DNA of 64,000 nucleotides, taken from contig NZ_LMCM01000007.1 of assembly GCF_001426245.1 (NCBI RefSeq), positions 372,001 through 436,000 on the forward strand, written 5' to 3'. Both the position numbers and the translations under genes were made by a program. Each line of letters begins with the position of its first letter. The first letter of the stretch is position 1. Shown here piece after piece: positions 1 to 64,000 of the stretch. The notes beneath the pieces were generated by a model. It saw only the letters and a program-made list of their open reading frames with translations. It did not search any database and was not told the DNA's origin. Source of the DNA: Phycicoccus sp. Root101. Its GTDB lineage: Bacteria > Actinomycetota > Actinomycetes > Actinomycetales > Dermatophilaceae.

Positions 1-495
1 GTCTTCACCAGCTCGTTCTTCGGCTGCGCGACGATCTCGGCGACCGACGTCCTGGGCAACCCGTGCCAGCGCAAGTACGGCACCACCTTCACCGACGCGA
101 TCGTCAACCAGACCTACCCCAACGTCCTGGCCGCGCTCAAGGCGGTACGCAAGAAGGCGCCCGCCGCGACGATCGCGATCGTGGGCTACCCGCAGATCCT
201 CCCCGAGGTCGGCCGGCTCGACTGCTACCGCTCGATGCCGATCGCCATGGGTGACGTGCCCTGGCTCAAGCACGAGCAGGACGTCCTCAACGCCGTCATC
301 GCCAAGGCGGCGCGGCAGGCAGGCGCCCGGTTCATCGACATGGCTGCCAGCTCCCGTGGGCACGACGCGTGCGCCCCCGTCGGCACTCGCTGGATCGAGC
401 CGGCCATTGCACCGGTCAACGCCTTCCCGGTGCACCCGAACGCCACCGGCGAGGCCGCGATGGCCGAGCAGACCCTGCTCCAGCTCGGACTCTGA
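1..495 (+). CDS. SGNH/GDSL-type hydrolase, C-terminal part (5' end outside window)
   Basis: The reading frame is open from the first base and ends at 495, giving 164 residues of a protein whose start lies outside the window. Near the end it has an HPN motif (HPNATGE), which fits the catalytic-His block V of SGNH-fold esterases/lipases. Such proteins are often secreted in actinomycetes. The Ser block I is not in the window, so substrate and localisation cannot be judged. Several cysteines (FFGCA, NPCQR, DCYR, HDACA) suggest disulfides and an extracellular location. The family assignment rests on the HPN motif and overall pattern. Confidence 0.75.
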   Translation, partial: VFTSSFFGCATISATDVLGNPCQRKYGTTFTDAIVNQTYPNVLAALKAVRKKAPAATIAIVGYPQILPEVGRLDCYRSMPIAMGDVPWLKHEQDVLNAVIAKAARQAGARFIDMAASSRGHDACAPVGTRWIEPAIAPVNAFPVHPNATGEAAMAEQTLLQLGL

Positions 496-531
496 CCCCG
501 CGAGCCCCGGGGCGTCTGAGGGATCCGACGG

Positions 532-1038
532 TCAGGGGGCCAGCAGGGCCAAGGGGACGCGGCAGTTGACGCCGACGTCGTTGAGGCGGGCGACGAGCGG
601 GCGCCCGTCGACGACGGGGAGGACCAACGGCTTCGGCTTGCCCGCCGCCAGCGACCGCGCGTACGCGTCGCGGGCAGTGACCAGCTGCTCCCAGTCGTCG
701 ATCCACTGGGCGGTCGGCTGGTCGGCGTCGACCACGCCCGGACCGAGGGAGCGCAGCGTGGTCAGCATCTCGACCACGGCGTCGTTCTGCGCGTTGATGG
801 CGCCGAGCCGCTGGTTGCGTGGTGCGGACGTGGGCACCGCCGCCGCCGACACCGAGTCACGCATCGTCGCGCACGCCACGCCGACGGTCCGGGTGATCGC
901 CGAGTTCTCGATGACCGCAGGGTTGTCGGTGTTGGCGAACGCCCAGAGCTTCACCAGGGCCACGGCGACGACGACCCCAGCGACCACCACGGAGACCCGA
1001 GCCGCCCAGACCCGCCAGCGCTCGGCGCGATCCGCCAC
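532..1038 (-). CDS. Hypothetical protein with N-terminal membrane anchor
   Basis: 168 residues. One hydrophobic segment at about residues 12-32 follows a basic N-terminus (RAERWRVWAARV), so the protein is likely anchored with the remainder outside the membrane. The exported part contains two cysteines (VACATM and VNCRV) that could form a disulfide. No family is recognised. It converges with the SGNH hydrolase gene and lies just downstream of the YegP-like gene on the same strand. Function unknown. Confidence 0.7.
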   Translation of the reverse strand: MADRAERWRVWAARVSVVVAGVVVAVALVKLWAFANTDNPAVIENSAITRTVGVACATMRDSVSAAAVPTSAPRNQRLGAINAQNDAVVEMLTTLRSLGPGVVDADQPTAQWIDDWEQLVTARDAYARSLAAGKPKPLVLPVVDGRPLVARLNDVGVNCRVPLALLAP

Positions 1039-1044
1039 GGAGAC

Positions 1045-1227
1045 CTAGCCGTCCACCTCGACGGTCGGGGCTCCTGCCGCACTGGTCTGCACCGAGGCGA
1101 TGCCGTTCTGGGCAGCGGACTTGCTCTCGTACGCCTCACCGACGGCGACGACCTGGCCGTTGCCGGCCTTGAGACGGAACCGCCACTTGCCGGCCTTGTC
1201 CTGGTAGAGCTCGAACTTCCCCGCCAT
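1045..1227 (-). CDS. YegP/DUF1508 family small protein
   Basis: 60 residues starting MAGKFELYQD, with the pattern KFELYxDKAGKWRFRLKAxNG and a later GEAYxSKSAAxNGI. This is the DUF1508 (YegP) domain, usually found as one or two copies in small proteins of unknown function. The ATG at 1227 is preceded by GGAGGTGCGCC, a good ribosome binding site, so the longer open frame running upstream to 1887 is not used. Single-domain version. Function not established; links to stress or DNA damage are only suggested for the family. Confidence 0.85.
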   Translation of the reverse strand: MAGKFELYQDKAGKWRFRLKAGNGQVVAVGEAYESKSAAQNGIASVQTSAAGAPTVEVDG

Positions 1228-1361
1228 GGCGCACCTCCGTCGAGTGGACAACCGAAACGCTTGGCAGCCTAGGACCGCCGGGTGCGCCCGTACAGGTCCA
1301 CGAGGTGCGGACTCAGGCAGCGTCGACCGACATCGAGCGCACCCCTCGACCGGCCGGCTCC

Positions 1362-1805
1362 TCAGTGGGTCGCGCGGGCCTCGGCCATCGACTTGAGCTT
1401 CGTCATGGCGTCCATCGTCTGCTTCGGCAGGTCGCGACGGATGAGCGGGGTGAAGAGCTTGCCGAACCCCCGGGTGCCGATGTCGATCGAGTGCGTCAGG
1501 GTCGTGCCCACCCCGTCCGAGGCGGCGACGAAGTCCACCGTGACGTCCATCGTCTTGTCGGTGAACTTCATCGCGAAGTGGCGGTCGGGTTCGCGCGCGA
1601 TGACCTCGCCGTCCATCGAACCCGTGCGCCGGCCGTCGTCGTAGTGGTACTTCAGCTTGGTGCCGACGTCGTTGGCCCCGGCGTCGAGCTTGTCGATCCC
1701 GGTGCACCGCGACAGCCACTGCGGTGTCTGGCTGAAGTCGTCGACGATCGCGAAGACCACGGACGGTGGGGCGCTGACGGACAGCGTGTGTGCGAAGCGG
1801 GGCAT
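1362..1805 (-). CDS. SRPBCC (START/Bet v1-fold) family protein
   Basis: 147 residues, typical polyketide-cyclase/SRPBCC length. It opens with MPRFAHTLSVSAPPSVVFAI and has the usual 'pxxxVFxxVxD' opening, central beta strands (GTKLKYHYDD, GTTLTHSIDI) and a C-terminal helix ending in LKSMAEA. The fold binds hydrophobic ligands, but nothing here identifies one. It stands alone, divergent from nothing obvious, between small genes. Role unknown. Confidence 0.85.
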   Translation of the reverse strand: MPRFAHTLSVSAPPSVVFAIVDDFSQTPQWLSRCTGIDKLDAGANDVGTKLKYHYDDGRRTGSMDGEVIAREPDRHFAMKFTDKTMDVTVDFVAASDGVGTTLTHSIDIGTRGFGKLFTPLIRRDLPKQTMDAMTKLKSMAEARATH

Positions 1806-1907
1806 GACAGGTCTCCGGACACGTCGAGGGGTCGTGCAGGGGTGCGGACACCGTACTGCTCCGTGCCACCCTCCGGGTCCGTCGCACGGACGAGTTCGCG
1901 CCGGCAG

Positions 1908-2204
1908 CTAGGGGGTGGGAGGTATGGCGTGCACCTCAAGGCCGGGCGGGGCCGGCCGGGGGCGACGGGGCTCCCGCACCCCTGCCGGTCCACCGTCGGC
2001 GCCGGGTCCGGCGAAGAGGCCGACCAGGCGGCGGCCACGGACCCGGCGCTGCCGGTACACGGCATACGCGGTGACGTCCGTGGCGTCGGTGGGAGCGAGG
2101 GAACGCACCAGGGCGACCGCCTCCCCGGCGTTGTCCGCGGGGACGTTGCACGTGCTCAGCCCGCCGCGACGCGAGCGCGCGGTGACGTCGAAGGTCCTCA
2201 TCAC
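1908..2204 (-). CDS. Small hypothetical protein downstream of selD
   Basis: 98 residues from GTG at 2204, or 97 from the following ATG at 2201 (MRTFDVTARSRRGG). The N-terminal half looks like an ordinary alpha/beta protein, while the C-terminal third is Pro/Arg/Gly rich and may be poorly folded. It sits 36 bases after the selD stop on the same strand, so it may be transcribed with selD. No family recognised. The moderate confidence reflects the chance that this is a non-coding high-GC frame. Confidence 0.4.
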   Translation of the reverse strand: MMRTFDVTARSRRGGLSTCNVPADNAGEAVALVRSLAPTDATDVTAYAVYRQRRVRGRRLVGLFAGPGADGGPAGVREPRRPRPAPPGLEVHAIPPTP

Positions 2205-2240
2205 CCCAGCGTGCGCTCCCGAGCCCCCGACGACAAGACC

Positions 2241-3257
2241 TCAGGTGATGCGCAGGCGAGGGGGGCCGGCGACCGTGTGACCGACGACCGGGGCACCGGG
2301 CACCTCACCGACCACGAGCAGGCCACCGCTGGTCTGGGCGTCGGCGAGCATGAGCAGCACCTCCTCGGAGACCTCGGCGTCCAGGTGGGGGCGCACCCAG
2401 TCGAGGTTGCGTCGCGTTCCGCCGCTGACGTACCCCTCCCGCAGCGACTCCCGGGCCCCGTCGAGCACCGGCACCGCCGTCGAGTCGAGCACGGCCCCCA
2501 CCCCGGACGCGCGCAGCAGCTTCCACAGGTGCCCGAGCAGCCCGAACCCGGTCACGTCGGTCGCCGCCCGCGCCCCGCCCGCGACGGCAGCGGCGGAGGC
2601 GACGTCGTTGAGCGCGACCATCGAGGCCACCGCATGGGGGAAGACCTCACCGGTCGACTTGTGGCGGTTGTTCAGGACCCCCACCCCGATCGGCTTGGTC
2701 AGGCTGATGGGCAGCCCGGCCACGGCGGCGTCGTTGCGCAGCAACAGGTTCGGGTCGGCCAGGCCGGTCACGGCCATCCCGTACTTCGGCTCGGGGTCGT
2801 CGATGCTGTGCCCGCCAGCGACCGCACAGCCGGCGGACCGGGCGACGTCCAGGCCCCCGCGGAGCACCTCGCGCAACAGCTCCAACGGCAGGACCGCCCG
2901 TGGCCAGCCCACGAGGTTGACCGCCAGGACGGGACGCCCGCCCATCGCGTAGACGTCGGAGAGGGCGTTCGCCGCGACGATGCGCCCGAAGTCGTAGGCG
3001 TCGTCCACGACCGGGGTGAAGAAGTCGGCGGTGCTGATCACCGCGGTGCCGCCGTCGATGCGCAGCACGGCCGCGTCGTCGCCGTCGTCGAGCCCGACCA
3101 GGAGGTCGCCGTCACCGGCTCCGACCGGTGCGCCGCCGACGAGACCGCGGACGACCTCCTCGAGCTCCCCGGGCGGGATCTTGCAGGCGCACCCCCCACC
3201 GGAGGCGTACTGCGTCAGCCGGACAGGCGTCCCGGTGGTCGCGTCGAGGGTGCTCAC
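2241..3257 (-). CDS. selD: Selenide, water dikinase
   Basis: 338 residues. SelD makes selenophosphate, the selenium donor for Sec-tRNA, from selenide and ATP. The N-terminal segment TQYASGGGCACKIPP contains the conserved active-site Cys and Lys (Cys rather than Sec at the catalytic position). An AIR-synthase-like ATP-binding fold follows, with conserved DDAAVLRIDGG, TADFFTPVVDD, ANALSDVYAMGG and GGHSIDDPEPKYGMAVTG. The GTG start at 3257 is chosen because the conserved region begins 10-15 residues later. A TANNNT-type -10 lies 7 bases upstream, as expected for a leaderless mRNA. It diverges from tRNA-Sec/selA/selB. Confidence 0.96.
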   Translation of the reverse strand: MSTLDATTGTPVRLTQYASGGGCACKIPPGELEEVVRGLVGGAPVGAGDGDLLVGLDDGDDAAVLRIDGGTAVISTADFFTPVVDDAYDFGRIVAANALSDVYAMGGRPVLAVNLVGWPRAVLPLELLREVLRGGLDVARSAGCAVAGGHSIDDPEPKYGMAVTGLADPNLLLRNDAAVAGLPISLTKPIGVGVLNNRHKSTGEVFPHAVASMVALNDVASAAAVAGGARAATDVTGFGLLGHLWKLLRASGVGAVLDSTAVPVLDGARESLREGYVSGGTRRNLDWVRPHLDAEVSEEVLLMLADAQTSGGLLVVGEVPGAPVVGHTVAGPPRLRIT

Positions 3258-3263
3258 CGTGCC

Positions 3264-3270
3264 TACGCTA
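3264..3270. promoter_or_regulatory. Overlapping divergent -10 elements between selD and tRNA-Sec
   Basis: Only 24 bases separate the selD start codon from the first base of tRNA-Sec. They hold TACGCTA, which reads as a TANNNT -10 hexamer on both strands: TACGCT at 3264-3269 for the tRNA/selAB direction and TAGCGT at 3270-3265 for selD. The selD copy is 7 bases before the GTG, matching leaderless actinobacterial transcripts. Promoter function is inferred from position and sequence only. Confidence 0.5.
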
Positions 3271-3281
3271 GCCTCGCCAGC

Positions 3282-3377
3282 GGAGGCGTACAGGTGCCTG
3301 GTGGCCCTCCCGGTCTTCAAAACCGGTGAAGCCGAGCAGCTCGGCTTGGCGGGTTCGATTCCCGTCCGCCTCCGCCA
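3282..3377 (+). tRNA. selC: tRNA-Sec (anticodon TCA)
   Basis: 96 bases including an encoded CCA. The acceptor stem GGAGGCG (3282-3288) pairs with CGCCTCC (3367-3373), with discriminator G and CCA at 3375-3377. The anticodon loop CTTCAAA has TCA at 3317-3319 on a CCGGT/ACCGG stem. A long variable arm (AAGCCGAG/CTCGGCTT) and T-loop GGTTCGATTCC are present. These features, the UGA-reading anticodon and flanking selD/selA identify it as tRNA-Sec. It is on the selA strand, ending 14 bases before the selA ATG, so it probably heads the selA-selB transcript and is cut out by processing. Confidence 0.97.
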
Positions 3378-3391
3378 CGACAGGAGGACGT

Positions 3392-4723
3392 ATGCCGCAG
3401 CCGCAACCGGGCGACGTGCGTCGCCTCGTGCCACGTACCGACACCGTCCTTGCGGAAACCGCTGTGGCAGAGGCGATCTCGCGCCTGGGTCGAGACACGG
3501 TCCGGACCGCCGTGGTGGCCGCGCAGGAGCAGGTGCGTCGCGGCGGCATACGTCCGGACGAGCTGGTGTCAGCGACGTTGGCAGCGCTGCCCACCCGGGC
3601 GACCACGCTCACGCCGGTGCTCAACGCGACCGGGGTCGTGATCCACACCAACCTCGGACGGGCACCGCTGTCGGCTGCCGCGGTCGAGGCCGTCGTCGCC
3701 GCGTCAGGCACCGTGGACGTCGAGCTCGACCTCGCCACCGGCAACCGGTCGACGCGTGGTCGGGGCACGCTCGCCGCCCTCCTCGGCGCGGTGCCGTCCG
3801 CCGGTGGGGCCCTCGTCGTCAACAACGGGGCCGCCGCCCTGGTGCTCGCCACGACCGCCCTCGCCGCCGGACGCGAGGTGGTGGTCAGCCGCGGGCAGAT
3901 GGTCGAGATCGGCGACGGGTTCCGCCTGCCCGACCTCATCGAGAGCACCGGCGCCCGGCTGCGGGAGGTCGGCACCACGAACCGCACCACGCTGGCCGAC
4001 TACGAGCGCGCCCTCGGCCCCGAGACCGGCTGCATCCTCGTGGTGCACCCCAGCAACTTCCGCGTCGAGGGGTTCACCGCATCGGTCGGCATCCGCGCGC
4101 TCGCCGGACTCGGTGTGCCGGTGGTCCACGACATCGGCAGCGGCCTGCTGCGTCCACACCCGCTCCTGCCCGACGAACCGGATGCGACGACCTCCCTGCG
4201 CGGCGGGGCCGCGGTCGTGACGTGCAGCGGCGACAAGCTGCTCGGTGGACCACAGGCCGGCCTGGTCCTCGGCACGGCCGACGTCGTCGATCGTCTGCGC
4301 CGCCACCCGCTGGCCCGTGCCCTGCGGGCCGACAAGACCACGCTCGCCGGGCTGGAGGCCACCGTGCGCGGCCCCCGCCCCCCGGTGTGGGAGGCGCTCG
4401 AGGCCGACCCGAGGGCACTGCGGTCCCGCTGTGAACGCCTGGCCGCGGAGGTCACCGGTCCGGTGGCCGCCAGCCACCCCGCGCACGTCGTCGAGGTGGT
4501 GCCCGCCGACGGTGTCGTCGGTGGCGGCGGTGCACCCGGACTCCCCCTGCCGGGGTGGGCAGTCGCCCTCCCCGAGCCGTATGCCGCCGCGCTGAGGGCG
4601 CTCGACCGCCCCGTCCTCGCGCGCCTGGACCACGGCCGTTGCCTGGTCGACCTGCGGTGCGTCCCCGGCGAGCGGGACGCGGACGTCGCGGCGGCCATCC
4701 GGTTGGCCGGGCGCACGACGTAG
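3392..4723 (+). CDS. selA: L-seryl-tRNA(Sec) selenium transferase
   Basis: 443 residues. SelA converts Ser-tRNA-Sec to Sec-tRNA-Sec with selenophosphate, as a PLP enzyme. The aspartate-aminotransferase fold is seen with NATGVVIHTNLGRAPLS early, VVHDIGSGLL before the cofactor site and the PLP lysine in CSGDKLLGGPQAG near residue 280. The ATG at 3392 is chosen because AGGAGG at 3382-3387 precedes it; an in-frame extension would run back into the tRNA. The stop codon is directly followed by the selB ATG. Length is close to the usual 450-465. Confidence 0.97.
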   Translation: MPQPQPGDVRRLVPRTDTVLAETAVAEAISRLGRDTVRTAVVAAQEQVRRGGIRPDELVSATLAALPTRATTLTPVLNATGVVIHTNLGRAPLSAAAVEAVVAASGTVDVELDLATGNRSTRGRGTLAALLGAVPSAGGALVVNNGAAALVLATTALAAGREVVVSRGQMVEIGDGFRLPDLIESTGARLREVGTTNRTTLADYERALGPETGCILVVHPSNFRVEGFTASVGIRALAGLGVPVVHDIGSGLLRPHPLLPDEPDATTSLRGGAAVVTCSGDKLLGGPQAGLVLGTADVVDRLRRHPLARALRADKTTLAGLEATVRGPRPPVWEALEADPRALRSRCERLAAEVTGPVAASHPAHVVEVVPADGVVGGGGAPGLPLPGWAVALPEPYAAALRALDRPVLARLDHGRCLVDLRCVPGERDADVAAAIRLAGRTT

Positions 4724-6172
4724 ATGGCGGTCGTCGCCACCGCCGGCCACGTGGACCACGGCAAGTCCACCCTGGTCCGCCTGCTCACCGGCACCGAGCC
4801 GGACCGGTGGGCCGAGGAACGCGACCGTGGACTGACGATCGACCTCGGCTACGCCTGGACCGACCTCGACGGGGTGCACCTGTCCCTGGTCGACGTGCCC
4901 GGCCACGAGCGGTTCGCCGCCAACATGCTGGCCGGACTGGGGGCCGTCGCCGGGGTGATGTTCGTCGTGGCGGCCGACGAGGGCTGGGCCCGACAGTCGG
5001 AGGAGCATGCCCGAGCTGTCGCGGCACTCGGCCTGCGCGAGGTGCTGCTCGTCGTCACCCGGTGCGACCTCGTCGACGAGTCGAGGGCGCTCCGTTCGGC
5101 GCGAGCCGCGGTCGAGCACCTGGCCGCCCTGGGCCTGGCGGCCCGCGAGTTCGTCCTCGTCTCGGGTCGCACCGGCGCCGGGTTGCCCGGGTTGCGTGAG
5201 GCGCTGCGCCGGCTCGCTGTCGCCGTGGGGGACGCGGACCCGGAGGCACCGGTACGGCTGTGGCTGGACCGCGCGTTCACCGTGCGTGGCGTGGGTACCG
5301 TCGTCACCGGCACCCTGACCGCGGGCACGGTGCAGGTCGAGGACGAGCTGCTGCTGCGCGGTGAGGTGGTCCGGGTCCGCGGGGTGCAGACCAGTGACCG
5401 GCCCGTCGACCGGGTGGCGGCGCCAGCGCGGGTGGCGCTCAACCTGCGGGCGGTCCCGCTCGACGGGGTCGCCCGGGGGGACGTGCTGCTCGACCCGCGC
5501 CTGCCCGGCCCGGCAGCGGTCGTGGACGTGACCACCTACGAACCCTGGCCACGCGGCGCCATACCCCGGTCGTGGCCGCGCCAGCTCGTGCTTCACGTGG
5601 GCACGGCCGCAGTGGGCGTGCACGTCCACGCGATGGCCGACGGGCGGCTCCGGCTGCGACCCGCCACCGCCCTGCCGCTGGCGCTCGGCGACCGCGGGGT
5701 GCTGAGGGATCCGGGGCTGCACGAGGTGCGCGCCGGTGTCGAGGTGGTGGCGCTCGACCCGCCGCGGCGACGTCAGCGACCGACGGTTACTCGTCAGGGT
5801 GCTGCCGACGAACCCGGCACGGCCCCCACCAACGGCGACGACGGACCCCTGGCGACGCTGGGGTCGTGGTTGGCGGTCCACCCCCTCGACCCGCCCACCC
5901 GGGAGCAGCTCGGGAGCTGGGGAGTGACCGCCCACGTGCTCGCGGGAGCAGAACGAGCCGGACAGGTGACCCGCCTCTGCGGACTGGTGCTGGCCGGCGA
6001 CGCGGTGGCTCGCGCCACGGACGCCATCCAGGGGCTGGCCGAGCCGTTCCGCCCCGGTGACGCAGCCGCCGCGCTGCAAACCTCGCGCCGGGTGGTCATC
6101 GCCCTGCTCGAACGGCTCGACAGCCTCATGGTGACGCGCCGGCTCCCCGACGGGACGCGGGTGGTGCGGTAG
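4724..6172 (+). CDS. selB: Selenocysteine-specific elongation factor
   Basis: 482 residues. SelB is the GTPase that delivers Sec-tRNA-Sec to UGA codons marked by a SECIS hairpin. G motifs are clear: GHVDHGKS at residues 8-15, DVPGHE near 57 and TRCD near 111 (a variant of NKxD). Domain II/III beta barrels follow, then a C-terminal winged-helix part ending near DGTRVVR. Full-length bacterial SelB is usually about 590-640 residues with four winged helices, so this one has a shortened C-terminal mRNA-binding part. The start ATG abuts the selA stop (TAGATG). Confidence 0.95.
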   Translation: MAVVATAGHVDHGKSTLVRLLTGTEPDRWAEERDRGLTIDLGYAWTDLDGVHLSLVDVPGHERFAANMLAGLGAVAGVMFVVAADEGWARQSEEHARAVAALGLREVLLVVTRCDLVDESRALRSARAAVEHLAALGLAAREFVLVSGRTGAGLPGLREALRRLAVAVGDADPEAPVRLWLDRAFTVRGVGTVVTGTLTAGTVQVEDELLLRGEVVRVRGVQTSDRPVDRVAAPARVALNLRAVPLDGVARGDVLLDPRLPGPAAVVDVTTYEPWPRGAIPRSWPRQLVLHVGTAAVGVHVHAMADGRLRLRPATALPLALGDRGVLRDPGLHEVRAGVEVVALDPPRRRQRPTVTRQGAADEPGTAPTNGDDGPLATLGSWLAVHPLDPPTREQLGSWGVTAHVLAGAERAGQVTRLCGLVLAGDAVARATDAIQGLAEPFRPGDAAAALQTSRRVVIALLERLDSLMVTRRLPDGTRVVR

Positions 6173-6178
6173 CCGACG

Positions 6179-7747
6179 TCAGGGAGCGACGGTGATGGTG
6201 CCGCCCTCGAAGGTGCAGGTCATGGTGCCGTCGGCGAGGCGCCGGGTGTCCGTGAGGGGATAGCCGTAGGGGCCGGTCGCCCCGCCCTGCGCCTTCCACT
6301 CCGCCCGGACCGAGCCGAGCACCCGTCGGCCGGGCCCGGTGCCGAGCGCCCAGACGTCGCCGCCCTGGAAGCTCTGGTAGACCCCTCGCGCTGCCGTCCC
6401 CTGCGCCCCGGTGGGGAAGTGCAGCCAGCCCTGGTCGCGCCCACCGGCGACCCACGCCGTGTGGATGACACCGCTGATCGCCTGGGTGGTCGTCGAGGCC
6501 GAGTCGATGATGCAGCCCTTCTGGAAGCGCTGGACCCATGCGCCGTTGCCGAGGTCCTCCTTCGGCGCGACCGGGTAGCCCAGCCGCCCGGTCTCCCGGC
6601 CCTCGCGCTTCCAGACGTCCCACCGGACGCTCCACACGGACTGGATGGTCGTCGAGGCCGAGTCGACGACGCAGCCGGACTGGAACTCCTGCCGCCAGCC
6701 TCCGTCGACCATGCCGGAGTACCGGTTGCTGATCGGGTACCCGAGCCGTCCGGACTCGCGCCCCTCGCTCACCCAGAGGGTGTACGCGTCGGCGTAGACG
6801 ACCTTCGGCGCGGTGCTCGGCGAGTCGGCGATCGCGCCGCGCTCGAAGAGCTGGACCCAGCCGCCCTGCGCCCGCCCCGTCATCCAGTCGCTGGCGGGGT
6901 AGCCCAGCAGACCCTTGACCCCGTCGACCTGGGTCCACACGGTCTTCACGACGTTGGGCACCGCGCGGGTACCCGTCCTGGAGTTCGTGTGGATCGAGCC
7001 ACCCTGGTAGTCGACCCGGGTGCCGCGGTTGTCGCCGTTGTCCTTGATCGGCCCGAGGGACGACTTGAGGAACGACCCCTGGGCGCCCATGTCGCGGTAC
7101 TTCTTCTCGATGACGCCCCAGCGTGGGAGCAGGGGTGAGCTGTGCTCGTTGGTGCGGTTGTCCTGCAGCGAGGTCGTCGTGCAGGCGTCCCACTTGTAGG
7201 GGGCGACACAGCTGACGACCCGGCAGTGCACGCCTCCGCTGCACTTCACCTGGGTGTTGCACTGGCCGTACCGGAAGGCGTTGCAGCAGACGCGGCGCTG
7301 GTCGCACGTGGCGCTCGAACCGGTGCCGCAGGAACAGCTCCAGCACTTGCTGTCGCAGATGCCGTCGGTGCAGCCGGTCGAGCACTTGGAGCAGGAGGCG
7401 TTGCAGTCGACGATGTACCGGTAGCCGCCACCGCACCACGAGGAGTCGGCGGCCTTCCACCACCCGGCCGCGAAGCTGCCGGGCGGACAGGTGTTGGCGC
7501 CCTTGTTGACCGTCGCGCAGAACACCGTCCAGCCGCTGCTGGCGGTGTTGCCGGGGCCGCAGATCGTCGCGTACGCCGGCTGGGGCCGCAGGACGTAGTC
7601 CTTCGGTCGCGTCGCGAGGGCCGAGCCGGCCACCGCCGCACCGACGAACACGTCGCGGCGGGACACCGGGCGCATCCGCCGCGTCAGCGAGGTGACGAAC
7701 CCGGCGATGCCGCCCGGGCCGGCGTTGAGGTCGTCGAGGGCGCTCAC
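6179..7747 (-). CDS. Tat-exported Cys-rich protein resembling methylamine dehydrogenase light chain, fused to LGFP repeats
   Basis: 522 residues from GTG at 7747, preceded by GGAGG. SRRDVFVG (Arg30-Arg31) plus a hydrophobic stretch is a twin-arginine signal. Residues 63-189 contain 20 cysteines, a CPPG motif (87-90), tryptophans at 96, 97, 104 and 136, and a spacing that resembles the beta subunit of methylamine dehydrogenase (MauA), whose tryptophan tryptophylquinone is made from two Trp and whose disulfides need MauD/MauE. Residues about 220-515 hold five LGFP-type repeats (LLGYP, RLGYP, RLGYP, WLHFP, PYGYP), usually cell-wall-associated. Its start overlaps the preceding stop by 4 bases. 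The MauA link is a pattern-level inference, supported by MauD/MauE-like neighbours. Confidence 0.72.
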   Translation of the reverse strand: MSALDDLNAGPGGIAGFVTSLTRRMRPVSRRDVFVGAAVAGSALATRPKDYVLRPQPAYATICGPGNTASSGWTVFCATVNKGANTCPPGSFAAGWWKAADSSWCGGGYRYIVDCNASCSKCSTGCTDGICDSKCWSCSCGTGSSATCDQRRVCCNAFRYGQCNTQVKCSGGVHCRVVSCVAPYKWDACTTTSLQDNRTNEHSSPLLPRWGVIEKKYRDMGAQGSFLKSSLGPIKDNGDNRGTRVDYQGGSIHTNSRTGTRAVPNVVKTVWTQVDGVKGLLGYPASDWMTGRAQGGWVQLFERGAIADSPSTAPKVVYADAYTLWVSEGRESGRLGYPISNRYSGMVDGGWRQEFQSGCVVDSASTTIQSVWSVRWDVWKREGRETGRLGYPVAPKEDLGNGAWVQRFQKGCIIDSASTTTQAISGVIHTAWVAGGRDQGWLHFPTGAQGTAARGVYQSFQGGDVWALGTGPGRRVLGSVRAEWKAQGGATGPYGYPLTDTRRLADGTMTCTFEGGTITVAP

Positions 7748-8250
7748 GGGTGTCCTCCCTGTCGGGCCAGGGTGGCCCGGTCGGTGATGCTCAACGAGTT
7801 GACGAGGGCGACCGCCCGGGGCACCGAACCCATCCGTCGGGCGTGGCTGCCGAGCACGGTGAACAGGCAGAACGCCCGACCACCCGAGCTGAAGAAGTGC
7901 TGGGACGCGCTCAGCCCCGGCAGCGGGCGCTGCAACCGGTTCGGGCCGAACTGCGACGGGGCCAGGCGGGGCAGCCCCTGCTTCTCGAACAGGCCCTGGT
8001 CGGCGACCTCGGTGCCGTAGTCGACGAGGGCGACGAAGATGTCGTCCGGGCCGAGGAGGTCGACCACCCCGGTCCCGAAGTCCCCGCGTGCCGTCGGCAT
8101 CGGTCTGGTGCAGGCGTGCAGGACCGGGCGGGTCACGTCCTCGGCAGCTCCCCGGGCGGTGGGGCCCAGGTCGGTGGCACCGGGACGCCGTGAGACGGCG
8201 ACGTGCCACCCCCGAGGTGCCTGAGCGGCGAGTCCGTATGCGTCTGCCAT
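7744..8250 (-). CDS. Conserved-looking hypothetical protein in the MauA-like operon
   Basis: 168 residues, soluble and without a signal peptide or membrane segment. Two cysteines (LHACTRP, AFCLFT). It contains a central segment VVDLLGPDDIFVALVDYGTEVADQGLF and the phrase SSGGRAFCLFTVLGSHARR. No known family recognised. Translation is coupled at both ends: its ATG is 3 bases after the membrane protein stop and its stop overlaps the GTG of the exported Cys-rich protein. Such coupling suggests a specific, probably cytoplasmic, partner or maturation role. That role is inference. Confidence 0.75.
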   Translation of the reverse strand: MADAYGLAAQAPRGWHVAVSRRPGATDLGPTARGAAEDVTRPVLHACTRPMPTARGDFGTGVVDLLGPDDIFVALVDYGTEVADQGLFEKQGLPRLAPSQFGPNRLQRPLPGLSASQHFFSSGGRAFCLFTVLGSHARRMGSVPRAVALVNSLSITDRATLARQGGHP

Positions 8251-8253
8251 GGT

Positions 8254-8853
8254 TCAGCTCCCAACTGCGGCGACCAGCAGTGCGGCGGCCGCTCCTCCCA
8301 GCGCCACCCTAGCGATGATTCGTGCCGGTTTGGCCCAACGCTCCACCCGGGTGAACACGGCGTGCAGCGCGGCCCGGTCGGTGACCCGGCCCATGAGCAG
8401 CGACGGGAGGGCGCGGACCACGCCGAACACCGCCCCGATGGCCAGCCCGGCACCGAGCTGCCCGGAGAGGCCGGCGAGCAGCACCACGCCATACGTCGTC
8501 GCACTCGTGATGATCGTGACGAGGCCGAACCCGAGCTGCACCCCGAACCCCAGTCCCATCACCCAGCCGCGGTACTCGTCGAGCCAGTCGACGTCGACCT
8601 GGCGGCGCCACGAAGGCACCATCCGGTTGCCCGGCGCCGAGTCGAAGCCCAGGCCGACGAGCAGCAGCAGGGCCACGACACCGAGGGCCCAGGGCGAGGC
8701 GCGCACGTCCTCGGGCACGGCGGAGCCGAGCAGGGCGGCGAGGGCACCGAGCCCGAGACCGCCGACCAACGACCCGACGAGGTATGCCGCGGTGGTCAGC
8801 CACCAGCGGGAGTTCCTGGCCCGCTCACCGAGCGGGCTGATGCTCGAGAGCAT
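8254..8853 (-). CDS. Polytopic membrane protein in the MauA-like operon
   Basis: 199 residues with about five hydrophobic segments (roughly 20-45, 57-75, 97-120, 122-150 and 178-197). It has no cysteine, so it is not a CcdA/DsbD-type thiol carrier although it sits beside MauD/MauE-like genes. The loop between the second and third segments is charged (PSWRRQVDVDWLDEYRG). The ATG at 8853 follows GAGGTGAG, which overlaps the stop of the upstream mini-gene. No family recognised; a permease or assembly-scaffold role is possible but unproven. Confidence 0.75.
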   Translation of the reverse strand: MLSSISPLGERARNSRWWLTTAAYLVGSLVGGLGLGALAALLGSAVPEDVRASPWALGVVALLLLVGLGFDSAPGNRMVPSWRRQVDVDWLDEYRGWVMGLGFGVQLGFGLVTIITSATTYGVVLLAGLSGQLGAGLAIGAVFGVVRALPSLLMGRVTDRAALHAVFTRVERWAKPARIIARVALGGAAAALLVAAVGS

Positions 8854-8862
8854 CGACTCACC

Positions 8863-8943
8863 TCAAGGGGACCACGTGGCGCGCACGGCGGCGACCGCCG
8901 CCATGGGCAGGCCCAGGGCGAGGGCCAGGACGGTGACGGACAC
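8863..8943 (-). CDS. 26-residue hydrophobic mini-protein
   Basis: A GTG at 8943 opens a 26-codon frame (begins MSVTVLALALGLPMAAV, ends ATWSP) that fills the gap between the MauD-like stop (8947) and the next ATG (8853) almost exactly. The peptide is one hydrophobic helix with a basic end, as in small membrane subunits or assembly peptides. Spacing is 3 bases upstream, and its TGA lies inside the ribosome-binding region of the next gene, suggesting translational coupling. It could also be only a coupling leader. Confidence 0.5.
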   Translation of the reverse strand: MSVTVLALALGLPMAAVAAVRATWSP

Positions 8944-8946
8944 GGG

Positions 8947-9873
8947 TCAGTGCTCGCGCCGGCCGGGCACTGCGTGCTCGTGGGCGTCGTCGTGGTCGTG
9001 CCCGTGGTGGTCGTGACCCTCGTGGTCGTGCCCGCTGTGGTCGTGGTCGTGCTGGTGGTCGTGCCCGTCATGGTCGTCCGGGCCTTCGGGGTCAGGCGAC
9101 TCGTACAGGCTGGGGTGACCCGGCGCGATCCCTGCCGCGAGCAGCTCACCGTCCATGCGGGGGAGGTTGTCGCGCTCGCCGCGGCCGAGGTCGTCACCCA
9201 CGAGCGCTCCGGGGCCGCTGCGGCCGGCCGCGGCACGGGCCTCCTCGCTGTCGGACACCCCCTGGGCCATCAGGTCGCGGACCTGCGGCCACGTGGTCGC
9301 CGAGCCCTCGCCGGTGACCTGGCCCCCCTCGACGTAGACGAAGTAGGGCGAGCCGGGGATGTCGTAGTCGAGCCAGGCGGCGGAGGACTGGATCACGGGC
9401 ACATCGCCGGCGAGCGACCGGAGGCTCGGGACCGACTCCTCCTCGGGGCCCTTGGCGACGACTCGAAGGGCACCGTCGCCGGGCACGTCGACACCGCGCT
9501 GGAACTCCTCCCAGAACGTCTGGCAGACGCTGCAGCCGCTGGTGAGGAAGGCGAGCAGGGTCCGCTGGCCGGGGGCCGTCACGACGACCTCGGATGCGGC
9601 GCGCTCGAGGTCGGTGCCGACGATGTCGTGCGCCTTCGTCGAGTCGTGCCGGGTGGCCGGGATGACCCCGGTCTCCAGCTCGACCGGCACGGGACCGGGC
9701 TTGCCGCCCGTGGTCGCGGTGGTCACCCCCGTGCCGGCGTCCTTCTCGAGCTCGAGGCCTGCCCCGAGCTCGTGGAGGGCCTTGAGGATGAGCGCGTGGC
9801 TGCGCAGCAGGCCGAGCACGAGGACGCCGAGCAGGACGACGGCGACCCCCTCGGCGATGACGACGGCAAGCAT
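8947..9873 (-). CDS. MauD/TlpA-like membrane-anchored thioredoxin-fold protein with His-rich tail
   Basis: 308 residues. An N-terminal membrane helix (about 2-23) anchors a thioredoxin-like domain with a CSVC redox motif (Cys114, Cys117) in the context LLAFLTSGCSVCQTFW, as in MauD and related disulfide-handling proteins. From about residue 266 the C-terminus is a tail of alternating His and Asp/Gly with 16 histidines, likely metal-binding. MauD helps form the disulfides of the MADH light chain; here the likely client is the 20-Cys exported protein of the same operon. It is 3 bases downstream of the MauE-like gene. Confidence 0.8.
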   Translation of the reverse strand: MLAVVIAEGVAVVLLGVLVLGLLRSHALILKALHELGAGLELEKDAGTGVTTATTGGKPGPVPVELETGVIPATRHDSTKAHDIVGTDLERAASEVVVTAPGQRTLLAFLTSGCSVCQTFWEEFQRGVDVPGDGALRVVAKGPEEESVPSLRSLAGDVPVIQSSAAWLDYDIPGSPYFVYVEGGQVTGEGSATTWPQVRDLMAQGVSDSEEARAAAGRSGPGALVGDDLGRGERDNLPRMDGELLAAGIAPGHPSLYESPDPEGPDDHDGHDHQHDHDHSGHDHEGHDHHGHDHDDAHEHAVPGRREH

Positions 9874-9876
9874 GGG

Positions 9877-10446
9877 TCAGCCCTTCGTGCGGGTCGGGTT
9901 GGCGCTGCGGACGGCGGTGGCGGTGGTGGTGGGGAGGACGGCCATGACCATCCAGGCGAGGCCGGCGATGACGACGGCGAGGGCGACGGTGGTCACGATG
10001 GACGCACCGGCCGGCGCGTTCGCAGCTGCTCCGGACCACACGGCGGACGGCGGGTCCGCGGCGAGCGCGACGGCGACCAGCGCGGCAGCAGCCGTGAGGA
10101 CGAGGTGGGTCCGGGTCGCGGGGGTGTCGGGCTTGCCGAAGCACCCGCACGACCCGAGGACCCCGCCGCGCGTCAGGACGCGCCCCACGAACAGGGTGAA
10201 GACGAGGTAGGCCGCGGCCACCAGGGCCGCGCTCGCGCGGCCCGGGGCCACGACGGCCCAGACGCCGACGACGACCTCGCCCACGGCGAAGAGCCGGACC
10301 AGTGCCGCGCCGGGGCCCGGTGGGACGACGAATCCGGCGGAGCGCAGGGCGCGCACCAGGGGCAACGGGTCGATGACCTTGGGCACACCGGCCACGACGA
10401 GCAGCCCCGCCACGGCGAGGAACGGTCCCGCGAGTGCGTCCCACAT
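9877..10446 (-). CDS. MauE/DoxX-like redox-associated membrane protein
   Basis: 189 residues from ATG at 10446 (MWDALAGPFL). About five membrane helices and the signature SCGCFG (Cys100, Cys102) of MauE-type proteins, which work with MauD in disulfide formation of the methylamine dehydrogenase light chain. First gene of the six-gene minus-strand operon, separated from the next by 3 bases. The longer frame to 10608 is rejected because its extra N-terminus is Pro/Arg-rich and reads through a hairpin terminator. Role in this cluster is inferred from family and context. Confidence 0.8.
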   Translation of the reverse strand: MWDALAGPFLAVAGLLVVAGVPKVIDPLPLVRALRSAGFVVPPGPGAALVRLFAVGEVVVGVWAVVAPGRASAALVAAAYLVFTLFVGRVLTRGGVLGSCGCFGKPDTPATRTHLVLTAAAALVAVALAADPPSAVWSGAAANAPAGASIVTTVALAVVIAGLAWMVMAVLPTTTATAVRSANPTRTKG

Positions 10447-10574
10447 GGCGTCCACGCTACCCGCCGGGTGCGACGACCCGGCGGTCGCGACAGGCGGGAG
10501 TCGTCGTGGAGGTGGGCTGGGAGCGGCAGGGGGCCGGTGTGGGGCGGCAGGGCGGCATACCGGGACAAACACCG

Positions 10575-10612
10575 CGGGGTGCCGCTCCGTCGGTCGACGG
10601 TGCGGCACCCCG
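10575..10612 (-). terminator. Two-tier hairpin terminator
   Basis: An 11-bp perfect stem (10575-10585 with 10602-10612, core GGGGTGCCGC/GCGGCACCCC) encloses a second 5-bp stem (CCGTC/GACGG) with a GGTC loop. It lies 35 bases after the stop of the LEA-like gene and before the MauE-like gene, so it should separate the two minus-strand units. There is no T tract. Confidence 0.7.
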
Positions 10613-10647
10613 GAGGTGCGCCCTGCGCTGAGGGCGGTGGAGCTGGG

Positions 10648-11481
10648 TCAGTCGACCTTGTCCTTGGTCTCGTCGGCCTTGTCGGCGACGGCCTCGGCGG
10701 CGTCCTTGGTCGCGTCCGCGGCAGAACCTGCAGCGTGCTTGCCCGTGGAGGTCACCTTGTCCTTGGCGTCGGACGCAGCACCGGCGGCCTTGTCCTTGGC
10801 CTCGGTCGCCTTGTCCTTGACGGTGTCGGCTGCTGCTCCGGCCTTCTCCTTGGCGGCGTCGGCCAGGTTCGAGACCTTCTCCGAGGTGGAGGCGCGGCCG
10901 CTGGTCGGCGCGGTGTACGGGTCGTCGAGGGGGGTGGCCCACGGGTCCTCGCGCGGCGCGGACTTGCGGAACACGGCGAACGCGGCACCGGCAGCGGCGA
11001 GGACGCCGAGGAAGATCAGCACCTTGCCCTTGCGACCGCTGCGCTTGGCGACGGCGTCGCCCTTGAGGACGTGGAACGCCCCGCTGGAACGGTCGGCCGT
11101 CTCGCCGGCCACGTCCGTGGCGGTGCTCTTGGCGGCAGCGGAGGCTGCGGCCACGGCCGCGATGGCCTCGGCGACCTTCGGCAGCAGGCTGTCGACGATG
11201 GTGTCGCGGGCGGTGTCGACCTTGGGCGCGAGGCCCTCGACAGCACCCTGCAGCTTCGGGGCGGCGACCTCGATGCCGTGGTCGACGTGGGGCTTGGCCC
11301 AGTCGCGGGCAGCCTCGACGTGGGGCTTGCCCCAGTCCTTGGCCTGGCCGGCGCGGTCCTTGGCGACCTCTGCGGCCGGGGCCACACGGTCCTTGAGGGT
11401 CGATGCGTAGTCCGCCGCGGTGTGGGCCGTCGAGCTCACAGCGTCGGCGGCCTGCTCGGTCTTGCTCTTGGTGCGGAACAC
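10648..11481 (-). CDS. LEA/apolipoprotein-like Ala/Lys/Asp-repeat protein with one membrane helix
   Basis: 277 residues, GTG start preceded by AGGGAGG. The N-terminal half has amphipathic segments (AAEVAKDRAGQAKDWGKPHV; a related PHV/WAKPHV unit follows), then a hydrophobic helix KVLIFLGVLAAAGAAFAVF near 177-195. The last 80 residues repeat KDKA/AADT/DAKDK units like LEA or apolipoprotein helices. Similar proteins (DUF5324-like) are, as I recall, found near the origin in actinomycetes. It diverges from the cyclophilin gene. Function unknown; a stress or membrane-associated role is a guess. Confidence 0.75.
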   Translation of the reverse strand: MFRTKSKTEQAADAVSSTAHTAADYASTLKDRVAPAAEVAKDRAGQAKDWGKPHVEAARDWAKPHVDHGIEVAAPKLQGAVEGLAPKVDTARDTIVDSLLPKVAEAIAAVAAASAAAKSTATDVAGETADRSSGAFHVLKGDAVAKRSGRKGKVLIFLGVLAAAGAAFAVFRKSAPREDPWATPLDDPYTAPTSGRASTSEKVSNLADAAKEKAGAAADTVKDKATEAKDKAAGAASDAKDKVTSTGKHAAGSAADATKDAAEAVADKADETKDKVD

Positions 11482-11626
11482 CTGTGCCTCCCTGGTGGTG
11501 CGGACATGTCTGGCTTCCCCGAGGGGATGTCACTCCTGCCCCATCCTGCCTTGTTTCGGCTGGTGGGCAACCCAGCGGGGCTCCCGCGGACGACGCCCGG
11601 ACGGCCTCCGTGGAAGGATGAGCAGC

Positions 11627-12145
11627 ATGGACGTCACCCTCAAGACCAACCACGGCGACATCAATGTCACCCTCTTCCCCGACCACGCTCCCAAGACGGT
11701 CGCGAACTTCGTCGGCCTCGCCAAGGGCGAGCAGGAGTACCGCGACGACGCGGGCCGCACGAACCCCACGCCGTTCTACGACGGCCTGGTGTTCCACCGC
11801 ATCATCCCCGGCTTCATGATCCAGGGCGGGTGCCCCGTCGGCCAGGGCTTCGGTGGCCCCGGCTACACCTTCGACGACGAGATCAGCCCGGACAAGAACT
11901 TCAACCAGCCCTACATGCTCGCCATGGCGAACGCCGGCAAGCGCATGGGCAAGGGCACCAACGGCTCGCAGTTCTTCATCACCGTGGGTGACACCTCGTG
12001 GCTGCAGGGCAAGCACACCATCTTCGGCGAGGTCGCCGACGGCCCGAGCCGCGAGGTCGTCGACAAGATCGCGAACGTGCGCACCGGTGCGAACGACAAG
12101 CCGGTCGAGGACGTTGTCATCGAGTCGGTCGTCGTCAACGACTGA
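11627..12145 (+). CDS. Cyclophilin-type peptidyl-prolyl cis-trans isomerase
   Basis: 172 residues. Cyclophilins catalyse prolyl isomerisation. The core motifs are present: FHRIIPGFMIQGG (catalytic Arg in FHR), GTNGSQFFIT and HTIFGEV. No signal peptide, so cytosolic. The ATG at 11627 is preferred over the one at 11618 because GGAAGG at 11612-11617 gives a normal 9-base spacing only to the former. In actinomycetes this gene typically sits near the kinase/shape block, followed by a rhomboid gene as here. Confidence 0.95.
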   Translation: MDVTLKTNHGDINVTLFPDHAPKTVANFVGLAKGEQEYRDDAGRTNPTPFYDGLVFHRIIPGFMIQGGCPVGQGFGGPGYTFDDEISPDKNFNQPYMLAMANAGKRMGKGTNGSQFFITVGDTSWLQGKHTIFGEVADGPSREVVDKIANVRTGANDKPVEDVVIESVVVND

Positions 12146-12179
12146 CCTCGACCCGATCCCCCGAAGACAGGACCCGCGC

Positions 12180-13067
12180 ATGAGCGAGCCCACCGCCGGA
12201 GCGCAGCAGCAGACCACACCGGTCTGCCCCCGGCACCCCCAGCGCGTGTCGTACGTGCGGTGCCAGCGCTGTGGCCGGCCGGTGTGCCCGGACTGCCAGC
12301 GGCCCGCGGCCGTCGGTGTCCAGTGCGTCGACTGCGTCCGCGCCCAGGCCAAGACGATGCGCTCGGCCACGACCGTCTTCGGGGGACGGGTCACCGACAC
12401 CCCCGTGGTGTCCTACGCGATCATCGCGCTCTGCGTGCTCGTGTACGTCCTCCAGCTCGCGGTGCCGGGCTTCAGCGACCAGGTGGACTTCAGCCCCTAC
12501 ACGGGTGAGTCCGAGCCCTGGCGGTTCGTCACCTCGGCCTTCGCGCACAGCCCCCAGCAGATCACCCACATCCTGTTCAACATGGCGGCCCTGTGGATGG
12601 TGGGTGCGCAGTACCTCGAGCGCCTGCTCGGTGCCGCCCGGTATGCCGCGGTGTACCTGATCAGCGCGGTGGGCGGCTCGGTCGTCTACCTCCTCATGTC
12701 CACGCCCCCCACCAGCACCCTGGACCGGACCTCGTGGTTCACCCCGATGGTCGGTGCCTCGGGTGCGGTGTTCGGGTTGTTCGGGGCCCTGCTCGTGCTC
12801 AACCGGCACCTGGGCCGTTCCTCCGCGGGGATGTACCTCACCATCGGCATCAACGCCGTGATCGGGTTCGTCCTGCCCAACGTCGCCTGGCAGGCGCACC
12901 TCGGCGGACTGCTGACCGGCGCGGCCCTGGCGGCCGTCATCTCCTGGACCACGCCGCGCGAACGCCGACGCTGGCAGTGGCCCGGCCTTGGGGCCGTGCT
13001 CGCGGTCCTCGTCGTGCTCGCTGTCGTGAAGTACGCGCTCTCCCCCGGGTTCGTCCTCGTCGGCTGA
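12180..13067 (+). CDS. Rhomboid family intramembrane serine protease with N-terminal B-box-like zinc finger
   Basis: 295 residues. The first 55 residues contain paired cysteines and histidine (CPRHP, RCQRCGRPVCPDCQ, QCVDCV), a B-box-like zinc-binding module. About six membrane helices follow. The catalytic dyad is in GASGAVFGL (Ser near 196) and WQAHLGGLL (His near 240). Rhomboids cut membrane proteins within the bilayer; substrates here are unknown. Follows the cyclophilin gene by 34 bases, likely one transcript. Confidence 0.93.
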   Translation: MSEPTAGAQQQTTPVCPRHPQRVSYVRCQRCGRPVCPDCQRPAAVGVQCVDCVRAQAKTMRSATTVFGGRVTDTPVVSYAIIALCVLVYVLQLAVPGFSDQVDFSPYTGESEPWRFVTSAFAHSPQQITHILFNMAALWMVGAQYLERLLGAARYAAVYLISAVGGSVVYLLMSTPPTSTLDRTSWFTPMVGASGAVFGLFGALLVLNRHLGRSSAGMYLTIGINAVIGFVLPNVAWQAHLGGLLTGAALAAVISWTTPRERRRWQWPGLGAVLAVLVVLAVVKYALSPGFVLVG

Positions 13068-13087
13068 CGGGCTCCGGGTTCCCGGCA

Positions 13088-13103
13088 GCGGGTGGGGACC
13101 CGC
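13088..13103 (+). terminator. Short GC hairpin after the rhomboid gene
   Basis: GCGGGT (13088-13093) pairs with ACCCGC (13098-13103) across a GGGG loop, 20 bases past the stop. The stem is only 6 bp and no T tract follows, so this is a weak candidate. Confidence 0.35.
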
Positions 13104-13121
13104 GTATTACACGCCTGTCAT

Positions 13122-13200
13122 TTGTCCCCAGCTGTGGAGAAAGGTGTGGACAACTCCCTGTGGACAACGGTGGGGACGAGCGGCGGACAGATGTGGACAA
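13122..13200 (-). promoter_or_regulatory. Cluster of DnaA-box-like sequences
   Basis: Three exact TGTGGACAA sites (13145-13153, 13159-13167, 13192-13200), i.e. TTGTCCACA on the minus strand, the actinobacterial DnaA box. A near match TGTGGAGAA lies at 13133-13141 and TTGTCCCCA, opposite in orientation, at 13122-13130. All lie in the non-coding gap between the rhomboid and pilin genes. No dnaA or dnaN is in the window, so a regulatory or DnaA-titration role is more likely than an origin. Function is inferred. Confidence 0.6.
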
Positions 13201-13343
13201 AGGTGGGGATGCCCGCTGGTGCCCGAGGATGAGGCGTCTAGTCCTGATGCAGGAGGCTATGGCTGCGTTGTCCGCATGATCACCTTTGCGGTGCGCGCTG
13301 GAAGGCTCTCGGGACTCGACACCGATGTCCACAGAAGGACCAC

Positions 13344-13514
13344 CTGACCACGCTCCAGCAGATGATCCGACGCCGCTCCGCCTCCGAGCGAGGGGCCACA
13401 CCGGTGGAGTTCGGCCTCACCGTCGGTCTCGTCGCGACGTTCCTCGTCGTCGTGGTGGGCCACTTCGGCGAGAGCCTCGCGGGGATCTTCGACGCGGCCA
13501 GCCGGGGTTCCTGA
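13344..13514 (+). CDS. Flp/class IVb pilin-like protein, copy 1 (possible CTG start)
   Basis: From CTG at 13344 this encodes 56 residues; from the internal ATG at 13362, 50. The sequence ERGATPVEFGL is the type IVb prepilin signature (cleavage after Gly, Glu at +5), followed by one hydrophobic helix. The CTG is favoured because GAAGGA (13334-13339) lies just upstream and because the 56-residue product aligns with copy 2 residue for residue. An ATG-start gene with a shorter leader remains possible. No tad assembly genes are in the window. Confidence 0.8.
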   Translation: MTTLQQMIRRRSASERGATPVEFGLTVGLVATFLVVVVGHFGESLAGIFDAASRGS

Positions 13515-13730
13515 GCAGCCGGGACTTCTGAGCAGCCGGGCCCGCGCCCTCCCGGGGTGAGTGGGGGAAGGCGAGTCCGGGGCCGGCAGGCGCCGCCGGT
13601 GGGACCGGGCCGCTCTCGTGCGGATGGTGGAGAACGACGACCCGCACGAGGACGATGTCCGACCGGATCGGCGCTGCCACTCTCTCCGTAGGGCCACACG
13701 CCCATTCCGCCGGCCGCAAGGGAGCCCACG

Positions 13731-13901
13731 ATGACCTTGATCCACAGCAAGATCCAGCAGCACGCCAGCGGCGAGCGCGGCGCCACCGCCGTCGAGTACG
13801 GCCTGATGGTCGGCCTCATCGCCATCGTCATCATCGTCGCGGTCGCGCTCCTGGGCACGAACCTCTCGGACATCTTCAACACGGGTGCCACGACGGTCTG
13901 A
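13731..13901 (+). CDS. Flp/class IVb pilin, copy 2
   Basis: 56 residues beginning MTLIHSKIQQ. GERGATAVEYGLMVGLIA is a textbook Flp prepilin processing site and hydrophobic assembly helix: TadV-type peptidase would cut after Gly, leaving Glu at +5. AAGGGAG precedes the ATG. Flp pilins form thin adhesive or secretion-related pili built by the Tad machinery, which must be encoded elsewhere. A strong terminator follows. The pair with copy 1 looks like a tandem duplication that has diverged. Confidence 0.92.
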   Translation: MTLIHSKIQQHASGERGATAVEYGLMVGLIAIVIIVAVALLGTNLSDIFNTGATTV

Positions 13902-13969
13902 CCCCGCTGGCCCCACCGACCCCTGGCCGCCGGAATCCCCCGCCGGCAGGCCACGGTGTTCGCCACGGC

Positions 13970-14018
13970 GAACGACAGGAGCGCACCTCGGCCGAGCCGG
14001 GGTGCGCTCCTGTCGTTC
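13970..14018. terminator. Strong bidirectional hairpin terminator
   Basis: An 18-bp perfect inverted repeat (13970-13987 with 14001-14018; core GACAGGAGCGCACC) around a 13-base loop that can itself pair. It lies between the converging pilin and crgA genes, so it can stop transcription from both sides. Confidence 0.85.
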
Positions 14019-14051
14019 CAGCAGGTCGTCAGGCGACCCGCGTCCGGTGGC

Positions 14052-14300
14052 TCAGCGCCAGCGGGTGGTCATCGCGAACCCCGACAGCATCAGGCCGAAG
14101 CCGATGCCGAGGTTCCAGCGGCCGAACGACTCGACCGGGAAGCGCTGGCTGGTGATGTAGAAGACGACGATCCACAGCAGTCCGAGCACCATGAGGGTCA
14201 GCATCACGGGCACGAACCAGGGCGGGTTCCCGACCTTGGCCTTCGCGGGCTTGCTGGGCGGGGTGTAGGCGCGCTTGGCGCGGCCCTTGGACTCCGGCAC
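14052..14300 (-). CDS. crgA: Cell division protein CrgA
   Basis: 82 residues. Two membrane helices (VPVMLTLMVLGLLWIVVFYI and the NLGIGFGLMLSGFAM region) after a basic, Pro/Lys-rich cytoplasmic N-terminus; RFPVESFGRWN joins them. This is the CrgA pattern, a small actinobacterial divisome protein that interacts with FtsZ and PBPs. GTG at 14300 is chosen because GAGGAGAG lies 9 bases upstream and gives a typical length. It diverges from the DUF881 gene, the usual actinomycete arrangement. Confidence 0.95.
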   Translation of the reverse strand: MPESKGRAKRAYTPPSKPAKAKVGNPPWFVPVMLTLMVLGLLWIVVFYITSQRFPVESFGRWNLGIGFGLMLSGFAMTTRWR

Positions 14301-14365
14301 GGGAAAACTCTCCTCGCAGGTCGGACGGCATCGAGCCGCCGGGACGTTTGGCATAGCGTAGTGCC

Positions 14366-15118
14366 ATGGCGGACCAGAGGCTGACGTGGTTGACGCGTCG
14401 GCCCACGGTGTGGTCGGCGGTCGTCCCCCTCGTGGCGCTCGGCGCCGGGGTCATGTTCGCGCTGAGCGCGGCCACGGCCAAGGGAACGGACCTGCGGTCC
14501 TCCGGCGGCGACGTCCCCGGCCTGATCAGGGAGCAGACCCGGCAGAACGCCATCGCCGCCCAGCGGGTCGCCTCCCTGCGCGCCGAGGTCGACCGGCTGT
14601 CGGCCCAGCAGGCGCCCGGCGACCTCCAGGTCACCGAGCTGACCAAGGACGCGGACGCCCTGCGGCTCGCTGCCGGGACCGAGCCGGTGGCCGGTCCGGC
14701 GGTCCAGGTCACCATGACCGACGCGAAGACCGTTCCCGACGTGCTGCCGGACGGCTTCTCGGTCGACGACTACGTCGTGCACCAGCAGGACGTCCAGGCC
14801 GTCGTGAACGCGCTGTGGCAGGGCGGTGCCGAGGCGATGATGCTCATGGACCAGCGCGTGGTCTCGACGAGCGCGGTCCGCTGCGTCGGCAACACGTTGA
14901 TCCTGCAGGGACGGGTCTACTCGCCGCCCTACGTCATCACGGCCATCGGCGACCAGGGCCGGCTCCGGGCTGCGCTCGACTCCAGCCCCAGCATCGGGAT
15001 CTACCGCCAGTGGGTCGACGCCGCCGGTCTGGGGTACGACGTGACGTCGCGTCGCGAGCTGACGTTCCCGGCCTACGCAGGCTCGATCAACCTCCAGGAC
15101 GCCCGGGCGGCGCGATGA
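14366..15118 (+). CDS. DUF881 family membrane-anchored protein
   Basis: 250 residues. One membrane helix near 16-36, then a coiled coil (RQNAIAAQRVASLRAEVDRL) and a DUF881 domain with VTMTDAKTVPDVLPDGFSVDDYVVHQQDVQAVVNALW and an MMLMDQRV stretch. DUF881 proteins occur in pairs near division genes in actinomycetes; biochemical role is not established. The stop overlaps the sortase ATG (ATGA), so the two are co-translated, and the same operon continues to the pabA/trpG gene. Confidence 0.92.
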   Translation: MADQRLTWLTRRPTVWSAVVPLVALGAGVMFALSAATAKGTDLRSSGGDVPGLIREQTRQNAIAAQRVASLRAEVDRLSAQQAPGDLQVTELTKDADALRLAAGTEPVAGPAVQVTMTDAKTVPDVLPDGFSVDDYVVHQQDVQAVVNALWQGGAEAMMLMDQRVVSTSAVRCVGNTLILQGRVYSPPYVITAIGDQGRLRAALDSSPSIGIYRQWVDAAGLGYDVTSRRELTFPAYAGSINLQDARAAR

Positions 15119-15822
15119 GCTCAGGTGCGGCCCGGGCGGGTCGGTGGGTGCTCGGGCTGGCCGGGGACGTGTTCGTCACGGCCGGCCTGCTCCTGCTCCT
15201 GTTCGTCGGGTGGCAGTTGTGGTGGACCGACGTCACCGCCAACCGCGTCCAGGACGACACCGTCCACGCGCTCACCCGCGACTTCGCGTCCGGGGCGTCG
15301 GGCTCTGCCGCGGCCAACCGGGTGCCGGCTGCCGTGCCGTTCGGCAAGGCCTTCGCGATCGTGCGGATCCCGCGGCTCGGCGCCGACTACGCGCGGCCCG
15401 TGCTCGAGGGCACCAGCCGCGACATCCTCATGGACGGTGTCGGCCACTACACGGGCACGGCGCGGCCCGGTGCCGTGGGGAACTTCGCGATCGCCGGCCA
15501 CCGCACCACCTACGGGCGCCCGTTCCACGACATCGACCTCCTCCGCGCGGGAGACAAGGTCGTGATCGAGACCCGGACCGAGTTCCACGTGTATGCCGTG
15601 AAGCGGCACGTCATCGTCGCGCCCACCGAGGTGGACGTCATCGCGCCGGTGCCGCAGAAGGTCGGCACCAGGCCCACGCAGCGGTGGCTCACGATGACCG
15701 CCTGCCACCCCAAGTACAGCGCGGCGCAGCGGTACGTCGTCTTCGCCGAGCTGGTGCGGTCCTACCCCCGGGCGGCGGGGCTGCCCGCCGACGTCCTCGC
15801 CGCACCGAAGGCAGGTGCGTGA
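15115..15822 (+). CDS. Class E sortase
   Basis: 235 residues. Sortases join surface proteins to peptidoglycan. An N-terminal membrane helix (about 18-36) anchors the catalytic beta barrel; active-site residues are His in NFAIAGHRTTYG, Cys in TMTACHP (near 197) and Arg in AQRYVVF. The TACHP context and position near crgA/pknB fit class E, common in high-GC actinomycetes and usually recognising LAxTG. No LAxTG substrate is found beside it. Coupled to DUF881 upstream and to a small membrane protein downstream (TGATG). Confidence 0.93.
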   Translation: MSSGAARAGRWVLGLAGDVFVTAGLLLLLFVGWQLWWTDVTANRVQDDTVHALTRDFASGASGSAAANRVPAAVPFGKAFAIVRIPRLGADYARPVLEGTSRDILMDGVGHYTGTARPGAVGNFAIAGHRTTYGRPFHDIDLLRAGDKVVIETRTEFHVYAVKRHVIVAPTEVDVIAPVPQKVGTRPTQRWLTMTACHPKYSAAQRYVVFAELVRSYPRAAGLPADVLAAPKAGA

Positions 15823-16034
15823 TGATCTACGCAGCCATCTGGCGGGCGTTGCCCGGGCCCCTGGTGCTCCGGGTGCTGCTGGCCCTGGTGCTGGTCGTCG
15901 CCGTCGTGGCGTTCTGCTTCCTGTGGCTGTTCCCGCGGATCGCCCCGCTCATGCCGTTCAACGACAACACGGTCGACCCCTCGGCCGCCCGTCCCCACGC
16001 CGTCCACGCACCCCAGCTCGAGGCCTCCCCATGA
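15822..16034 (+). CDS. Small single-pass membrane protein of the sortase operon
   Basis: 70 residues. Short N-terminus (MIYAAIWRALPGP), one long hydrophobic helix (LRVLLALVLVVAVVAFCFLWLF) and a 30-residue tail with PRIAPLMPFNDNTV. A similar small protein with a PLMPFND-like end is common at this locus in actinomycetes. Its ATG overlaps the sortase stop and its stop overlaps the pabA/trpG ATG, so it is translated from the same message. Function unknown. Confidence 0.85.
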   Translation: MIYAAIWRALPGPLVLRVLLALVLVVAVVAFCFLWLFPRIAPLMPFNDNTVDPSAARPHAVHAPQLEASP

Positions 16035-16687
16035 CCCGCATCCTCGTCGTCGACAACTACGACAGCTTCGTCTTCACCATCGTCGGCTACCTCCAGCAGC
16101 TCGGCGCCGAGTGCGAGGTCGTCCGCAACGACGCGCTCACCGCCGCCGACGGTGCGGACTTCGACGGCGTGCTCGTGTCGCCGGGTCCCGGCACCCCCGA
16201 GCAGGCCGGTGTCTCGATGGCGATGATCGAGGCATGCGCCGAGCGGGCCCAGCCCATGCTGGGGGTCTGCCTCGGTCACCAGGCACTCGGGGTCGTGGCC
16301 GGGGCGACCGTCGGGCGGGCGCCGGAGCTGCTCCACGGCAAGACGTCCCGGGTCCTGCACGACGACACCGGTGTCCTCGAGGGCCTGGGCAGCCCGTTCA
16401 CGGCGACCCGGTACCACTCGCTGACCATCGACCCCCCAACGCTGCCCGAGGCGCTGGTCGCCAACGGGCACACCGAGTCCGGCATCATCATGGCCGTCCG
16501 CCACCGCGACCTGCCCCTGCACGGGGTGCAGTTCCACCCCGAGAGCGTGCTCACCGAGGGTGGGCACCGCATCCTGGCCAACTGGCTGCAGGTGTGCGGC
16601 CTCGACGACGCCGTCCAGCGGTCGGCCGGCCTGAGCCCCCTGGTCCGCGACGCCGAGGGAGTGGCCCGGGCGGTCGCCGCCCACTGA
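16031..16687 (+). CDS. pabA: Glutamine amidotransferase, aminodeoxychorismate/anthranilate synthase component II
   Basis: 218 residues. Class I glutamine amidotransferase that supplies ammonia to PabB or TrpE. Motifs: VDNYDSFVFTIVGYLQQLG at the N-terminus, SPGPGTPEQAG oxyanion region, catalytic Cys in GVCLGHQALG and His-Glu in QFHPESVLT. No pabB/trpE partner is nearby, and such bifunctional enzymes serve both folate and tryptophan synthesis, so pabA versus trpG cannot be decided. Start overlaps the upstream stop (ATGA). Converges with pknB. Confidence 0.92.
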   Translation: MTRILVVDNYDSFVFTIVGYLQQLGAECEVVRNDALTAADGADFDGVLVSPGPGTPEQAGVSMAMIEACAERAQPMLGVCLGHQALGVVAGATVGRAPELLHGKTSRVLHDDTGVLEGLGSPFTATRYHSLTIDPPTLPEALVANGHTESGIIMAVRHRDLPLHGVQFHPESVLTEGGHRILANWLQVCGLDDAVQRSAGLSPLVRDAEGVARAVAAH

Positions 16688-16705
16688 CCTCCGGTCACTC
16701 CCGGG

Positions 16706-18613
16706 TCAGGGCGTCTGGACCGGCGCCGGGGGTGTGACGGGGATGGTGCTCGTCGGAGCCGTGGTGGTCGTCGTCGTGCTCGTGGTCGGCGGCGGCGCCG
16801 TCGTGGTGGTCGGTGGGGGCGTCGTGGTGGTGGTCTGGGTCGGACGCGGCGGCTGGGCCACGGTCAGCACGATCTGGGTGCCGTCGTCGACCTTCTCGCC
16901 CTTCTTGATGCTCTGCTTGGTCACCGAGTCCTCGGTCTCGGAGCTCTCGACGTACTCGGTCTTGATCCGGAACCCGAGGTCGCCGAGGATCTGGGCGGCC
17001 TCGCTGCGCGACTTGCCCACGACGTCGGGAGCGGTGATCTTGCCCGAGGACACGGTCAGGTCGACGGCGCTGCTGACCGGGACGGACTCGCCGGCTCCCG
17101 GGTCGGTGGAGACGACCTGGCCCTTGTCCAGTCCGGAGTCGTCGACCTCCTTGATGGCGCCGACCTTGAGGTTGAGGTTGGACAGGGCGGTGCGCGCCTC
17201 GTCCTGGCTGTAGTCCCTGAGGTCGGGCAGGTCCCTGGTGTCGGGGCCGGCCGAGATGCTCAGCTGGACGCGGGAGTTGCGCGCCGCCAGCTCGCCGCCG
17301 CCGGGGCTCTGCTCGATGACGTGGCCGATCTCCTTGGTGCTGGCCACCTGGGTCGACTCGGGCACCAGCCCGGCCGCCCTGATCTCCGCCTCGGCCGTCT
17401 CGACCGGCTTGTCGACCACGGACGGGATGGACACCTGGGCAGGCGTGTCGGGTGGCCGGTCGAGGAAGGACTTGCCGGCCAGGGCGAGCAGCACCAGCGC
17501 GCCGACCACGGCGAGGACGAGCAGCACGTAGGCGAGGCCGCGTCGGCGACGCGGTTCGTCGTCGGGGTCGTGCCCGATGGCCGGCAGGGTCGCGGTGTTG
17601 CCGTGACCGCCACCGGCGGTGCCGGGAGCGGTGGCGGTCGTCGGGGTGGCACCCGCGGGCAGGACCGTGGTCGCTGCCGCGGCGGCCCCGAGGGCACCGA
17701 TCGCCACGGTGGCCTCCGGCGCCGAGCCGGCCGTCCCGCGGGCTGCATCGCTGATGGGGCGCCCGAGCCGGGCGGCCTGCAGGTCGGCGCGGAACGCGGT
17801 CGCGTCCTGGTAGCGGGCCTCGCGGTCCTTTGCGAGAGAGTGCAGGACCACCGCGTCGAGGGCCGGGCTCACGGCGGGGTTGAGCGAGGACGGTCGCGGG
17901 GGCGGCTGGCCCACGTGCTGGTAGGCGATCGCGACCGGTGAGTCGGCCTGGAACGGCGGGCGACCGGTGAGCAGCTCGAACAGCAGGCAGCCCGTGGAGT
18001 ACAGGTCCGAGCGCGCGTCGACGTGGTGGCCCTGGGCCTGTTCGGGCGAGAGGTACTGCGCGGTGCCGATGACGGCCTGCGTCTGGGTCATGGTGGCGTT
18101 CGCGTCGGCGACCGCTCGTGCGATCCCGAAGTCCATGACCTTGATGTCACCGCGGGAGCCGATCATGACGTTCGCCGGCTTGATGTCGCGGTGGATGATG
18201 CCCATCCGGTGGCTGTACGCCAGCGCGTCGAGCACGCCCTCGGTGATGCGGGCCGCCTCAGCGGGCTCGAGGTGCTGCCGGTCGTTGAGCAGCTCGCGCA
18301 GGGTCTGGCCCTCGACGTACTCCATGACGATGTAGGGCACCGGGACCGAGGCGCCGCCGGACTCGGTCAGCCGGTCCTCGCCGGAGTCGTAGACCGCGAC
18401 GATGCTCGCGTGGTTGAGCCCGGCCGCCGACTGGGCCTCACGGCGGAACCGGTTGAGGAACGAGGGGTCGCGCGCGAGGTCGGATCGCAGCAGCTTGATG
18501 GCCACCGGCCGCGAGAGGCGGGCGTCGTGGCCGAGGTGCACCTCCGCCATACCGCCGCGACCGAGCAGGCCGCCCACTTCGTAGCGGCCCCCGAGGAGCT
18601 GTGGTGCGCTCAC
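16706..18613 (-). CDS. pknB: Serine/threonine protein kinase PknB with PASTA repeats
   Basis: 635 residues. Kinase domain (1-270) with VAIK lysine, HRDIKPANV and DFGIAR. A membrane helix at about 358-380 leads to three PASTA domains (about 394-588), which bind peptidoglycan fragments and couple wall status to phosphorylation. The last 45 residues are Thr/Pro-rich. Mycobacterial PknB has four PASTA units. GTG start overlaps the pknA stop (GTGA). Last gene of the seven-gene fhaA-to-pknB cluster; expected to regulate division and wall synthesis together with PknA and PstP. Confidence 0.97.
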   Translation of the reverse strand: MSAPQLLGGRYEVGGLLGRGGMAEVHLGHDARLSRPVAIKLLRSDLARDPSFLNRFRREAQSAAGLNHASIVAVYDSGEDRLTESGGASVPVPYIVMEYVEGQTLRELLNDRQHLEPAEAARITEGVLDALAYSHRMGIIHRDIKPANVMIGSRGDIKVMDFGIARAVADANATMTQTQAVIGTAQYLSPEQAQGHHVDARSDLYSTGCLLFELLTGRPPFQADSPVAIAYQHVGQPPPRPSSLNPAVSPALDAVVLHSLAKDREARYQDATAFRADLQAARLGRPISDAARGTAGSAPEATVAIGALGAAAAATTVLPAGATPTTATAPGTAGGGHGNTATLPAIGHDPDDEPRRRRGLAYVLLVLAVVGALVLLALAGKSFLDRPPDTPAQVSIPSVVDKPVETAEAEIRAAGLVPESTQVASTKEIGHVIEQSPGGGELAARNSRVQLSISAGPDTRDLPDLRDYSQDEARTALSNLNLKVGAIKEVDDSGLDKGQVVSTDPGAGESVPVSSAVDLTVSSGKITAPDVVGKSRSEAAQILGDLGFRIKTEYVESSETEDSVTKQSIKKGEKVDDGTQIVLTVAQPPRPTQTTTTTPPPTTTTAPPPTTSTTTTTTAPTSTIPVTPPAPVQTP

Positions 18614-19941
18614 GGCTTCTTGCCCCCCTTGCCCTTGCCCTGGCCCTTGCCGGCGTGGCCGGAGGCGGGCTGGGCCGGGGCGCTGGACACGGCCGGGGTC
18701 GTGCGTGGCGTGCTCTTAGGCGAGGCGGTGTTCGTGGCAGGGGTCATGGTGGAGCGGGTCGTGGCCTTCGAGGTGGTGGGTGTGCTCGTGGCGCTCGGCG
18801 CGACGGGTGTGCTCGTCGCGGCGACCGGGGAGGTCCGGGACGGGGTGGGTGTCGAGCTGGCGTTGCCGCGGGAGGTCAGCGACACCACCAGCGCCACGGC
18901 GAGCAGGACGGCGACGCCGGCTGCCACGGGCAGGGCCCACGCCGGCCGCCGGGTGTCGTGCACCTCGGTGTCGTCGTGACCCGGGTCGGTCGCGACACCA
19001 GCGGTCGCCGCGGGGGCGAGGAAGACCGACGTCGGCAGCGTGTCGTCGCCGGTCAGGCCCTCGGGCGCCCCCGCGATCACGGGGGTGACGGCTGACGCGG
19101 CTCCGGCGCGGAGGTGCTCGGGGACCTCGCCGCGCGGGAGCTCGAGGGCGGCCGCGAACTCCGCGGCACTGCCGGGGCGTTGCGACGGGTCCTTGGCCAG
19201 GGCTGCCATCACCGTCGTCCGCAGGGGTTCCTCGACCTCGTCGGAGAGCTGGGGCGCGGGTTGGCTGAGGTGGGCCAGGGCAGTGGTCACCATCGACTCG
19301 CCGTTGAACGGTCGCCGGCCGGTGAGCATCTCGTAGCCGACCACGGCCAGGGCGTACACGTCGCTCAGCGGGCCGGCCGGTCGGCCAGCGGCCTGCTCCG
19401 GTGCGAGGTAGTGGGGCGTGCCGAGGACCTCGCCGGTCTGGGTCATCGGGGCCTCGCTCAGGGCGCGGGCGATCCCGAAGTCGGTGAGCTTGGCGTACCC
19501 GTCCGGGTCGACGACGATGTTCGCGGGCTTGACGTCCCGGTGCACGACCCCCGCGTCGTGGGCCGCCTGGAGGGCCAGCGCGGCTTGCCGCAGGATGTCG
19601 GTGACCTCCTGCTGCGGCAGCGGCGCACGCTCCTTGATCAGGGTCGAGAGGGGTTCGCCGACGAGCAGCTCCATGACCAGGAAGGCCGTGCCGTCGTCCT
19701 CGCCGAAGTCGTGGACCGTCCCGATGTTCGGGTGGCTCAGGCCGCCGGAGTGGCGGGCCTCGGCACGGAAACGCTCCGCGAAACCCTCGTCCTGTGCGCT
19801 GTCGGGCCGGAGCACCTTGACGGCGACGTCGCGGTCCAGGGTGACGTCGTGGGCACGCCAGACCTCACCCATCCCGCCCATCGCGATGGACTCCTCGAGG
19901 CGGTAGCGGCCGGCGAGCACGTCGCCCTGCGTGGGGGTCAC
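18610..19941 (-). CDS. pknA: Serine/threonine protein kinase PknA
   Basis: 443 residues from GTG at 19941. Kinase motifs VAVKVL, HRDVKPANIVV and DFGIARAL are intact. One membrane helix near 332-352 is followed by a 90-residue exported tail rich in Ser/Thr and ending in a Gly/Lys run (GKGQGKGKGGKKP), with no PASTA domains. PknA phosphorylates division and wall enzymes alongside PknB. The start overlaps the pbpA stop (GTGA), and the stop overlaps the pknB start. The upstream extension of the frame is Arg-rich noise. Confidence 0.96.
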   Translation of the reverse strand: MTPTQGDVLAGRYRLEESIAMGGMGEVWRAHDVTLDRDVAVKVLRPDSAQDEGFAERFRAEARHSGGLSHPNIGTVHDFGEDDGTAFLVMELLVGEPLSTLIKERAPLPQQEVTDILRQAALALQAAHDAGVVHRDVKPANIVVDPDGYAKLTDFGIARALSEAPMTQTGEVLGTPHYLAPEQAAGRPAGPLSDVYALAVVGYEMLTGRRPFNGESMVTTALAHLSQPAPQLSDEVEEPLRTTVMAALAKDPSQRPGSAAEFAAALELPRGEVPEHLRAGAASAVTPVIAGAPEGLTGDDTLPTSVFLAPAATAGVATDPGHDDTEVHDTRRPAWALPVAAGVAVLLAVALVVSLTSRGNASSTPTPSRTSPVAATSTPVAPSATSTPTTSKATTRSTMTPATNTASPKSTPRTTPAVSSAPAQPASGHAGKGQGKGKGGKKP

Positions 19942-21395
19942 TTGCCGAGCACCGCTTCCATGACTGCCTTGGCGATGGGGGCCGCGACCCGGCCACCGGC
20001 GGCCTCGTTCCCCGCGTTGCCACCGTCCTCGACGACGACGGCGACAGCCACCTTCGCGCCCACGGCGGGCGCGAACCCGGTGAACCACGCGTGCGGGGCC
20101 TTGCCCACCTCGTGCTGGGCCGTGCCGGTCTTGCCGGCGACGTCGACGCCGCTGATCTGCGCGGCGGTGCCGGTGCCGTTCTCGACGACGCCCTGCATCA
20201 TCCGGGTCAGGGCGTCAGCGGTCTCCTTCGAGACGGCCTGGGACAGCTGCTCGGGCGGGGGTTCGTCGAGGACCTCCAGGTCGGAGGAGGTGACCTTCTT
20301 GACCAGGTGCGGCTTCATGACGATGCCGCGGTTGGCGACGGCGGCGGAGATCATGGCCACCTGCAGCGGGGTCACCCGCACGTCGTACTGGCCGATCGCC
20401 GACTGCGCCAGCTGGGGCTCGTTGAGCTCGGCCGGGACGCTGCTCGGGGTCACCGTCATGGGGATCGTCAGGCGGTCACCGATGCCGAACTTGGCTGCCT
20501 GCGAACGGAAGTCGTCGGCGCCGATCTGCATGCCGAGCCACCCGAACGCCGTGTTGCACGAGATCTCCAGCGCCCGCTTGAGGGTGACCTTGCCGTTCGG
20601 CCCGCACGGCTGGCGGTCGTCGTTCGGCAGGTTGGTCGTGGTCAGCGGCAGGTCCAGCGTGGCCGGTCCGGGGATCTGCGACTCCTCGGTGAACTTCCCC
20701 GACTCCAGGGCCGCGGCCGACGTGACGATCTTGAACGTCGACCCCGGCGGGTAGAGGTTGCCGGCGATGGCACGGTCCACCATCGGCCGGCTGCTGTCGG
20801 CGTTGAGGTCCTTCCACGCCTTGACGACGGCGGAGGTGTCGTGGCTGCTCAGGACCGAGGGGTCGTATGACGGGTGGCTGACGAGCGCGAGGACCTCACC
20901 GGTGCTCGGGTCGAGGGCCACGACGGCCCCGCGCTGGTTGCCCAGCGCCTTCTCCGCAGCGGCCTGCGCCTTGGCGTTGACCGTGAGCTCGAGGCTGGCC
21001 CCGGTCTGGTCCTTGCCGGTGAGGATGTCGCTGACGCGGCGGTAGAACAGCTTGTCCGAGGAGCCCGAGAGCAGCGCGTTCTCCGCGCCCTCGATCCCGC
21101 CGCCCGCGCCATACGTGAAGGAGTAGTAGCCGGTGAGGTGGGCGTAGAGCTTGCCCTGCGGGTAGGTGCGCAGCCACTTGAGCTCGTCCTTGGAGGCGAC
21201 CGACTTGGCGATCGGGGCACCCCCCACGAGGATCTGGCCGCGCTCGCGGGCGTAGTTGGCCAGGAGGGTGCGGCGGTTCTCGGGCCGGTCGTCCAGCGAC
21301 TTGGCCTGGACGAACTGGATGTAGGTCGAGGAGATGAGCAGCGCGCCGAACAGCAGCGCCACGACCATGGAGAGCCGGCGGAGGGGGGCGTTCAC
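19938..21395 (-). CDS. pbpA: Class B penicillin-binding protein
   Basis: 485 residues. Transpeptidase that cross-links peptidoglycan. N-terminal membrane anchor (about 8-28), dimerisation domain, then transpeptidase motifs STFK (near 220), SCN (near 277) and KTGTAQ (near 421). This is the PbpA/PBP2-type partner of the adjacent RodA glycosyltransferase. GTG at 21395 overlaps the rodA stop (GTGA); the long upstream frame is not coding. Lies in the fhaA-fhaB-pstP-rodA-pbpA-pknA-pknB order typical of actinomycetes. Confidence 0.96.
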   Translation of the reverse strand: MNAPLRRLSMVVALLFGALLISSTYIQFVQAKSLDDRPENRRTLLANYARERGQILVGGAPIAKSVASKDELKWLRTYPQGKLYAHLTGYYSFTYGAGGGIEGAENALLSGSSDKLFYRRVSDILTGKDQTGASLELTVNAKAQAAAEKALGNQRGAVVALDPSTGEVLALVSHPSYDPSVLSSHDTSAVVKAWKDLNADSSRPMVDRAIAGNLYPPGSTFKIVTSAAALESGKFTEESQIPGPATLDLPLTTTNLPNDDRQPCGPNGKVTLKRALEISCNTAFGWLGMQIGADDFRSQAAKFGIGDRLTIPMTVTPSSVPAELNEPQLAQSAIGQYDVRVTPLQVAMISAAVANRGIVMKPHLVKKVTSSDLEVLDEPPPEQLSQAVSKETADALTRMMQGVVENGTGTAAQISGVDVAGKTGTAQHEVGKAPHAWFTGFAPAVGAKVAVAVVVEDGGNAGNEAAGGRVAAPIAKAVMEAVLGK

Positions 21396-22768
21396 CGCAG
21401 CGCCACCATCTCGGTCTTGGCCTCGCCGGTGCTGGACGCGCCGACCGGCGTCTCGACGACGGGTCGGCGGGCCTGGTCGCTGATGCGCAGGAGCAGGGCC
21501 ACGAGCGACCAGTTCGCCAGCAGCGACGAGCCTCCGTAGGACAGGAACGGCATGGTCAGGCCGGTGAGGGGGATGACCCGGGTCACCCCACCGACGACGA
21601 CGAAGCACTGCAGCGCCACGGAGAAGGCCAGCCCGCCGGCGAGCAGCTTGCCGAACCCGTCGCGGACCCCGAGCGCCGTGCGCAGGCCGCGCTCGACGAG
21701 CAGGACGTAGAGCATGAGCAGCGCGAACAGGCCGATCAGGCCGAGCTCCTCGCCGAAGCTGGGGAAGATGAAGTCCGACTCCGCGAAGTAGGTCAGGTCG
21801 GGGCGACCGCGACCCAGGCCGGTGCCGAAGAGCCCACCGGCCGCCATACCCATCAGGCCCTTGGCGACCTGGTCGGACTGGCCGGGGGCGAACGGGTCGA
21901 GCCACAGGTTCACGCGCGCCTGGACGTGGGAGAAGAGCAGGAAGGCGAGGTAGGCGCCACCGCAGAACAGGGCCATGCCGATGGCGATCCAGGACACGCG
22001 CTCGGTCGCGACGTAGAGCATGGACACGAACAGGCCGAACAGCAGCAGCGACGAACCCAGGTCCTTCTCGAAGACCAGGACGAGCAGGCTGAGGATCCAG
22101 GCGACGAGGATCGGGCCGAGGTCGCGCCCGCGCGGGAAGGTGAAGCCGAGCACCTTGCGGCCCGCGAGCGAGAGGGCGTCACGGGTCTGGACGAGGTAGC
22201 CCGCGAAGAAGACGGCGAGCACGATCTTCGCGACCTCGCCGGGCTGGAAGGTGAACGGCCCCAACCCGATCCAGATGCGCGATCCGTTGACGGTGCGACC
22301 GACCACGGGCAGCAGCGGCAGGATCAGCAGCCCGAACCCGACGATCGCCGCGGTGAACGTGAACCGGCGCAGGGCGCGGTGGTCGCGCAGGAACCACAGG
22401 ACGGCGGCGGCGATGGCGACGGCCAGGGCGCTCCAGATGAGCTGGCGCAGGGCCAGACCCTCCCCGATGCTGCGGCCCTCGGCGATGTCGAGCCGGTGGA
22501 TCATCACCAGCCCGAGGCCGTTGAGCAGGGTGACGATGGGCAGGAGCAGCGGGTCGGCGTACGACGCTTTCCAGCGCAGCAGGAGGTGGAACGCCAGCGA
22601 GATCGCGAGCAGGCCGGCGCCGTGGGTGATGAGCCCGGGCGGGAACGCGCCCGAGACCGAGAGCCCGACGTTGACGTAGGCCAGGACGACGATGCCGACG
22701 GCCAGCAGCAGCAACGTCAGCTCGACGTTGCGGCGGGTGCGGGGAGCGAAGCTCGAGACGGTCGTCAT
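21392..22768 (-). CDS. rodA: RodA/FtsW/SpoVE family peptidoglycan glycosyltransferase
   Basis: 458 residues with about 10-12 membrane helices. SEDS-family polymerase of lipid II. Recognisable blocks: VNGSRIWIGLGPFTFQPGEVAKI and PLTGLTMPFLSYGGSSLLANW near the C-terminus, plus AESDFIFPSFGEELGLIG. ATG at 22768 is 7 bases after the pstP stop. Pairs with the class B PBP encoded next. Regulated, by analogy with mycobacteria, through PknA/PknB and FHA proteins of the same cluster. Confidence 0.96.
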   Translation of the reverse strand: MTTVSSFAPRTRRNVELTLLLLAVGIVVLAYVNVGLSVSGAFPPGLITHGAGLLAISLAFHLLLRWKASYADPLLLPIVTLLNGLGLVMIHRLDIAEGRSIGEGLALRQLIWSALAVAIAAAVLWFLRDHRALRRFTFTAAIVGFGLLILPLLPVVGRTVNGSRIWIGLGPFTFQPGEVAKIVLAVFFAGYLVQTRDALSLAGRKVLGFTFPRGRDLGPILVAWILSLLVLVFEKDLGSSLLLFGLFVSMLYVATERVSWIAIGMALFCGGAYLAFLLFSHVQARVNLWLDPFAPGQSDQVAKGLMGMAAGGLFGTGLGRGRPDLTYFAESDFIFPSFGEELGLIGLFALLMLYVLLVERGLRTALGVRDGFGKLLAGGLAFSVALQCFVVVGGVTRVIPLTGLTMPFLSYGGSSLLANWSLVALLLRISDQARRPVVETPVGASSTGEAKTEMVALR

Positions 22769-22775
22769 GGCGCGC

Positions 22776-24149
22776 TCAACGGGTCGTCGTCGACGGGGTG
22801 CCGGTCGTCGTCGACGAGCTCGTCGTGGTGGTCGGGGTCGTGGTGGTCGTGCTCGGGGACGTCGTGGTGGTGGTCGGCGTGGGGGTCGTCGAGTCGTCGG
22901 TGGCGCAGGTGCCACCGGTCGCCCGGCTCACCGCGCAGCGGGACGCCTCGAGGCGCAGCTCCTCGACGAGGGCCTCGGCGTCCTTGAGCGTGTCCTTGGA
23001 GATGGAGGCCTCGACCTTGGTGCGGTAGAAGTCCGGCAGGTCGCTCACGACGACGTCGGACGCCTCCTCGACGTGCGACAGTGCGATCGGCCCGAGGTCC
23101 TGCGAGACGCCTTGGTAGATGGCGACCTTCCCGTCGTGGGCACCCACGAAGTACTGGCCCTGCGACCAGTCGTACGCGGCATACGCGCCACCACCGAGGA
23201 CCACGAGCACGACGGCGAGGACCGCGGCCCTGCGCCACCAGCGGCCGGGCCCGGCCGGGCCCTCCTCCGCGAGGGTCACCTCGTCGTCGTCCTCGCCGGT
23301 GGCCTCGCGGGTGAGCGCAGCGGCCTTGGCAGCGGGAGTGACCGGTATGGCGCGGGTGCTCTTCTTCGTGCGCGTGGAGGCGGCGCCCACGATCTGCGGC
23401 TGCGTCGGGGGGCCGTCGACCTTGGTGAGGTCGACGACGTCACCGATGACGATGGTCACGTTGTCCGGTGCGCCTGCCTTGAGCGCGAGGTCGACGAGCC
23501 GGTCGGCCGTCGCGCCCGGCGCGTCGCCGGCCGTGACGATCTCGGCGATGGTGTCACCGGCGACGTAGTCGGTGAGGCCGTCGGAGGCGATGAGGTAGCG
23601 GTCGCCCATGCGCGCCTCGCGCACGGTGACGTCCGGCTCGTCGTCGGGCTGCCCGGTCAGGACGCGGGTGACCAAGGAGCGCTGCGGGTGACCGATCGCC
23701 TCGTCGGCGGTGATGCGGCCCTCGTCGACCAGGGACTGCACGAAGGAGTGGTCCTTGGTGATCTGTGTGAGCTGACCGTCACGGGCGAGGAAGGCGCGGG
23801 AGTCGCCGATGTGGGCCAGGACGAGCTTGTTGTGCGACCGCAGGATCGCGATGAGCGTCGTCCCCATGCCGTGCAGGCTGGGGTCGGACTTGACCATGTC
23901 GGCGAGCTCGTCGTTCGCCGACGTGATCCGTCGGAGCAGGGCCTTGCTCGCCTCGGCGCTGCCCAGCGCCTCGCCGTCGAGGTCGGCCAGCGCACCGATG
24001 ACCACCGAGGACGCGATGTCGCCGCCGGCGTGGCCACCCATGCCGTCGGCCATCGCCAGCAGCCGGGGCCCGGCGTACCCGGAGTCCTGGTTCTCCGACC
24101 GCACCATCCCGACGTCGGAACGCGCGGCGTAGTTGAACGCGAAGGGCAT
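22776..24149 (-). CDS. pstP: PP2C-family serine/threonine phosphatase PstP
   Basis: 457 residues. The PP2C domain (about 5-240) has metal-binding acidic motifs ADGMGGHAGGDIAS, HIGDSRAF, ASDGLTDYV and APDNVTIV. A linker of about 65 residues, a membrane helix near 303-326 and an exported domain follow. The final 35 residues are a Thr/Ser/Pro run, unusually long for PstP. PstP reverses phosphorylation by PknA/PknB. ATG at 24149 follows the fhaB stop by 11 bases. Confidence 0.96.
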   Translation of the reverse strand: MPFAFNYAARSDVGMVRSENQDSGYAGPRLLAMADGMGGHAGGDIASSVVIGALADLDGEALGSAEASKALLRRITSANDELADMVKSDPSLHGMGTTLIAILRSHNKLVLAHIGDSRAFLARDGQLTQITKDHSFVQSLVDEGRITADEAIGHPQRSLVTRVLTGQPDDEPDVTVREARMGDRYLIASDGLTDYVAGDTIAEIVTAGDAPGATADRLVDLALKAGAPDNVTIVIGDVVDLTKVDGPPTQPQIVGAASTRTKKSTRAIPVTPAAKAAALTREATGEDDDEVTLAEEGPAGPGRWWRRAAVLAVVLVVLGGGAYAAYDWSQGQYFVGAHDGKVAIYQGVSQDLGPIALSHVEEASDVVVSDLPDFYRTKVEASISKDTLKDAEALVEELRLEASRCAVSRATGGTCATDDSTTPTPTTTTTSPSTTTTTPTTTTSSSTTTGTPSTTTR

Positions 24150-24160
24150 GTCGTCGAGGC

Positions 24161-24685
24161 CTACTTCCGCAGCTCGATGACGGTCTTGCCGATCCGCAGG
24201 GTGGTCCCGACCTCGACCCGGACCGGGCCGGTGAGGCGCTCGCTGCCCAGGAAGGTGCCGTTGGTGGAGCCGAGGTCCTCGACGAACCACGCGCCGTCGC
24301 GGTGGAAGATCTTGGCGTGCCGGCCGCTGGCGAAGTCGTCGTCGAGGACGAGGGCGCACTCGGGGTTGCGGCCGATGACGGTGCCGGACTCACGCAGGGG
24401 AAGGCTGGTTCCGGTCAGGGCGCCCTGCGTCACGACGAGCGTGCGCGGCGTGGACGAGGCCTGGCGCCGAGGGGTCTTCGCCGGGGGCTTGGCGGCGGGG
24501 GTCTCGTCGGCCTTGGCAGCGCGCGCGGCCGGCTGCCGCTTGGCCGGCGCGGGCTTGCGCGGGGTGCGGCTGACCACGCGGGTGCCGTAGATGTCGCCGC
24601 GCAGGACGCCGACGACGCTGAACACGAAGATCCACAGGAGGACGAGCAACCCGAGGCGGATGATCGTCAGGGTGAGTTCACTCAT
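24161..24685 (-). CDS. fhaB: FHA-domain protein FhaB (FipA-type)
   Basis: 174 residues. N-terminal membrane helix (TLTIIRLGLLVLLWIFVFSVVGVL), a Pro/Ala/Lys linker, and a C-terminal FHA domain with GRNPECALVLDDDFASGRHAKIF and STNGTF, the phospho-threonine recognition core. In mycobacteria FhaB (FipA) links FtsZ, FtsQ and PknA/PknB signalling. Lies 9 bases after fhaA. Adaptor role is inferred from family and cluster. Confidence 0.95.
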   Translation of the reverse strand: MSELTLTIIRLGLLVLLWIFVFSVVGVLRGDIYGTRVVSRTPRKPAPAKRQPAARAAKADETPAAKPPAKTPRRQASSTPRTLVVTQGALTGTSLPLRESGTVIGRNPECALVLDDDFASGRHAKIFHRDGAWFVEDLGSTNGTFLGSERLTGPVRVEVGTTLRIGKTVIELRK

Positions 24686-24694
24686 GCGACGAGG

Positions 24695-25585
24695 TCACCG
24701 CCGCCCGGCGCGGTAGACGACGGAGGTGCGGCCCACCGTGATCCGGTCCCCGTCGGAGAGGCGTTGGCTGGAGATCCGCTCGCTGTTGACGAACGTGCCG
24801 TTCGTCGAGCCGAGGTCGCGGATGCTGGCGACGAGGTGCGGTCCGTCGTTGGTCACGCGGATCTCGCTGTGCCGCCGGGAGATGCCGGGGTCGTCGAGGA
24901 TGATGTCGGCGGCGTCGTCGCGACCGAGAACGGTCATCGCGCCCATGAGGGGGTAGCGCTCGCCGTCGACGTCGAGCCACGGCCGGTCGGCGGGGTTGAC
25001 CCGGCGGGGCGGAGCCGGTGGGGCGACCGGCGCCTGCGCCTGGGTTGCCTCGAGGCCGTCGTCGTCCGGGACCTGCCGCGCGGGGTGACCCTGAGGGCGA
25101 GCCGAGTGGGCCGGGGGTGAGACCGCGGCAGCCGCCTCAGCCTCGGAGTAGGGGCTGGGAGCCGACCCGGCGCCATACCCGCCGCTGCTGCGGCGACCGG
25201 GGGCGTCGCCGGGGCGACGGGCGGTCGAGGTGCGCAGGCGGAAGACCCCGGTCTCGAGGTCGTTGGCGCTCGCGAAGCTCACCTGCAACGGGCCGCCGGG
25301 CTGGTAGCGCTGCGACTCGGCGTGCTCCTGGGCGGCCGCGATGAGCTCGTTCTCGAGCTCCTCGTCGTACCCGCCGAGGCGGTCGTAGTCGGTGTCGGAG
25401 AGCTCCACCGTGTAGAGGTTCGGCACGATCGTGCGGCCGGGGCCGAGGATCGCGGCACGGTCGTCCATGGCCCGCCGGATCGCCGAGGCGATCTCCACGG
25501 GCTGGACCTCCGACTTGAAGGCGCGCGCAAAGGCACCGTTGACGGCACGCTCCAGGCGTTGCTCGACCCGGTCGAACAGTCCCAC
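24695..25585 (-). CDS. fhaA: DUF3662 and FHA-domain protein FhaA
   Basis: 296 residues, GTG at 25585 with AAGGAGG upstream. N-terminal DUF3662 domain (GLFDRVEQRLERAVNGAFARAF onwards to about 115), a low-complexity Pro/Ala/Ser middle, and a C-terminal FHA domain (about 210-296) with GRDDAADIILDDPGISRRHSEI and STNGTFVNS. In mycobacteria FhaA binds phosphorylated MviN and controls wall synthesis. First gene of the cluster, so its upstream gap (25586-25881) should contain the main promoter; repeats found there are listed separately. Confidence 0.95.
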   Translation of the reverse strand: MGLFDRVEQRLERAVNGAFARAFKSEVQPVEIASAIRRAMDDRAAILGPGRTIVPNLYTVELSDTDYDRLGGYDEELENELIAAAQEHAESQRYQPGGPLQVSFASANDLETGVFRLRTSTARRPGDAPGRRSSGGYGAGSAPSPYSEAEAAAAVSPPAHSARPQGHPARQVPDDDGLEATQAQAPVAPPAPPRRVNPADRPWLDVDGERYPLMGAMTVLGRDDAADIILDDPGISRRHSEIRVTNDGPHLVASIRDLGSTNGTFVNSERISSQRLSDGDRITVGRTSVVYRAGRR

Positions 25586-25699
25586 CGCTCGGCCTCCTTC
25601 GCTGACTGGCCCCTGATCGTAACCGGCTCGGCTGGCCGCGGCGCCCGCCGCGCCAGGCCGCCGCGCGGCGACCCAGCCAATCGCGACCAGCCACCCGAC

Positions 25700-25769
25700 G
25701 CAAAACGCCGGTTGCTCGGGGAAACGGAAGTTGCAGGCCGCAGTTTTGCCCAACATCCGCCGTTTTGCC
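25700..25769. repeat. GTTTTGC repeats upstream of the fhaA operon
   Basis: CCGCAGTTTTGCC (25738-25750) and CCGCCGTTTTGCC (25757-25769) are direct repeats, one mismatch, 19 bases apart. An inverted partial copy, GCAAAACGCCGG, lies at 25700-25711. They occupy the intergenic gap upstream of fhaA and before tRNA-Leu. AT-rich blocks like this are rare in this DNA; an operator role is possible but untested. Nothing else is visible in this 296-base gap. Confidence 0.4.
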
Positions 25770-25881
25770 GTGTCGCGCTCCCGGTGGCGTCGTGCCGTCG
25801 TCCTGCTCGACTCGACCGACAGCCGGGCCGGAACGAGCCGGTTTGGAGTTCCGGGCACCGATACAGCACACTGTTCACCGC

Positions 25882-25964
25882 GCGCGAGTGGCGGAACGGC
25901 AGACGCGCTGCGTTCAGGTCGCAGTGTCCGAAAGGGCGTGGGGGTTCAAATCCCCCCTCGCGCA
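25882..25964 (+). tRNA. tRNA-Leu (anticodon CAG)
   Basis: Class II tRNA. Acceptor GCGCGAG (25882-25888) pairs with CTCGCGC (25957-25963), discriminator A at 25964, CCA not encoded. Anticodon CAG at 25915-25917 in a TTCAGGT loop closed by CTGCG/CGCAG. A variable arm TGTCCGAAAGGGCGT and T-loop GGTTCAAATCC are present. Encoded 3' end differs from tRNA-Sec in this window, which carries CCA. Confidence 0.97.
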
Positions 25965-25972
25965 CGCAATGA

Positions 25973-26005
25973 CGAAGGGCCCCCGAGAATCTCGGGGGCC
26001 CTTCG
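25973..26005. terminator. Hairpin terminator after tRNA-Leu
   Basis: CGAAGGGCCCCCGAGA (25973-25988) is mirrored by TCTCGGGGGCCCTTCG (25990-26005), a near-perfect 33-base palindrome. It lies 8 bases after the tRNA and 17 before the stop of the converging methyltransferase gene, so it can serve both. Confidence 0.85.
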
Positions 26006-26022
26006 CCGTTCCGGTGCGGACC

Positions 26023-26817
26023 TCAGACGTGGACGGGCGGGGCGCTGCCGTCGCCACCGGCCGGCGTGTGCGGAGTCTTGAACCCGACCCACAGGTACGT
26101 CGGGATGATCGGCATCAGCGCACGGAACGATGCCCGCGGCAGCCTGGCCGCGAGTCCGGGGACGATGTCGCCACCGCTGTAGCGCTGCGGGTCGGCCAGG
26201 ACCGGCACCGTGTAGTCCCAGAGGTCGAACGCGTTCAGCAGCTGCTCGAGCGACCGCCGGGTCCGCAGCCGCTCGTAGTACTGGTCGCCCTTGCGGGTGA
26301 TCCGGACGTACGCGTCACCGGCCTTCGGCGGGAGCCACGACAGGAACGGCAGCCGGTGGTGTGGCTCGATGATCCCGAGGCGGTTGGCCAGGCCGAAGTA
26401 GGCCACACCGTCCGGGGACAGCACCCGGTGGATCTCGGCGACGACGGCGGCCGGGTCGACCACGTGCTCGTAGATGTGGTTGAGCACGACGACGTCGACG
26501 CTGTCGTCCTCGAACGGCAGGTGCTCTGCGTCGCTGAGGTGGAAGGTGACGTCGGCCCCGAACCGCTCCTTGGCCAGGGCGACGCCACCCTCGTCGATGT
26601 CGACCCCGTGGGTCGTGGCGCCGGCCTTCGCGAGCTCGTCGGCGATGTAGCCGGCCGAGCAACCGACGTCGAGCGCCGTCAGCCCGGTGAGGTCCGGCCG
26701 TCCGAGCGCGTGGCGCAGGACCGCGAGGATCTTCGCGGCCTTCTTCCGCCGCTTCTCCTCGTCGAGCATCGCCGCCATCTGCTGGGAGTAGTCGAGCTGC
26801 GGCTTGCGTTCGGCCAT
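26023..26817 (-). CDS. Class I SAM-dependent methyltransferase
   Basis: 264 residues. Methyltransferase 11/25-type fold: motif I LDVGCSAGYIADELA, acidic residue VDIDEGG after strand 2, motif LSDAEHLPFEDDSVDVVVLNHIYEHV, then EIHRVLSPDGVAYFGLAN. The N-terminus is charged and helical (EEKRRKKAAKILAVL). The final 100 residues form a substrate domain without a recognised signature. Substrate cannot be predicted. A hairpin separates it from the upstream aldo/keto reductase gene, so it has its own promoter. Confidence 0.9.
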   Translation of the reverse strand: MAERKPQLDYSQQMAAMLDEEKRRKKAAKILAVLRHALGRPDLTGLTALDVGCSAGYIADELAKAGATTHGVDIDEGGVALAKERFGADVTFHLSDAEHLPFEDDSVDVVVLNHIYEHVVDPAAVVAEIHRVLSPDGVAYFGLANRLGIIEPHHRLPFLSWLPPKAGDAYVRITRKGDQYYERLRTRRSLEQLLNAFDLWDYTVPVLADPQRYSGGDIVPGLAARLPRASFRALMPIIPTYLWVGFKTPHTPAGGDGSAPPVHV

Positions 26818-26887
26818 GGCCTGGCTCCGATCGTGGGGTGTGCGTCGGCGGACAACCTATCGGCGTGCGGTCGGTGCCCTGACCTCT

Positions 26888-26937
26888 CGAGTTTGAAGCC
26901 CCAGCGACACCATGGCGTCGCTGGGGCTTCAAACTCG
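26888..26937 (-). terminator. Long perfect hairpin after the aldo/keto reductase gene
   Basis: A 21-bp perfect stem (26888-26908 with 26917-26937; core TTTGAAGCCCCAGCGAC) around an 8-base loop ACCATGGC. It lies 45 bases beyond the reductase stop and upstream of the methyltransferase. Stem length and perfection suggest an efficient terminator or a transcript-stabilising hairpin. Confidence 0.8.
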
Positions 26938-26981
26938 CGGTCAGAGGGTCGCGCACAGATGGTCGCGGTCAGGGGCGGACG

Positions 26982-27845
26982 TCAGGCGTCGGCGTCCAGG
27001 GCCTTCAGCTCGTCGTCGGTCAGCTCCAGCTCGGCCGCCTTCACCGAGTCGGTGATGGACTCGGGCCGCGACGCCCCCGGGATCGGGATGACGACGTCGG
27101 ACAGCGAGAGCTCCCACGCCAGTGCCACCTGCTGCGGGCTCACGCCGTGGGCCTCCGCGACTGTGGCGAACGCCGAGTGGTTCGAACCCAGCTCGGAGGC
27201 GTTCGAGATGCCACCGAGCGGGCTCCACGGCAGGAACGCGATCCCGAGCTTCGCGCAGTGGTCGAGCTCGCCGCGGCTGGACAGGAACTTGGGCGAGAAC
27301 TGGTTCTGCACCGACACGAGCCGTCCGCCGAGGATCTCCTGGCTGAGGTCGATCTGCTCGATGTTCGCGTTCGAGATGCCGGCGCGGACGATGACCCCCT
27401 CGTCGAGCAGGTCGCGGATCGCGCCGACCGACTCGGCGTACGGCACGGACGGGTCCGGCCGGTGGAACTGATAGAGGCCGATCGCGTCGACCCCGAGCCG
27501 TCGTGCCGACTCCTTGACCGCGGACTTGAGGTGCTCGGGGCTCCCGTCCAGGGTCCACGAGCCGTCGCCGGGGCGGAGGTGGCCGCCCTTGGTGGCCACG
27601 AGGACCGACGAGCTGTCGCCGCCCCAGGACTTCAGGGCCCTGGCGATGAGCGACTCGTTGTGGCCCACCTCGTCGGCGTCGCGGTGGTACGCGTCGGCCG
27701 TGTCGATGAGGGTGACGCCGGCGTCGAGCGCGGCGTGGATGGTGCGGATCGAACGCTCCTCGTCCGGGCGGCCCTCGATGGACATGGGCATGCCGCCGAG
27801 TCCGATCGCGCTGACCTGGGTGTCGCCGAGTGTGCGCTGCTGCAT
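26982..27845 (-). CDS. Aldo/keto reductase
   Basis: 287 residues, (beta/alpha)8 NAD(P)H-dependent carbonyl reductase. Catalytic tetrad visible: Asp and Tyr in LIDTADAY, Lys in VATKGG, His in YQFHRPD. C-terminal cofactor-binding segment VIPIPGASRPESITDS. Similar to general stress or YajO-like members, but substrate not assignable. Monocistronic between a hairpin terminator and a 280-base divergent gap shared with the NYN protein gene. Confidence 0.93.
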   Translation of the reverse strand: MQQRTLGDTQVSAIGLGGMPMSIEGRPDEERSIRTIHAALDAGVTLIDTADAYHRDADEVGHNESLIARALKSWGGDSSSVLVATKGGHLRPGDGSWTLDGSPEHLKSAVKESARRLGVDAIGLYQFHRPDPSVPYAESVGAIRDLLDEGVIVRAGISNANIEQIDLSQEILGGRLVSVQNQFSPKFLSSRGELDHCAKLGIAFLPWSPLGGISNASELGSNHSAFATVAEAHGVSPQQVALAWELSLSDVVIPIPGASRPESITDSVKAAELELTDDELKALDADA

Positions 27846-28125
27846 GGGGGTCCTTCCGTGGGGATGGGGGGCCTCACCACGCTAGGTCGGTATGCCGCGT
27901 GGTGCCCACTCGAGGCACCGGACCACCCGCAGGAGCGTGGGACGCGTCAGACTGGTCGCGTGGGAGCACCCGATGGCGTCGAGTAGGGCCCGCAGGGCGA
28001 TGTCCGGCGAGGGACCGCCGCGCGAGCACGTCGCCGGAGGCGCCACCTCGCCGGACGAGACCCCTCGCCGGGCACCGCACGCGAGCCCCGACGCGGAGCC
28101 GGCCCGACGGCATACAGTCACGTCC

Positions 28126-28689
28126 ATGGTCGATGACGCGCAACGGACGACGTACGTGCTGGTGGACGGCGAGAACATCGACGCCACCCTCGGCACGTCG
28201 ATCCTGTCGCGTCGGCCCCAGCCGGACGAGCGCCCTCGGTGGGACCGCCTCAAGAACTTCGCCGAGGAGGAGTGGGGCCAGCCGGTCAAGGGACTGTTCT
28301 TCCTCGCGGCCAACGGCGACCTGCCGATGGGGTTCATCCAGGCGCTGCTGGCCATGGAGTACCGCCCGGTGCCGCTGTCGGGGCGTGCGCACGAGAAGGT
28401 CGTCGACATCGCCATCCAGCGGACCCTCGACGCGCTCGCCGACCGCAACGCCGACGTCATGCTGGTCAGCCACGACAGCGACTTCGTACCGCAGCTCGGC
28501 AAGCTCTGCGACGGCCGCAAGGTGGGGCTCGTCGGGTTCCTCGAGTTCCGCAGCAAGGCGTTCGTCGAGCTCGAGTCACGGGGCCTGGAGTTCTTCGACC
28601 TCGAGTACGACGTCGACGCGTTCACCGCACGCCTGCCGCGTGTCCGGGTCATCCCGATCGACGAGTTCGACCCGTTCGAGTTCATCTGA
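28126..28689 (+). CDS. NYN-domain (LabA/DUF88-like) putative ribonuclease
   Basis: 187 residues. PIN-like fold: YVLVDGENID near the N-terminus and ADVMLVSHDSDFVPQLGKL carry conserved acidic metal ligands, and HEKVVDIAIQRTLDAL is the usual middle block. NYN proteins are single-strand RNases acting in RNA processing. ATG at 28126 is chosen because the conserved strand starts ten residues later; the 78-codon upstream extension is Arg/Pro-rich. The C-terminus (PIDEFDPFEFI) is acidic. No partner gene adjacent. Confidence 0.88.
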   Translation: MVDDAQRTTYVLVDGENIDATLGTSILSRRPQPDERPRWDRLKNFAEEEWGQPVKGLFFLAANGDLPMGFIQALLAMEYRPVPLSGRAHEKVVDIAIQRTLDALADRNADVMLVSHDSDFVPQLGKLCDGRKVGLVGFLEFRSKAFVELESRGLEFFDLEYDVDAFTARLPRVRVIPIDEFDPFEFI

Positions 28690-28697
28690 GCCGGAGC

Positions 28698-28715
28698 CGG
28701 TCGCGCCTTCGACCG
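28698..28715. terminator. Short hairpin between converging genes
   Basis: CGGTCG (28698-28703) pairs with CGACCG (28710-28715) around a 6-base loop, between the NYN gene stop and the deaminase stop. Modest stem, no T tract. Confidence 0.4.
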
Positions 28716-28726
28716 CGGGCAGCCGC

Positions 28727-29230
28727 CTAGGAGGCGTGTCGCGTGGCGAACGCCTCGTGTAGCGCGCGGACCTCGTCCGTCAGCTCGGGGGCCGGTCCGG
28801 CGACCACGACCCCGGGCGCGACGTCCTGCACGGGCAGGGGCGTGACCGGGCCGGCGGGAAGTCCCCACCCACGGCGCCAACCCACGAGCTGGGCGGTGGA
28901 CGCGGCATACGCGATGCGCCCCAGGCCCACCCACGCATGGGCAGCGGCGCACATGGGGCAGTGCTCGCCGGAGGTGTAGACGGTGGCGGTGGCGCGCTCG
29001 GCGGGGGTGAGGGTGGTCGCGGCGAGGCGGGCCAGCTCGAGCTCGGGGTGACGGGTGTCGTCACCGGTGGTCTGCTCGCGGTTGCGGTCCTCGGCGACGA
29101 CGCGGCCGTCCGCGGTGACCAGGGCCGAGCCGAACGGTCCGTCGCCGGCCTCGAGGGCCTCGCGGGCGAGCTCCACGCAGCGACGCAGGTGGCGCAGGTC
29201 GTCCTCGGTCAGGTCGCTCCCCAGGGTCAT
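28727..29230 (-). CDS. Cytidine/deoxycytidylate-type nucleoside deaminase
   Basis: 167 residues. Zinc deaminase fold with HPELELARL (zinc His and catalytic Glu) and EHCPMCAAAHAW (two zinc Cys). The N-terminal DGPFGSALV block matches guanine-deaminase/TadA-like enzymes. It lacks the strict HAE motif of TadA, so base deamination of free nucleobases or nucleosides is likelier than tRNA editing. Not adjacent to a salvage operon. Same strand as the following hypothetical gene, separated by 33 bases. Confidence 0.9.
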   Translation of the reverse strand: MTLGSDLTEDDLRHLRRCVELAREALEAGDGPFGSALVTADGRVVAEDRNREQTTGDDTRHPELELARLAATTLTPAERATATVYTSGEHCPMCAAAHAWVGLGRIAYAASTAQLVGWRRGWGLPAGPVTPLPVQDVAPGVVVAGPAPELTDEVRALHEAFATRHAS

Positions 29231-29263
29231 GGACCCATGGTGGCCGATCTGCGAGGGAATCGG

Positions 29264-29767
29264 TCAGATCCGGCCGGTGGTGATCCAGGCGCAGGCGCGG
29301 TGGACGGCGTCCCAGGGGTCGGTGCCGAGCTCGACGGTGAACCGCCGGACGTGGGCCTGCGGGTCGGTGAGGACCGCGGTCCACGCGTGACCGCGGGCAC
29401 CGATGGTGAGGACGGCGCGGCGCAGGAGGGTGCAGGAGGCGATGTCGACGGTCATGGCGCCGCCGTTGCCGAGCTCGCGGCGCATCGAGAACGCGTGGCC
29501 GTCGATGATGTCGGTGCACCGGGCCGCCTCCGCGGCACGGGACCGGGCCCGGTCGTACTCGGCCTGGGTGACGTTGCCGAACGACAGGGCGAGGGCGGAG
29601 CGGGCGGCGGTCAGGCCGACCACGGTGCGGGCGCGACCGGCGTCCTCGCGGGCCGCCTCGCAGGCCATCCAGGTGCGGGTGACGTCGGCGGCAAGCGCCT
29701 CGCGCATGCCGGGTGCTGCGTGGGCGACATACCAGGCGTTGTCGTAGATGCGCTCGATGACGGTCAT
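29264..29767 (-). CDS. Hypothetical protein
   Basis: 167 residues from ATG at 29767, preceded by GGAGGAGG at a normal distance. Mixed alpha/beta composition; N-terminal half helical (MTVIERIYDNAWYVAHAAPGMREAL), with DVTRTWMACEAAREDAGRARTV and a C-terminal strand set (AWTAVLTDPQAHVRRFTVELGTDPWDAVHRACAWI). No family recognised and no membrane segment. Stands alone. Confidence 0.65.
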   Translation of the reverse strand: MTVIERIYDNAWYVAHAAPGMREALAADVTRTWMACEAAREDAGRARTVVGLTAARSALALSFGNVTQAEYDRARSRAAEAARCTDIIDGHAFSMRRELGNGGAMTVDIASCTLLRRAVLTIGARGHAWTAVLTDPQAHVRRFTVELGTDPWDAVHRACAWITTGRI

Positions 29768-30180
29768 GGCGAGTCCTCCTCCACCGCTGACGGTGGCTGT
29801 AGCTGGGTGCCGGGGGAGTGTCTGGCGGACCGTTCCGGCAAGGTCAATCGTCGCCGTCGGGGCTCGTTCACACATCCGTCGTGGGATGGCGAACGATCTC
29901 CACCACGTGGCGTAGCCGTCGAGCCCGTCTTCCTCGGTTTGCCCGTGGAGACGTTCGACGGCTGCCGTGGGGCCCTCCACCAGAAGGACGCCCACCCGCG
30001 ACGGTCGGCTGGACGCCCTCGACGAACCGGTGGACCGCCCTCCTGCGCTCGGCCACGATCCGCAGCCGAACGGATGACCTGTCCCGGGAACCGGTCTGGA
30101 TCTGGCGCACGCCGTCCGGTGGGCGCATAGTGAGGGTGACCCGCGGGGCAGGCCCGCCGGTCAGTCGCCCTGGAGGCGCC
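29768..30180. other. 413-base intergenic gap
   Basis: No convincing gene on either strand: frames here are Arg/Pro-rich and end or begin inside real genes. A small hairpin CCACCG/CGGTGG lies near 29778-29793, just before the ATG of the minus-strand gene, and GGAGG precedes the ATG of the plus-strand gene at 30181. It should hold two divergent promoters, but none can be identified with confidence. Confidence 0.5.
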
Positions 30181-30987
30181 ATGAAGGCCACCACGCCGTC
30201 CCTCACCCTCCCCGACGTCGTGCCGGTGCTCTCCTCCGGGAAGCACCGCAACCCGCGCAAGGGCGCCTGCTTCATGGAGATGGCGTCGTACCTCGCCGGC
30301 GAGCGGTGGAGCGACCACCCCGAGTGCACGCACCCGCTGCTGGCGTCCCTGGCCCGGCTCGTCAACGACTCGCTCACCGACCACGACCGCCCCCGGATCG
30401 TCGGCCTCATCCCCGACGTCGTGGGCATCACCGGGACCGCCCTGGAGCTCGACGTCGCGATCGCCGTGCGAGCCGGTGCCGCAGCCCTCCCGATCGCCCC
30501 GCTCATACGGCAGAACGCCCTGGCCGTGGGGCTGCTGACCTGCCGCCGCCTCGCCGCCGACCTGCCCACGGACGGCCTGCCGCCGGCCGGGCTCGCCCCG
30601 GCCACCCAGGGCGCCGGGGCCCAGGGCGACGGGGCCACCCAGGGCACCGGGGCCGCCCGGGCCACCACCGGGCACGCCGACCTGGTCGCGCTGTGCGACG
30701 CCGCCCTCGAGGCGACCCCGGACGCCCACGCGTGGGCGCTGCGGTTCGGCAAGGACGGGCAGGTCAGCGAGCGGACGTTCCGGCGCCAGACCGCCCCCCA
30801 CCTGGTGGCGTATGCCGTCGAGGGCATCGCCGTCGCGTGCGTGGACGACGTGCCGGCACGCCTGGTCGGCCTGCTGTCGGCGACCATCCACGACACCGCC
30901 CGCCGTGCCGACCGGCTCGCTGCCGCCCCGGTCGGGACCTCGCCCTCCCAGCCACGCCTCGAGCGCATCCGCTCCCTCGTGCGCTGA
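30181..30987 (+). CDS. Conserved actinobacterial hypothetical protein
   Basis: 268 residues, ATG with GGAGG upstream. Begins with SSGKHRNPRKGACFMEMASYLAGERWSDHPECTHPLLASLARLVNDSLTD, a block I recognise as recurrent in actinobacterial hypothetical proteins but cannot name. Two helical segments (LELDVAIAVRAGAAALPIAP) and a Gly/Ala/Thr-rich insertion (about 140-160) follow. No signal peptide. The Cys/His-containing N-terminal block might bind metal. Followed by a hairpin. Confidence 0.8.
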   Translation: MKATTPSLTLPDVVPVLSSGKHRNPRKGACFMEMASYLAGERWSDHPECTHPLLASLARLVNDSLTDHDRPRIVGLIPDVVGITGTALELDVAIAVRAGAAALPIAPLIRQNALAVGLLTCRRLAADLPTDGLPPAGLAPATQGAGAQGDGATQGTGAARATTGHADLVALCDAALEATPDAHAWALRFGKDGQVSERTFRRQTAPHLVAYAVEGIAVACVDDVPARLVGLLSATIHDTARRADRLAAAPVGTSPSQPRLERIRSLVR

Positions 30988-30988
30988 C

Positions 30989-31009
30989 CCGACCGCCCCC
31001 ACCGGTCGG
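30989..31009 (+). terminator. Hairpin terminator
   Basis: CCGACCG (30989-30995) pairs with CGGTCGG (31003-31009) across a 7-base loop, directly after the stop codon of the preceding gene. Isolates it from the FAD oxidoreductase promoter. Confidence 0.5.
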
Positions 31010-31054
31010 CCGGGCGTCGGGCCCGTCCTCCCTGACAAGGGGCGCGCCGTCGTA

Positions 31055-31084
31055 CCCCTAGTCGTCCCCAAGTCGTGCTCAAGC
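31055..31084 (+). promoter_or_regulatory. Triple 11-bp tandem repeat, candidate SARP operator (FAD oxidoreductase promoter)
   Basis: CCCCTAGT (31055), CCCCAAGT (31066) and GCTCAAGC (31077) recur at exactly 11-bp spacing, 52 bases before the ATG at 31137. A further element GCCGCAGGCTG follows at 31090-31100. The same layout is found before the MMPL gene. SARP regulators bind direct heptamer repeats on one DNA face, and a SARP gene is encoded between the two promoters. Operator function is inferred. Confidence 0.65.
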
Positions 31085-31136
31085 GCTCGGCCGCAGGCTG
31101 CTCACCACAGTCACAGCGGATCAAGGAGCACGCACC

Positions 31137-32552
31137 ATGAGCATCACCACCACCGTCACCGAGCAGCGCGGTTCGTCACTGCGGGACGCCTGCCCCCAGG
31201 GCCTCCACCTGCCCGGCGACCCCGGCTACGACGCGGCGCGGATGCCGTGGAACGTGGCCATCGACCAGCGCCCGGCTGCGCTGGTGACCCCACGCACGGT
31301 GGCCGAGGTCCAGGCCGCCGTGCGGGCCGCAGCGGCCGCGGGGCTGCGGGTCGCCCCGCAGAGCACGGGGCACAACGCCGGCCCACTCGTCGCCCAGGGG
31401 CTGGACGACGTCGTGGTCCTGCGGACGTCGGAGATGACCGGCGTCCACGTCGACGCCGCCCGCAAGGTGGCGCGGGTCGAGGGCGGCGCCCTGTGGCTGC
31501 ACGCCACGGAGGCTGCCGGTGACCACGGCCTGGCGGCGCTGCACGGCAGCTCGCCGGACGTCGGGATCGCCGGGTACTCCCTCGGCGGCGGCATCGGCTG
31601 GTACGCCCGCAAGCTCGGCCTGGCCACCAACAGCCTGCTCGCCGTCGAGCTGGTCACCGCCGACGGGGAACACGTGCGCGCCAGTGCGAGCGAGAACCCC
31701 GACCTGTTCTGGGCGCTGCGTGGTGGCGGTGGCAGCTTCGGCGTCGTCACCGCCCTCGAGTTCCGGCTCTACGACATCGCGACGGCCTACGCCGGCATGC
31801 TCGTCTGGGACGTCTCCCGGGCCGAGGCGGTGCTGCGCCGCTGGGTCGACTGGTCGGCCGGCGCCCCGGACGAGGTCACCACGTCGTTCCGGGTGCTCAA
31901 CCTCCCGCCGCTCCCCGACATCCCGGCGCCGCTGCGCGGCCGGTCGGTCGTGGTGGTCGACGGCGCCGTCCTCGGTGCTGACCACGAGGCCGAGGGGGTG
32001 CTGGCCGACCTCCGGTCGCTGACTCCCGAGATCGACACCTTCGCCCGGGTCCCGGCGCGGTCCCTGGTGCGCCTGCACATGGACCCGGAGGGCCCGACGC
32101 CGACGGTCTCGGACTCGACGATGCTCGCGGAGCTGCCACCCGAGGGGATCGACGCGTTCCTCGGCGAGGTGGGTCCGGGATCGTCCTCGTCGCTGCTGCT
32201 GGCGGAGCTGCGCCAGCTCGGGGGCGCGCTCGGGCGCGACCACGAGGGCGGCGGGGCCCTGAAGCGCCTCGAGGGTGCGTTCGTCGCGTTCGGTGCCGCG
32301 ATCGCGGCCACCCCCGAGCTGGCTGCCCAGGGGGAGCACGACGCGCACCGCCTGACCAAGGCGCTCTCGCCGTGGTCGAACGGCCGCAGCTACCTCAACT
32401 TCGCCGAGAACGCCGTCGACCCGAGGTCGGGCTACGACGAGCGGACGTGGCTGCAGCTGAAGGGAATCCGCTCCGCGGTCGACCCCCACGGCGTGTTCGT
32501 GGGCAACCACCGCATACCGCGTCTCGTGGAGAACCTGCGCGTCACGGACTGA
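31137..32552 (+). CDS. FAD-binding (BBE-type) oxidoreductase
   Basis: 471 residues. Berberine-bridge-enzyme/PCMH-type flavoprotein. The FAD His is in VAPQSTGHNAGPL, and VGIAGYSLGGGIGWYARKLG is the flavin-binding loop; the second, Cys-type attachment site is absent, so one covalent bond is expected. A C-terminal BBE-like segment (RSYLNFAENAVDP) closes the fold. Oxidises an alcohol, sugar or secondary metabolite; substrate unknown. AAGGAG lies upstream of the ATG. Next to a SARP regulator whose candidate operator sits in its promoter. Confidence 0.93.
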   Translation: MSITTTVTEQRGSSLRDACPQGLHLPGDPGYDAARMPWNVAIDQRPAALVTPRTVAEVQAAVRAAAAAGLRVAPQSTGHNAGPLVAQGLDDVVVLRTSEMTGVHVDAARKVARVEGGALWLHATEAAGDHGLAALHGSSPDVGIAGYSLGGGIGWYARKLGLATNSLLAVELVTADGEHVRASASENPDLFWALRGGGGSFGVVTALEFRLYDIATAYAGMLVWDVSRAEAVLRRWVDWSAGAPDEVTTSFRVLNLPPLPDIPAPLRGRSVVVVDGAVLGADHEAEGVLADLRSLTPEIDTFARVPARSLVRLHMDPEGPTPTVSDSTMLAELPPEGIDAFLGEVGPGSSSSLLLAELRQLGGALGRDHEGGGALKRLEGAFVAFGAAIAATPELAAQGEHDAHRLTKALSPWSNGRSYLNFAENAVDPRSGYDERTWLQLKGIRSAVDPHGVFVGNHRIPRLVENLRVTD

Positions 32553-32564
32553 CACCGCCACCGG

Positions 32565-32593
32565 GCGCCCCCGTCCACCGTGGACGGGGGCGC
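32565..32593 (+). terminator. Perfect hairpin terminator after the FAD oxidoreductase
   Basis: GCGCCCCCGTCCAC (32565-32578) is mirrored by GTGGACGGGGGCGC (32580-32593). It begins 12 bases after the stop and separates the oxidoreductase from the SARP gene. Confidence 0.8.
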
Positions 32594-32660
32594 TGACGCA
32601 CGCCCGCCTGCGCAGAAAGGACGAGTGTCCGAGGGCGGTCCGGCCCCTATCCTCGGTCGG

Positions 32661-35600
32661 ATGAGAGTGGGTGTCCTCGGCACTGCCGAAGCTCGACTCG
32701 GTGACGTGCCCGTCGACCTCGGCACGCGCAAGCAGCGCGCCCTCGTCGCGGCCCTGGCCATGAACCACGGCCGGCCCGTCTCGGTCGACGCCCTCGTCGA
32801 CCTCCTGTGGCCCACGGGTGCACCACCGGGGGTGACCGGGACCCTGCAGGCGTATGTCGCGGGGCTGCGCCGCGCGCTCGAGCCGCAGCGGGCGGCGCGC
32901 GCACCGTCCACCGTGCTGGTGACGGTCGCTCCGGGGTACGCCCTGCGGGTGGGTGAGGACGACCTGGACGCCCGGCGCTTCGATCGGACGGTCAGCCGGG
33001 CGCACCGCCGACTGGGGCACGTCGAGCGGGTCCAGGACGGTCGGGGCCTGACCGCCGAGGAGCTGGCCGAGGTCGTCTCGGAGCTCGACACCGCCCTCGC
33101 GGAGTGGCGCGGCGAGCCCTACGTCGACCTCGAGGACGCCGCGTCCGCGGTCGCCGAGCGGGTCCGCCTGCAGGAGCTGCGCCTCGTCGCGCTGGAGGAC
33201 CGGGCCGTCGCGGCGCTCGAGCTCGGGCAGCACGGCACGGTCGCGGGCGAGCTCGAGTCCCTCACCACGGCGCACCCGCTCCGCGAGCGGCTGTGGGCGC
33301 TGCGCGCGCTCGCCCTGACGCGCGCCGGGCGGCAGGCCGAGGCCCTGGACACGTTGCGCGAGGTCAGGCAGGTGCTCGCCGACGAGCTGGGCCTCGAACC
33401 AGGGGCCGAGCTGCGGGACCTGCAGGCGGCAGTGCTGCGCCAGGACCCGGCCCTCGAGTGGCGCCCTCCGGCGGGCACCACACCCACCCCGTCGCACCCG
33501 GTGACGCCCACGCCCTCGCCGCAGCCGCAGCGCACGGGTGCCGGGGCGGGACGGTCGTCGGTGCGGATCGGCCCGATCGAGTCGGTCGTCCCGGCCCTGC
33601 CGTCCTGGCCGATGGTCGGTCGGGACGAGCAGCTGACGGCCGCGCTGGAACAGCTCGACCGGGCGGAGGCGGGCTCGGCCGTCTTCGTCGCCCTCGTCGG
33701 GGAGCCCGGGATCGGCAAGAGCCGACTGGCGGCGGAGCTCGCCTCCCGGGCCGGTGGGCGCGGCGCGGCCGTGCTGCTCGGGCGCTGCTCCCAGGACGAC
33801 GGCGCCCCTCCGCTGTGGCCGTGGCAGCAGGTGCTCAGGGGGCTGGGGCGCGACCTGCCCGAGCTGCCCGACGACGGGAGTGCGCCGTTCGCGGTGTGGC
33901 AGGAGATCGTCGACGAGGTGGTCGACGTCGCCAGGAGCCGTGCCGTCGTCGTCATCCTCGACGACCTCCACTGGGCGGACGTCGCTTCCCTGCGGGTGCT
34001 GAGGCTGCTCGTCGAGAGCGCGGACGACACCCGGCTGCTCGTGCTGGGCACCTGGCGCAACCGTCCCGAACCCACCGGTGCGCTCGCGGACGTCGCCGAG
34101 GCGCTGGCCCGGCGGCACGCCCTGCGCGTCGACCTGCACGGCCTCACGGCGCGGGAGGCGACCCGCGTCGTCGAGACGGTGGCCGGCGCGGTCCCGACGT
34201 CGGCGCAGGCGCAGGAGCTGGTGGAACGGACCGACGGCAACCCGTTCTTCCTCGTGGAGTACGCCCGGCTGGCCAGGGAGGGCGACGGGCTGGGCGGCCT
34301 CGAGCGGGAGGCGCACCCGCCGGCCGCGGTCCACGACGTGCTGGTGCGGCGCCTGCAGCGGCTGCCCGAGGACTCGCTCACCGCCCTGCGGTGGGCGGCG
34401 GTCCTGGGCCGCCAGTTCGACCTCTCGACGTTGTCGACCGTCTCGGGCCTCGAGGAGGACGACCTGCTCGACCGGCTCGACCCTGCCCTGGACTCCGGTC
34501 TGCTGCGCGAGGACGGGATCGAGCAGTACCTCTTCGGGCACGCCCTGGTCCGCGACACCATCTACGGCTCCCTGTCGGCCACCCGCCGGGCGCGGGCCCA
34601 CGCCAAGGTGGCGTCGACCCTGCAGGGGAGGTCGGGCCGCGAGACCGAGCTGGCCAGGCACTGGCTCGCAGCCGGACCCTCGTATGCCGCGCGCGCCTGG
34701 CTCGCGGCGGTGTCCGCCGCCGCGGTGGCGCGGCGGCTGCACGCCTACGACGAAGCCGCCCAGCTCCTCGTCTCGGCACTCGACACCCTTCCCAGCGATC
34801 CCGACAGCACGGCGCACGAACGCTTCGACGTGCTGTGCGACCTCGCCGACGCCCGGCGTTGGGCTGGGGACTGGTCGGGACTCGTCGAGGTGGCGCAGGA
34901 GGCCATCGCCGTGGCCGAGGGCATCGGCGACGTCGAGCTGCTCGCGCGCGCGGCCACCATGACGGCGGTCGGGGCGCTGTGGCAGTCGGGCCCGCACGGC
35001 ACGGTCAACGAGACGGTGGTGACGGCCCTGCGCCACGCGCTCGCGGCCCTGCCCGAGGTGGACGGGCCCCTGCGCTGCCGGGTCATGCTCAGCCTGGCCC
35101 TCGAGATCTACTACGGCACCGGTCACGACGAGCGTTCCGCGTTGGTGGACGAAGGGCTGGCCATGGCCGACCGCCTCGGCGACCCCAGGCTGAGCCTGGA
35201 CGCCTACCAGCTGGCCTTCGTGGCGTTGTGGTGCTCGCGCACGGCGCCCCAGCGGCTGCGGTGGGTGAGCGAGGCGATGCGGCTGGCGCACCGGCTGGGG
35301 GACGAGCGCGCCTATGTGGTCACGACGACGTTGCGCGCAGTGGTGTCCGGGGAGCTCGGGCTGCCCACCGAGATGTGGGAGCACGCCGCCGTGGCCCGGG
35401 ACGCTGCCGACCGGCAACGACTCCCCTACGGGATCATCGTCCTCGACAGCATGGAGCTCCCCTGGCTCGCCATGGCGGGACGGTTCGGGGAGTGCGAGGA
35501 GCGGATGGCGAACATCCGGCTGCTCGACCAGCGGATGTCCCTGCACCAGACCGACGACGCGACCCTCGGTGCGCTCATGGCCCTGCGGCTGTGGCAGGGG

Positions 35601-36053
35601 CGTGCCGGCGAGATGGCCGAGATCCTGCGCGACGCCCAGGAGGGCAGTGGCCTCCCCCTGGCGGCCGTGGTCGTCATGTTCATGCTGCGCGGGGGACGCG
35701 AGGACCTCGCCCGGGAGTATGCCGCGACCCATCCGATCGACCTGGACCACGACGACTGGTTCTCCATGCTCACGTGGTGCTGTGCTGCCGAGGTCGCGCT
35801 GCAGCTCGGCGACCGTGACCTGGCGGCGCGTTCGTACGCGCTGCTGGCGCCCTACGAGGGGTACTCGTGCTGTGCCGGGTCGGGCCTGGCGCTCGGACCG
35901 GTCGACGGCTACCTGGCCCAGGCCGCCGCCGCCGGCGGTGAGCTGGAGGTCGCCCGGCGGCACGCCGACCGGGCCGTGGCGCTCTGCGAGGACTGGCAGG
36001 TCCCGCTGGCGGCGCAGTGGCTGCGCGACCAGCGGGACCGGTTCGGGTTCTGA
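32661..36053 (+). CDS. SARP-family regulator with BTAD, AAA ATPase and long helical C-terminus
   Basis: 1130 residues from ATG at 32661. OmpR-like winged helix (1-90: GTRKQRALVAALAM, DALVDLLWP), bacterial transcriptional activation domain (about 100-255: RLQELRLVALEDR, ELGLEPGAELRDLQ), a Pro/Thr linker (265-310), then a STAND-type ATPase with Walker A GEPGIGKSR (near 350) and Walker B VVILDDLHWAD (near 430). The remaining 500 residues are helical repeats that probably sense a ligand or partner. Large SARPs activate nearby genes by binding direct repeats. The likely targets are the flanking oxidoreductase and the MMPL-hemerythrin operon. Confidence 0.94.
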   Translation: MRVGVLGTAEARLGDVPVDLGTRKQRALVAALAMNHGRPVSVDALVDLLWPTGAPPGVTGTLQAYVAGLRRALEPQRAARAPSTVLVTVAPGYALRVGEDDLDARRFDRTVSRAHRRLGHVERVQDGRGLTAEELAEVVSELDTALAEWRGEPYVDLEDAASAVAERVRLQELRLVALEDRAVAALELGQHGTVAGELESLTTAHPLRERLWALRALALTRAGRQAEALDTLREVRQVLADELGLEPGAELRDLQAAVLRQDPALEWRPPAGTTPTPSHPVTPTPSPQPQRTGAGAGRSSVRIGPIESVVPALPSWPMVGRDEQLTAALEQLDRAEAGSAVFVALVGEPGIGKSRLAAELASRAGGRGAAVLLGRCSQDDGAPPLWPWQQVLRGLGRDLPELPDDGSAPFAVWQEIVDEVVDVARSRAVVVILDDLHWADVASLRVLRLLVESADDTRLLVLGTWRNRPEPTGALADVAEALARRHALRVDLHGLTAREATRVVETVAGAVPTSAQAQELVERTDGNPFFLVEYARLAREGDGLGGLEREAHPPAAVHDVLVRRLQRLPEDSLTALRWAAVLGRQFDLSTLSTVSGLEEDDLLDRLDPALDSGLLREDGIEQYLFGHALVRDTIYGSLSATRRARAHAKVASTLQGRSGRETELARHWLAAGPSYAARAWLAAVSAAAVARRLHAYDEAAQLLVSALDTLPSDPDSTAHERFDVLCDLADARRWAGDWSGLVEVAQEAIAVAEGIGDVELLARAATMTAVGALWQSGPHGTVNETVVTALRHALAALPEVDGPLRCRVMLSLALEIYYGTGHDERSALVDEGLAMADRLGDPRLSLDAYQLAFVALWCSRTAPQRLRWVSEAMRLAHRLGDERAYVVTTTLRAVVSGELGLPTEMWEHAAVARDAADRQRLPYGIIVLDSMELPWLAMAGRFGECEERMANIRLLDQRMSLHQTDDATLGALMALRLWQGRAGEMAEILRDAQEGSGLPLAAVVVMFMLRGGREDLAREYAATHPIDLDHDDWFSMLTWCCAAEVALQLGDRDLAARSYALLAPYEGYSCCAGSGLALGPVDGYLAQAAAAGGELEVARRHADRAVALCEDWQVPLAAQWLRDQRDRFGF

Positions 36054-36068
36054 GGCGGTACGCCCCGG

Positions 36069-36884
36069 CTAGGCCTGGTCGAGGTAGGCGAAGGCCGCCC
36101 GCTCGCGCTGCTCGAAGGACCGCCGGGTCACGAGCCACATCAGGTGGTGCGGACGACCGGTGGTCGCGAAGACGCTGCGGCGCAGCGGCGCCGGGACCCG
36201 GTGCATCGCCCAGGGCACCAAAGCCAGCACCTCCGCGGTCCGCAGCCCTGACCTGAAGTGGGTCTCCTCGAGGTCGTGCCACTCCTGAGCCGTCATCACC
36301 TGCTGGATGATCGCGATGGCCTCGGTCTCCTCGTGCTCGAGGTGGCGGCCGAGGCTGCTCTTGGCGGCGGTCAGCCGGATGGCCAGGCCCGCTCGCGCGT
36401 CGTCGTCCGCCTGGCTGGCGAGTCGGGCGAACCCGGCAGAGCAGGCCGAGAGGATCGGGTCGATCTCCGCGTGCTCGTCCTCCATCGCCTGCAGGGTGGC
36501 GCGTCCCACCTCGTCCGTGCGCTCGAGGAGCAGCGGCCAGAGGCCGGTGTCCTCGCCCGTGTGGTGGTGGTGCAGCGCCGCGGCGAAGAGCTCCCACCGC
36601 GCGGCGAGGGCTCGCCACGTGGTGCGCGCCTGGGCCGGCGTCGCGGCGGCCGCCGCGGCGAAGGCCGCGAGGTCGCGCCGGAAGGCGTGGTGCATCACGT
36701 ACATCATCGTCATGTCGACCGGTCCCGGGTGGGCGGCGGTCTGCCCGGGGAACCGGAGCTGCTCCGGCCAGGCGGGCAGGGCCGGGGCCCGGGACGGTGT
36801 CCGGGTCGGCACCGTGGTGGTCACGGTGGTGGGCATGGGCATGGGCATGGGCGTCGGCGTGGGCGTGGTGCTGGTGGTGGTCAT
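36069..36884 (-). CDS. Hemerythrin HHE-domain protein
   Basis: 271 residues. After a Thr/Pro/Met-rich N-terminus (1-35), the domain carries iron-ligand motifs MHHAFRRD, HHHHTGEDTGLWP, EDEHAEIDP and RHLEHEETEAI, matching the H...HxxxE...HxxxH four-helix hemerythrin pattern. Diiron hemerythrin proteins bind oxygen or NO, or act in redox sensing. The start is 11 bases after the MMPL stop, so the two form an operon driven by the triple-repeat promoter upstream of MMPL. Confidence 0.93.
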   Translation of the reverse strand: MTTTSTTPTPTPMPMPMPTTVTTTVPTRTPSRAPALPAWPEQLRFPGQTAAHPGPVDMTMMYVMHHAFRRDLAAFAAAAAATPAQARTTWRALAARWELFAAALHHHHTGEDTGLWPLLLERTDEVGRATLQAMEDEHAEIDPILSACSAGFARLASQADDDARAGLAIRLTAAKSSLGRHLEHEETEAIAIIQQVMTAQEWHDLEETHFRSGLRTAEVLALVPWAMHRVPAPLRRSVFATTGRPHHLMWLVTRRSFEQRERAAFAYLDQA

Positions 36885-36895
36885 CGTCGTTCCTC

Positions 36896-39205
36896 TCAGA
36901 GGGCGCCGACGGGCTGGCGCTCGCCGTCGCGGGACTGGTCGTGGGTGGGGTCGTCGGAGTCGTCGGAGCCGTCGTGGTCCCCGAGGTCATCGACGGTGCT
37001 GAGGACGCCAGCGGGCTGCGCGAGGCCGCCGAGGTCGTCGAGCTCGACCTCGGCACGGACCGTGGGCAGCACCCGGTCCAGCCAGCCCGGGACCCACCAG
37101 TTGCGCTCGCCGAGCAGCGACATCGTCGCCGGCACGAGCACCATGCGGATGACCGTGGCGTCGAGCAGGATCGCTGCGGCCATGCCGACGCCGAGCATCT
37201 TGACGACGGCGTCCACCTCCGTGGCGAAGCCCAGGAAGACGGCGACCATGATGGCGGCGGCGCTGGAGATGACCCGGCCGGTGGCGGAGAGGCCGCGAAC
37301 CACCGACCCGTGGGCGTCGCCAGTGCGCAGCCAGTCCTCGCGGACCTGCGAGAGCAGGAAGACCTCGTAGTCCATCGAGAGCCCGAACAAGATCGCGAAC
37401 ATCAGGATCGGGACCCAGCTCGACACCGCCATCGGGTGGTCGAGCCCGAGGACCGAGGCGCCCCAGCCCCACTGGAAGACGGCGGTGAGGACGCCGTAGG
37501 CGGCGCCGATGCTCAGCAGGTTCATGACGGCGGCCTTGAGCGGCACCACGACCGACCGGAACACCATGGCCAGGAGCAGCACGGAGACCGAGACCACGAA
37601 GGCGATGACGAGCCACAGCCGGTCCGCGAGCATGCCTGCGATGTCGGAGAAGAAGGCGGTGGTGCCCGTGAGCTCCACCCCGTCGGGCAGCTGGGCGCGC
37701 AGGCCGTCCACGAGCGCACTGGTCCGGTGGTCGGTGGGGCCGAAGGCGGGCACGGCGTCGAACACCGCGACGGCTCCGTCCGGGGACACCGTCGGCTGCG
37801 TCACCGCGCTGATGTCCGGGTCGTGCTCCAGCGTGCTCCTGACGGCGGCCAGCCGGGGACCGTCGACCACCGAGCGGTCGACGACGAACGTCAGCGGCCC
37901 GTTGGCCCCGGCGCCGTACTCCGCGGCGACCAGGTCGTAGGCGCGTCGCGTGGTCAGGTCGGTCGCGCCGCTGCTGGCGTCCTGCGGCCAGGTGCGCATG
38001 TCCATCGCGGGGATGGCGAGCGTGAGCATGAGCACGGCGGCCGCCGCGGCCCACGGCAGGGGGTTGCGCCCGACGCGGGCGGCCCAGCGGGCCGTCAGCG
38101 GGGTCCGCGAGGTCGCGGTGGGAAGGGCGGCGGAGACCGTGGCGCGGTAGGCGTTCGACGTGCGGGCCCGCTCGCTCGCACGCACCCGGCTCGGACGCAC
38201 GCGACCCGGGCGCACCCGGCGCGGCAGCAGCCGCAGGCCGGCGAACCGGGCGAGCACCGGGACCAGCGTCAGCGACGCCGCGGCGACCGCGACGACGGCG
38301 ATCGCCGTGGCGAACCCGAAGGAGCTGTAGACCGGCAGGCCGGCCAGGCGCAGGCCCATCAGCGAGACGAGCACGGTGCTGGCGGCGAAGACGATCGAGC
38401 GACCTGCAGTGGCGCAGGCGCGGCCCGCGGCCTCGGCGACCGGAAGTCCCTCGCGCAGGTACTCGACGTGACGGGTGACGAGCAGCAGGGCGTAGTCGAT
38501 GCCGACACCGAGGCCGACCATGGTGGCCACCATGGGGGCAGCGGTGCTGACGTCGGTCGCCGCGGCGAGCAGGGTAATGCCGGCGCTGCCGACCCCGAGC
38601 CCCACCAGCGCGGTGCCGATGGGCAGGCCGGCGCTGGTGACCGAGCCGAAGGCGAAGACGAGGATGACGAGCGCGGCGACGATGCCGATGAGCTCGCCGC
38701 GTCCCTCCATCGGGGCGACCGCGCTCTCCGGGAGCTCCCCGCCGAGCTCGACCTGCAGCCCGGCGGCCCGGGTGGCGGCAACGGCGGCGTCCAGCGGCTC
38801 GAGGTGGCCCATGAGGTCCGTGTCGGTGACCGGTGCGTCGTACCCCACGGTCACCAGGGCGGTGTCTCCGTCGTCGGAGAGGGCGGGTGGCGCGACGGTC
38901 ACGACGTGCGGCATCCGGCGGAGCCGGTCGGCGAGGGAGGTCAGGGCGGCGGGGTCGACCGCTGCGCCGGTCCGGTCGTGCACCACCACGCGGGCGGAGG
39001 TGTTGCCCGCGCCGGGCAGGTGCGCCCGGAGCTGTTCGATGCCCACCTGGGCCCGGGCCCCCGGGACGTTGTAGTCGTCGTGGGGGGTTCCGCCGAACGC
39101 GCCGGCGAGACCGGCGACGGTGCCGGCCACGACCAGCCAGGTGGCGATCGTGAGCCAGGGGTGGAGCGCGGCGCCTCGTCCGAGGCGGTGGAGCAAGCGA
39201 GACAT
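36896..39205 (-). CDS. MMPL-family RND transporter
   Basis: 769 residues. Two-lobe MMPL topology with about 11-12 helices: an N-terminal helix at 15-35, exported loop, helices near 175-330, second loop and helices near 530-720. Conserved TMVGLGVGIDYALLL and FGLSMDYEVFLLSQVRE are the proton-relay GxxxDY motifs. MMPL proteins export lipids or hydrophobic compounds. An acidic, low-complexity tail (about 720-769) is unusual. First gene of the operon with hemerythrin. Confidence 0.94.
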   Translation of the reverse strand: MSRLLHRLGRGAALHPWLTIATWLVVAGTVAGLAGAFGGTPHDDYNVPGARAQVGIEQLRAHLPGAGNTSARVVVHDRTGAAVDPAALTSLADRLRRMPHVVTVAPPALSDDGDTALVTVGYDAPVTDTDLMGHLEPLDAAVAATRAAGLQVELGGELPESAVAPMEGRGELIGIVAALVILVFAFGSVTSAGLPIGTALVGLGVGSAGITLLAAATDVSTAAPMVATMVGLGVGIDYALLLVTRHVEYLREGLPVAEAAGRACATAGRSIVFAASTVLVSLMGLRLAGLPVYSSFGFATAIAVVAVAAASLTLVPVLARFAGLRLLPRRVRPGRVRPSRVRASERARTSNAYRATVSAALPTATSRTPLTARWAARVGRNPLPWAAAAAVLMLTLAIPAMDMRTWPQDASSGATDLTTRRAYDLVAAEYGAGANGPLTFVVDRSVVDGPRLAAVRSTLEHDPDISAVTQPTVSPDGAVAVFDAVPAFGPTDHRTSALVDGLRAQLPDGVELTGTTAFFSDIAGMLADRLWLVIAFVVSVSVLLLAMVFRSVVVPLKAAVMNLLSIGAAYGVLTAVFQWGWGASVLGLDHPMAVSSWVPILMFAILFGLSMDYEVFLLSQVREDWLRTGDAHGSVVRGLSATGRVISSAAAIMVAVFLGFATEVDAVVKMLGVGMAAAILLDATVIRMVLVPATMSLLGERNWWVPGWLDRVLPTVRAEVELDDLGGLAQPAGVLSTVDDLGDHDGSDDSDDPTHDQSRDGERQPVGAL

Positions 39206-39256
39206 GGTTCGTCCTTCGGTGTGCGGTGCTGGTTGCGGACCAGCGTGCGGCGAGGC

Positions 39257-39286
39257 ACTTGCACACCACTTGGGACGGACTTGGGG
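39257..39286 (-). promoter_or_regulatory. Triple 11-bp tandem repeat, candidate SARP operator (MMPL promoter)
   Basis: On the minus strand CCCCAAGT, TCCCAAGT and GTGCAAGT recur at exactly 11-bp spacing (ACTTG on plus at 39257, 39268, 39279), 51 bases before the MMPL ATG. GCCGCACGCTG follows 5 bases later (39251-39241). Repeat phase, spacing to the start codon and the downstream element match the FAD oxidoreductase promoter. Confidence 0.65.
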
Positions 39287-39298
39287 TCCCCGACCCGC

Positions 39299-40051
39299 CT
39301 ACGGCAGCCCGACGTCGACGAGCAGGGCTGAGTGGTCGGACGCCGGGGACGCGATGACGTGGGCACGGACCGGCGTGACCCCGCCGACCCAGACGTAGTC
39401 GATCCGTCGCGGCGGCGGCTCCGCGTCGAACGTGAACCCGTCTCCCTCGCCCACCAGCGCCCATGAGTCCTGGAGGAACCCGCCGAGGTGCTCGTGGGTC
39501 GCCGAGCCGGGGGTGGTGTTCAGGTCACCGAGCAGCACGGTCGGCCGGTCGTCGAGCACGGCCGTGATGGCCCGGGCCTGCACCAGGCGCTCGTCCTCGC
39601 GGTCCCACTGCAGGTGCGTGCCGAGCACCCGCAGCGCCACGCCCTCCACGACCACGGTCGCCTCGAGCAGGCCGCGCTGCTCGCTGCCCTCGAAGCAGGG
39701 CAGCAGGGTCGTCGACACGTCCACGAACGGCCGCGAGCTGAGCAGCGCCGTCCCGTACTGCGCCCGCTGCCCACCGGGGTGGGCCGGCTCGTCGTCGAGG
39801 CACGCGGCATACGCGAGGTGCATGCCGAGCCGCTGCGCGAGGTGACCCGGCTGGTCGGCGAACGCGCTCTGGGCGCGGCGGTGCCGGTCGACCTCCTGGA
39901 GGGCGACGAGCTCGGCGCCGCTGTCGGCGATGACCTCGGCGATCCGGTCGAGGTCGAGGACACCGTCGAGACCGACCCCGCTGTGGATGTTGTAGGTGAG
40001 GACGGGGAGCTGCACGGTCCCAGCCTGCCGCTCCAGCGGGGTGGGAGGCAT
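39299..40051 (-). CDS. Endonuclease/exonuclease/phosphatase family protein
   Basis: 250 residues. Metal-dependent phosphoesterase fold: YNIHSGVG, LVALQEVDRH (metal Glu), GTHLQWDRED, LLGDLNTTPGS (Asp/Asn) and SDHSALLVDVG (catalytic Asp-His). Could be a nuclease or lipid-head phosphodiesterase; no signal peptide is seen. ATG at 40051 overlaps the soxR stop by one base (TGATG), indicating coupled translation. An internal GTG 12 codons later is an alternative start. Confidence 0.9.
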   Translation of the reverse strand: MPPTPLERQAGTVQLPVLTYNIHSGVGLDGVLDLDRIAEVIADSGAELVALQEVDRHRRAQSAFADQPGHLAQRLGMHLAYAACLDDEPAHPGGQRAQYGTALLSSRPFVDVSTTLLPCFEGSEQRGLLEATVVVEGVALRVLGTHLQWDREDERLVQARAITAVLDDRPTVLLGDLNTTPGSATHEHLGGFLQDSWALVGEGDGFTFDAEPPPRRIDYVWVGGVTPVRAHVIASPASDHSALLVDVGLP

Positions 40052-40518
40052 CAGTGGGGCGGGCGGCGCAGCAGCGCCGGGAGGTATGCCGCGCCGGGTG
40101 CGTCGTCGGAGGCCGCCGCCTTGTCGGCGGGGTTGGAGATGCCGCACTGCTTCAGCGACAGGCAGCCGCAGCCGATGCAGGAGTCGAGCTTGTCGCGCAG
40201 CGCCTCGAGAGCCTCGAGCTGCTCGTCGAGCCGGGTGCGCCAGTGGCCGGAGATGCGGTGCCAGTCGGACTTGGTCGGGGTGCGGCCCTTGGGCAGGCCG
40301 GCCAGCTCGGTGCGGATCTCGTCCAGCGACAGCCCCACGTTGCTGGCCGCCCGGATGAAGGCGAGGCGCCGCAGCACGCTGCGGGCGTAGCGCCGCTGGC
40401 CACCCGAGGTGCGCGTCGCGTCGATGAGTCCCTGCTTCTCGTAGTACCGCAGGGCCGAGGCGGCGAACCCGCTGCGCTCGGCGACCTCGGACACCGTGAG
40501 GACGTCGGTCGGCTCCAC
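40051..40518 (-). CDS. soxR: Redox-sensitive MerR-family regulator SoxR
   Basis: 155 residues. MerR winged helix (VSEVAERSGFAASALRYYEKQGLI, RRYARSVLRRLAFIRAA), dimerisation helix, then the SoxR [2Fe-2S] signature CIGCGCLSLKQC (near 111-122) with four Cys. SoxR senses redox-cycling compounds or NO. GTG at 40518 is chosen by alignment with the family start. Divergent from an MFS pump, with a perfect dyad between them, so it likely controls the pump and itself. Co-translated with the phosphoesterase gene. Confidence 0.95.
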   Translation of the reverse strand: MEPTDVLTVSEVAERSGFAASALRYYEKQGLIDATRTSGGQRRYARSVLRRLAFIRAASNVGLSLDEIRTELAGLPKGRTPTKSDWHRISGHWRTRLDEQLEALEALRDKLDSCIGCGCLSLKQCGISNPADKAAASDDAPGAAYLPALLRRPPH

Positions 40519-40538
40519 GCCGCTCCCCTCTCCCGTAC

Positions 40539-40554
40539 TTGAAGTGGACTTCAA
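40539..40554. promoter_or_regulatory. Candidate SoxR operator
   Basis: TTGAAGT-GG-ACTTCAA is a perfect dyad (40539-40545 and 40548-40554) in the 103-base gap between soxR and the divergent MFS gene. MerR-type operators lie between -35 and -10 of the regulated promoter, and the half-site resembles known SoxR boxes (CTCAAG/CTTGAG type). Assignment rests on sequence symmetry and context. Confidence 0.75.
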
Positions 40555-40621
40555 CTGCAGTCTGGCTGGTGACTGGCCAACGGGGCAACCACGCCGGCGC
40601 ACTGCGGAATAGGGGCGCCCG

Positions 40622-42160
40622 GTGGCGGAGTTGTCCCTGTTCGTGACCCAGACGACGACGAAGAGCAGTGTCGGCCTGCGCAGCGAACGCGGCCCCGTGC
40701 TGCTCGCGGTGATGATGTGCACGGCGCTGGTGGCCATCGACGCCACGATCCTCGCCGCCGCGGTGCCCGCCGTCGTCAGCGACCTCGGTGGCTTCTCGCA
40801 GTTCCCGTGGCTGTTCTCGATCTACCTGCTGGCCCAGGCGGTGTCGGTCCCGATCTACGGCAAGCTCGCCGACAGCATCGGCCGCAAGCCCGTCATGCTC
40901 GTGGGCATCGGCCTGTTCCTGGCCGGCTCGATCCTGTGCGGGGTCGCGACGACGATGCCGCTGCTCATCGCGTTCCGCGTCGTCCAGGGCCTCGGCGCCG
41001 GTGCGGTCCTGCCGATGTCGGTGACGATCATCGGCGACATCTACTCCGTCGAGGAGCGGGCCCGCGTCCAGGGCTTCATCGCCGGGGTGTGGGGCATCGC
41101 CTCCATCGTCGGGCCGACGCTCGGTGGCGTGTTCTCCGAGTACGTCTCGTGGCGCTGGATCTTCTTCGTCAACCTGCCGATCGGCGCGGTCGCCACGGTG
41201 CTGCTGCTGCGCGGGTTCCACGAGAACATCGAGCGGGTCCGCCACTCCATCGACTGGGCCGGCGCGATCCTGCTGACGACCGGGGTGTCGCTGCTCATCC
41301 TCGCCCTGCTCGAAGGTGGCCGGTCGTGGGGCTGGCTGTCCCCGGGCGGTGTGGCGATCGTCGTCGCCGCCGTGGCGCTGCTCGTGGCGTTCGTGGTCGT
41401 CGAGCGCCGGGCCGCCGAACCCATCCTGCCGCTGTGGGTCTTCACCCGGCGCGTGCTCATCGGCGCCAACCTCGCCTCGCTGGCGATCGGTGCCGTCCTC
41501 ATCGGTCTGACCTCCTACATCCCGACCTTCGCCCAGGGCGTTCTCGGGTTCGGCGCGCTGCTCTCGGGCCTGGCCCTCGGCGCGATGACCATCGGCTGGC
41601 CGATCGCCGCCGCCAGCGCCGGGAAGATCTACATGCGGTTCGGGTTCCGCAACACCTCGATCCTCGGGGTCGCGTTCGTCGTGGTCGGCAGCGCGTTGCT
41701 GCTGCTCGTCGACGAGGGCACCAGCCTCTGGACGATCGCGGGGTTCACCTTCATCGTCGGGGTCGGTCTCGGCTACGCCTCCGTGCCCACCCTCGTCGCC
41801 GTGCAGTCCTCGGTCGACTGGGACCGCCGTGGTGTCGTCACGGCGACCAACCTGTTCGCCCGCTCGCTCGGCAGCGCCGTCGGTGTCGCCGTCTTCGGGG
41901 CGATCGCCAACGCGAAGCTGGCCCAAGACTTCCGGACCCCTCCCGCGGGTGCGACGGGCAAGCTGCCGAAGACCGCGGACGACGCGGCCGTGGTGCTGGG
42001 CAACCAGTCCGGAGGGACGGAGGTCGTGCGAGAGTTCGTCCGCGCCTCCCTGACCGGTGCGACCCACCAGGTGTTCATCGCGGTCGTCGTGCTGGCCGTC
42101 GCGATGATCGTGGCGGTCCTCGTCATGCCGCGTCGGTCCCAGCCCCTCGTCTTCGACTGA
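40622..42160 (+). CDS. DHA2-type MFS drug efflux transporter
   Basis: 512 residues with about 14 hydrophobic segments, EmrB/QacA length. Motif A GKLADSIGRKPVML between helices 2 and 3, and motif C-like GPTLGGVFSEYVSWRW. GTG at 40622 is used. Antiporter exporting hydrophobic or cationic drugs. Divergent from soxR over the dyad, consistent with induction by redox-active antibiotics or dyes. Confidence 0.93.
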   Translation: MAELSLFVTQTTTKSSVGLRSERGPVLLAVMMCTALVAIDATILAAAVPAVVSDLGGFSQFPWLFSIYLLAQAVSVPIYGKLADSIGRKPVMLVGIGLFLAGSILCGVATTMPLLIAFRVVQGLGAGAVLPMSVTIIGDIYSVEERARVQGFIAGVWGIASIVGPTLGGVFSEYVSWRWIFFVNLPIGAVATVLLLRGFHENIERVRHSIDWAGAILLTTGVSLLILALLEGGRSWGWLSPGGVAIVVAAVALLVAFVVVERRAAEPILPLWVFTRRVLIGANLASLAIGAVLIGLTSYIPTFAQGVLGFGALLSGLALGAMTIGWPIAAASAGKIYMRFGFRNTSILGVAFVVVGSALLLLVDEGTSLWTIAGFTFIVGVGLGYASVPTLVAVQSSVDWDRRGVVTATNLFARSLGSAVGVAVFGAIANAKLAQDFRTPPAGATGKLPKTADDAAVVLGNQSGGTEVVREFVRASLTGATHQVFIAVVVLAVAMIVAVLVMPRRSQPLVFD

Positions 42161-42194
42161 CCGTCCCACCGCCGCCCGACCTACGATCGGACGC

Positions 42195-42698
42195 ATGACT
42201 CCTGCCGAGCTGCTCATCGACGGCTTCACCCGGATCCAGGAGGGCGTGCACCGGGTGGTGGACGGGCTCACCCCGGACCAGCTGGCGCACCAGCCCGCCG
42301 AGGGCGCGAACTCCATCGGCTGGCTCGTCTGGCACCTCACCCGCGTGCAGGACGACCACGTCGCCGACGCGGCCGGGTTCGACCAGGTGTGGACCACCGG
42401 TGGCTTCGAGGGCGACTTCGGCCTGCCCTTCGACCAGGCCGAGACCGGGTATGGCGCGACGCCCCAGGAGGTCGCGCAGGTGCGGGACCTCACGGCGGAC
42501 CAGCTCACCGGCTACCTCGACGCGGTGCACGCCCAGACCGTCGGCTGGGTGAAGGGCCTCGCACCGGAGGACCTCGACCGCGTCGTCGACGAGCGCTGGG
42601 ACCCGCCGGTCACCCTCGGGGTCCGGCTCGTCAGCGTCGTCAACGACGACCAGCAGCACGTCGGCCAGGCCGCCTACGTCCGCGGCCTGCTCGGCTGA
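42195..42698 (+). CDS. DinB/DUF664 family protein (mycothiol-dependent transferase-like)
   Basis: 167 residues. Four-helix DinB fold with IGWLVWHLTRVQDDHVAD (His ligand), GYGATPQEVAQV and VSVVNDDQQHVGQAAYVRGLLG (His ligand), the three-His metal site typical of mycothiol- or bacillithiol-using transferases in actinomycetes. Substrate unknown. It follows the MFS gene by 34 bases on the same strand and could share its transcript. Confidence 0.88.
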   Translation: MTPAELLIDGFTRIQEGVHRVVDGLTPDQLAHQPAEGANSIGWLVWHLTRVQDDHVADAAGFDQVWTTGGFEGDFGLPFDQAETGYGATPQEVAQVRDLTADQLTGYLDAVHAQTVGWVKGLAPEDLDRVVDERWDPPVTLGVRLVSVVNDDQQHVGQAAYVRGLLG

Positions 42699-42717
42699 GC
42701 CGGCCCTGGCGGCGGAC

Positions 42718-42741
42718 GAGCGGGCGAGCGGGCGAGCGGTC
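42718..42741 (+). repeat. 8-bp unit tandem repeat
   Basis: GAGCGGGC, GAGCGGGC, GAGCGGTC in tandem in the gap after the DinB gene. Short and GC-rich; may be slippage, with no function suggested. Confidence 0.4.
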
Positions 42742-42841
42742 AGCGGTAGCGCCTCGCCGGACCGATCGCATCCGACCGGGATCACCGGGCGCGCTCCGGC
42801 CCCGGCCCGGCACAGTGGTCGGTGGAAGGAGGGAGACCCTG

Positions 42842-43720
42842 ATGATCGCTGCTCTCAACGCCGCCGTCGACCAGATCGAGTGGCAGCTCGCGACCGATCC
42901 GGCCGAGCCGGTGGACGTCGCCGGGCTGGCTGCGCGGCAGGGCACCACCGAGCACCACCTGCGTCGGATGTTCGCCTCGCTGGCCGGGATGCCGGTCTCG
43001 GACTACGTCCGCAGGCGACGGATGTCCTTGGCGGCGGCCGACCTGTTCGGAACCGGCGACGACCTGCTCACGGTCGCCGTGCGCTACGGCTACGGCTCGA
43101 CCGAGGCGTTCGGGAGGGCGTTCCGGTCCGTGCACACGGTCACGCCCGGCGAGGCGCGTCGTCAGGGGGGTCCCTTGCGCACACAACCACGGATCAGGTT
43201 CCACCTGACCGTCGAAGGGAGCGTCCCCATGGACACCCGCATCACCCAGCTGCCGGCCCTGCACCTGGTCGGTCACGCCGCACGCGTGCCGCTGGTCCAC
43301 GAGGGCCCGAACCAGCACATCGCCGACCACGTCGCCTCGATCGCCCCGGAGGAGACCCGAAGGCTCAAGGGCCTGAACGACACCGAGCCCCGTGGGGTGC
43401 TCGCGGTCAGTGACGACCTCGACCCCGACCGGCGCGAGGGCACCGAGCTGACGTACCTGCACGGTGTCGCCACGACGACGCACCCGGGCTCGGACGGCCT
43501 GGACGTGATCGACGTGCCGGCCGGGACCTGGGCGGTCTTCCGCACCGAGGGACCGCACCCGTCGGCGCTGCAGGACGCGTGGGCGGCCACCGCTACGACG
43601 TGGTTCCCGTCCCAGCCCTGGCGGCTGCGACCCGGTCCGGAGATCGTCGCCACCCTGGCCTTCGACGCCGGGGCGGCGACCGCGACCTGTGAGCTCTGGC
43701 TGCCGGTCGAGCCCGCGTAG
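42842..43720 (+). CDS. AraC-family regulator with GyrI-like effector domain
   Basis: 292 residues, ATG after GGAGGGAG. Two helix-turn-helix units (VAGLAARQGTTEHHLRRMF; LLTVAVRYGYGSTEAFGRAFRSVH) form the AraC DNA-binding domain (1-110). A GyrI/SOUL-like small-molecule-binding domain follows (about 130-290: PALHLVGHAARVPL, DVIDVPAGTWAVF). Resembles Rob/BmrR-type multidrug-responsive activators. The targets are not evident. Confidence 0.92.
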   Translation: MIAALNAAVDQIEWQLATDPAEPVDVAGLAARQGTTEHHLRRMFASLAGMPVSDYVRRRRMSLAAADLFGTGDDLLTVAVRYGYGSTEAFGRAFRSVHTVTPGEARRQGGPLRTQPRIRFHLTVEGSVPMDTRITQLPALHLVGHAARVPLVHEGPNQHIADHVASIAPEETRRLKGLNDTEPRGVLAVSDDLDPDRREGTELTYLHGVATTTHPGSDGLDVIDVPAGTWAVFRTEGPHPSALQDAWAATATTWFPSQPWRLRPGPEIVATLAFDAGAATATCELWLPVEPA

Positions 43721-43729
43721 GGTCGTCGG

Positions 43730-44506
43730 TCAGCGGTAGCGCCGGGCGAGCTCGACCGCGCGGTGGGCGTAGTCGCCGCCGAAGAGTACGGCGTGCACCA
43801 TGAGCGGGTGCAGCTGGTGCAGGGCGACCCGCTGCGGCCACTGCGCGTCGAGCCGGTGCTGCCCGAGGTACCCACCCACGACGAAGTCCCAGTGCGGGCA
43901 GCCGAACAGCGCCAGCATCGCGAGGTCCGTCTCGCGGTGGCCGCCGTGCGCCGCGGGGTCGATGAGCACGGCACCGTCGCCGGTCCAGGCGATGTTGCCC
44001 GACCACAGGTCCCCGTGGATCCGCGCCGGCACCGAGCCGTCGTCGAACTCGCCCCGCGCCAGCCGTCGTGCCACCGCTTCGAACACCGCGACGTCGTACC
44101 GGTGCCACAGTCCCCGGTCGCGCCCGAGCGGCAGCATCGCGAGGATCCGCTGCTCCGCCCAGAACTCCCCCCACGTCTCGACCGGCCTCAGCGGCAGGGG
44201 CAACAGCTCGGTCGCGGGCCCGAGGAACCCGTCGCCGGACCACCCCGGAGGGGCGCTGCCGAACGCCGGCGCCCCTGCGTCGTGCGTCCGCGCCAACCGC
44301 GCCCCGAACTCCTCCGCCATCGCGGGGTCCGGGTTGACGAACGACAACCGCCGCAGGTCGAGGTGGTCCTGGCCGACCTCGACGACCTCCACCACCGGCA
44401 CCCCGCCGGGGGCATCGGCCAGCCACGCGAGACCGGCTGCCTCCCAGCGGAAGTAGCCGTCGGGCGCAGAGGCGCTGCCCTTGCGGAAGACCGGATCGGC
44501 GCTCAC
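43730..44506 (-). CDS. Fructosamine kinase family protein (APH-like fold)
   Basis: 258 residues from GTG at 44506. Kinase-like fold: ARIHGDLWSGNIAW (catalytic loop with HGDxxxxN) and VLIDPAAHGGHRETDLAMLALFG (metal Asp) match the fructosamine-3-kinase/Fn3K-like family, which phosphorylates glycated amines to reverse glycation. Length is near-typical for the bacterial family (about 280-290). Converges with the AraC-family gene, stops 9 bases apart. Confidence 0.9.
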   Translation of the reverse strand: MSADPVFRKGSASAPDGYFRWEAAGLAWLADAPGGVPVVEVVEVGQDHLDLRRLSFVNPDPAMAEEFGARLARTHDAGAPAFGSAPPGWSGDGFLGPATELLPLPLRPVETWGEFWAEQRILAMLPLGRDRGLWHRYDVAVFEAVARRLARGEFDDGSVPARIHGDLWSGNIAWTGDGAVLIDPAAHGGHRETDLAMLALFGCPHWDFVVGGYLGQHRLDAQWPQRVALHQLHPLMVHAVLFGGDYAHRAVELARRYR

Positions 44507-44632
44507 GCCTGCATTGTCGCTGAGATGCCCCGCGAAGGGGCACACGCGGCATACCGGATCTTTGCCAAGCCCGGCCTGCACCCATAACTCACGTTCGCCC
44601 GTTGTATGCCGTGCTGCTGGCAGGTTTCCCCC

Positions 44633-45844
44633 ATGCCCCAGCAGCTCACCATCCGAGTGCGCCCACGCCTTGCGCTCGTTGCCGTCCTCCTCCTCGTCGC
44701 GTTCGTCGCGACCACGGCCCGTGCCGCCACCGCGGCCGCGCCCCTCACCGTCGCCCAGGCCATCGCCACCCAGAACAGCTCGGTGCAGACGGTCCGCGGC
44801 TACATCGTCGGGGAGCCGGTGGCGACGTCCACGGTCAACCGCAGCGGGTTCACCGACGACCTCGCGATCGCCCTCGCGGACACGGCGGGTGAGACCAGCA
44901 CCTCGAAGATGGTCTACGTCCAGCTGACGACCCAGTGGCGCTCCACGTGGGGGCTGCGGACCCACCCGGGCAACCTCGGGAAGCAGGTCGACGTCACCGG
45001 CACGCTGACCGCGTACTTCTCGCACGCCGGGCTCAAGTCCCCCAGTGCCATCGGCGCGGTGGGCTCGGACCCGAACCCGACGACCAGCACCACGAGCCCG
45101 ACGTCGACGACCTCCACCACGACGTCACCGACGTCCACCGGCACCAGCGGGCCGTACGACACCACCTACTACGCCCCCGCGATCGGGAAGACGGGCAGTG
45201 CCCTGCGCAGCAGCCTGCACTCGATCATCAAGAGCCAGACGGTGCTGACCTACGACCAGGTCTGGGACGCCCTCAAGGACACCGACCAGGACCCGAACAA
45301 CACCAACAACGTCATCGAGATCTACTCGGGCCGGTCGATCGCCAAGAGCGACAACGGTGGCGGCGTCGACCAGTGGAACCGCGAGCACGTCTGGGCCAAG
45401 AGCCACGGTGACTTCGGCACGGCCAACGGCCCCGGCACCGACGTCCACCACCTGCGACCCGAGGACGTCACGGTCAACAGCACCCGCGGCAACCTCGACT
45501 TCGACAACGGCGGGTCGACCGTGGCGCAGTGCACCGGCTGCCTGAGCGACGGCGACTCGTTCCAGCCCCGGGCCGCGGTCAAGGGAGACGTCGCCCGGAT
45601 GATCCTCTACATGGCGATCCGCTACGAGGGCGACGACGCGTGGCCCGACCTCGAGCCCAACGAGTCGGTCGCCAACGGCACGGCGCCCTACATCGGCAAG
45701 CTCTCGGTCCTCAAGGCGTGGAGCGCCGGGGACCCGCCGGACGCGTTCGAGAAGCGGAGGAACCAGGTCATCTACGACACCTGGCAGCACAACCGGAACC
45801 CGTTCATCGACCACCCCGAGTGGGTGTCGTCGATCTGGCCCTGA
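44633..45844 (+). CDS. Secreted endonuclease I family nuclease with OB-fold domain
   Basis: 403 residues. Signal peptide (PRLALVAVLLLVAFVATTARA), an OB-fold-like domain (about 42-130: VRGYIVGEPVATS, VYVQLTTQWR), a Thr/Ser/Pro linker (about 150-175) and an endonuclease I domain with WNREHVWAKSHGDF (His-metal motif) and GTDVHHLRPEDVTVNSTRGNLDF. Likely an extracellular nuclease for DNA scavenging. ATG at 44633 preferred over 44606 because it leaves a normal signal peptide. Confidence 0.92.
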   Translation: MPQQLTIRVRPRLALVAVLLLVAFVATTARAATAAAPLTVAQAIATQNSSVQTVRGYIVGEPVATSTVNRSGFTDDLAIALADTAGETSTSKMVYVQLTTQWRSTWGLRTHPGNLGKQVDVTGTLTAYFSHAGLKSPSAIGAVGSDPNPTTSTTSPTSTTSTTTSPTSTGTSGPYDTTYYAPAIGKTGSALRSSLHSIIKSQTVLTYDQVWDALKDTDQDPNNTNNVIEIYSGRSIAKSDNGGGVDQWNREHVWAKSHGDFGTANGPGTDVHHLRPEDVTVNSTRGNLDFDNGGSTVAQCTGCLSDGDSFQPRAAVKGDVARMILYMAIRYEGDDAWPDLEPNESVANGTAPYIGKLSVLKAWSAGDPPDAFEKRRNQVIYDTWQHNRNPFIDHPEWVSSIWP

Positions 45845-45871
45845 GCGGCCGGTGCGGTGCGCGGCGGGACG

Positions 45872-45909
45872 CCCGCAGGTCAGGCCGTGGATATGGCCTG
45901 ACCTGCGGG
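45872..45909 (+). terminator. Hairpin terminator after the nuclease gene
   Basis: CCCGCAGGTCAGGCC (45872-45886) pairs perfectly with GGCCTGACCTGCGGG (45895-45909) around an 8-base loop, 27 bases after the stop. Confidence 0.85.
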
Positions 45910-45966
45910 TTCGGTGCGGGTATCTTGTCGTTGACCCCTCAAGGACCGTCCCGCTCAGGAGCCCCC

Positions 45967-46737
45967 ATGACCGACCAGGTCGACGTCGCAGAGGCCCAGG
46001 CCCTGCACGATGGTGCAGGTGGGCGCAGCCTCGATGCGGCCGAGCAGATCATGACCGAGCTGGCCGGCAACCTCGACGGGGTCGATGATCTGACGCCGTA
46101 CCTCGAGCGCCTCGTCCAGGCGGTCAACGCCAACATCGACGGGTGCGACGCCGTGGGCGTCACCGTGGTCATCGAGGACCGACCGCGCACCGCGGCGTAC
46201 ACGACGGCGGGCACGCTGGAGATCGACGCGGTGCAGTACGCCGTCGGGGACGGTCCCTGCCTCGACGCGTTCCGCAACGGGCGCGAGAACCTCGTGGACT
46301 TCAGCGGTGGCGAGGAGCGTTGGCCGGCGTTCATGGAGGGCTGCGACCCGGGTTCGGTCCAGTCGCTGCTGGCCCTGCCGCTCGTCTCGGGCGGACGCCG
46401 GTATGGCGCGCTCAACCTCTACGGCAACGAGCGGCACGCCTTCGACCACACCGAGCTGCGGCTGGCGCGCATGGCCGCCGGTCGCGCGGCCGACGCGCTC
46501 GCCGCAGCCGTGATGCTCGCCGGAGCTCGCGAGATCGCCGGCCAGATGGAGCAGGCGATGGCCAGCCGCGCCGTCATCGAACAGGCCAAGGGCGTCCTCA
46601 TGGGGCGGCACAGCATCGACGAGATGGTGGCGTTCGAGCTGATGCGGCGGCAGTCGCAGGAGCAGAACCTCAAGCTGCGCACGCTGGCCGCCCAGATCGT
46701 CGGTGAGGTCCGATCTTCCCGATCCGAGGCGATGTGA
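45967..46737 (+). CDS. GAF and ANTAR domain regulator
   Basis: 256 residues. GAF sensor domain (about 20-180: VGVTVVIEDRPRTAAYT, GDGPCLDAFRNG, YGALNLYGNERHAF) followed by the ANTAR RNA-binding helices (about 195-250: IEQAKGVLMGRHSIDEMVAFELMRRQSQEQNLKLRTLA). ANTAR proteins bind tandem hexaloop hairpins in mRNA to prevent termination. No such tandem motif was found beside it. A clear terminator follows. Confidence 0.92.
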   Translation: MTDQVDVAEAQALHDGAGGRSLDAAEQIMTELAGNLDGVDDLTPYLERLVQAVNANIDGCDAVGVTVVIEDRPRTAAYTTAGTLEIDAVQYAVGDGPCLDAFRNGRENLVDFSGGEERWPAFMEGCDPGSVQSLLALPLVSGGRRYGALNLYGNERHAFDHTELRLARMAAGRAADALAAAVMLAGAREIAGQMEQAMASRAVIEQAKGVLMGRHSIDEMVAFELMRRQSQEQNLKLRTLAAQIVGEVRSSRSEAM

Positions 46738-46759
46738 GCTAGTCTGCAGAACACCTGAA

Positions 46760-46800
46760 GCAACCGGGTTTGGCCGATCGGCCATCCGGTTGCTTTTTTT
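46760..46800 (+). terminator. Classic intrinsic terminator with T tract
   Basis: GCAACCGG (46760-46767) pairs with CCGGTTGC (46786-46793), followed by seven T. The loop contains the 14-base palindrome TGGCCGATCGGCCA (46771-46784), giving a two-tier stem. The only hairpin here with a true U-tail. Confidence 0.9.
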
Positions 46801-46821
46801 GTTGCCCTGGAAGGGGTGCAG

Positions 46822-47670
46822 ATGAGAGGTCCACACCGCGCCTGCAGTCACGGCGCCACCCGCCGTCCCACCCGCACGGCCCGCCCGACCAACCTCGCCT
46901 CCTGGTGCGGCCCCACCGACGGGTATGGCGCCAAGGGCGGCTTCATCACGCACGCCTCCTGGGGTGCCCACGGCGTCGCCGGTGCAGACGGCTCCGCGCA
47001 CCCCCCGCGGGCGGGCAAGAGCTTCGTGCGTCCCGCGGGCCTGGCCGTCACGGACGCCAGCACGCTGCTGGTCTACGTCATGGACGTCTACGACCCGTGG
47101 TCCTACGCCTACCTGCCGTCCGTGAGCGCGGTGCTCAGCGCCGCCACCTCCCTCGTCGACGTCGAGGTCGTCCACGACGGTCGCTACTCCGCCCAGCCCT
47201 CCAGCGCCCTGGTCGCCAGCGTGGCCGAGGTGCGCCGTCGCACCGACGCGCGGTTCGGCTCGGCCTTCCTGTCGGCCCTGCGCTCGGACTCGCTCGACCT
47301 GGACCCGGAGGCGGCTGCCGCCGGGGTGATCGCCCTGCTCGCGAGCGGCGAGATGCCCGTCTCGACCGTGCTCGGTGCGGTGCAGCACGAGTTCTTCGTC
47401 AACGGCCACCCGCTCGAGGCGCCCGGGGTGCTCAGCCGCGTCGCGACCCGGCTCGGGCTGGACGCCCCGGCCATCGAGGTGTTCGCCACGTCCGCCCGGG
47501 CCCGCGAGCTCGCGGTCGAGGACTTCGCCGTGGCCAAGGAGCTCGACTTCGACGGTGGGCCGTTGCTGCTGGCCAGCCGGGGCGAGCGGCTGTTCGAGTT
47601 CGACGGGCTGGGGGCGACGGGCGAACGGCTCGTCGACCAGTTCCGCACCGTCCTCGCCAAGCCCTCCTAG
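46822..47670 (+). CDS. DsbA-like/thioredoxin-fold protein with unusual N-terminal extension
   Basis: 282 residues from ATG at 46822 (GGAAGGGG upstream). From about residue 85 it matches DsbA-family proteins: LLVYVMDVYDPWSYAYLPSV with DPWSY where CPWC would be, an all-helical insertion and a C-terminal ELDFDGGPLLLASRGERLFEF. No catalytic Cys pair, so not a classical oxidoreductase; related mycothiol-dependent enzymes also lack the second Cys. The first 80 residues (Arg/Pro/Gly, some Cys/Trp) look unrelated and may not be translated; a later GTG start near 47026 is possible. Confidence 0.7.
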   Translation: MRGPHRACSHGATRRPTRTARPTNLASWCGPTDGYGAKGGFITHASWGAHGVAGADGSAHPPRAGKSFVRPAGLAVTDASTLLVYVMDVYDPWSYAYLPSVSAVLSAATSLVDVEVVHDGRYSAQPSSALVASVAEVRRRTDARFGSAFLSALRSDSLDLDPEAAAAGVIALLASGEMPVSTVLGAVQHEFFVNGHPLEAPGVLSRVATRLGLDAPAIEVFATSARARELAVEDFAVAKELDFDGGPLLLASRGERLFEFDGLGATGERLVDQFRTVLAKPS

Positions 47671-48464
47671 GCGCCCGGGTCCCAGTCGACGAGCTGGTCG
47701 AGCACGAGGGTGTCGCCCTCGAGCCGGAGCCGGTCGAGCGGGACGCGCGCGTAGAACGAGAAGACGAGGTCGCTGGCCGTGCTGCGGCCGACCAGGTGGC
47801 GGGTGCCGGCCGGGACGGCGTCGTCCGAGGTGGAGCTGCCGTCGTCGGGGAGCCGGGTCACCTGCGCTCCGTCGGCATTGAGCCGGATGCGCCAGGCCCC
47901 TCCCTCGTCGACGACGTAGTCGAGCACGGCGGGCTCGTGCGGCCAGGCGAACGTCGTCGCGACGCAGGTGACGAGGAACTCCTCGACGCCGTCGACGGCC
48001 ACGTCCTCGGGAAGCGGCTCCGGCACCCCGGCCGTCAGCTGGGCGTCGTGGGTGTGGATGGCGATCTCCTGCACCTGGTGCCGGGCGACGGCACCACAGG
48101 TCGCCGGCGACTGCGAGTCGGTCCAGGGCACCCAGCACCGGCGCTCGGCGTCGACCTCGGAGAGGGCGTCGAGCAGCGCCTGCGCCGCGGCCTCCAGCCA
48201 CGCCACGAGCTCGTCGCGGTCCTGCGGCATCTCCGGGACGCCTTCGGGCGTCGCCTTGGCGGTGGCCTCCGGACCGGAGGCGACGGTCGCGCCCCAGGTG
48301 AAGCGCCCCATACCGATGTGGCGGGCCAGGTCACGCACCGTCCAGTCGGGACAGGTCGGCACCTGGGCGTCGAGGTCGGGTGCGGCCGCGATCGCGGCCC
48401 GGAAGGCCGCCGAACGGTCGTCGATGAGGCGCAGCAGGTCGGGGAGCTCCAGGGGCGTGTGCAC
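47667..48464 (-). CDS. Maleylpyruvate isomerase family mycothiol-dependent protein
   Basis: 265 residues. MDMPI N-terminal fold with CPDWTVRDLARHIG and HQVQEIAIHTHDAQ carrying the metal His residues, followed by a C-terminal domain (about 165-265) typical of actinobacterial members. Members use mycothiol in isomerisation or detoxification; the substrate is not predictable. GTG start. Its stop overlaps that of the DsbA-like gene on the opposite strand (CTAG). Confidence 0.9.
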   Translation of the reverse strand: MHTPLELPDLLRLIDDRSAAFRAAIAAAPDLDAQVPTCPDWTVRDLARHIGMGRFTWGATVASGPEATAKATPEGVPEMPQDRDELVAWLEAAAQALLDALSEVDAERRCWVPWTDSQSPATCGAVARHQVQEIAIHTHDAQLTAGVPEPLPEDVAVDGVEEFLVTCVATTFAWPHEPAVLDYVVDEGGAWRIRLNADGAQVTRLPDDGSSTSDDAVPAGTRHLVGRSTASDLVFSFYARVPLDRLRLEGDTLVLDQLVDWDPGA

Positions 48465-48580
48465 CTGCGCTGTCTACCACTGTGTTCGCACGTGGCGACA
48501 CCGAATTAGCCTCCGGCCGAGCCGTCGCGACGGTCGCGGCCAACGCGGTGCTGGGGACCGGCAGGCCATAGGGTCTGTGC

Positions 48581-49696
48581 ATGGCTCGTCCCCACGCTGC
48601 TTCCCTCGTCGAGGACGCCTGGCACCGCCGGGTGGACGCCGTGCTGCGCCGCCGGGGCTGGGGCACCCGGCTGGTCGGCCACACCGGGTACGGCTCGGAG
48701 GAGTTCGTGCGTGTCCTGGGGCGGGTGCTGCTCACCCGGCGCCCCGACATCGACGCCCGCGCGGACGCCGGCGCGAAGTCGGCCGAGCTGCGGCGGGCCG
48801 AGGACGAACGTCGCGGCTGGCGCGCGTTCATCACCGCGCCGGCGATGAACGTCCCGGTCACCGTCACCCTCGGGGACCGGGTCGTCGAGACGGTCAGCGA
48901 CCGCAGCGGGTACATCGACGTGCACATCCGCGACCACGGCCTCGCACCCGGCTGGCACGAGGTCACGCTCGGTGCGCTGGGGGCGGAGGAGATGCTCGCG
49001 TCGGTGGTCATCGTCGGGTCCGACCAGCGGCTGGGCCTGATCTCCGACATCGACGACACGGTGATCTCGACGTCGCTGCCGCGCCCGATGATCGCCGCGT
49101 GGAACACGTTCGTGAAGAACGAGAACGCCCGTCACGTCGTCCCGGGCATGGCGACGATGTATCGCGCGCTGCTCGAGCAGCACCCGGGCGCCCCGATGGT
49201 CTACGTCTCCACCGGTGCGTGGAACACGGCGCCGACCCTGACCCGGTTCCTGCGCCGCCACGGCTACCCCGCGGGTCCGCTGCTGCTCACCGACTGGGGC
49301 CCGACGAACACCGGCTGGTTCCGGTCCGGGCAGGAGCACAAGATGTCGTGCCTGCACCGGTTGGCCAACGAGTTTCCCCACATCCGCTGGGTGCTCATCG
49401 GCGACGACGGCCAGCACGACCCCAAGATCTACGGCGACTTCTCCGACCAGCGGCCAGATCGCGTTGCAGCAGTGGCGATCCGCGAGCTCACGCCGAGCGA
49501 GCAGGTGCTGTCGCACGGCATACCGGTGTCGTTGGAGGAGTTCGAGCCGCTGCGCAAGCGGCAGGAGGTGCCGGTGTGCCGCTCCGGCGACGGGTACGGC
49601 CTGCGCCCCCAGCTCGAGCACGTCCTCGAGGTGCTCGCCGAGGCCGACACGCGCCCCATCAAGGACGGGGCGGGCGAAGCGGTCATCGAGCCGTGA
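48581..49696 (+). CDS. App1-family (DUF2183) phosphatidate phosphatase-like protein
   Basis: 371 residues. Conserved LISDIDDTVIST and VYVSTGAWNTAPTLTRFL, then LTDWGPTNTGWF and WVLIGDDGQHDPKIY give the HAD-type DxDxT phosphatase motif. Yeast App1 dephosphorylates phosphatidic acid; the bacterial substrate is unproven. An N-terminal beta domain (about 75-150) precedes the phosphatase. 14-base convergent overlap with the following MFS gene. Confidence 0.93.
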   Translation: MARPHAASLVEDAWHRRVDAVLRRRGWGTRLVGHTGYGSEEFVRVLGRVLLTRRPDIDARADAGAKSAELRRAEDERRGWRAFITAPAMNVPVTVTLGDRVVETVSDRSGYIDVHIRDHGLAPGWHEVTLGALGAEEMLASVVIVGSDQRLGLISDIDDTVISTSLPRPMIAAWNTFVKNENARHVVPGMATMYRALLEQHPGAPMVYVSTGAWNTAPTLTRFLRRHGYPAGPLLLTDWGPTNTGWFRSGQEHKMSCLHRLANEFPHIRWVLIGDDGQHDPKIYGDFSDQRPDRVAAVAIRELTPSEQVLSHGIPVSLEEFEPLRKRQEVPVCRSGDGYGLRPQLEHVLEVLAEADTRPIKDGAGEAVIEP

Positions 49697-51122
49697 GGTC
49701 GAGGTGCGGCTGGGCGGCGCACGGCGCCTCCCGCTTCGCCAGTCCCACCGCGGTGACCGCCGCACCCAGCGCGACCAGGGCCGCGCTCGCGAGCATCGCC
49801 GCCCGGTAGGCGGGCGCGAGCAGGGCCGGATCGGCGTATGCGGCGCCGCTGAGCCCCACGAGTGGCGGCAGGGCCGCGACGGCGATGAGGCCGGCGGTGC
49901 GGGACACGGCGTTGTTCACCCCGCTCGCCGTGCCGGCGAGCTCGTCGGGGGCGGCGGCGAGGACGGTGCCGGTCAGCGGCGCGACCGTCATGGACAGGCC
50001 CAGGCCCACGAGCGCCATTCCCGGCAGCACGTGCAGGACGAAGGTGGGATCGGCCGGCGCGAACGCAAGCAGGACGAATCCCGTTGCGGCGACGAGGGTT
50101 CCACCGATCATGTAGCGACGGGCACCGTGCTTGGTGGCCAGGGCGCCGAACCTGCTGGCCAGCAGCAGCATGGCCACGGACAGGGGCAGGGTCGCGGTGC
50201 CGGCCGCGAGGGCGGACCAGCCGGCGACGACCTGGAGGAACAGCACCACGAACAGCAGGGCCGACGACAGGCCGGCGTAGACGAGCAGCGTGACGATGTT
50301 GATCGCGGTGAAGACCCGGTCGGCGAACAGGCGGGGCGGCACCAGGGGGTGGCTGGAGTCGCGCTCGGCGAGCGCGAACGCGAGGAGGGCAGCGAGGCCC
50401 ACGACCCCGGCACCGAGCGAGACGGCTCCGGGGTGCTCGGGTGCGACGGTGAGCGCGTACGTGACCCCGGCCAGCCCGACCACGGCGAGCAGCACCCCGC
50501 GCACGTCGAACCGGTGGCTCGCGTGCTCGTTGCGTGACTCCGGCACGAACCGCCACGTGAGGAGCACGACGAGCGCGCACAGCGGCACGTTGAGCCAGAA
50601 CGCCCAGCGCCAGTCGAGGTCGACGAGGTAGCCGCCGACGATCGGTCCCGAGGCCGAGGCGACCCCGAGCAGCCCGGTCCACGACCCGATCGCCGCCATC
50701 CGGTCCTCGCGCCGGAACGACGACTGCAGGATCGCGAGGCTGCCCGGTACGAGCAGCGCGGCCCCGATCCCCTGGATGCCGCGGGCCAGGATCAGCAGCC
50801 CCACCGTCGGGGCGAGGGCGCACGCGATCGACGCGGCACCGAAGGCGGCCACGCCGACGGCATACACGCGCCGGCGACCGAACCGGTCGCCCAGCGAACC
50901 GCCGAGCAGGATCAGGGCGGCCAGGCTCAGGGCGTACGCGTTCACGACCCACTGGAGGCCGGCGAGGTCGGCCTCGAGCTCGCGGCCGATGGTGGGGAGG
51001 GCGACGTTGACGACGGTGCCGTCGAGCAGGGCGATGCCGCTGCCGAGGATGGTGGTCGCGAGGACGAGCCGTCCCCGGTGGGTGCCCATCGCGAGCAGGT
51101 CCGTGGTCTTCTCGCTGGTCAT
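49683..51122 (-). CDS. DHA2-type MFS transporter
   Basis: 479 residues, about 14 membrane helices. Motif GGSLGDRFGRRRVYAVG and motif C-like GPIVGGYLVDLDWRWAFW. Multidrug exporter family. ATG at 51122 (MTSEK) is chosen; a 9-codon extension upstream is not needed. Divergent from the DNA glycosylase gene with 47 bases between, so the two share a promoter region. Confidence 0.92.
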   Translation of the reverse strand: MTSEKTTDLLAMGTHRGRLVLATTILGSGIALLDGTVVNVALPTIGRELEADLAGLQWVVNAYALSLAALILLGGSLGDRFGRRRVYAVGVAAFGAASIACALAPTVGLLILARGIQGIGAALLVPGSLAILQSSFRREDRMAAIGSWTGLLGVASASGPIVGGYLVDLDWRWAFWLNVPLCALVVLLTWRFVPESRNEHASHRFDVRGVLLAVVGLAGVTYALTVAPEHPGAVSLGAGVVGLAALLAFALAERDSSHPLVPPRLFADRVFTAINIVTLLVYAGLSSALLFVVLFLQVVAGWSALAAGTATLPLSVAMLLLASRFGALATKHGARRYMIGGTLVAATGFVLLAFAPADPTFVLHVLPGMALVGLGLSMTVAPLTGTVLAAAPDELAGTASGVNNAVSRTAGLIAVAALPPLVGLSGAAYADPALLAPAYRAAMLASAALVALGAAVTAVGLAKREAPCAAQPHLDLTAR

Positions 51123-51169
51123 CGTGCCGTCACCGGGACATCGTCGCACCGCTGGGACAGAATGGGCGG

Positions 51170-52030
51170 GTGCCGGAGCTGCCCGAGGTCCAGGCGCTCG
51201 TCGACTTCCTCGCCGAGCGGACCGTCGGGCTGGCCGTGACCAGCATGGAGCTGGGGTCGTTCTCGGTGCTCAAGACGTTCGACCCGCCGCCGCAGGCCCT
51301 CTCCGGGGTGCCGGTCGACTCGGTGACCCGGCACGGGAAGTTCGTCGACTTCGACTGCGACGGGGTGCACCTGGTCTTCCACCTCGCGCGTGCGGGCTGG
51401 CTGCGCTGGTACGACGCGGTGCCGAACACCGTGCTGCGGCCGGGCAAGTCGCCGATCGCGGTCCGGGTGAAGTTCTCCGACTCGTCGGGGTTCGACCTGA
51501 CCGAGGCGGGGACGAAGAAGCGGCTGGCCGCGTACCTCGTTCGGGACCCGGCCCAGGTCCCGGGGATCGCGTCGCTGGGGCCGGACCCGTTGTCCGACTC
51601 GTTCACGCGCGAGGCCTTCGGGGAGCTGCTCGACGGACGGCGCTCGCAGATCAAGGGGCTGATCCGCGACCAGGGGTTCATCGCCGGCATCGGCAACGCC
51701 TACTCCGACGAGATCCTGCACGTCGCGAAGATGTCACCGTTCGCGATGGCCGCCAAGCTCTCGTCGGAGGACGTGGACCGCCTGTATGCCGCGCTGCGAG
51801 ACACGCTCGCCGGTGCCGTCGCTGCTGCGTCCGGCAAGCCGGCGAAGGAGCTCAAGGACGCCAAGCGGGCGGGGATGCGGGTGCACGGCCGGACCGGGCT
51901 CGAGTGCCCGGTCTGTGGTGACACGGTGCGTGAGGTGTCGTTCGCGGACTCGTCACTGCAGTACTGCGCGACCTGCCAGACCGGCGGCAAGCCGCTCGCC
52001 GACCGCCGCATGTCCCGCCTGCTGAAGTAG
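51170..52030 (+). CDS. Formamidopyrimidine/endonuclease VIII-like DNA glycosylase
   Basis: 286 residues. Starts MPELPEVQALV, where processed Pro2 and Glu3 are catalytic; GTG start. Contains the H2TH DNA-binding segment (IKGLIRDQGFIAGIGNAYSDEIL) and a C-terminal zinc finger with CPVCGDTV and YCATCQT. Removes oxidised bases in base-excision repair. Actinomycetes carry several Fpg/Nei paralogues; this one is not clearly MutM. Confidence 0.94.
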   Translation: MPELPEVQALVDFLAERTVGLAVTSMELGSFSVLKTFDPPPQALSGVPVDSVTRHGKFVDFDCDGVHLVFHLARAGWLRWYDAVPNTVLRPGKSPIAVRVKFSDSSGFDLTEAGTKKRLAAYLVRDPAQVPGIASLGPDPLSDSFTREAFGELLDGRRSQIKGLIRDQGFIAGIGNAYSDEILHVAKMSPFAMAAKLSSEDVDRLYAALRDTLAGAVAAASGKPAKELKDAKRAGMRVHGRTGLECPVCGDTVREVSFADSSLQYCATCQTGGKPLADRRMSRLLK

Positions 52031-52155
52031 GCAGACGCGTCGTCCGGGCACGGCCGCGGCACCCGGGCGTTGACGGCGGGCCTGCGGGAGGCGGACGCTG
52101 GTCCGTCAGTCGCGGGGCCGACAGGCTCGGTCTCCCCCCGGTGAGGAGGACCACC

Positions 52156-52650
52156 ATGCCGAGCTTCTCCGGCCTCAACCACGTCTCGCTGAGCGTGACC
52201 GACCTCGACGCGAGCCAGCGCTTCTACACGCAGGTGCTGGGGTTCCTCGCCGTCCTCGACACCGGGACCGCGCGGGTCTGCATGCACAAAGGCACGGGTT
52301 TCACCATCGCCCTGGTCCGGCACGACGGGAGCAGCGGTGCGCGGTTCGACGAGGCGAACCCCGGGCTGGACCACGTGGGGATGGCGGCGGGCAGCCGCGA
52401 GGAGCTCGTCGAGTGGGAGCGTCGGTTCGCCGAGCTCGGGGTGGAGCACTCGCCGATCCAGGACATGCCCCTGGGCCACCACCTGAACTTCAGGGACCCC
52501 GACGGCATTGCCCTCGAGCTCCAGGCGCCGACCCCCGCGTACGCCGCGGCCGTGGAGCGGATGCGCACCGAGGACCTGTCCGACGAGGAGGTGCTCGCCG
52601 CGGCGGAGCAGATGGTCGGTGCCGACTTCGTCGCCCGGCAGGACGTCTGA
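52156..52650 (+). CDS. VOC/glyoxalase family protein
   Basis: 164 residues, ATG after GAGGAGG. Paired beta-alpha-beta-beta-beta units with LNHVSLSVTDLDASQRFYTQVLGF and GLDHVGMAAGSREEL, NFRDPDGIALEL at the end of the second unit; His and Glu metal ligands fit the VOC fold. Roughly 40 C-terminal residues form an acidic helical extension. Substrate unknown. Confidence 0.9.
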   Translation: MPSFSGLNHVSLSVTDLDASQRFYTQVLGFLAVLDTGTARVCMHKGTGFTIALVRHDGSSGARFDEANPGLDHVGMAAGSREELVEWERRFAELGVEHSPIQDMPLGHHLNFRDPDGIALELQAPTPAYAAAVERMRTEDLSDEEVLAAAEQMVGADFVARQDV

Positions 52651-52745
52651 ACGCGCGCCGTGCCGTCGTCGGGAGGCGTCTCGACGGGCGCGTCGCGACG
52701 TCTCGCCCGCGCGCCGTCGTCGACCGGACCGGGTTGACTGAGGGC

Positions 52746-53267
52746 ATGACGACGCGGCTGCTCCTGCTCGCCGACACCCACGTGCCCAAGCGGGCCAAGG
52801 ACCTGCCCGCGGTCGTGTGGGCAGCGGTCGATGAGGTCGACCTCGTGGTTCACGCCGGCGACTGGGTGGACGTGGCGTCCCTGGACGCGCTCGAGGCACG
52901 GGCGGCGGGGCTCGTCGGTGTGGCGGGCAACAACGACCACGGGGTGCTGCGCGAACGACTGCCCGAGTTCGCGACGGTGACCGTGGAGGGTCTGCGGTTC
53001 CGGGTCGTGCACGAGACCGGCCAGTCGACCGGGCGCGAGGCCCGCTGCGAGGCGGCCTACCCCGATCTCGACGTCCTCGTCTTCGGGCACAGCCACATCC
53101 CCTGGGACACGACCACCCCGCGCGGGCTGCGGCTGCTCAACCCGGGGTCGCCCACCGACCGGCGCCGCCAGCCGTTCTGCACCTACATGACGGCCGTGGT
53201 CGAGGACGGAGCGCTCGTGTCGGTCGACCTGCACCAGATCGCTCGGAGCACAGGGGGCCCCGCATGA
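52746..53267 (+). CDS. YfcE/MJ0936-type metallophosphoesterase
   Basis: 173 residues. Dimetal phosphoesterase motifs: LADTHVPK, VHAGDWVD, AGNNDH and VFGHSHIP. Single domain, cytosolic; phosphodiesterase activity expected. ATG at 52746. The stop overlaps the next start (ATGA), so the two genes are co-translated. Confidence 0.92.
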   Translation: MTTRLLLLADTHVPKRAKDLPAVVWAAVDEVDLVVHAGDWVDVASLDALEARAAGLVGVAGNNDHGVLRERLPEFATVTVEGLRFRVVHETGQSTGREARCEAAYPDLDVLVFGHSHIPWDTTTPRGLRLLNPGSPTDRRRQPFCTYMTAVVEDGALVSVDLHQIARSTGGPA

Positions 53268-54175
53268 CCACCGCCACCACGCAGGTCCCGCTCTTCCGCC
53301 GGCCCGCGGAGGTCGGTCGTCGTGCGGTGGGCGTCGTGGCCGAGTTCGGGATCAAGGCGTATGGCGCGGCCGCGGCCCTGAGTGCCGCGCTGAGCGACAG
53401 CGAGACGGCGGGGGGCAAGGCGTACGACGCGGTCCACGCGGTGCCCAACCTCAAGCAGCGGTGGGACGAGGCGCAGTACCTAATCGACCACCGCCGGCAG
53501 ATCCAGACGACGCTCGACTACGTCAACGCCAACGCCCCGGACGCCACCCAGCTCGAGACCGCGGCCCGCCAGAGCTCGGAGGCGCTGGGCCGGATCACCA
53601 CGACGTACGGCGAGGTCAACCAGGCCTGGGACTCGATCAAGAGCATCCGGCCGACCAACGTCCTCGACACGCTGCCGGCGGCTAAGGACCACCTCCAGAC
53701 GGCGTGGTCGAGCAAGCCCGGACTCGAGTCCATCCAGGACCTCACCGCCAGGGCGGAGGGGGTCGCTCCCTTCCTGCGGCAGGTCGGCAGCCTCGACATC
53801 GACTTCGCCAGGGTCTACGGCGAGCTGCTCAGCGTGCTCGACAACTTCGCCAGCGACGAGATCGTCGGGACGGTGTCGGTCATGGTGCTCGCGGTCGTTC
53901 TGGCGTGGGTCCTCGGTCTGGCGGCAGGGTTCTGGGCCCGTCGCGGGCGGCCGGGCATCGTCGTCAGCACCGTGCAGCGTCTCGGCGTCCGCGCCTTCCC
54001 GCGCTGGTACGCCCGCAACCTCGAGCAGGCGCTGGGCACGTCCGTGTACGGCGTGGCTCGGCGGCGCATCCAGGCCGACATCGTGGCGGACCCGGCCCGC
54101 GTCCTGGACCGCGCGGCATACGAGGAGCTCGAGCGGCACTTCAGGCGTGCGGGGGCGGAGCCTGCGACACGTTGA
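53264..54175 (+). CDS. Hypothetical protein with one membrane helix
   Basis: 303 residues. Two-thirds helical soluble part (HAVPNLKQRWDEAQYLIDHRRQIQ, ETAARQSSEALGRITTTYGEVNQAWDSI), one membrane helix near 203-225 (VSVMVLAVVLAWVLGLAAGFWARR) and a basic cytoplasmic tail with VARRRIQADIVADPARVLDR. No known family. Co-translated with the metallophosphoesterase; its 3' end overlaps the cupin gene on the other strand by 35 bases. Confidence 0.8.
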   Translation: MTTATTQVPLFRRPAEVGRRAVGVVAEFGIKAYGAAAALSAALSDSETAGGKAYDAVHAVPNLKQRWDEAQYLIDHRRQIQTTLDYVNANAPDATQLETAARQSSEALGRITTTYGEVNQAWDSIKSIRPTNVLDTLPAAKDHLQTAWSSKPGLESIQDLTARAEGVAPFLRQVGSLDIDFARVYGELLSVLDNFASDEIVGTVSVMVLAVVLAWVLGLAAGFWARRGRPGIVVSTVQRLGVRAFPRWYARNLEQALGTSVYGVARRRIQADIVADPARVLDRAAYEELERHFRRAGAEPATR

Positions 54176-54527
54176 CCGTGGGGATGCCGAGACCGGACCG
54201 CGCGATCACGGCCAGGGACGGCTCCCGGCCGGGGTTGGACTCCCGGTGCACGGTGAACGCGGGGACCTGCACGTAGTCGCCCGCGACGGCATCGACCCAG
54301 CCCTCGACCCCCTCGCACTCGAGCCGCAGCACCCCGCGGACGACGTAGAGCATCGAGACGTTCGAGTCGTGGTGGTGCCAGCCTGAGACGGCGGCGGGTT
54401 CGGTCACCACCTGCCCGGCCCACAGCCCGGGAACCTCGAACGCGCGCCGACGCACCATCCCCGCGGTCGGGTCGGCCTCCAGCAGCTCGGCCTCACGGAC
54501 GACGCGGACGGGCTCATGGTGCACCAT
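54141..54527 (-). CDS. Cupin-domain protein
   Basis: 128 residues from ATG at 54527 (MVHHEPVRVV). Cupin motif 1 with SGWHHHDSNVSMLYVVRGVLRLEC and motif 2 DYVQVPAFTVHRESNP carry the metal His/Glu residues. Single-domain cupins act as isomerases, dioxygenases or ligand-sensing proteins; function unclear. The upstream frame to 54749 lacks cupin features. Confidence 0.88.
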   Translation of the reverse strand: MVHHEPVRVVREAELLEADPTAGMVRRRAFEVPGLWAGQVVTEPAAVSGWHHHDSNVSMLYVVRGVLRLECEGVEGWVDAVAGDYVQVPAFTVHRESNPGREPSLAVIARSGLGIPTVNVSQAPPPHA

Positions 54528-54596
54528 CGGTCCACGGTAGCCGTCCGCGCCGGCCCGGCTGCCGGAGAAGTTCGTCGAGAAAGTTCTCGATCCCGA

Positions 54597-54623
54597 TGTC
54601 GAAGAACTGGTTCGCTGTTCGAC
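54597..54623 (+). promoter_or_regulatory. ECF42-type promoter upstream of DGPF gene 1
   Basis: TGTCGA (54597-54602), 17-base spacer, CGAC (54620-54623), 46 bases before the DGPF ATG. This matches the ECF42 promoter as I recall it (TGTCGA in the -35 region, CG(A/T)C in the -10). Downstream lie its DGPF and ECF42 genes. Autoregulation is inferred from published ECF42 behaviour. Confidence 0.65.
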
Positions 54624-54669
54624 GTATGCGTGACAGAGCAGTGACACCCACATCGGAAGGACCAGTGAC

Positions 54670-55047
54670 ATGCCTCGCTTCATGGGATTCGTCAGGATGG
54701 AAGAGGGCATCGGCGCGCCGCCGCAGGCGCTGATGGACGCGATGGACACCTACATCGGGGAGCAGGCCGCCAAGGGCGTCTTCCTCGACGGCGGCGGCCT
54801 GTACGGCACCGAGGACGCGGTGAACTTCGTCGTCCGCAAGGGCGAGACCTCGCGCGTCGACGGCCCCTACGCCGAGTCCAAGGAGGTCGTCGGGGGCTGG
54901 GCGATCATGCAGTACGACACCGTCGAGGAGGCCATCGCCGGGCAGCAGGAGTTCGCAGAGCTGCACGCGACGCACTGGCCTGAGGTGTCGATGGTCGCGA
55001 CCATGCGCCAGATCTCCGACATGCCGCCGGAGGCGGCTGACGCCTGA
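54670..55047 (+). CDS. YCII-related DGPF-motif protein, copy 1
   Basis: 125 residues, ATG after GGAAGGA. YCII-like ferredoxin fold with FLDGGGLYGTEDAVNFV and VDGPYAESKEVVGGWAIM; the DGPY/DGPF motif is the family mark. Such proteins are genetically linked to ECF42 sigma factors and are their main targets, though their biochemistry is unknown. A hairpin separates it from the sigma gene. Confidence 0.93.
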   Translation: MPRFMGFVRMEEGIGAPPQALMDAMDTYIGEQAAKGVFLDGGGLYGTEDAVNFVVRKGETSRVDGPYAESKEVVGGWAIMQYDTVEEAIAGQQEFAELHATHWPEVSMVATMRQISDMPPEAADA

Positions 55048-55096
55048 TCGGAGGCGACGGGCTGGATGCCGCGACCTTCGCGGCACACGGTCCCGT

Positions 55097-55128
55097 GGCC
55101 GGGTGTCACACGCATGTGACACCCGGCC
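55097..55128 (+). terminator. 14-bp hairpin between DGPF and ECF42 genes
   Basis: GGCCGGGTGTCACA (55097-55110) pairs perfectly with TGTGACACCCGGCC (55115-55128) around CGCA. It starts 49 bases after the DGPF stop and ends 15 before the sigma start, so it could end DGPF transcripts or limit sigma expression. Confidence 0.75.
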
Positions 55129-55143
55129 TCGTAGTCTCGGGGC

Positions 55144-56433
55144 GTGCCAGTCCCGACGCCGACCACCGAGGCGATCACCACCGCGTGGCGCGCGGAGTCG
55201 GCGCGGCTCGTCGGTGCCCTGACCCGCATGACGCGCGACGTCGAGCTCGCCGAGGACCTCGCGCAGGACGCCCTCGTCGCCGCCCTCGAGCAGTGGCCGG
55301 CGACCGGTGTGCCGGACAACCCGGCGGCGTGGTTGATGACCACGGCCAAGCGCCGCGGCGTCGACCACTTCCGCCGGGCCGACAACCTTCGCCGCAAGAC
55401 CGAGGAGCTCGGCCATGCCCTGGGAGAGGAGGAGCAGGTGCCCGACCTCGACGCCCAGGTCGACCACATCGAGGACGACGTCCTGCGCCTGATCTTCCTG
55501 TCCTGCCACCCCTCGCTGAGCGCGGAGTCACGCGCCGCCCTGACCCTGCGGCTCGTCGGGGGCCTCACCACCGGGGAGATCGCCCGCGGCTTCCTCGTCT
55601 CCGAGACCACCATGGGCCAGCGCATCTCGCGCGCGAAGAAGACGCTCTCGCAGGCGCACGCCGAGTTCGACCTCCCGACCGGTGCGGAGCGGGTCGAGCG
55701 CCTCGACGACGTGATGGCCGTGATCTACCTGATCTTCAACGAGGGGTATGCCGCCGCGGCCGGTGAGCACTGGATGCGCCCCGCCCTCGCGGACGAGGGC
55801 ATCCGGCTGGCGCGGATGCTCGCTGCCCTCGCCCCCACCGAGCCCGAGACGCTGGGCCTCCAGTCGTTGCTGGAGCTCCAGGGCTCCCGCGCCGCGGCGC
55901 GCGTGGACGACGCCGGGGTGCCAGTGCTGCTCGAGGCGCAGGACCGGACCCGCTGGGACCCGGAGCTGGTCCGGCGCGGCCAGGCCGCGCTGGCCGGCGC
56001 CCGTGCGCTCGCCGCGCGCGGGAAGCCGGTCGGGAAGTACTTCCTCCAGTCGTCGATCGCCGCCCAGCACGCCCGCGCCCGTCGGTCCGAGGACACCGAC
56101 TGGCGCCAGATCGCCCGGTTGTACGACGTGCTCGCCGAGGCTGCGCCGGGTCCGGTCGTCGAGGTGAACCGCGCGGTCGCCCACGGCCGGGCGTTCGGCG
56201 CAGACGCAGGACTCGCGGTGCTCGACGCGGTCGACCCATCAGGTGCCGCCCAGCTCGGTGACTCGCCGCTGCTGCCAAGCGTGCGGGGCGACCTGTTCGA
56301 GCTGGCCGGGCGCCACGGTGAGGCGGCTTCGGCGTTCGCCGACGCAGCTGCTCGGTCGCGCAACGACGCCGAGCGCTCGGTGCTGGAGCGCCGGGCCGAG
56401 GAGAACCGGGCGCGCATGTCGAAATCCGGCTGA
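55144..56433 (+). CDS. ECF42-group RNA polymerase sigma factor, copy 1
   Basis: 429 residues, GTG start. Sigma region 2 (about 10-85: LAEDLAQDALVAALEQWP, NPAAWLMTTAKRRGVDHFRRA), region 4 (105-165: LTLRLVGGLTTGEIARGFLVSETTMGQRISRAKK), then DUF6596 (IYLIFNEGYAAAAG) and a TPR-like C-terminus. The long C-terminal extension is typical of ECF42, where it is needed for activity and replaces an anti-sigma factor. No Shine-Dalgarno is clear, so start choice is uncertain. Confidence 0.93.
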   Translation: MPVPTPTTEAITTAWRAESARLVGALTRMTRDVELAEDLAQDALVAALEQWPATGVPDNPAAWLMTTAKRRGVDHFRRADNLRRKTEELGHALGEEEQVPDLDAQVDHIEDDVLRLIFLSCHPSLSAESRAALTLRLVGGLTTGEIARGFLVSETTMGQRISRAKKTLSQAHAEFDLPTGAERVERLDDVMAVIYLIFNEGYAAAAGEHWMRPALADEGIRLARMLAALAPTEPETLGLQSLLELQGSRAAARVDDAGVPVLLEAQDRTRWDPELVRRGQAALAGARALAARGKPVGKYFLQSSIAAQHARARRSEDTDWRQIARLYDVLAEAAPGPVVEVNRAVAHGRAFGADAGLAVLDAVDPSGAAQLGDSPLLPSVRGDLFELAGRHGEAASAFADAAARSRNDAERSVLERRAEENRARMSKSG

Positions 56434-56485
56434 CCCGTTCGACGCACGGTCAAAGCCCTGACCCGGACCTGACCCAGGAGTCACC

Positions 56486-57310
56486 ATGAGCACCGTGAGC
56501 GCCACCACCAGCACGCGATTCGTCACGTCCGACGACGGCACCCGCATCGCGTACGACGTGACCGGCACGGGACCGGCCGTCGTCGTGGTCGAGGGAGCCC
56601 TGTGCCAGCGATCCATGGGCACGGGGCAGGCCCTGACCCCGTTGTTGTCAAAGGACCACGCGGTCCACGCCTACGACCGCCGGGGGCGCGGCGAGAGCGG
56701 CCCCGGCTCCACGGCATACACGGTGGAGCGGGAGGTCGAGGACCTCGTGGCCGTGCTGGAGGTCGCGGGCCCGGACGCGCTCGTCGTCGGGGCGTCGTCC
56801 GGTGCGGTGCTGGTCCTCGAGGCGTTGCGGGCGGGGGTCGCGACGGGGAAGGTCGCGCTGTACGAGGCACCGCTCATCGTCGACGGCACCCACGCGCCCA
56901 ACGACCCCGACCTGGGCTCGCGGACGCAGGCGCTCGTCGACGCGGGGAAGCGGGGTGAGGCGGTGCAGCTGTTCATGCGCACGGTCGGCGTGCCGGCGTT
57001 CGGCGTGATGATGATGCGGCTGATGCCGGTCTGGAAGAAGCTCTGCGGGGTCGCGCACACGTTGCCGAACGACTACGCGCTCGTCCTGGAGCACCAGCAG
57101 GGTGAGCCGCTGCCGGACGGCTGGCTGTCCGAGGTCGGCGTCCCGGTGCTCGTCCTGGTGGGCGGCAAGAGCCCGGAGTACATGAAGAACGGGCAGGCGG
57201 CGCTCGCGGCCGCGCTCCCCCACGCGACGCTCGTGGAGCTGCCCCGGCAGACGCACATGGTCAAGGGCAAGGCGACCGTGCCGGCGCTGCGGGAGTTCTG
57301 GGCGGGCTGA
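56486..57310 (+). CDS. Alpha/beta hydrolase
   Basis: 274 residues. DGTRIAYDVTGTGPAVVVVEGALCQ, nucleophile elbow VVGASSGAVLVLEAL and catalytic-His region LPRQTHMVKGKATVP. Oxyanion HG replaced by EGA. No signal peptide. It begins 52 bases after the ECF42 gene on the same strand and may be part of that response. Substrate unknown. Confidence 0.92.
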   Translation: MSTVSATTSTRFVTSDDGTRIAYDVTGTGPAVVVVEGALCQRSMGTGQALTPLLSKDHAVHAYDRRGRGESGPGSTAYTVEREVEDLVAVLEVAGPDALVVGASSGAVLVLEALRAGVATGKVALYEAPLIVDGTHAPNDPDLGSRTQALVDAGKRGEAVQLFMRTVGVPAFGVMMMRLMPVWKKLCGVAHTLPNDYALVLEHQQGEPLPDGWLSEVGVPVLVLVGGKSPEYMKNGQAALAAALPHATLVELPRQTHMVKGKATVPALREFWAG

Positions 57311-57348
57311 GGATGTGTGCCCCCGGTCCGACGGGGTAGGAACAGGGC

Positions 57349-58011
57349 ATGGCAGACACGGCGATCTTCGACGTCGACGGCACGCTCGTCGACACCAACT
57401 ACCAGCATGCGGTCGCGTGGTTCCGCGCCCTGCGGCGCTACGACATCACCCGCCCGATCTGGCGGCTGCACCGCGGCATCGGTATGGGGGGTGACCAGTT
57501 CGTCTCGATGGTCGCCGGCCGGGAGGCCGAGGAGGAGCACGGCGACGACCTGCGGGAGGCGTGGGCGGAGGAGTTCGACCAGCTGATCGGGGAGGTCCAG
57601 CCGTTCGAAGGGGCCCACGAGCTGCTCGTCGCGGTCAAGCAGCGGGGCTTCAGGTTGGTGCTGGCGAGCTCCGGGAAGACCGAGCACGTGGAGACGTTCC
57701 TCGACCTCATCGACGGCAAGTCGCTCGCCGACGCGTGGACGACCTCGGACGACGTGGAGCACAGCAAGCCCGAACCCGACCTCGTGGCGACCGCGCTGGC
57801 GAAGGTCGAGGGCGCCAGCGGGATCATGGTCGGCGACTCGGTCTACGACGCGCAGGCGGCTGCAAAGCTCAACATCCCGACCTTGGGAGTCCGCACCGGC
57901 GGGTTCTCGGTCGGGGAGCTGCAGGAGGCTGGGGTGCTGCAGGTCTTCGACTCGCTCGTGGCCTTCCGCAGTGCGCTCGACGGCACTCCCCTGGCACGCG
58001 CCAGTCGCTGA
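57349..58011 (+). CDS. HAD-superfamily phosphatase
   Basis: 220 residues. Motif I FDVDGTLVDTN, motif II LASSGK, motif III SKPEPD and motif IV VGDSVYDAQ. Cap domain (residues 16-90) is beta-phosphoglucomutase/phosphoglycolate phosphatase-like. Small phosphorylated metabolite expected; specificity unknown. 38 bases after the hydrolase. Confidence 0.93.
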   Translation: MADTAIFDVDGTLVDTNYQHAVAWFRALRRYDITRPIWRLHRGIGMGGDQFVSMVAGREAEEEHGDDLREAWAEEFDQLIGEVQPFEGAHELLVAVKQRGFRLVLASSGKTEHVETFLDLIDGKSLADAWTTSDDVEHSKPEPDLVATALAKVEGASGIMVGDSVYDAQAAAKLNIPTLGVRTGGFSVGELQEAGVLQVFDSLVAFRSALDGTPLARASR

Positions 58012-58045
58012 CCCCCGGCCTGGCTGCACCCGCGGTCGGGGGCAG
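58008..58045. terminator. Imperfect GC hairpin between converging genes
   Basis: CTGACCCCCG at the HAD stop can pair with CGGGGGCAG (58037-58045), with one bulged A. It lies between the HAD gene and the small acidic gene, which converge. Confidence 0.4.
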
Positions 58046-58073
58046 GGTTCACGGCGTCCCGGGGCGGCAGCGC

Positions 58074-58235
58074 CTAGTTCTCGGTGTGGCGGGGGTCGTC
58101 CTGGTTGTCGGTGTGCGCGCCGACGCCCTCGTCGGCCGGCTCGGTCTCCTCGTCGGTCTGCTGCGACTCGAGCGCCGCCTGCTCCTCCTCGGGGGACATC
58201 TTGATGCTGTCCTGGCCTGGGGTGGTGTCACTCAC
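58074..58235 (-). CDS. Small acidic protein
   Basis: 53 residues from GTG at 58235, with GGAG upstream. Extremely acidic and disordered-looking, with KMSPEEEQAALESQQTDEET and DNQDDPRHTEN. No family recognised; no cysteines or hydrophobic core. Codon third positions are GC-rich, as expected for a real gene here. Divergent from nothing adjacent; possibly a protein-binding or charge-buffer peptide. Confidence 0.65.
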   Translation of the reverse strand: MSDTTPGQDSIKMSPEEEQAALESQQTDEETEPADEGVGAHTDNQDDPRHTEN

Positions 58236-58337
58236 GTGGGTCTCCGCGCCTCGTGACGACAGCCCGGTGCTGACGCCTGCTGTCCATCATGCGGTGAGGG
58301 GCGAGGCCGCGCGCGGCAGCGAGCCGGCGCACCACCG

Positions 58338-59705
58338 TCAGGCAAGCCGCCAGCGCGACACGACCCGGGCCGCGACGAGGGCGGTGGCCCCGGCGACGAG
58401 GACGGCGACCGCGGCAGCCGGCACCGCGCCATACGTCCCCGGGGAGGCGAGCAGCAGGAGGACCGCGACGCCGATGGCGCTGCCGAGCTGCGCTCCGGTG
58501 TTGAGCACCCCGGTGGCGGCGGTGACCTCGTCCTCGGGCAGGTCGGTGCCGATGTCGTTGCAGGCGACCGACGACAGCCCGAGGCCTGCCCCGAGCAGCA
58601 GCAGCCCGGTGACCGTGCCTGCGAGCGTGCCACCGGTGCTGCCTCCTCCGCCGATGATGGTGGCCGCAGTGACGAGGTTGCCGAGGGCGAGCAGCCCGAG
58701 GCCCAGGACGGCGGGGCGTCGCGGTCCGCCGGTGCGCACGAGGCGCGGAGCGGTCGTCGATCCCACGACCACGGCGAGGCTGAGGCAGAGCAGGGTGAGG
58801 CCTGCCTCGAACGCGCTGAACCCGAGCCGGCGCTGGAGGTGCAGCGTCAGGAGGACGGCGGTGGAGCTGGTGGTCGCCGTGTTGACGAACGAACCCAGGG
58901 TGCCCAGCCGCAGCCGCGGTCGTCGCAGCGCTGACGGCTCGACCAGGGGCTGACGGGCGCGGCGCAGCCAGACGGCCAGTGCGGCGCCGAGGGCGACCCC
59001 GGCACCGACGACGCCCAGCCCGCGACCGCGCTGCCCGGGCTCCTGGACGAGGGCGGTGCCCAGCACGAGACCCATGACCGAGGTGACGAGCAGCAGCGCC
59101 CCCACGAGGTCGAGCGAGGCGGTGCCGTCCTGGACCGGTCGGACCCTCACCCAGAGCAGCACCCCGACCGCCAGGCCGACGGCCAGCGGCGCGTTGACCC
59201 AGAAGATCGACCGCCAACCGAGCAGCTGGGTGAACAGCCCACCCACGAACAGGCCGCTGGCCCCGGCTGCGGCTCCCGCGGCGCTCCACAGGCCCAGGGC
59301 CCTGGACCGCTCCCCCGCGTCGGAGGCCGAGGCGAGCAGCAGGCTCAGCGCCGCGGGCACGGTGAGCGCCGAGGCCGTTCCCTGCGCAGCGCGCGCCACG
59401 ACGAGCTGCCACGCCTCGCCGGCCACCGCACCCAGGGCGCCGGCGACGGCGAAGACGGCCAGCCCCGCGAGCAGCACCCGCACGTGGCCATACCGGTGGC
59501 CCAGCCGCGCACCGACCACGAGGAGCCCACCGAAGAACATCGCGTAGGCGGTCGCGATCGGTCCGGCGGCGGCATCGCCGGCTCCGACGCCCTCGAGCAT
59601 CGAGGGGATCGCGACGATCGCCGCGGTGACGCCGAGGACGTCGACGAACTGCACGAGGCAGAGCACGCCGACGGTCGTGGCGAAGCGCGGGGAGGGACGA
59701 TCCAT
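58338..59705 (-). CDS. MFS transporter (DHA2-like)
   Basis: 455 residues, ATG at 59705. About 12-14 hydrophobic segments with GARLGHRYGHVRVLLAG as motif A and GLFVGGLFTQLLGWRSIFWVNAP as motif C region. The last 60 residues include PEDEVTAATGVLNTGAQLGSAIG. Drug-export family. A very long frame upstream is a high-GC artefact. Divergent from the second DGPF gene with 162 bases between them. Confidence 0.92.
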   Translation of the reverse strand: MDRPSPRFATTVGVLCLVQFVDVLGVTAAIVAIPSMLEGVGAGDAAAGPIATAYAMFFGGLLVVGARLGHRYGHVRVLLAGLAVFAVAGALGAVAGEAWQLVVARAAQGTASALTVPAALSLLLASASDAGERSRALGLWSAAGAAAGASGLFVGGLFTQLLGWRSIFWVNAPLAVGLAVGVLLWVRVRPVQDGTASLDLVGALLLVTSVMGLVLGTALVQEPGQRGRGLGVVGAGVALGAALAVWLRRARQPLVEPSALRRPRLRLGTLGSFVNTATTSSTAVLLTLHLQRRLGFSAFEAGLTLLCLSLAVVVGSTTAPRLVRTGGPRRPAVLGLGLLALGNLVTAATIIGGGGSTGGTLAGTVTGLLLLGAGLGLSSVACNDIGTDLPEDEVTAATGVLNTGAQLGSAIGVAVLLLLASPGTYGAVPAAAVAVLVAGATALVAARVVSRWRLA

Positions 59706-59790
59706 GCGAAAGACGCTACCCACGGGCTCGCACACCAAACCCGTGGTGGACGCACGTCCCGGGGCGATCGAAAAGAATTCTGTGGCAGGT

Positions 59791-59817
59791 TGTCGTATCG
59801 ACGTGAGCCCGTTCGTG
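59791..59817 (+). promoter_or_regulatory. Degenerate ECF42-type promoter upstream of DGPF gene 2
   Basis: TGTCGT (59791-59796), 17-base spacer, CGTG (59814-59817), 50 bases before the DGPF ATG. Each half differs from TGTCGA/CG(A/T)C by one base, but the 17-base spacing equals that of the first locus. Confidence 0.4.
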
Positions 59818-59867
59818 GTGAGGGTGAGAGGCGGCCACAGGGACCGCCCCGGACCAAGGAGATCGAC

Positions 59868-60230
59868 ATGACGCACTACCTGCTTTCCGTCCACGGCCCG
59901 GCCGAGCGCAACGAGTTCGGCGAGTACGGCTCGAAGGAGGAGATGGAGAAGGCGTTCGCCGCGACGGGGGCCTTCAACGACCAGCTCAAGGCCGACGGCT
60001 ACTGGGTGTTCGCCGGTGGCCTGCAGCAGGCGACCACGGCGACCGTCGTCGACAACACCGGTGACGCGCCGGTGGTCACCGACGGGCCGTACCTGGAGTC
60101 CAAGGAGTACATCGGCGGGTTCTGGGTGATCGACGCCCCCGACCTCGACGTGGCGCTCAAGCTCGCTGCCGACGGTTCGAAGGCCTGCCGGGGCAAGGTC
60201 GAGGTCCGTCCGTTCGAGGGCCTGGCCTGA
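59868..60230 (+). CDS. YCII-related DGPF-motif protein, copy 2
   Basis: 120 residues, ATG after AAGGAG. Same fold as copy 1: GYWVFAGGLQQATTATVV and VTDGPYLESKEYIGGFWVIDAPDLD. Only 10 bases separate its stop from the second sigma gene, with no hairpin between, unlike locus 1. Expected target and partner of that sigma factor. Confidence 0.93.
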   Translation: MTHYLLSVHGPAERNEFGEYGSKEEMEKAFAATGAFNDQLKADGYWVFAGGLQQATTATVVDNTGDAPVVTDGPYLESKEYIGGFWVIDAPDLDVALKLAADGSKACRGKVEVRPFEGLA

Positions 60231-60240
60231 GCCGGTCCAC

Positions 60241-61524
60241 GTGACGGATCCGGGTATGACGCAGGACGGCACGGTCGACCACGGGGGCTCACACCACGTG
60301 GCCGGCCGGCCGTCCGGAGGCGACGGGGCGGCTGTCGAGCGGGTCTTCCGCGAGGAGTACGGCCGCCTCATCGCCTCGCTCGTCCGCCGGTTCGGCGACA
60401 TCGACCTCGCCGAGGACGCAGCGGGCGAGGCCCTCGTGGTCGCATTGGAGAAGTGGCCGTCCGAGGGCACTCCCCCCAACTCCGGCGGCTGGCTCACCAC
60501 CACCGCCGCGAACCGCGCGATCGACCGGATCCGCCGCGAAGGCCAGCGCGACGCCAAGCACCAGGCGGCCCTGATGACGTACGACGACACACCCCACTCA
60601 CCCGTCGGAGTGGTCGAGGACGACCGGCTCCGGCTGCTCTTCACCTGCTGCCACCCGGCGCTCGCGCCGGAGGCGCGGATCGCCCTGACCCTGCGGCTTC
60701 TCGGTGGCCTGACGGTGGCGGAGATCGGGCAGGCGTTCCTCGTCCCCGAGACGACCATGGCGCAACGGATCACCCGCGCCAAGAAGAAGATCGCTGCGGC
60801 GAACGTGCCCTACCGCGTGCCTTCTGCTTCGGACCTGCCCGATCGGTTGGGTGGGGTGCTGACCGTGCTGTTCCTCGTGTTCAACGAGGGGTACCTCGCC
60901 AGCGGTGACGGGTCGCCCGTGCGCTCGGAGCTGACGGGTGAGGCGATCCGGCTGACCCGGGTACTCCGTTTGTTGTTGCCGTCTGAGCCCGAGGTGATGG
61001 GGCTGCTGGCCCTGATGCTGCTCACCGAGGCGCGACGCTCCGCCCGCGTGCGTGGTGGCGTCCTGGTGCCGTTGGACGAGCAGGACCGATCGGGCTGGGA
61101 CCGGTCGTTGATCTCGGAGGGGCACGCAATGGTCCGCTCGTGCTTGGCTTTGAACCGGCCCGGTCGCTACCAGCTGCTCGCCGCGATCAACGCCGTCCAC
61201 ACGTCCGCCGTCTCGGCCTCGGACACCGACTGGTCGCAGGTGGTCGCGCTGTACGACCAGCTCGTCCGCCTCGATCCCTCGCCGATCGTCGCCCTCAACC
61301 GGGCGGTCGCCGTCGCCGAGCTCGACGGACCGTCCGTGGGTCTCGCACTGGTGGACCGGCTGCCGCTCGAGGGCTACCACCCGTGGCACGCCGTGCGTGC
61401 CGACCTCCTGCGCCGGCTCGGTCGCAGCGCCGAGGCCAAGGACGCGTATGCCGCCGCCATCAGCTCGACGGCGAACGTCGCCGAGCGCGCGTACCTGGCA
61501 AGGAAGCGCGGCGAGCTCGTCTAG
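60241..61524 (+). CDS. ECF42-group RNA polymerase sigma factor, copy 2
   Basis: 427 residues from GTG at 60241 (ATG at 60256 is an alternative). Region 2 (DIDLAEDAAGEALVVALEKWP, SGGWLTTTAANRAIDRIRR), region 4 (LTLRLLGGLTVAEIGQAFLVPETTMAQRITRAKKK), DUF6596 (LFLVFNEGYLASGDG) and TPR-like C-terminus. Aligns along its length with copy 1, so the DGPF/sigma pair exists twice about 5 kb apart. N-terminus is Gly/His-rich. Confidence 0.93.
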   Translation: MTDPGMTQDGTVDHGGSHHVAGRPSGGDGAAVERVFREEYGRLIASLVRRFGDIDLAEDAAGEALVVALEKWPSEGTPPNSGGWLTTTAANRAIDRIRREGQRDAKHQAALMTYDDTPHSPVGVVEDDRLRLLFTCCHPALAPEARIALTLRLLGGLTVAEIGQAFLVPETTMAQRITRAKKKIAAANVPYRVPSASDLPDRLGGVLTVLFLVFNEGYLASGDGSPVRSELTGEAIRLTRVLRLLLPSEPEVMGLLALMLLTEARRSARVRGGVLVPLDEQDRSGWDRSLISEGHAMVRSCLALNRPGRYQLLAAINAVHTSAVSASDTDWSQVVALYDQLVRLDPSPIVALNRAVAVAELDGPSVGLALVDRLPLEGYHPWHAVRADLLRRLGRSAEAKDAYAAAISSTANVAERAYLARKRGELV

Positions 61525-61966
61525 CTGCGTTGTTCTCGGAACGACGCGACCGCAGTCAAACGCGGCGGTATTGACGCACGACGAGCGTGGGGAGGACGGA
61601 CGCCTTCTCGACTCTCCGCAAGGACGGCTTCCTCTCCCCGAAGGCGGCCCCACGAGGAGCTTGGAAGACGAATTGGCTCCTCGGATGAGACTATTGCGCC
61701 GTCCCTACAATTGGTCCGTCGGTGAGCATCTGGGCCCTTGGCCGATTACGCCGACCCGAACCGCGCGTTTGTCTTCGACCTGGCACTCATCCTCGTTGGC
61801 CAAAGTCCCCCTCGACTATGAGCGTTTGCGCTCTCCGGCCGACAGTCTTGACCCCTGAAGCCCATCGGGTTCATTCATGTGTGCGCGACGGCCAGTAATT
61901 ATCTACAGTCGTACCCTTGGTCGCCACTCCGCTTCGCACTCGGAGGTCTCAACCGAAGGAGCCCGA
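61525..61966. other. 442-base intergenic stretch at the edge of lower-GC DNA
   Basis: No reliable gene. Base composition changes here from the high-GC chromosome toward more AT and AT-ending codons. It contains a plausible ribosome binding site AAGGAG at 61956-61961 for the next gene. No attachment-site repeat could be recognised, since the other element end lies outside the window. Confidence 0.45.
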
Positions 61967-62881
61967 TTGCCAAAGTATGCGCCAAAGCATCAGAGATCAT
62001 TGCGGCTTCAGGCGGTCGCCGCCTGGGCGGATGCTGGACTCGGCAGCCCACGCGCGTCGTTCCCGATCGAGAGGGCATTTGCGGACCGGCTGAGTCAACG
62101 AGCTGGCCCCGCCTTTCGGCCCTTGGCGCTTGCCGACTCGGAGTCAGTTCCCTACCACCGTGAGGTATCTCTGTTGATCGACGCGTTCGATGCGTTTCCG
62201 GGTCGTGTCGATCTCTCCTTCGACTCAACCTGGCGAGCCTTCGAGGCCGCCCTTCATGACCTCCGTGGCCCGGAGAGCCATAACACTACTGTCGAACTGA
62301 CGCGGTTCACGCGTTCCCTTCGCGCCGACGAAGCACAGTCCATGGATGTCGCAATAGCCGCCCTTCCTCAGCAGGCACTTGAGTTTCTGATCGCTCAATG
62401 GGTCGATGGCCCAGAAGACGGAAACAAGCTGGCTAGACGTCTTGCGAACGCTGGCACTCATCTGAGTCACCTCCGAGGACTCCTGCGCGACCACTATGAC
62501 CTGCTCGATCTGCAAGATCGACGCAAGGCTGCCAGATTGCTGCTCCTAGCTATGCGCGGTGAGACTGTGGACCTGAGAGGGGCGCGACTCGAACTCACGG
62601 CCAACGACCGTGTTCTTGTCCTAGTCTCCGGGCTGCTGTTTGGTCTGAGGAATGTCAGAGCGCACGGGGCGGTGCCGTCACCGTTTACTAGTTCGGCAGC
62701 GTCCCTGCGAACCTTCACGCTCCCTTACTACGCCTTCGTGATCACGTACTACCTGTACATGACGACAGCCTTCCGGCGCGGACACTTAGGATCTCACGTC
62801 ACTTCGGCAGAACTTAGCGCCAACCTTCTGGAAAACTTGGCCGCCGCCCGGGATGTAATGGGCCGCCACTGGCACGTATGA
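61967..62881 (+). CDS. Hypothetical protein with HEPN-like R-x4-H motif
   Basis: 304 residues from TTG at 61967, supported by AAGGAG 5 bases upstream; a frame from ATG at 61877 would add 30 residues. Largely helical. Near the C-terminus FGLRNVRAHGAV contains RNxxxH, the active-site motif of HEPN ribonucleases/abortive-infection proteins, followed by a helix with YYAFVITYYLYM. HEPN function is a motif-based guess. Codon use is more AT-rich than its neighbours, consistent with transfer. Confidence 0.7.
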   Translation: MPKYAPKHQRSLRLQAVAAWADAGLGSPRASFPIERAFADRLSQRAGPAFRPLALADSESVPYHREVSLLIDAFDAFPGRVDLSFDSTWRAFEAALHDLRGPESHNTTVELTRFTRSLRADEAQSMDVAIAALPQQALEFLIAQWVDGPEDGNKLARRLANAGTHLSHLRGLLRDHYDLLDLQDRRKAARLLLLAMRGETVDLRGARLELTANDRVLVLVSGLLFGLRNVRAHGAVPSPFTSSAASLRTFTLPYYAFVITYYLYMTTAFRRGHLGSHVTSAELSANLLENLAAARDVMGRHWHV

Positions 62882-62954
62882 CCTGTTTGGAGCGTCTGGA
62901 GGCGCACCGTCATGCCGCGACGGTACGCACGCCCTCGGCGCGGAGACATCGACG

Positions 62955-63452
62955 CTAGGGAAGTCCGGCGGTCGCCCAGTCGAGTGCGTCGAATCCAGTG
63001 TCTTGTCGCGCCGAGTCCACGAGTGCCCTACGAGCGCCCCAATAGGTGTGCCGCCAATCAGCGAACGAGCGCCATGTGACGTTCCTTCCCATGGGGGCGT
63101 CGTCCCGCCGCATCCGCTCCCATAGGCGCGCTGCGGCTGCTGCTACCGACCCGCTGGAAACCAAGCGCAAGTTTTCCAGGGCGTTCTGCGCTTCGTGAGA
63201 TGGCACGGAACGAAGCCGTTCGCTGGCGGCAGATGCGTCCAAGGAGCCGTCCCGGACTTGGCGCTGGATTTCTTGGATCGCCACGAACATCTGGTGAACA
63301 GCGGACAGGAACTCTAGATAGGTTTCCCGACGCACGGCCGCGAGACGTTCAAGTGCCTCGCGCTTGTAAACGGCTCGCTGGGTAAAGAAGGAAACGAGTC
63401 CACCTAGAAGGACACCAGCCAGTGTCCCTGCGACGGCGATGGCCGAGTCCAT
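62955..63452 (-). CDS. Membrane-anchored hypothetical protein of the foreign region
   Basis: 165 residues from ATG at 63452 (MDSAIAVAGTLAGVLLGGLV), giving a short exported N-terminus and one membrane helix, then a cytoplasmic helical domain (YKREALERLAAVRRETYLEFLSAVHQMF). This 'short N-tail, one helix, long coiled domain' layout is common in actinobacterial hypothetical proteins. Upstream ATGs at 63494 or 63575 are possible but lack a ribosome site. Function unknown; between the HEPN-like gene and the integrase. Confidence 0.65.
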   Translation of the reverse strand: MDSAIAVAGTLAGVLLGGLVSFFTQRAVYKREALERLAAVRRETYLEFLSAVHQMFVAIQEIQRQVRDGSLDASAASERLRSVPSHEAQNALENLRLVSSGSVAAAAARLWERMRRDDAPMGRNVTWRSFADWRHTYWGARRALVDSARQDTGFDALDWATAGLP

Positions 63453-63694
63453 CTGTTCAGTAAACCACTGAGATTCAGTCCGGCTGCGGGCCATCGCTCT
63501 GGGGCGTCGGCGGCAACCATTGATGCGGTCGTCCCGGGGGCCTTGAATCCCGCGGGGCCGGCCCGTTCGCTCCATCCACCCGTGCTTCGCCGATCATCCA
63601 GGCACGTGGCATGTCACGAGACTGCCCGGTAACCGGTGGTGAGCCTGCCGGCGAGTATCAGCGCGCGTTCACGTTGCGGCCCAGCGTCTGCGCC

Positions 63695-64000
63695 TCAGAC
63701 GCCGGCGACGTAGGCGGTGAGGAAGTGAACGCCGTGGCGGTCGAGGTTTCCTCGGGCCCGGTCGTAGTGCTCTGTGGTCCTTGGGTCGGCGTGCCGGGCG
63801 AGGATCTGAGCGTCGCGTAGCGGGACGCCGGCGTCGAGGGCGTTGGTGATGGCGGCGTGCCGCAGGGAATGCGGGCTGATGTGGCGCGGGATGCCAGCGG
63901 CTTTCGCGATGCGGGCGACCATCCGGTACGCGTGGCGCCGATCGATCGGGTTCCCGCTCAGTGGTCGCAGGATCAGCGGCCCGGTGGTGCGCTGCCCGCG
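63695..64000 (-). CDS. Tyrosine recombinase (phage/ICE integrase), C-terminal part
   Basis: The frame is open to the window edge, giving 101 residues. The catalytic core is clear: HSLRH (His-x-x-Arg), LARHADPRTT (second His) and EHYDR (nucleophile Tyr). The first catalytic Arg and the arm-binding domain lie beyond 64000. Such integrases insert elements at tRNA or other attachment sites; none is recognised here. Marks the integrated element whose edge starts near 61525. Confidence 0.92.
   Translation of the reverse strand, partial: RGQRTTGPLILRPLSGNPIDRRHAYRMVARIAKAAGIPRHISPHSLRHAAITNALDAGVPLRDAQILARHADPRTTEHYDRARGNLDRHGVHFLTAYVAGV

Follow-up and report, generated by a model that had tools for sequence, protein, structure and literature searches.

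In the mau cluster of Paracoccus denitrificans (mauF-B-E-D-A), as in the operon described here, MauF, MauE, and MauD homologs adjoin a small Cys-rich protein, and the Paracoccus light chain and the candidate client protein of our operon share a twin-arginine leader, a CPPG motif, and nearby tryptophan. MauE and MauD also occur without methylamine dehydrogenase (MADH) in actinobacteria, in RiPP-like clusters of Streptomyces (decRiPPter; portion of PMC7794033 covered here). An inventory of prokaryotic selenoproteins tabulates 119 families, among which there is no MauF family and no WSPUG motif (PMC13188914). We analyzed a window of 64,000 nucleotides from Phycicoccus sp. Root101 and consider it likely that one of its operons encodes a MauF-MauE-MauD maturation module in which MauF carries selenocysteine, along with the protein that the module matures; judging from sequence comparisons, the selenocysteine-containing MauF homolog (Sec-MauF) and the MauE and MauD homologs appear to form a MauFED-type thiol-redox module.

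Operon layout and gene families

The operon lies on the minus strand from 10446 to 6179 and is tightly packed: after joining of a split gene, three of its junctions are gaps of 3 bases each and the fourth is a 4-base overlap (Table 1). A first-pass annotation had described a tight operon of six genes; the tight packing holds, but the gene count does not, since the supposed mini-protein and polytopic protein, open reading frames (ORFs) of 26 aa (8863-8943) and 199 aa (8254-8853), are one gene whose frame is interrupted by a single in-frame TGA (VRATWSP-TGA-GESMLSS) and is continuous in relatives, with Cys at the site. The 26-aa ORF had at first been accepted as a genuine mini-protein because its R..WSP-stop ends exactly ahead of the polytopic ORF, and it was dropped because relatives read straight through. 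The neighboring genes at 2307-6172 (selD, tRNA-Sec, selA, and selB) had gone unnamed in that annotation.

Table 1. Features of the Sec-MauF operon and adjoining genes in window coordinates
Feature	Position	Strand	Basis
selD, selenophosphate synthase (profile-match range)	2307..3221	-	TIGR00476, 375 bits vs cut-off 125; G000:C7:374307-375221
selC, tRNA-Sec, anticodon TCA	3282..3377	+	ARAGORN; Rfam RF01852, 81.6 bits, 3282-3373
selA, L-seryl-tRNA(Sec) selenium transferase	3389..4723	+	TIGR00474, 1.6e-120, over cut-off
selB, selenocysteine-specific elongation factor	4724..6172	+	TIGR00475, 1.2e-75, over cut-off; SelB-wing_3
Likely client; LGFP repeats preceded by a twin-Arg leader and a head rich in Cys (20 Cys; motifs WWK, FRYGQC)	6179..7747	-	
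Conserved 168-aa protein, travels with module	7744..8250	-	
Sec-MauF membrane protein, 229 aa, proposed selenocysteine residue 27, GTG start 8943	8254..8943	-	Read-through, Cys in relatives, MauF homology across site
SECIS-like RNA element, two hairpins	8819..8854	-	
In-frame TGA, proposed selenocysteine, WSP-U-G	8863..8865	-	
MauD-like thioredoxin-fold protein (CSVC), N-terminal hydrophobic stretch, His/Asp-rich C-terminal tail	8947..9873	-	
MauE homolog (SCGCFG), first gene of the operon	9877..10446	-	PF07291, 1.4e-13, over cut-off

The MauE-like and MauD-like proteins noticed earlier were both borne out. The former scores 51.7 bits against PF07291 (gathering cut-off, 27). The latter falls below the TIGR02661 equivalog cut-off (12.3 versus 188.6 bits), though the profile of its family does match MauD of Paracoccus (hhalign 96.5, E 8.3e-10); by this comparison it is a MauD homolog, not the TIGR02661 equivalog. 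The 168-aa protein, present in 75 of 79 loci, matched no Pfam or NCBIfam model, and its best PDB matches had E values of 1 and 1.5; we considered MauJ as an identity for it and rejected this, as it shows no kinship to MauJ. Its role is a guess, probably that of a chaperone or another dedicated partner. PDB profile searches with the polytopic and soluble families returned nothing convincing.

All five families, counting the split gene as one, occur together in 62 of the 79 loci, which were fetched with the Cys-rich domain alone, and the association of the genes thus exceeds chance, in line with the co-occurrence anticipated for the operon. The 79-locus scan selected its sequences with a pair of peptide patterns, one at GWWKA and one at FRYGQC (80 of 165 relatives kept), and the sampled genome sets overlap partly with the locus set (e.g., G013:C140 is equal in length to the contig of L055).

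An in-frame TGA in a MauF homolog

The codon at the site was read in 67 loci and is TGA in 54 of them, as in the window, TGC in 10, and TGT in 3, with no fourth codon; Cys therefore occupies the TGA position of an unbroken frame in 13 of 67 loci, and it does so in locus L121 as well. The 12 of 79 loci in which a regular expression did not read the site are excluded from these counts, among them L056, which reads LEGLWSP-TGA-GESML. Across the TGA loci, 234 of 261 stop codons of the operon genes are TGA anyway, so the identity of the codon alone is weak evidence. Paracoccus MauF reads STWSPCG at the site and aligns with the family over 196 columns (hhalign probability 98.9, E 1.5e-17, against one MauF sequence), whereas no Pfam or NCBIfam model matched Paracoccus MauF itself. 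The family alignment has only one invariant Cys/Sec position, and MauF is therefore no dithiol shuttle on its own. We also recovered a divergent second Sec-MauF subfamily, with the motif SGS[VT]-U-[ST]xNS in place of the WSP-U-G of the first, in which TGA occupies the site in 8 of 8 places and selA is present in all 7 genomes.

Two hairpins downstream of the TGA are SECIS-like and form a putative SelB-binding element. All six stem pairs of the first (GATGCT-n4-AGCATC, 8839-8854) are kept in 53 of 55 TGA genes versus 0 of 13 Cys genes, and in the TGA genes only, the codons of Ser30 (TCG, 55/55) and Ser34 (AGC, 55/55) are frozen. The second (8819-8837, with a GGT apical loop) covaries; the whole structure has 23 double-change cells, a value equalled by 0 of 500 shuffles, while additional types of base pair in the hairpins were no more numerous than in shuffles (87/500). 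RNAalifold alone gave a consensus with the first helix and just two pairs of the second region, and a search of window positions 1-14000 with Rfam at its gathering threshold yielded no SECIS.

Genes for the whole selenocysteine machinery (selA, selB, selC, and selD) are in the genome and adjoin the operon, with a second selD copy on another contig (C3), and an in-frame TGA also lies within a formate dehydrogenase gene of this genome. In a comparison covering 50 loci (13 of 13 Cys and 37 of 54 TGA loci), selA was present in 35 of 37 TGA genomes versus 1 of 13 Cys genomes, a link that is not independent of descent because the tree needs just two changes between Sec and Cys. The one Cys form that has nevertheless kept selA is L072, and in genome G109, which is without selA, the codon found is TGC. 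Across the class, 92 of 296 sampled genomes have selA.

These data bear on two other readings of the site. The segment could hold two translationally coupled genes, a single-transmembrane mini-protein and a polytopic protein starting at the next ATG; in keeping with this, stops in these operons are most often TGA, an in-frame ATG preceded by GAGG lies 9 bases on and could allow translation to restart, and the hairpin might control initiation. We nevertheless regard two genes as quite improbable, given that the Cys forms run unbroken with Cys exactly at the TGA, that R21, W24, S25, P26, G28, and S30, located to either side of the site, do not vary among 38 aligned members that include both forms, and that MauF homology covers the site. 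Moreover, 12 of 13 Cys forms also have ATG for the Met, which is internal there rather than a start, and the second subfamily has an in-frame ATG shortly after the TGA in only 2 of 8 places. That the UGA is read as some residue other than selenocysteine, or passed by leaky termination, seems very improbable indeed, with the selenocysteine machinery next door, selA in nearly all TGA genomes tested, a SECIS-like hairpin in place, and Cys as the only other residue at the site. On the best reading, the split gene encodes a MauF that contains selenocysteine; neither the 119-family table (PMC13188914) nor NCBIfam holds a MauF selenoprotein, and Sec-MauF seems to be a selenoprotein family for which no description was found.

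The exported Cys-rich protein

The exported protein has 522 aa, with 20 Cys within residues 63-189, a CPPG motif at 87, and six LGFP stretches; the Cys cluster, the CPPG, and the LGFP fusion had been noted in the first-pass annotation. The Tat export claimed for it stands in part: a twin-arginine leader is visible by eye (VSRRDVF, with its SRR motif, then a hydrophobic stretch), but neither Tat model reaches its cut-off: PF10518 gives 9.9 bits with the whole protein and 13.6 with the first 199 aa alone (cut-off, 22.7), and TIGR01409 gives 13.7 (cut-off, 16.7). An AlphaFold model of the Cys-rich head has pLDDT 92 and pTM 0.88; Foldseek against the PDB returned no match to it at E<=0.001, and PDB profile and single-sequence searches with the head gave nothing convincing. 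Gene order and analogy suggest that this protein is likely the client of the module, and on the same basis we infer that its cysteines are oxidized.

Two other roles for the head were weighed. The earlier proposal was a MauA-type redox protein with a Trp-derived quinone, which now appears unlikely. None of the 55 client members in our alignment (A3; the window plus 54 of the 79 loci) matches the MADH light chain profile PF02975 at E<=1, the window's client gene is absent from the two PF02975 matches, and 4 and 3 of 100 shuffles attained the hhalign score of the head against the light chain; kinship to MauA is weak. The only invariant tryptophans are the adjacent W37 and W38 (55/55, an invariance partly built in, as for FRYGQC, because the scan selected on those patterns), and the next-best site holds Trp in 41 of 55. 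MauG (PF03150) had no match in the organism's own genome at E<=0.01 in a search whose control was positive in 2 of 14 genomes, and the MauB heavy chain (PF06433) had none in a search whose control was positive nowhere. With invariant Trp confined to the adjacent WW and no match for MauG, TTQ in the client is unlikely. Alternatively, the head might be a metal or cluster site whose cysteines are kept reduced, loaded in the cytoplasm, and exported folded through Tat, with Sec-MauF and MauD keeping them reduced or aiding loading. Tat normally carries folded proteins, the head has clustered CxxC motifs, and the MauD homolog in the window has a His-rich tail, but the number and spacing of Cys vary between members, and it has been speculated that MauE of the mau system forms disulfides (portion of PMC7794033 covered here); we find this role about as doubtful as that of a quinone protein.

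A proposed mechanism and comparison with known systems

In the maturation module that we favor, UGA would be decoded as selenocysteine by SelB and tRNA-Sec, and the selenocysteine of MauF, lying in the membrane, would exchange with two cysteine motifs, CxC in MauE and CxxC in MauD, such that electrons cross the membrane. MauD could then make or correct disulfides in the exported Cys-rich head, which the LGFP repeats (in relatives, other binding domains) may hold or present at the cell surface. More speculatively, and with only a slim chance of being right in full, Sec-MauF could be the core of a whole class of post-translational, selenium-dependent maturation modules in actinobacteria. Each of its subfamilies, two or more in number (WSP-U-G and SGS[VT]-U-[ST]xNS), would serve an exported Cys-rich head of its own, joined to a cell-wall- or glycan-binding domain that can be exchanged, and beyond forming disulfides the modification would build a cofactor from the protein itself at the invariant WW.

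If the main proposal is correct, a membrane oxidoreductase family joins the bacterial selenoproteins, and MauF, whose biochemical role is to our knowledge unclear, gains a candidate active residue in the cysteine of STWSPC. The maturation of exported surface proteins would be a new use of selenium, and natural Sec/Cys pairs would offer a ready means to ask what selenium buys in thiol chemistry. Annotation can overlook such selenoproteins, as the UGA breaks the gene up into one very small ORF and another that is truncated.

Like known prokaryotic selenoproteins, Sec-MauF would have selenocysteine in place of Cys in a likely oxidoreductase, with a SECIS-like hairpin directly after the UGA. TsoB, listed as a rhodanese/DsbD fusion-like family, is nearest to it by name, and the TsoB NCBIfam model gave no match. 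CcdA has an SPC-type motif in its first transmembrane segment and a Cys pair. Sec-MauF shares the SPC-type motif and is, like the CcdA/DsbD family (PF02683), a polytopic membrane protein, but it scores 14.8 bits, under the 27.1 cut-off, and has one invariant Cys/Sec rather than a pair. The decRiPPter clusters share MauE and MauD without MADH with our operon, and the portion of that source covered here names no MauF or selenocysteine. Relative to the mau cluster of Paracoccus, the operon differs in its TGA-containing, putatively Sec-encoding mauF, its LGFP-fused client, the extra gene for the 168-aa protein, and a genome in which MauG was not found.

An interrupted MauF homologue in a compact operon

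The minus-strand genes listed in the table at 10446-6179 form a compact operon in which the only Pfam matches over cut-off are MauE and LGFP; the 522-aa protein has a twin-arginine leader by eye, and Tat models score it below cut-off. The 26-aa ORF ends in ...AAVRATWSP-TGA, and the polytopic ORF continues in the same frame (GESMLSSISPLGER). We fetched related loci with the Cys-rich domain of the 522-aa protein alone (165 relatives found, 80 kept; 79 loci), and in the 67 loci where the site was readable the codon was TGA (54), TGC (10), or TGT (3) and nothing else, with the window adding a 55th TGA. The TGC and TGT forms have an uninterrupted frame (e.g., RSTWSPCGLSMLSTITPLGER), and R21, W24, S25, P26, G28, and S30 are invariant across 38 aligned members of both the TGA and Cys forms. 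A profile of the joined protein aligned with Paracoccus denitrificans MauF over 196 columns (probability 98.9, E value 1.5e-17), and the latter reads STWSPCG exactly at the TGA site, which together identify the polytopic protein, by sequence comparison, as a MauF homologue with TGA at its conserved cysteine. The first-pass annotation had proposed a six-gene operon; its description of the genes stands, but its count does not, since the 26-aa and 199-aa ORFs are one gene.

The MauD-like protein carries a His/Asp-rich C-terminal tail (HDHDGHDHQHDHDH...; window positions ~8970-9085, minus strand) that may bind metal. His-rich stretches of like kind occur near the same place in relatives, e.g., at loci L030, L034, and L058.

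Operon and selenocysteine genes in the window
Feature	Position	Strand	Remark
selD	~2307-3221	-	
tRNA-Sec	3282-3377	+	towards operon
selA	3389-4723	+	towards operon
selB	4724-6172	+	towards operon
MauE homologue	operon, 10446-6179	-	Pfam, over cut-off
MauD-like thioredoxin-fold protein	operon, 10446-6179	-	
26-aa ORF, then 199-aa polytopic ORF	operon, 10446-6179	-	
168-aa protein	operon, 10446-6179	-	
522-aa protein	operon, 10446-6179	-	20 Cys at residues 63-189; six LGFP stretches

Selenocysteine machinery and the distribution of the two forms

Across genomes, the form of the MauF codon is linked to selA: of the 37 TGA genomes tested, 35 have it, the exceptions being L052 and L085, and of the 13 Cys genomes only L072 does (Fisher p 9e-9, uncorrected for descent). 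In the MauF tree the Cys forms are nested within the Sec forms and the label takes two changes, therefore few Sec/Cys events are implied. L072, the sole Cys form whose genome keeps selA, sits on a long branch of uncertain support outside the main Cys clade.

A class sample of 296 evenly drawn genomes, partly overlapping the fetched loci, has selA in 92 genomes and the Cys-rich domain in 9, 7 of which have selA. The MauF profile found ten strong genomes, namely these nine and G009; the eight with TGA (in G022 the gene is split over two contig-end pieces) all possess selA, while the two Cys-form genomes, G013 (the genome of locus L055) and G109, are both without it. In the reverse test, the 168-aa protein was found in 17 of 149 genomes of the family; the Cys-rich domain is encoded at all 17 main loci, and wherever the MauF site could be read at these loci, it is TGA.

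The Phycicoccus genome has a second copy of selD on contig C3 and a formate dehydrogenase whose reading frame contains a TGA (RI-TGA-HSS). The two lie near each other (G000:C3:7350-15236; loci L116, L118, and L119), and the genome therefore holds two separate selenium loci.

Predicted RNA structure after the TGA and a second subfamily

A stem, GATGCT-n4-AGCATC, lies directly 3' of the MauF TGA; it is fully paired (six of six) in 53/55 TGA genes and in 0/13 Cys genes. Ser30 is encoded by TCG in 55/55 TGA genes and by TCG (6), TCC (5), or TCA (2) in Cys genes; Ser34 is AGC in 55/55 TGA genes, and a serine is present there in 1 of 13 Cys genes. Codon choice after the site is frozen in the TGA genes only. 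Covariation also marks a second hairpin, whose apical loop is of the GGT type: there are 23 double-change cells, matched by 0 of 500 shuffles, and 90.7% of cells are paired versus 36 to 48% when slid. Against the hairpins, further pair types are no more numerous than in shuffles (87/500), 24 of 54 rows leave the second helix unpaired at its outermost position, there is scarcely any variation in the first hairpin, and RNAalifold unaided predicts the first helix and little of the second. Rfam at the gathering threshold found no SECIS in window positions 1-14000.

The MauF profile also found eight weaker places in seven genomes of the class sample, all seven with selA. Each has an in-frame TGA in a motif other than that of the main family, SGS[VT]-TGA-[ST]xNS, with a predicted 3' stem whose loop is often like GGTCT or AGGTT. 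MauE lies near one (L125; PF07291, 57.8 bits) and a MauE-like motif, as motif only, near another (L122), where two divergent Sec-MauF-like genes (L122:1267 and L122:5720) stand within ~4.5 kb on opposite strands in one genome. Beside a third (L123) is a Cys-rich protein (L123:3873-5330) with a twin-arginine leader by eye and C-terminal PG_binding_1 domains (3.1e-30). To judge from these few loci, the second subfamily seems to follow the plan of the first, with a different head and a different wall-binding domain.

The module, its likely client, and a possible relay

Co-occurrence across genomes, which the first-pass annotation had raised as a check on the operon, is borne out: all five families occur together in 62 of 79 loci, on a single strand in 61 (MauE 70, MauD 71, MauF 70, 168-aa protein 75), and the 17 incomplete loci include several that are short or cut by a contig end. 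Gene order differs among loci and the gene set is constant. One MAG (YX2bin23) has a lone Cys-rich domain gene (L066:6001-6396) with the other four families absent in 12 kb, and also carries the full module at L062. By record title, all loci are actinobacterial except L084 (bacterium only) and L057 (Candidatus Melainabacteria). The L057 MauF nests among actinobacterial ones, and its contig is possibly mis-binned. The C-terminal part of the likely client varies: among ten relatives scanned, two carry LGFP repeats, one a ricin-type lectin and another FG-GAP-like repeats, and the remaining six match no Pfam family above its cut-off; a constant head with exchangeable binding domains suggests that the head is displayed at the cell surface.

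No MauF family or WSPUG motif appears in the part covered here of the 119-family prokaryotic selenoprotein table of PMC13188914, and term searches for methylamine and Mau found neither word in its main text or in those of PMC9312934 and PMC5029168. No NCBIfam model matched, and no paper on both MauF and selenocysteine was among the matches listed, in a coverage that lacks most subscription journals and is therefore not proof of novelty.

By analogy with the mau system, the proposed Sec27 of MauF could form a transmembrane relay with the CxC of MauE and the CxxC of MauD, which would oxidize or isomerize the cysteines of the head once exported; which way the electrons flow, whether the head is the client, and what the 168-aa protein does are all matters of inference. 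According to PMC7794033, whose source is van der Palen 1997, MauE and MauD take part in methylamine dehydrogenase maturation, the function of MauD being unclear and MauE being speculated to form the disulfides of the small subunit.
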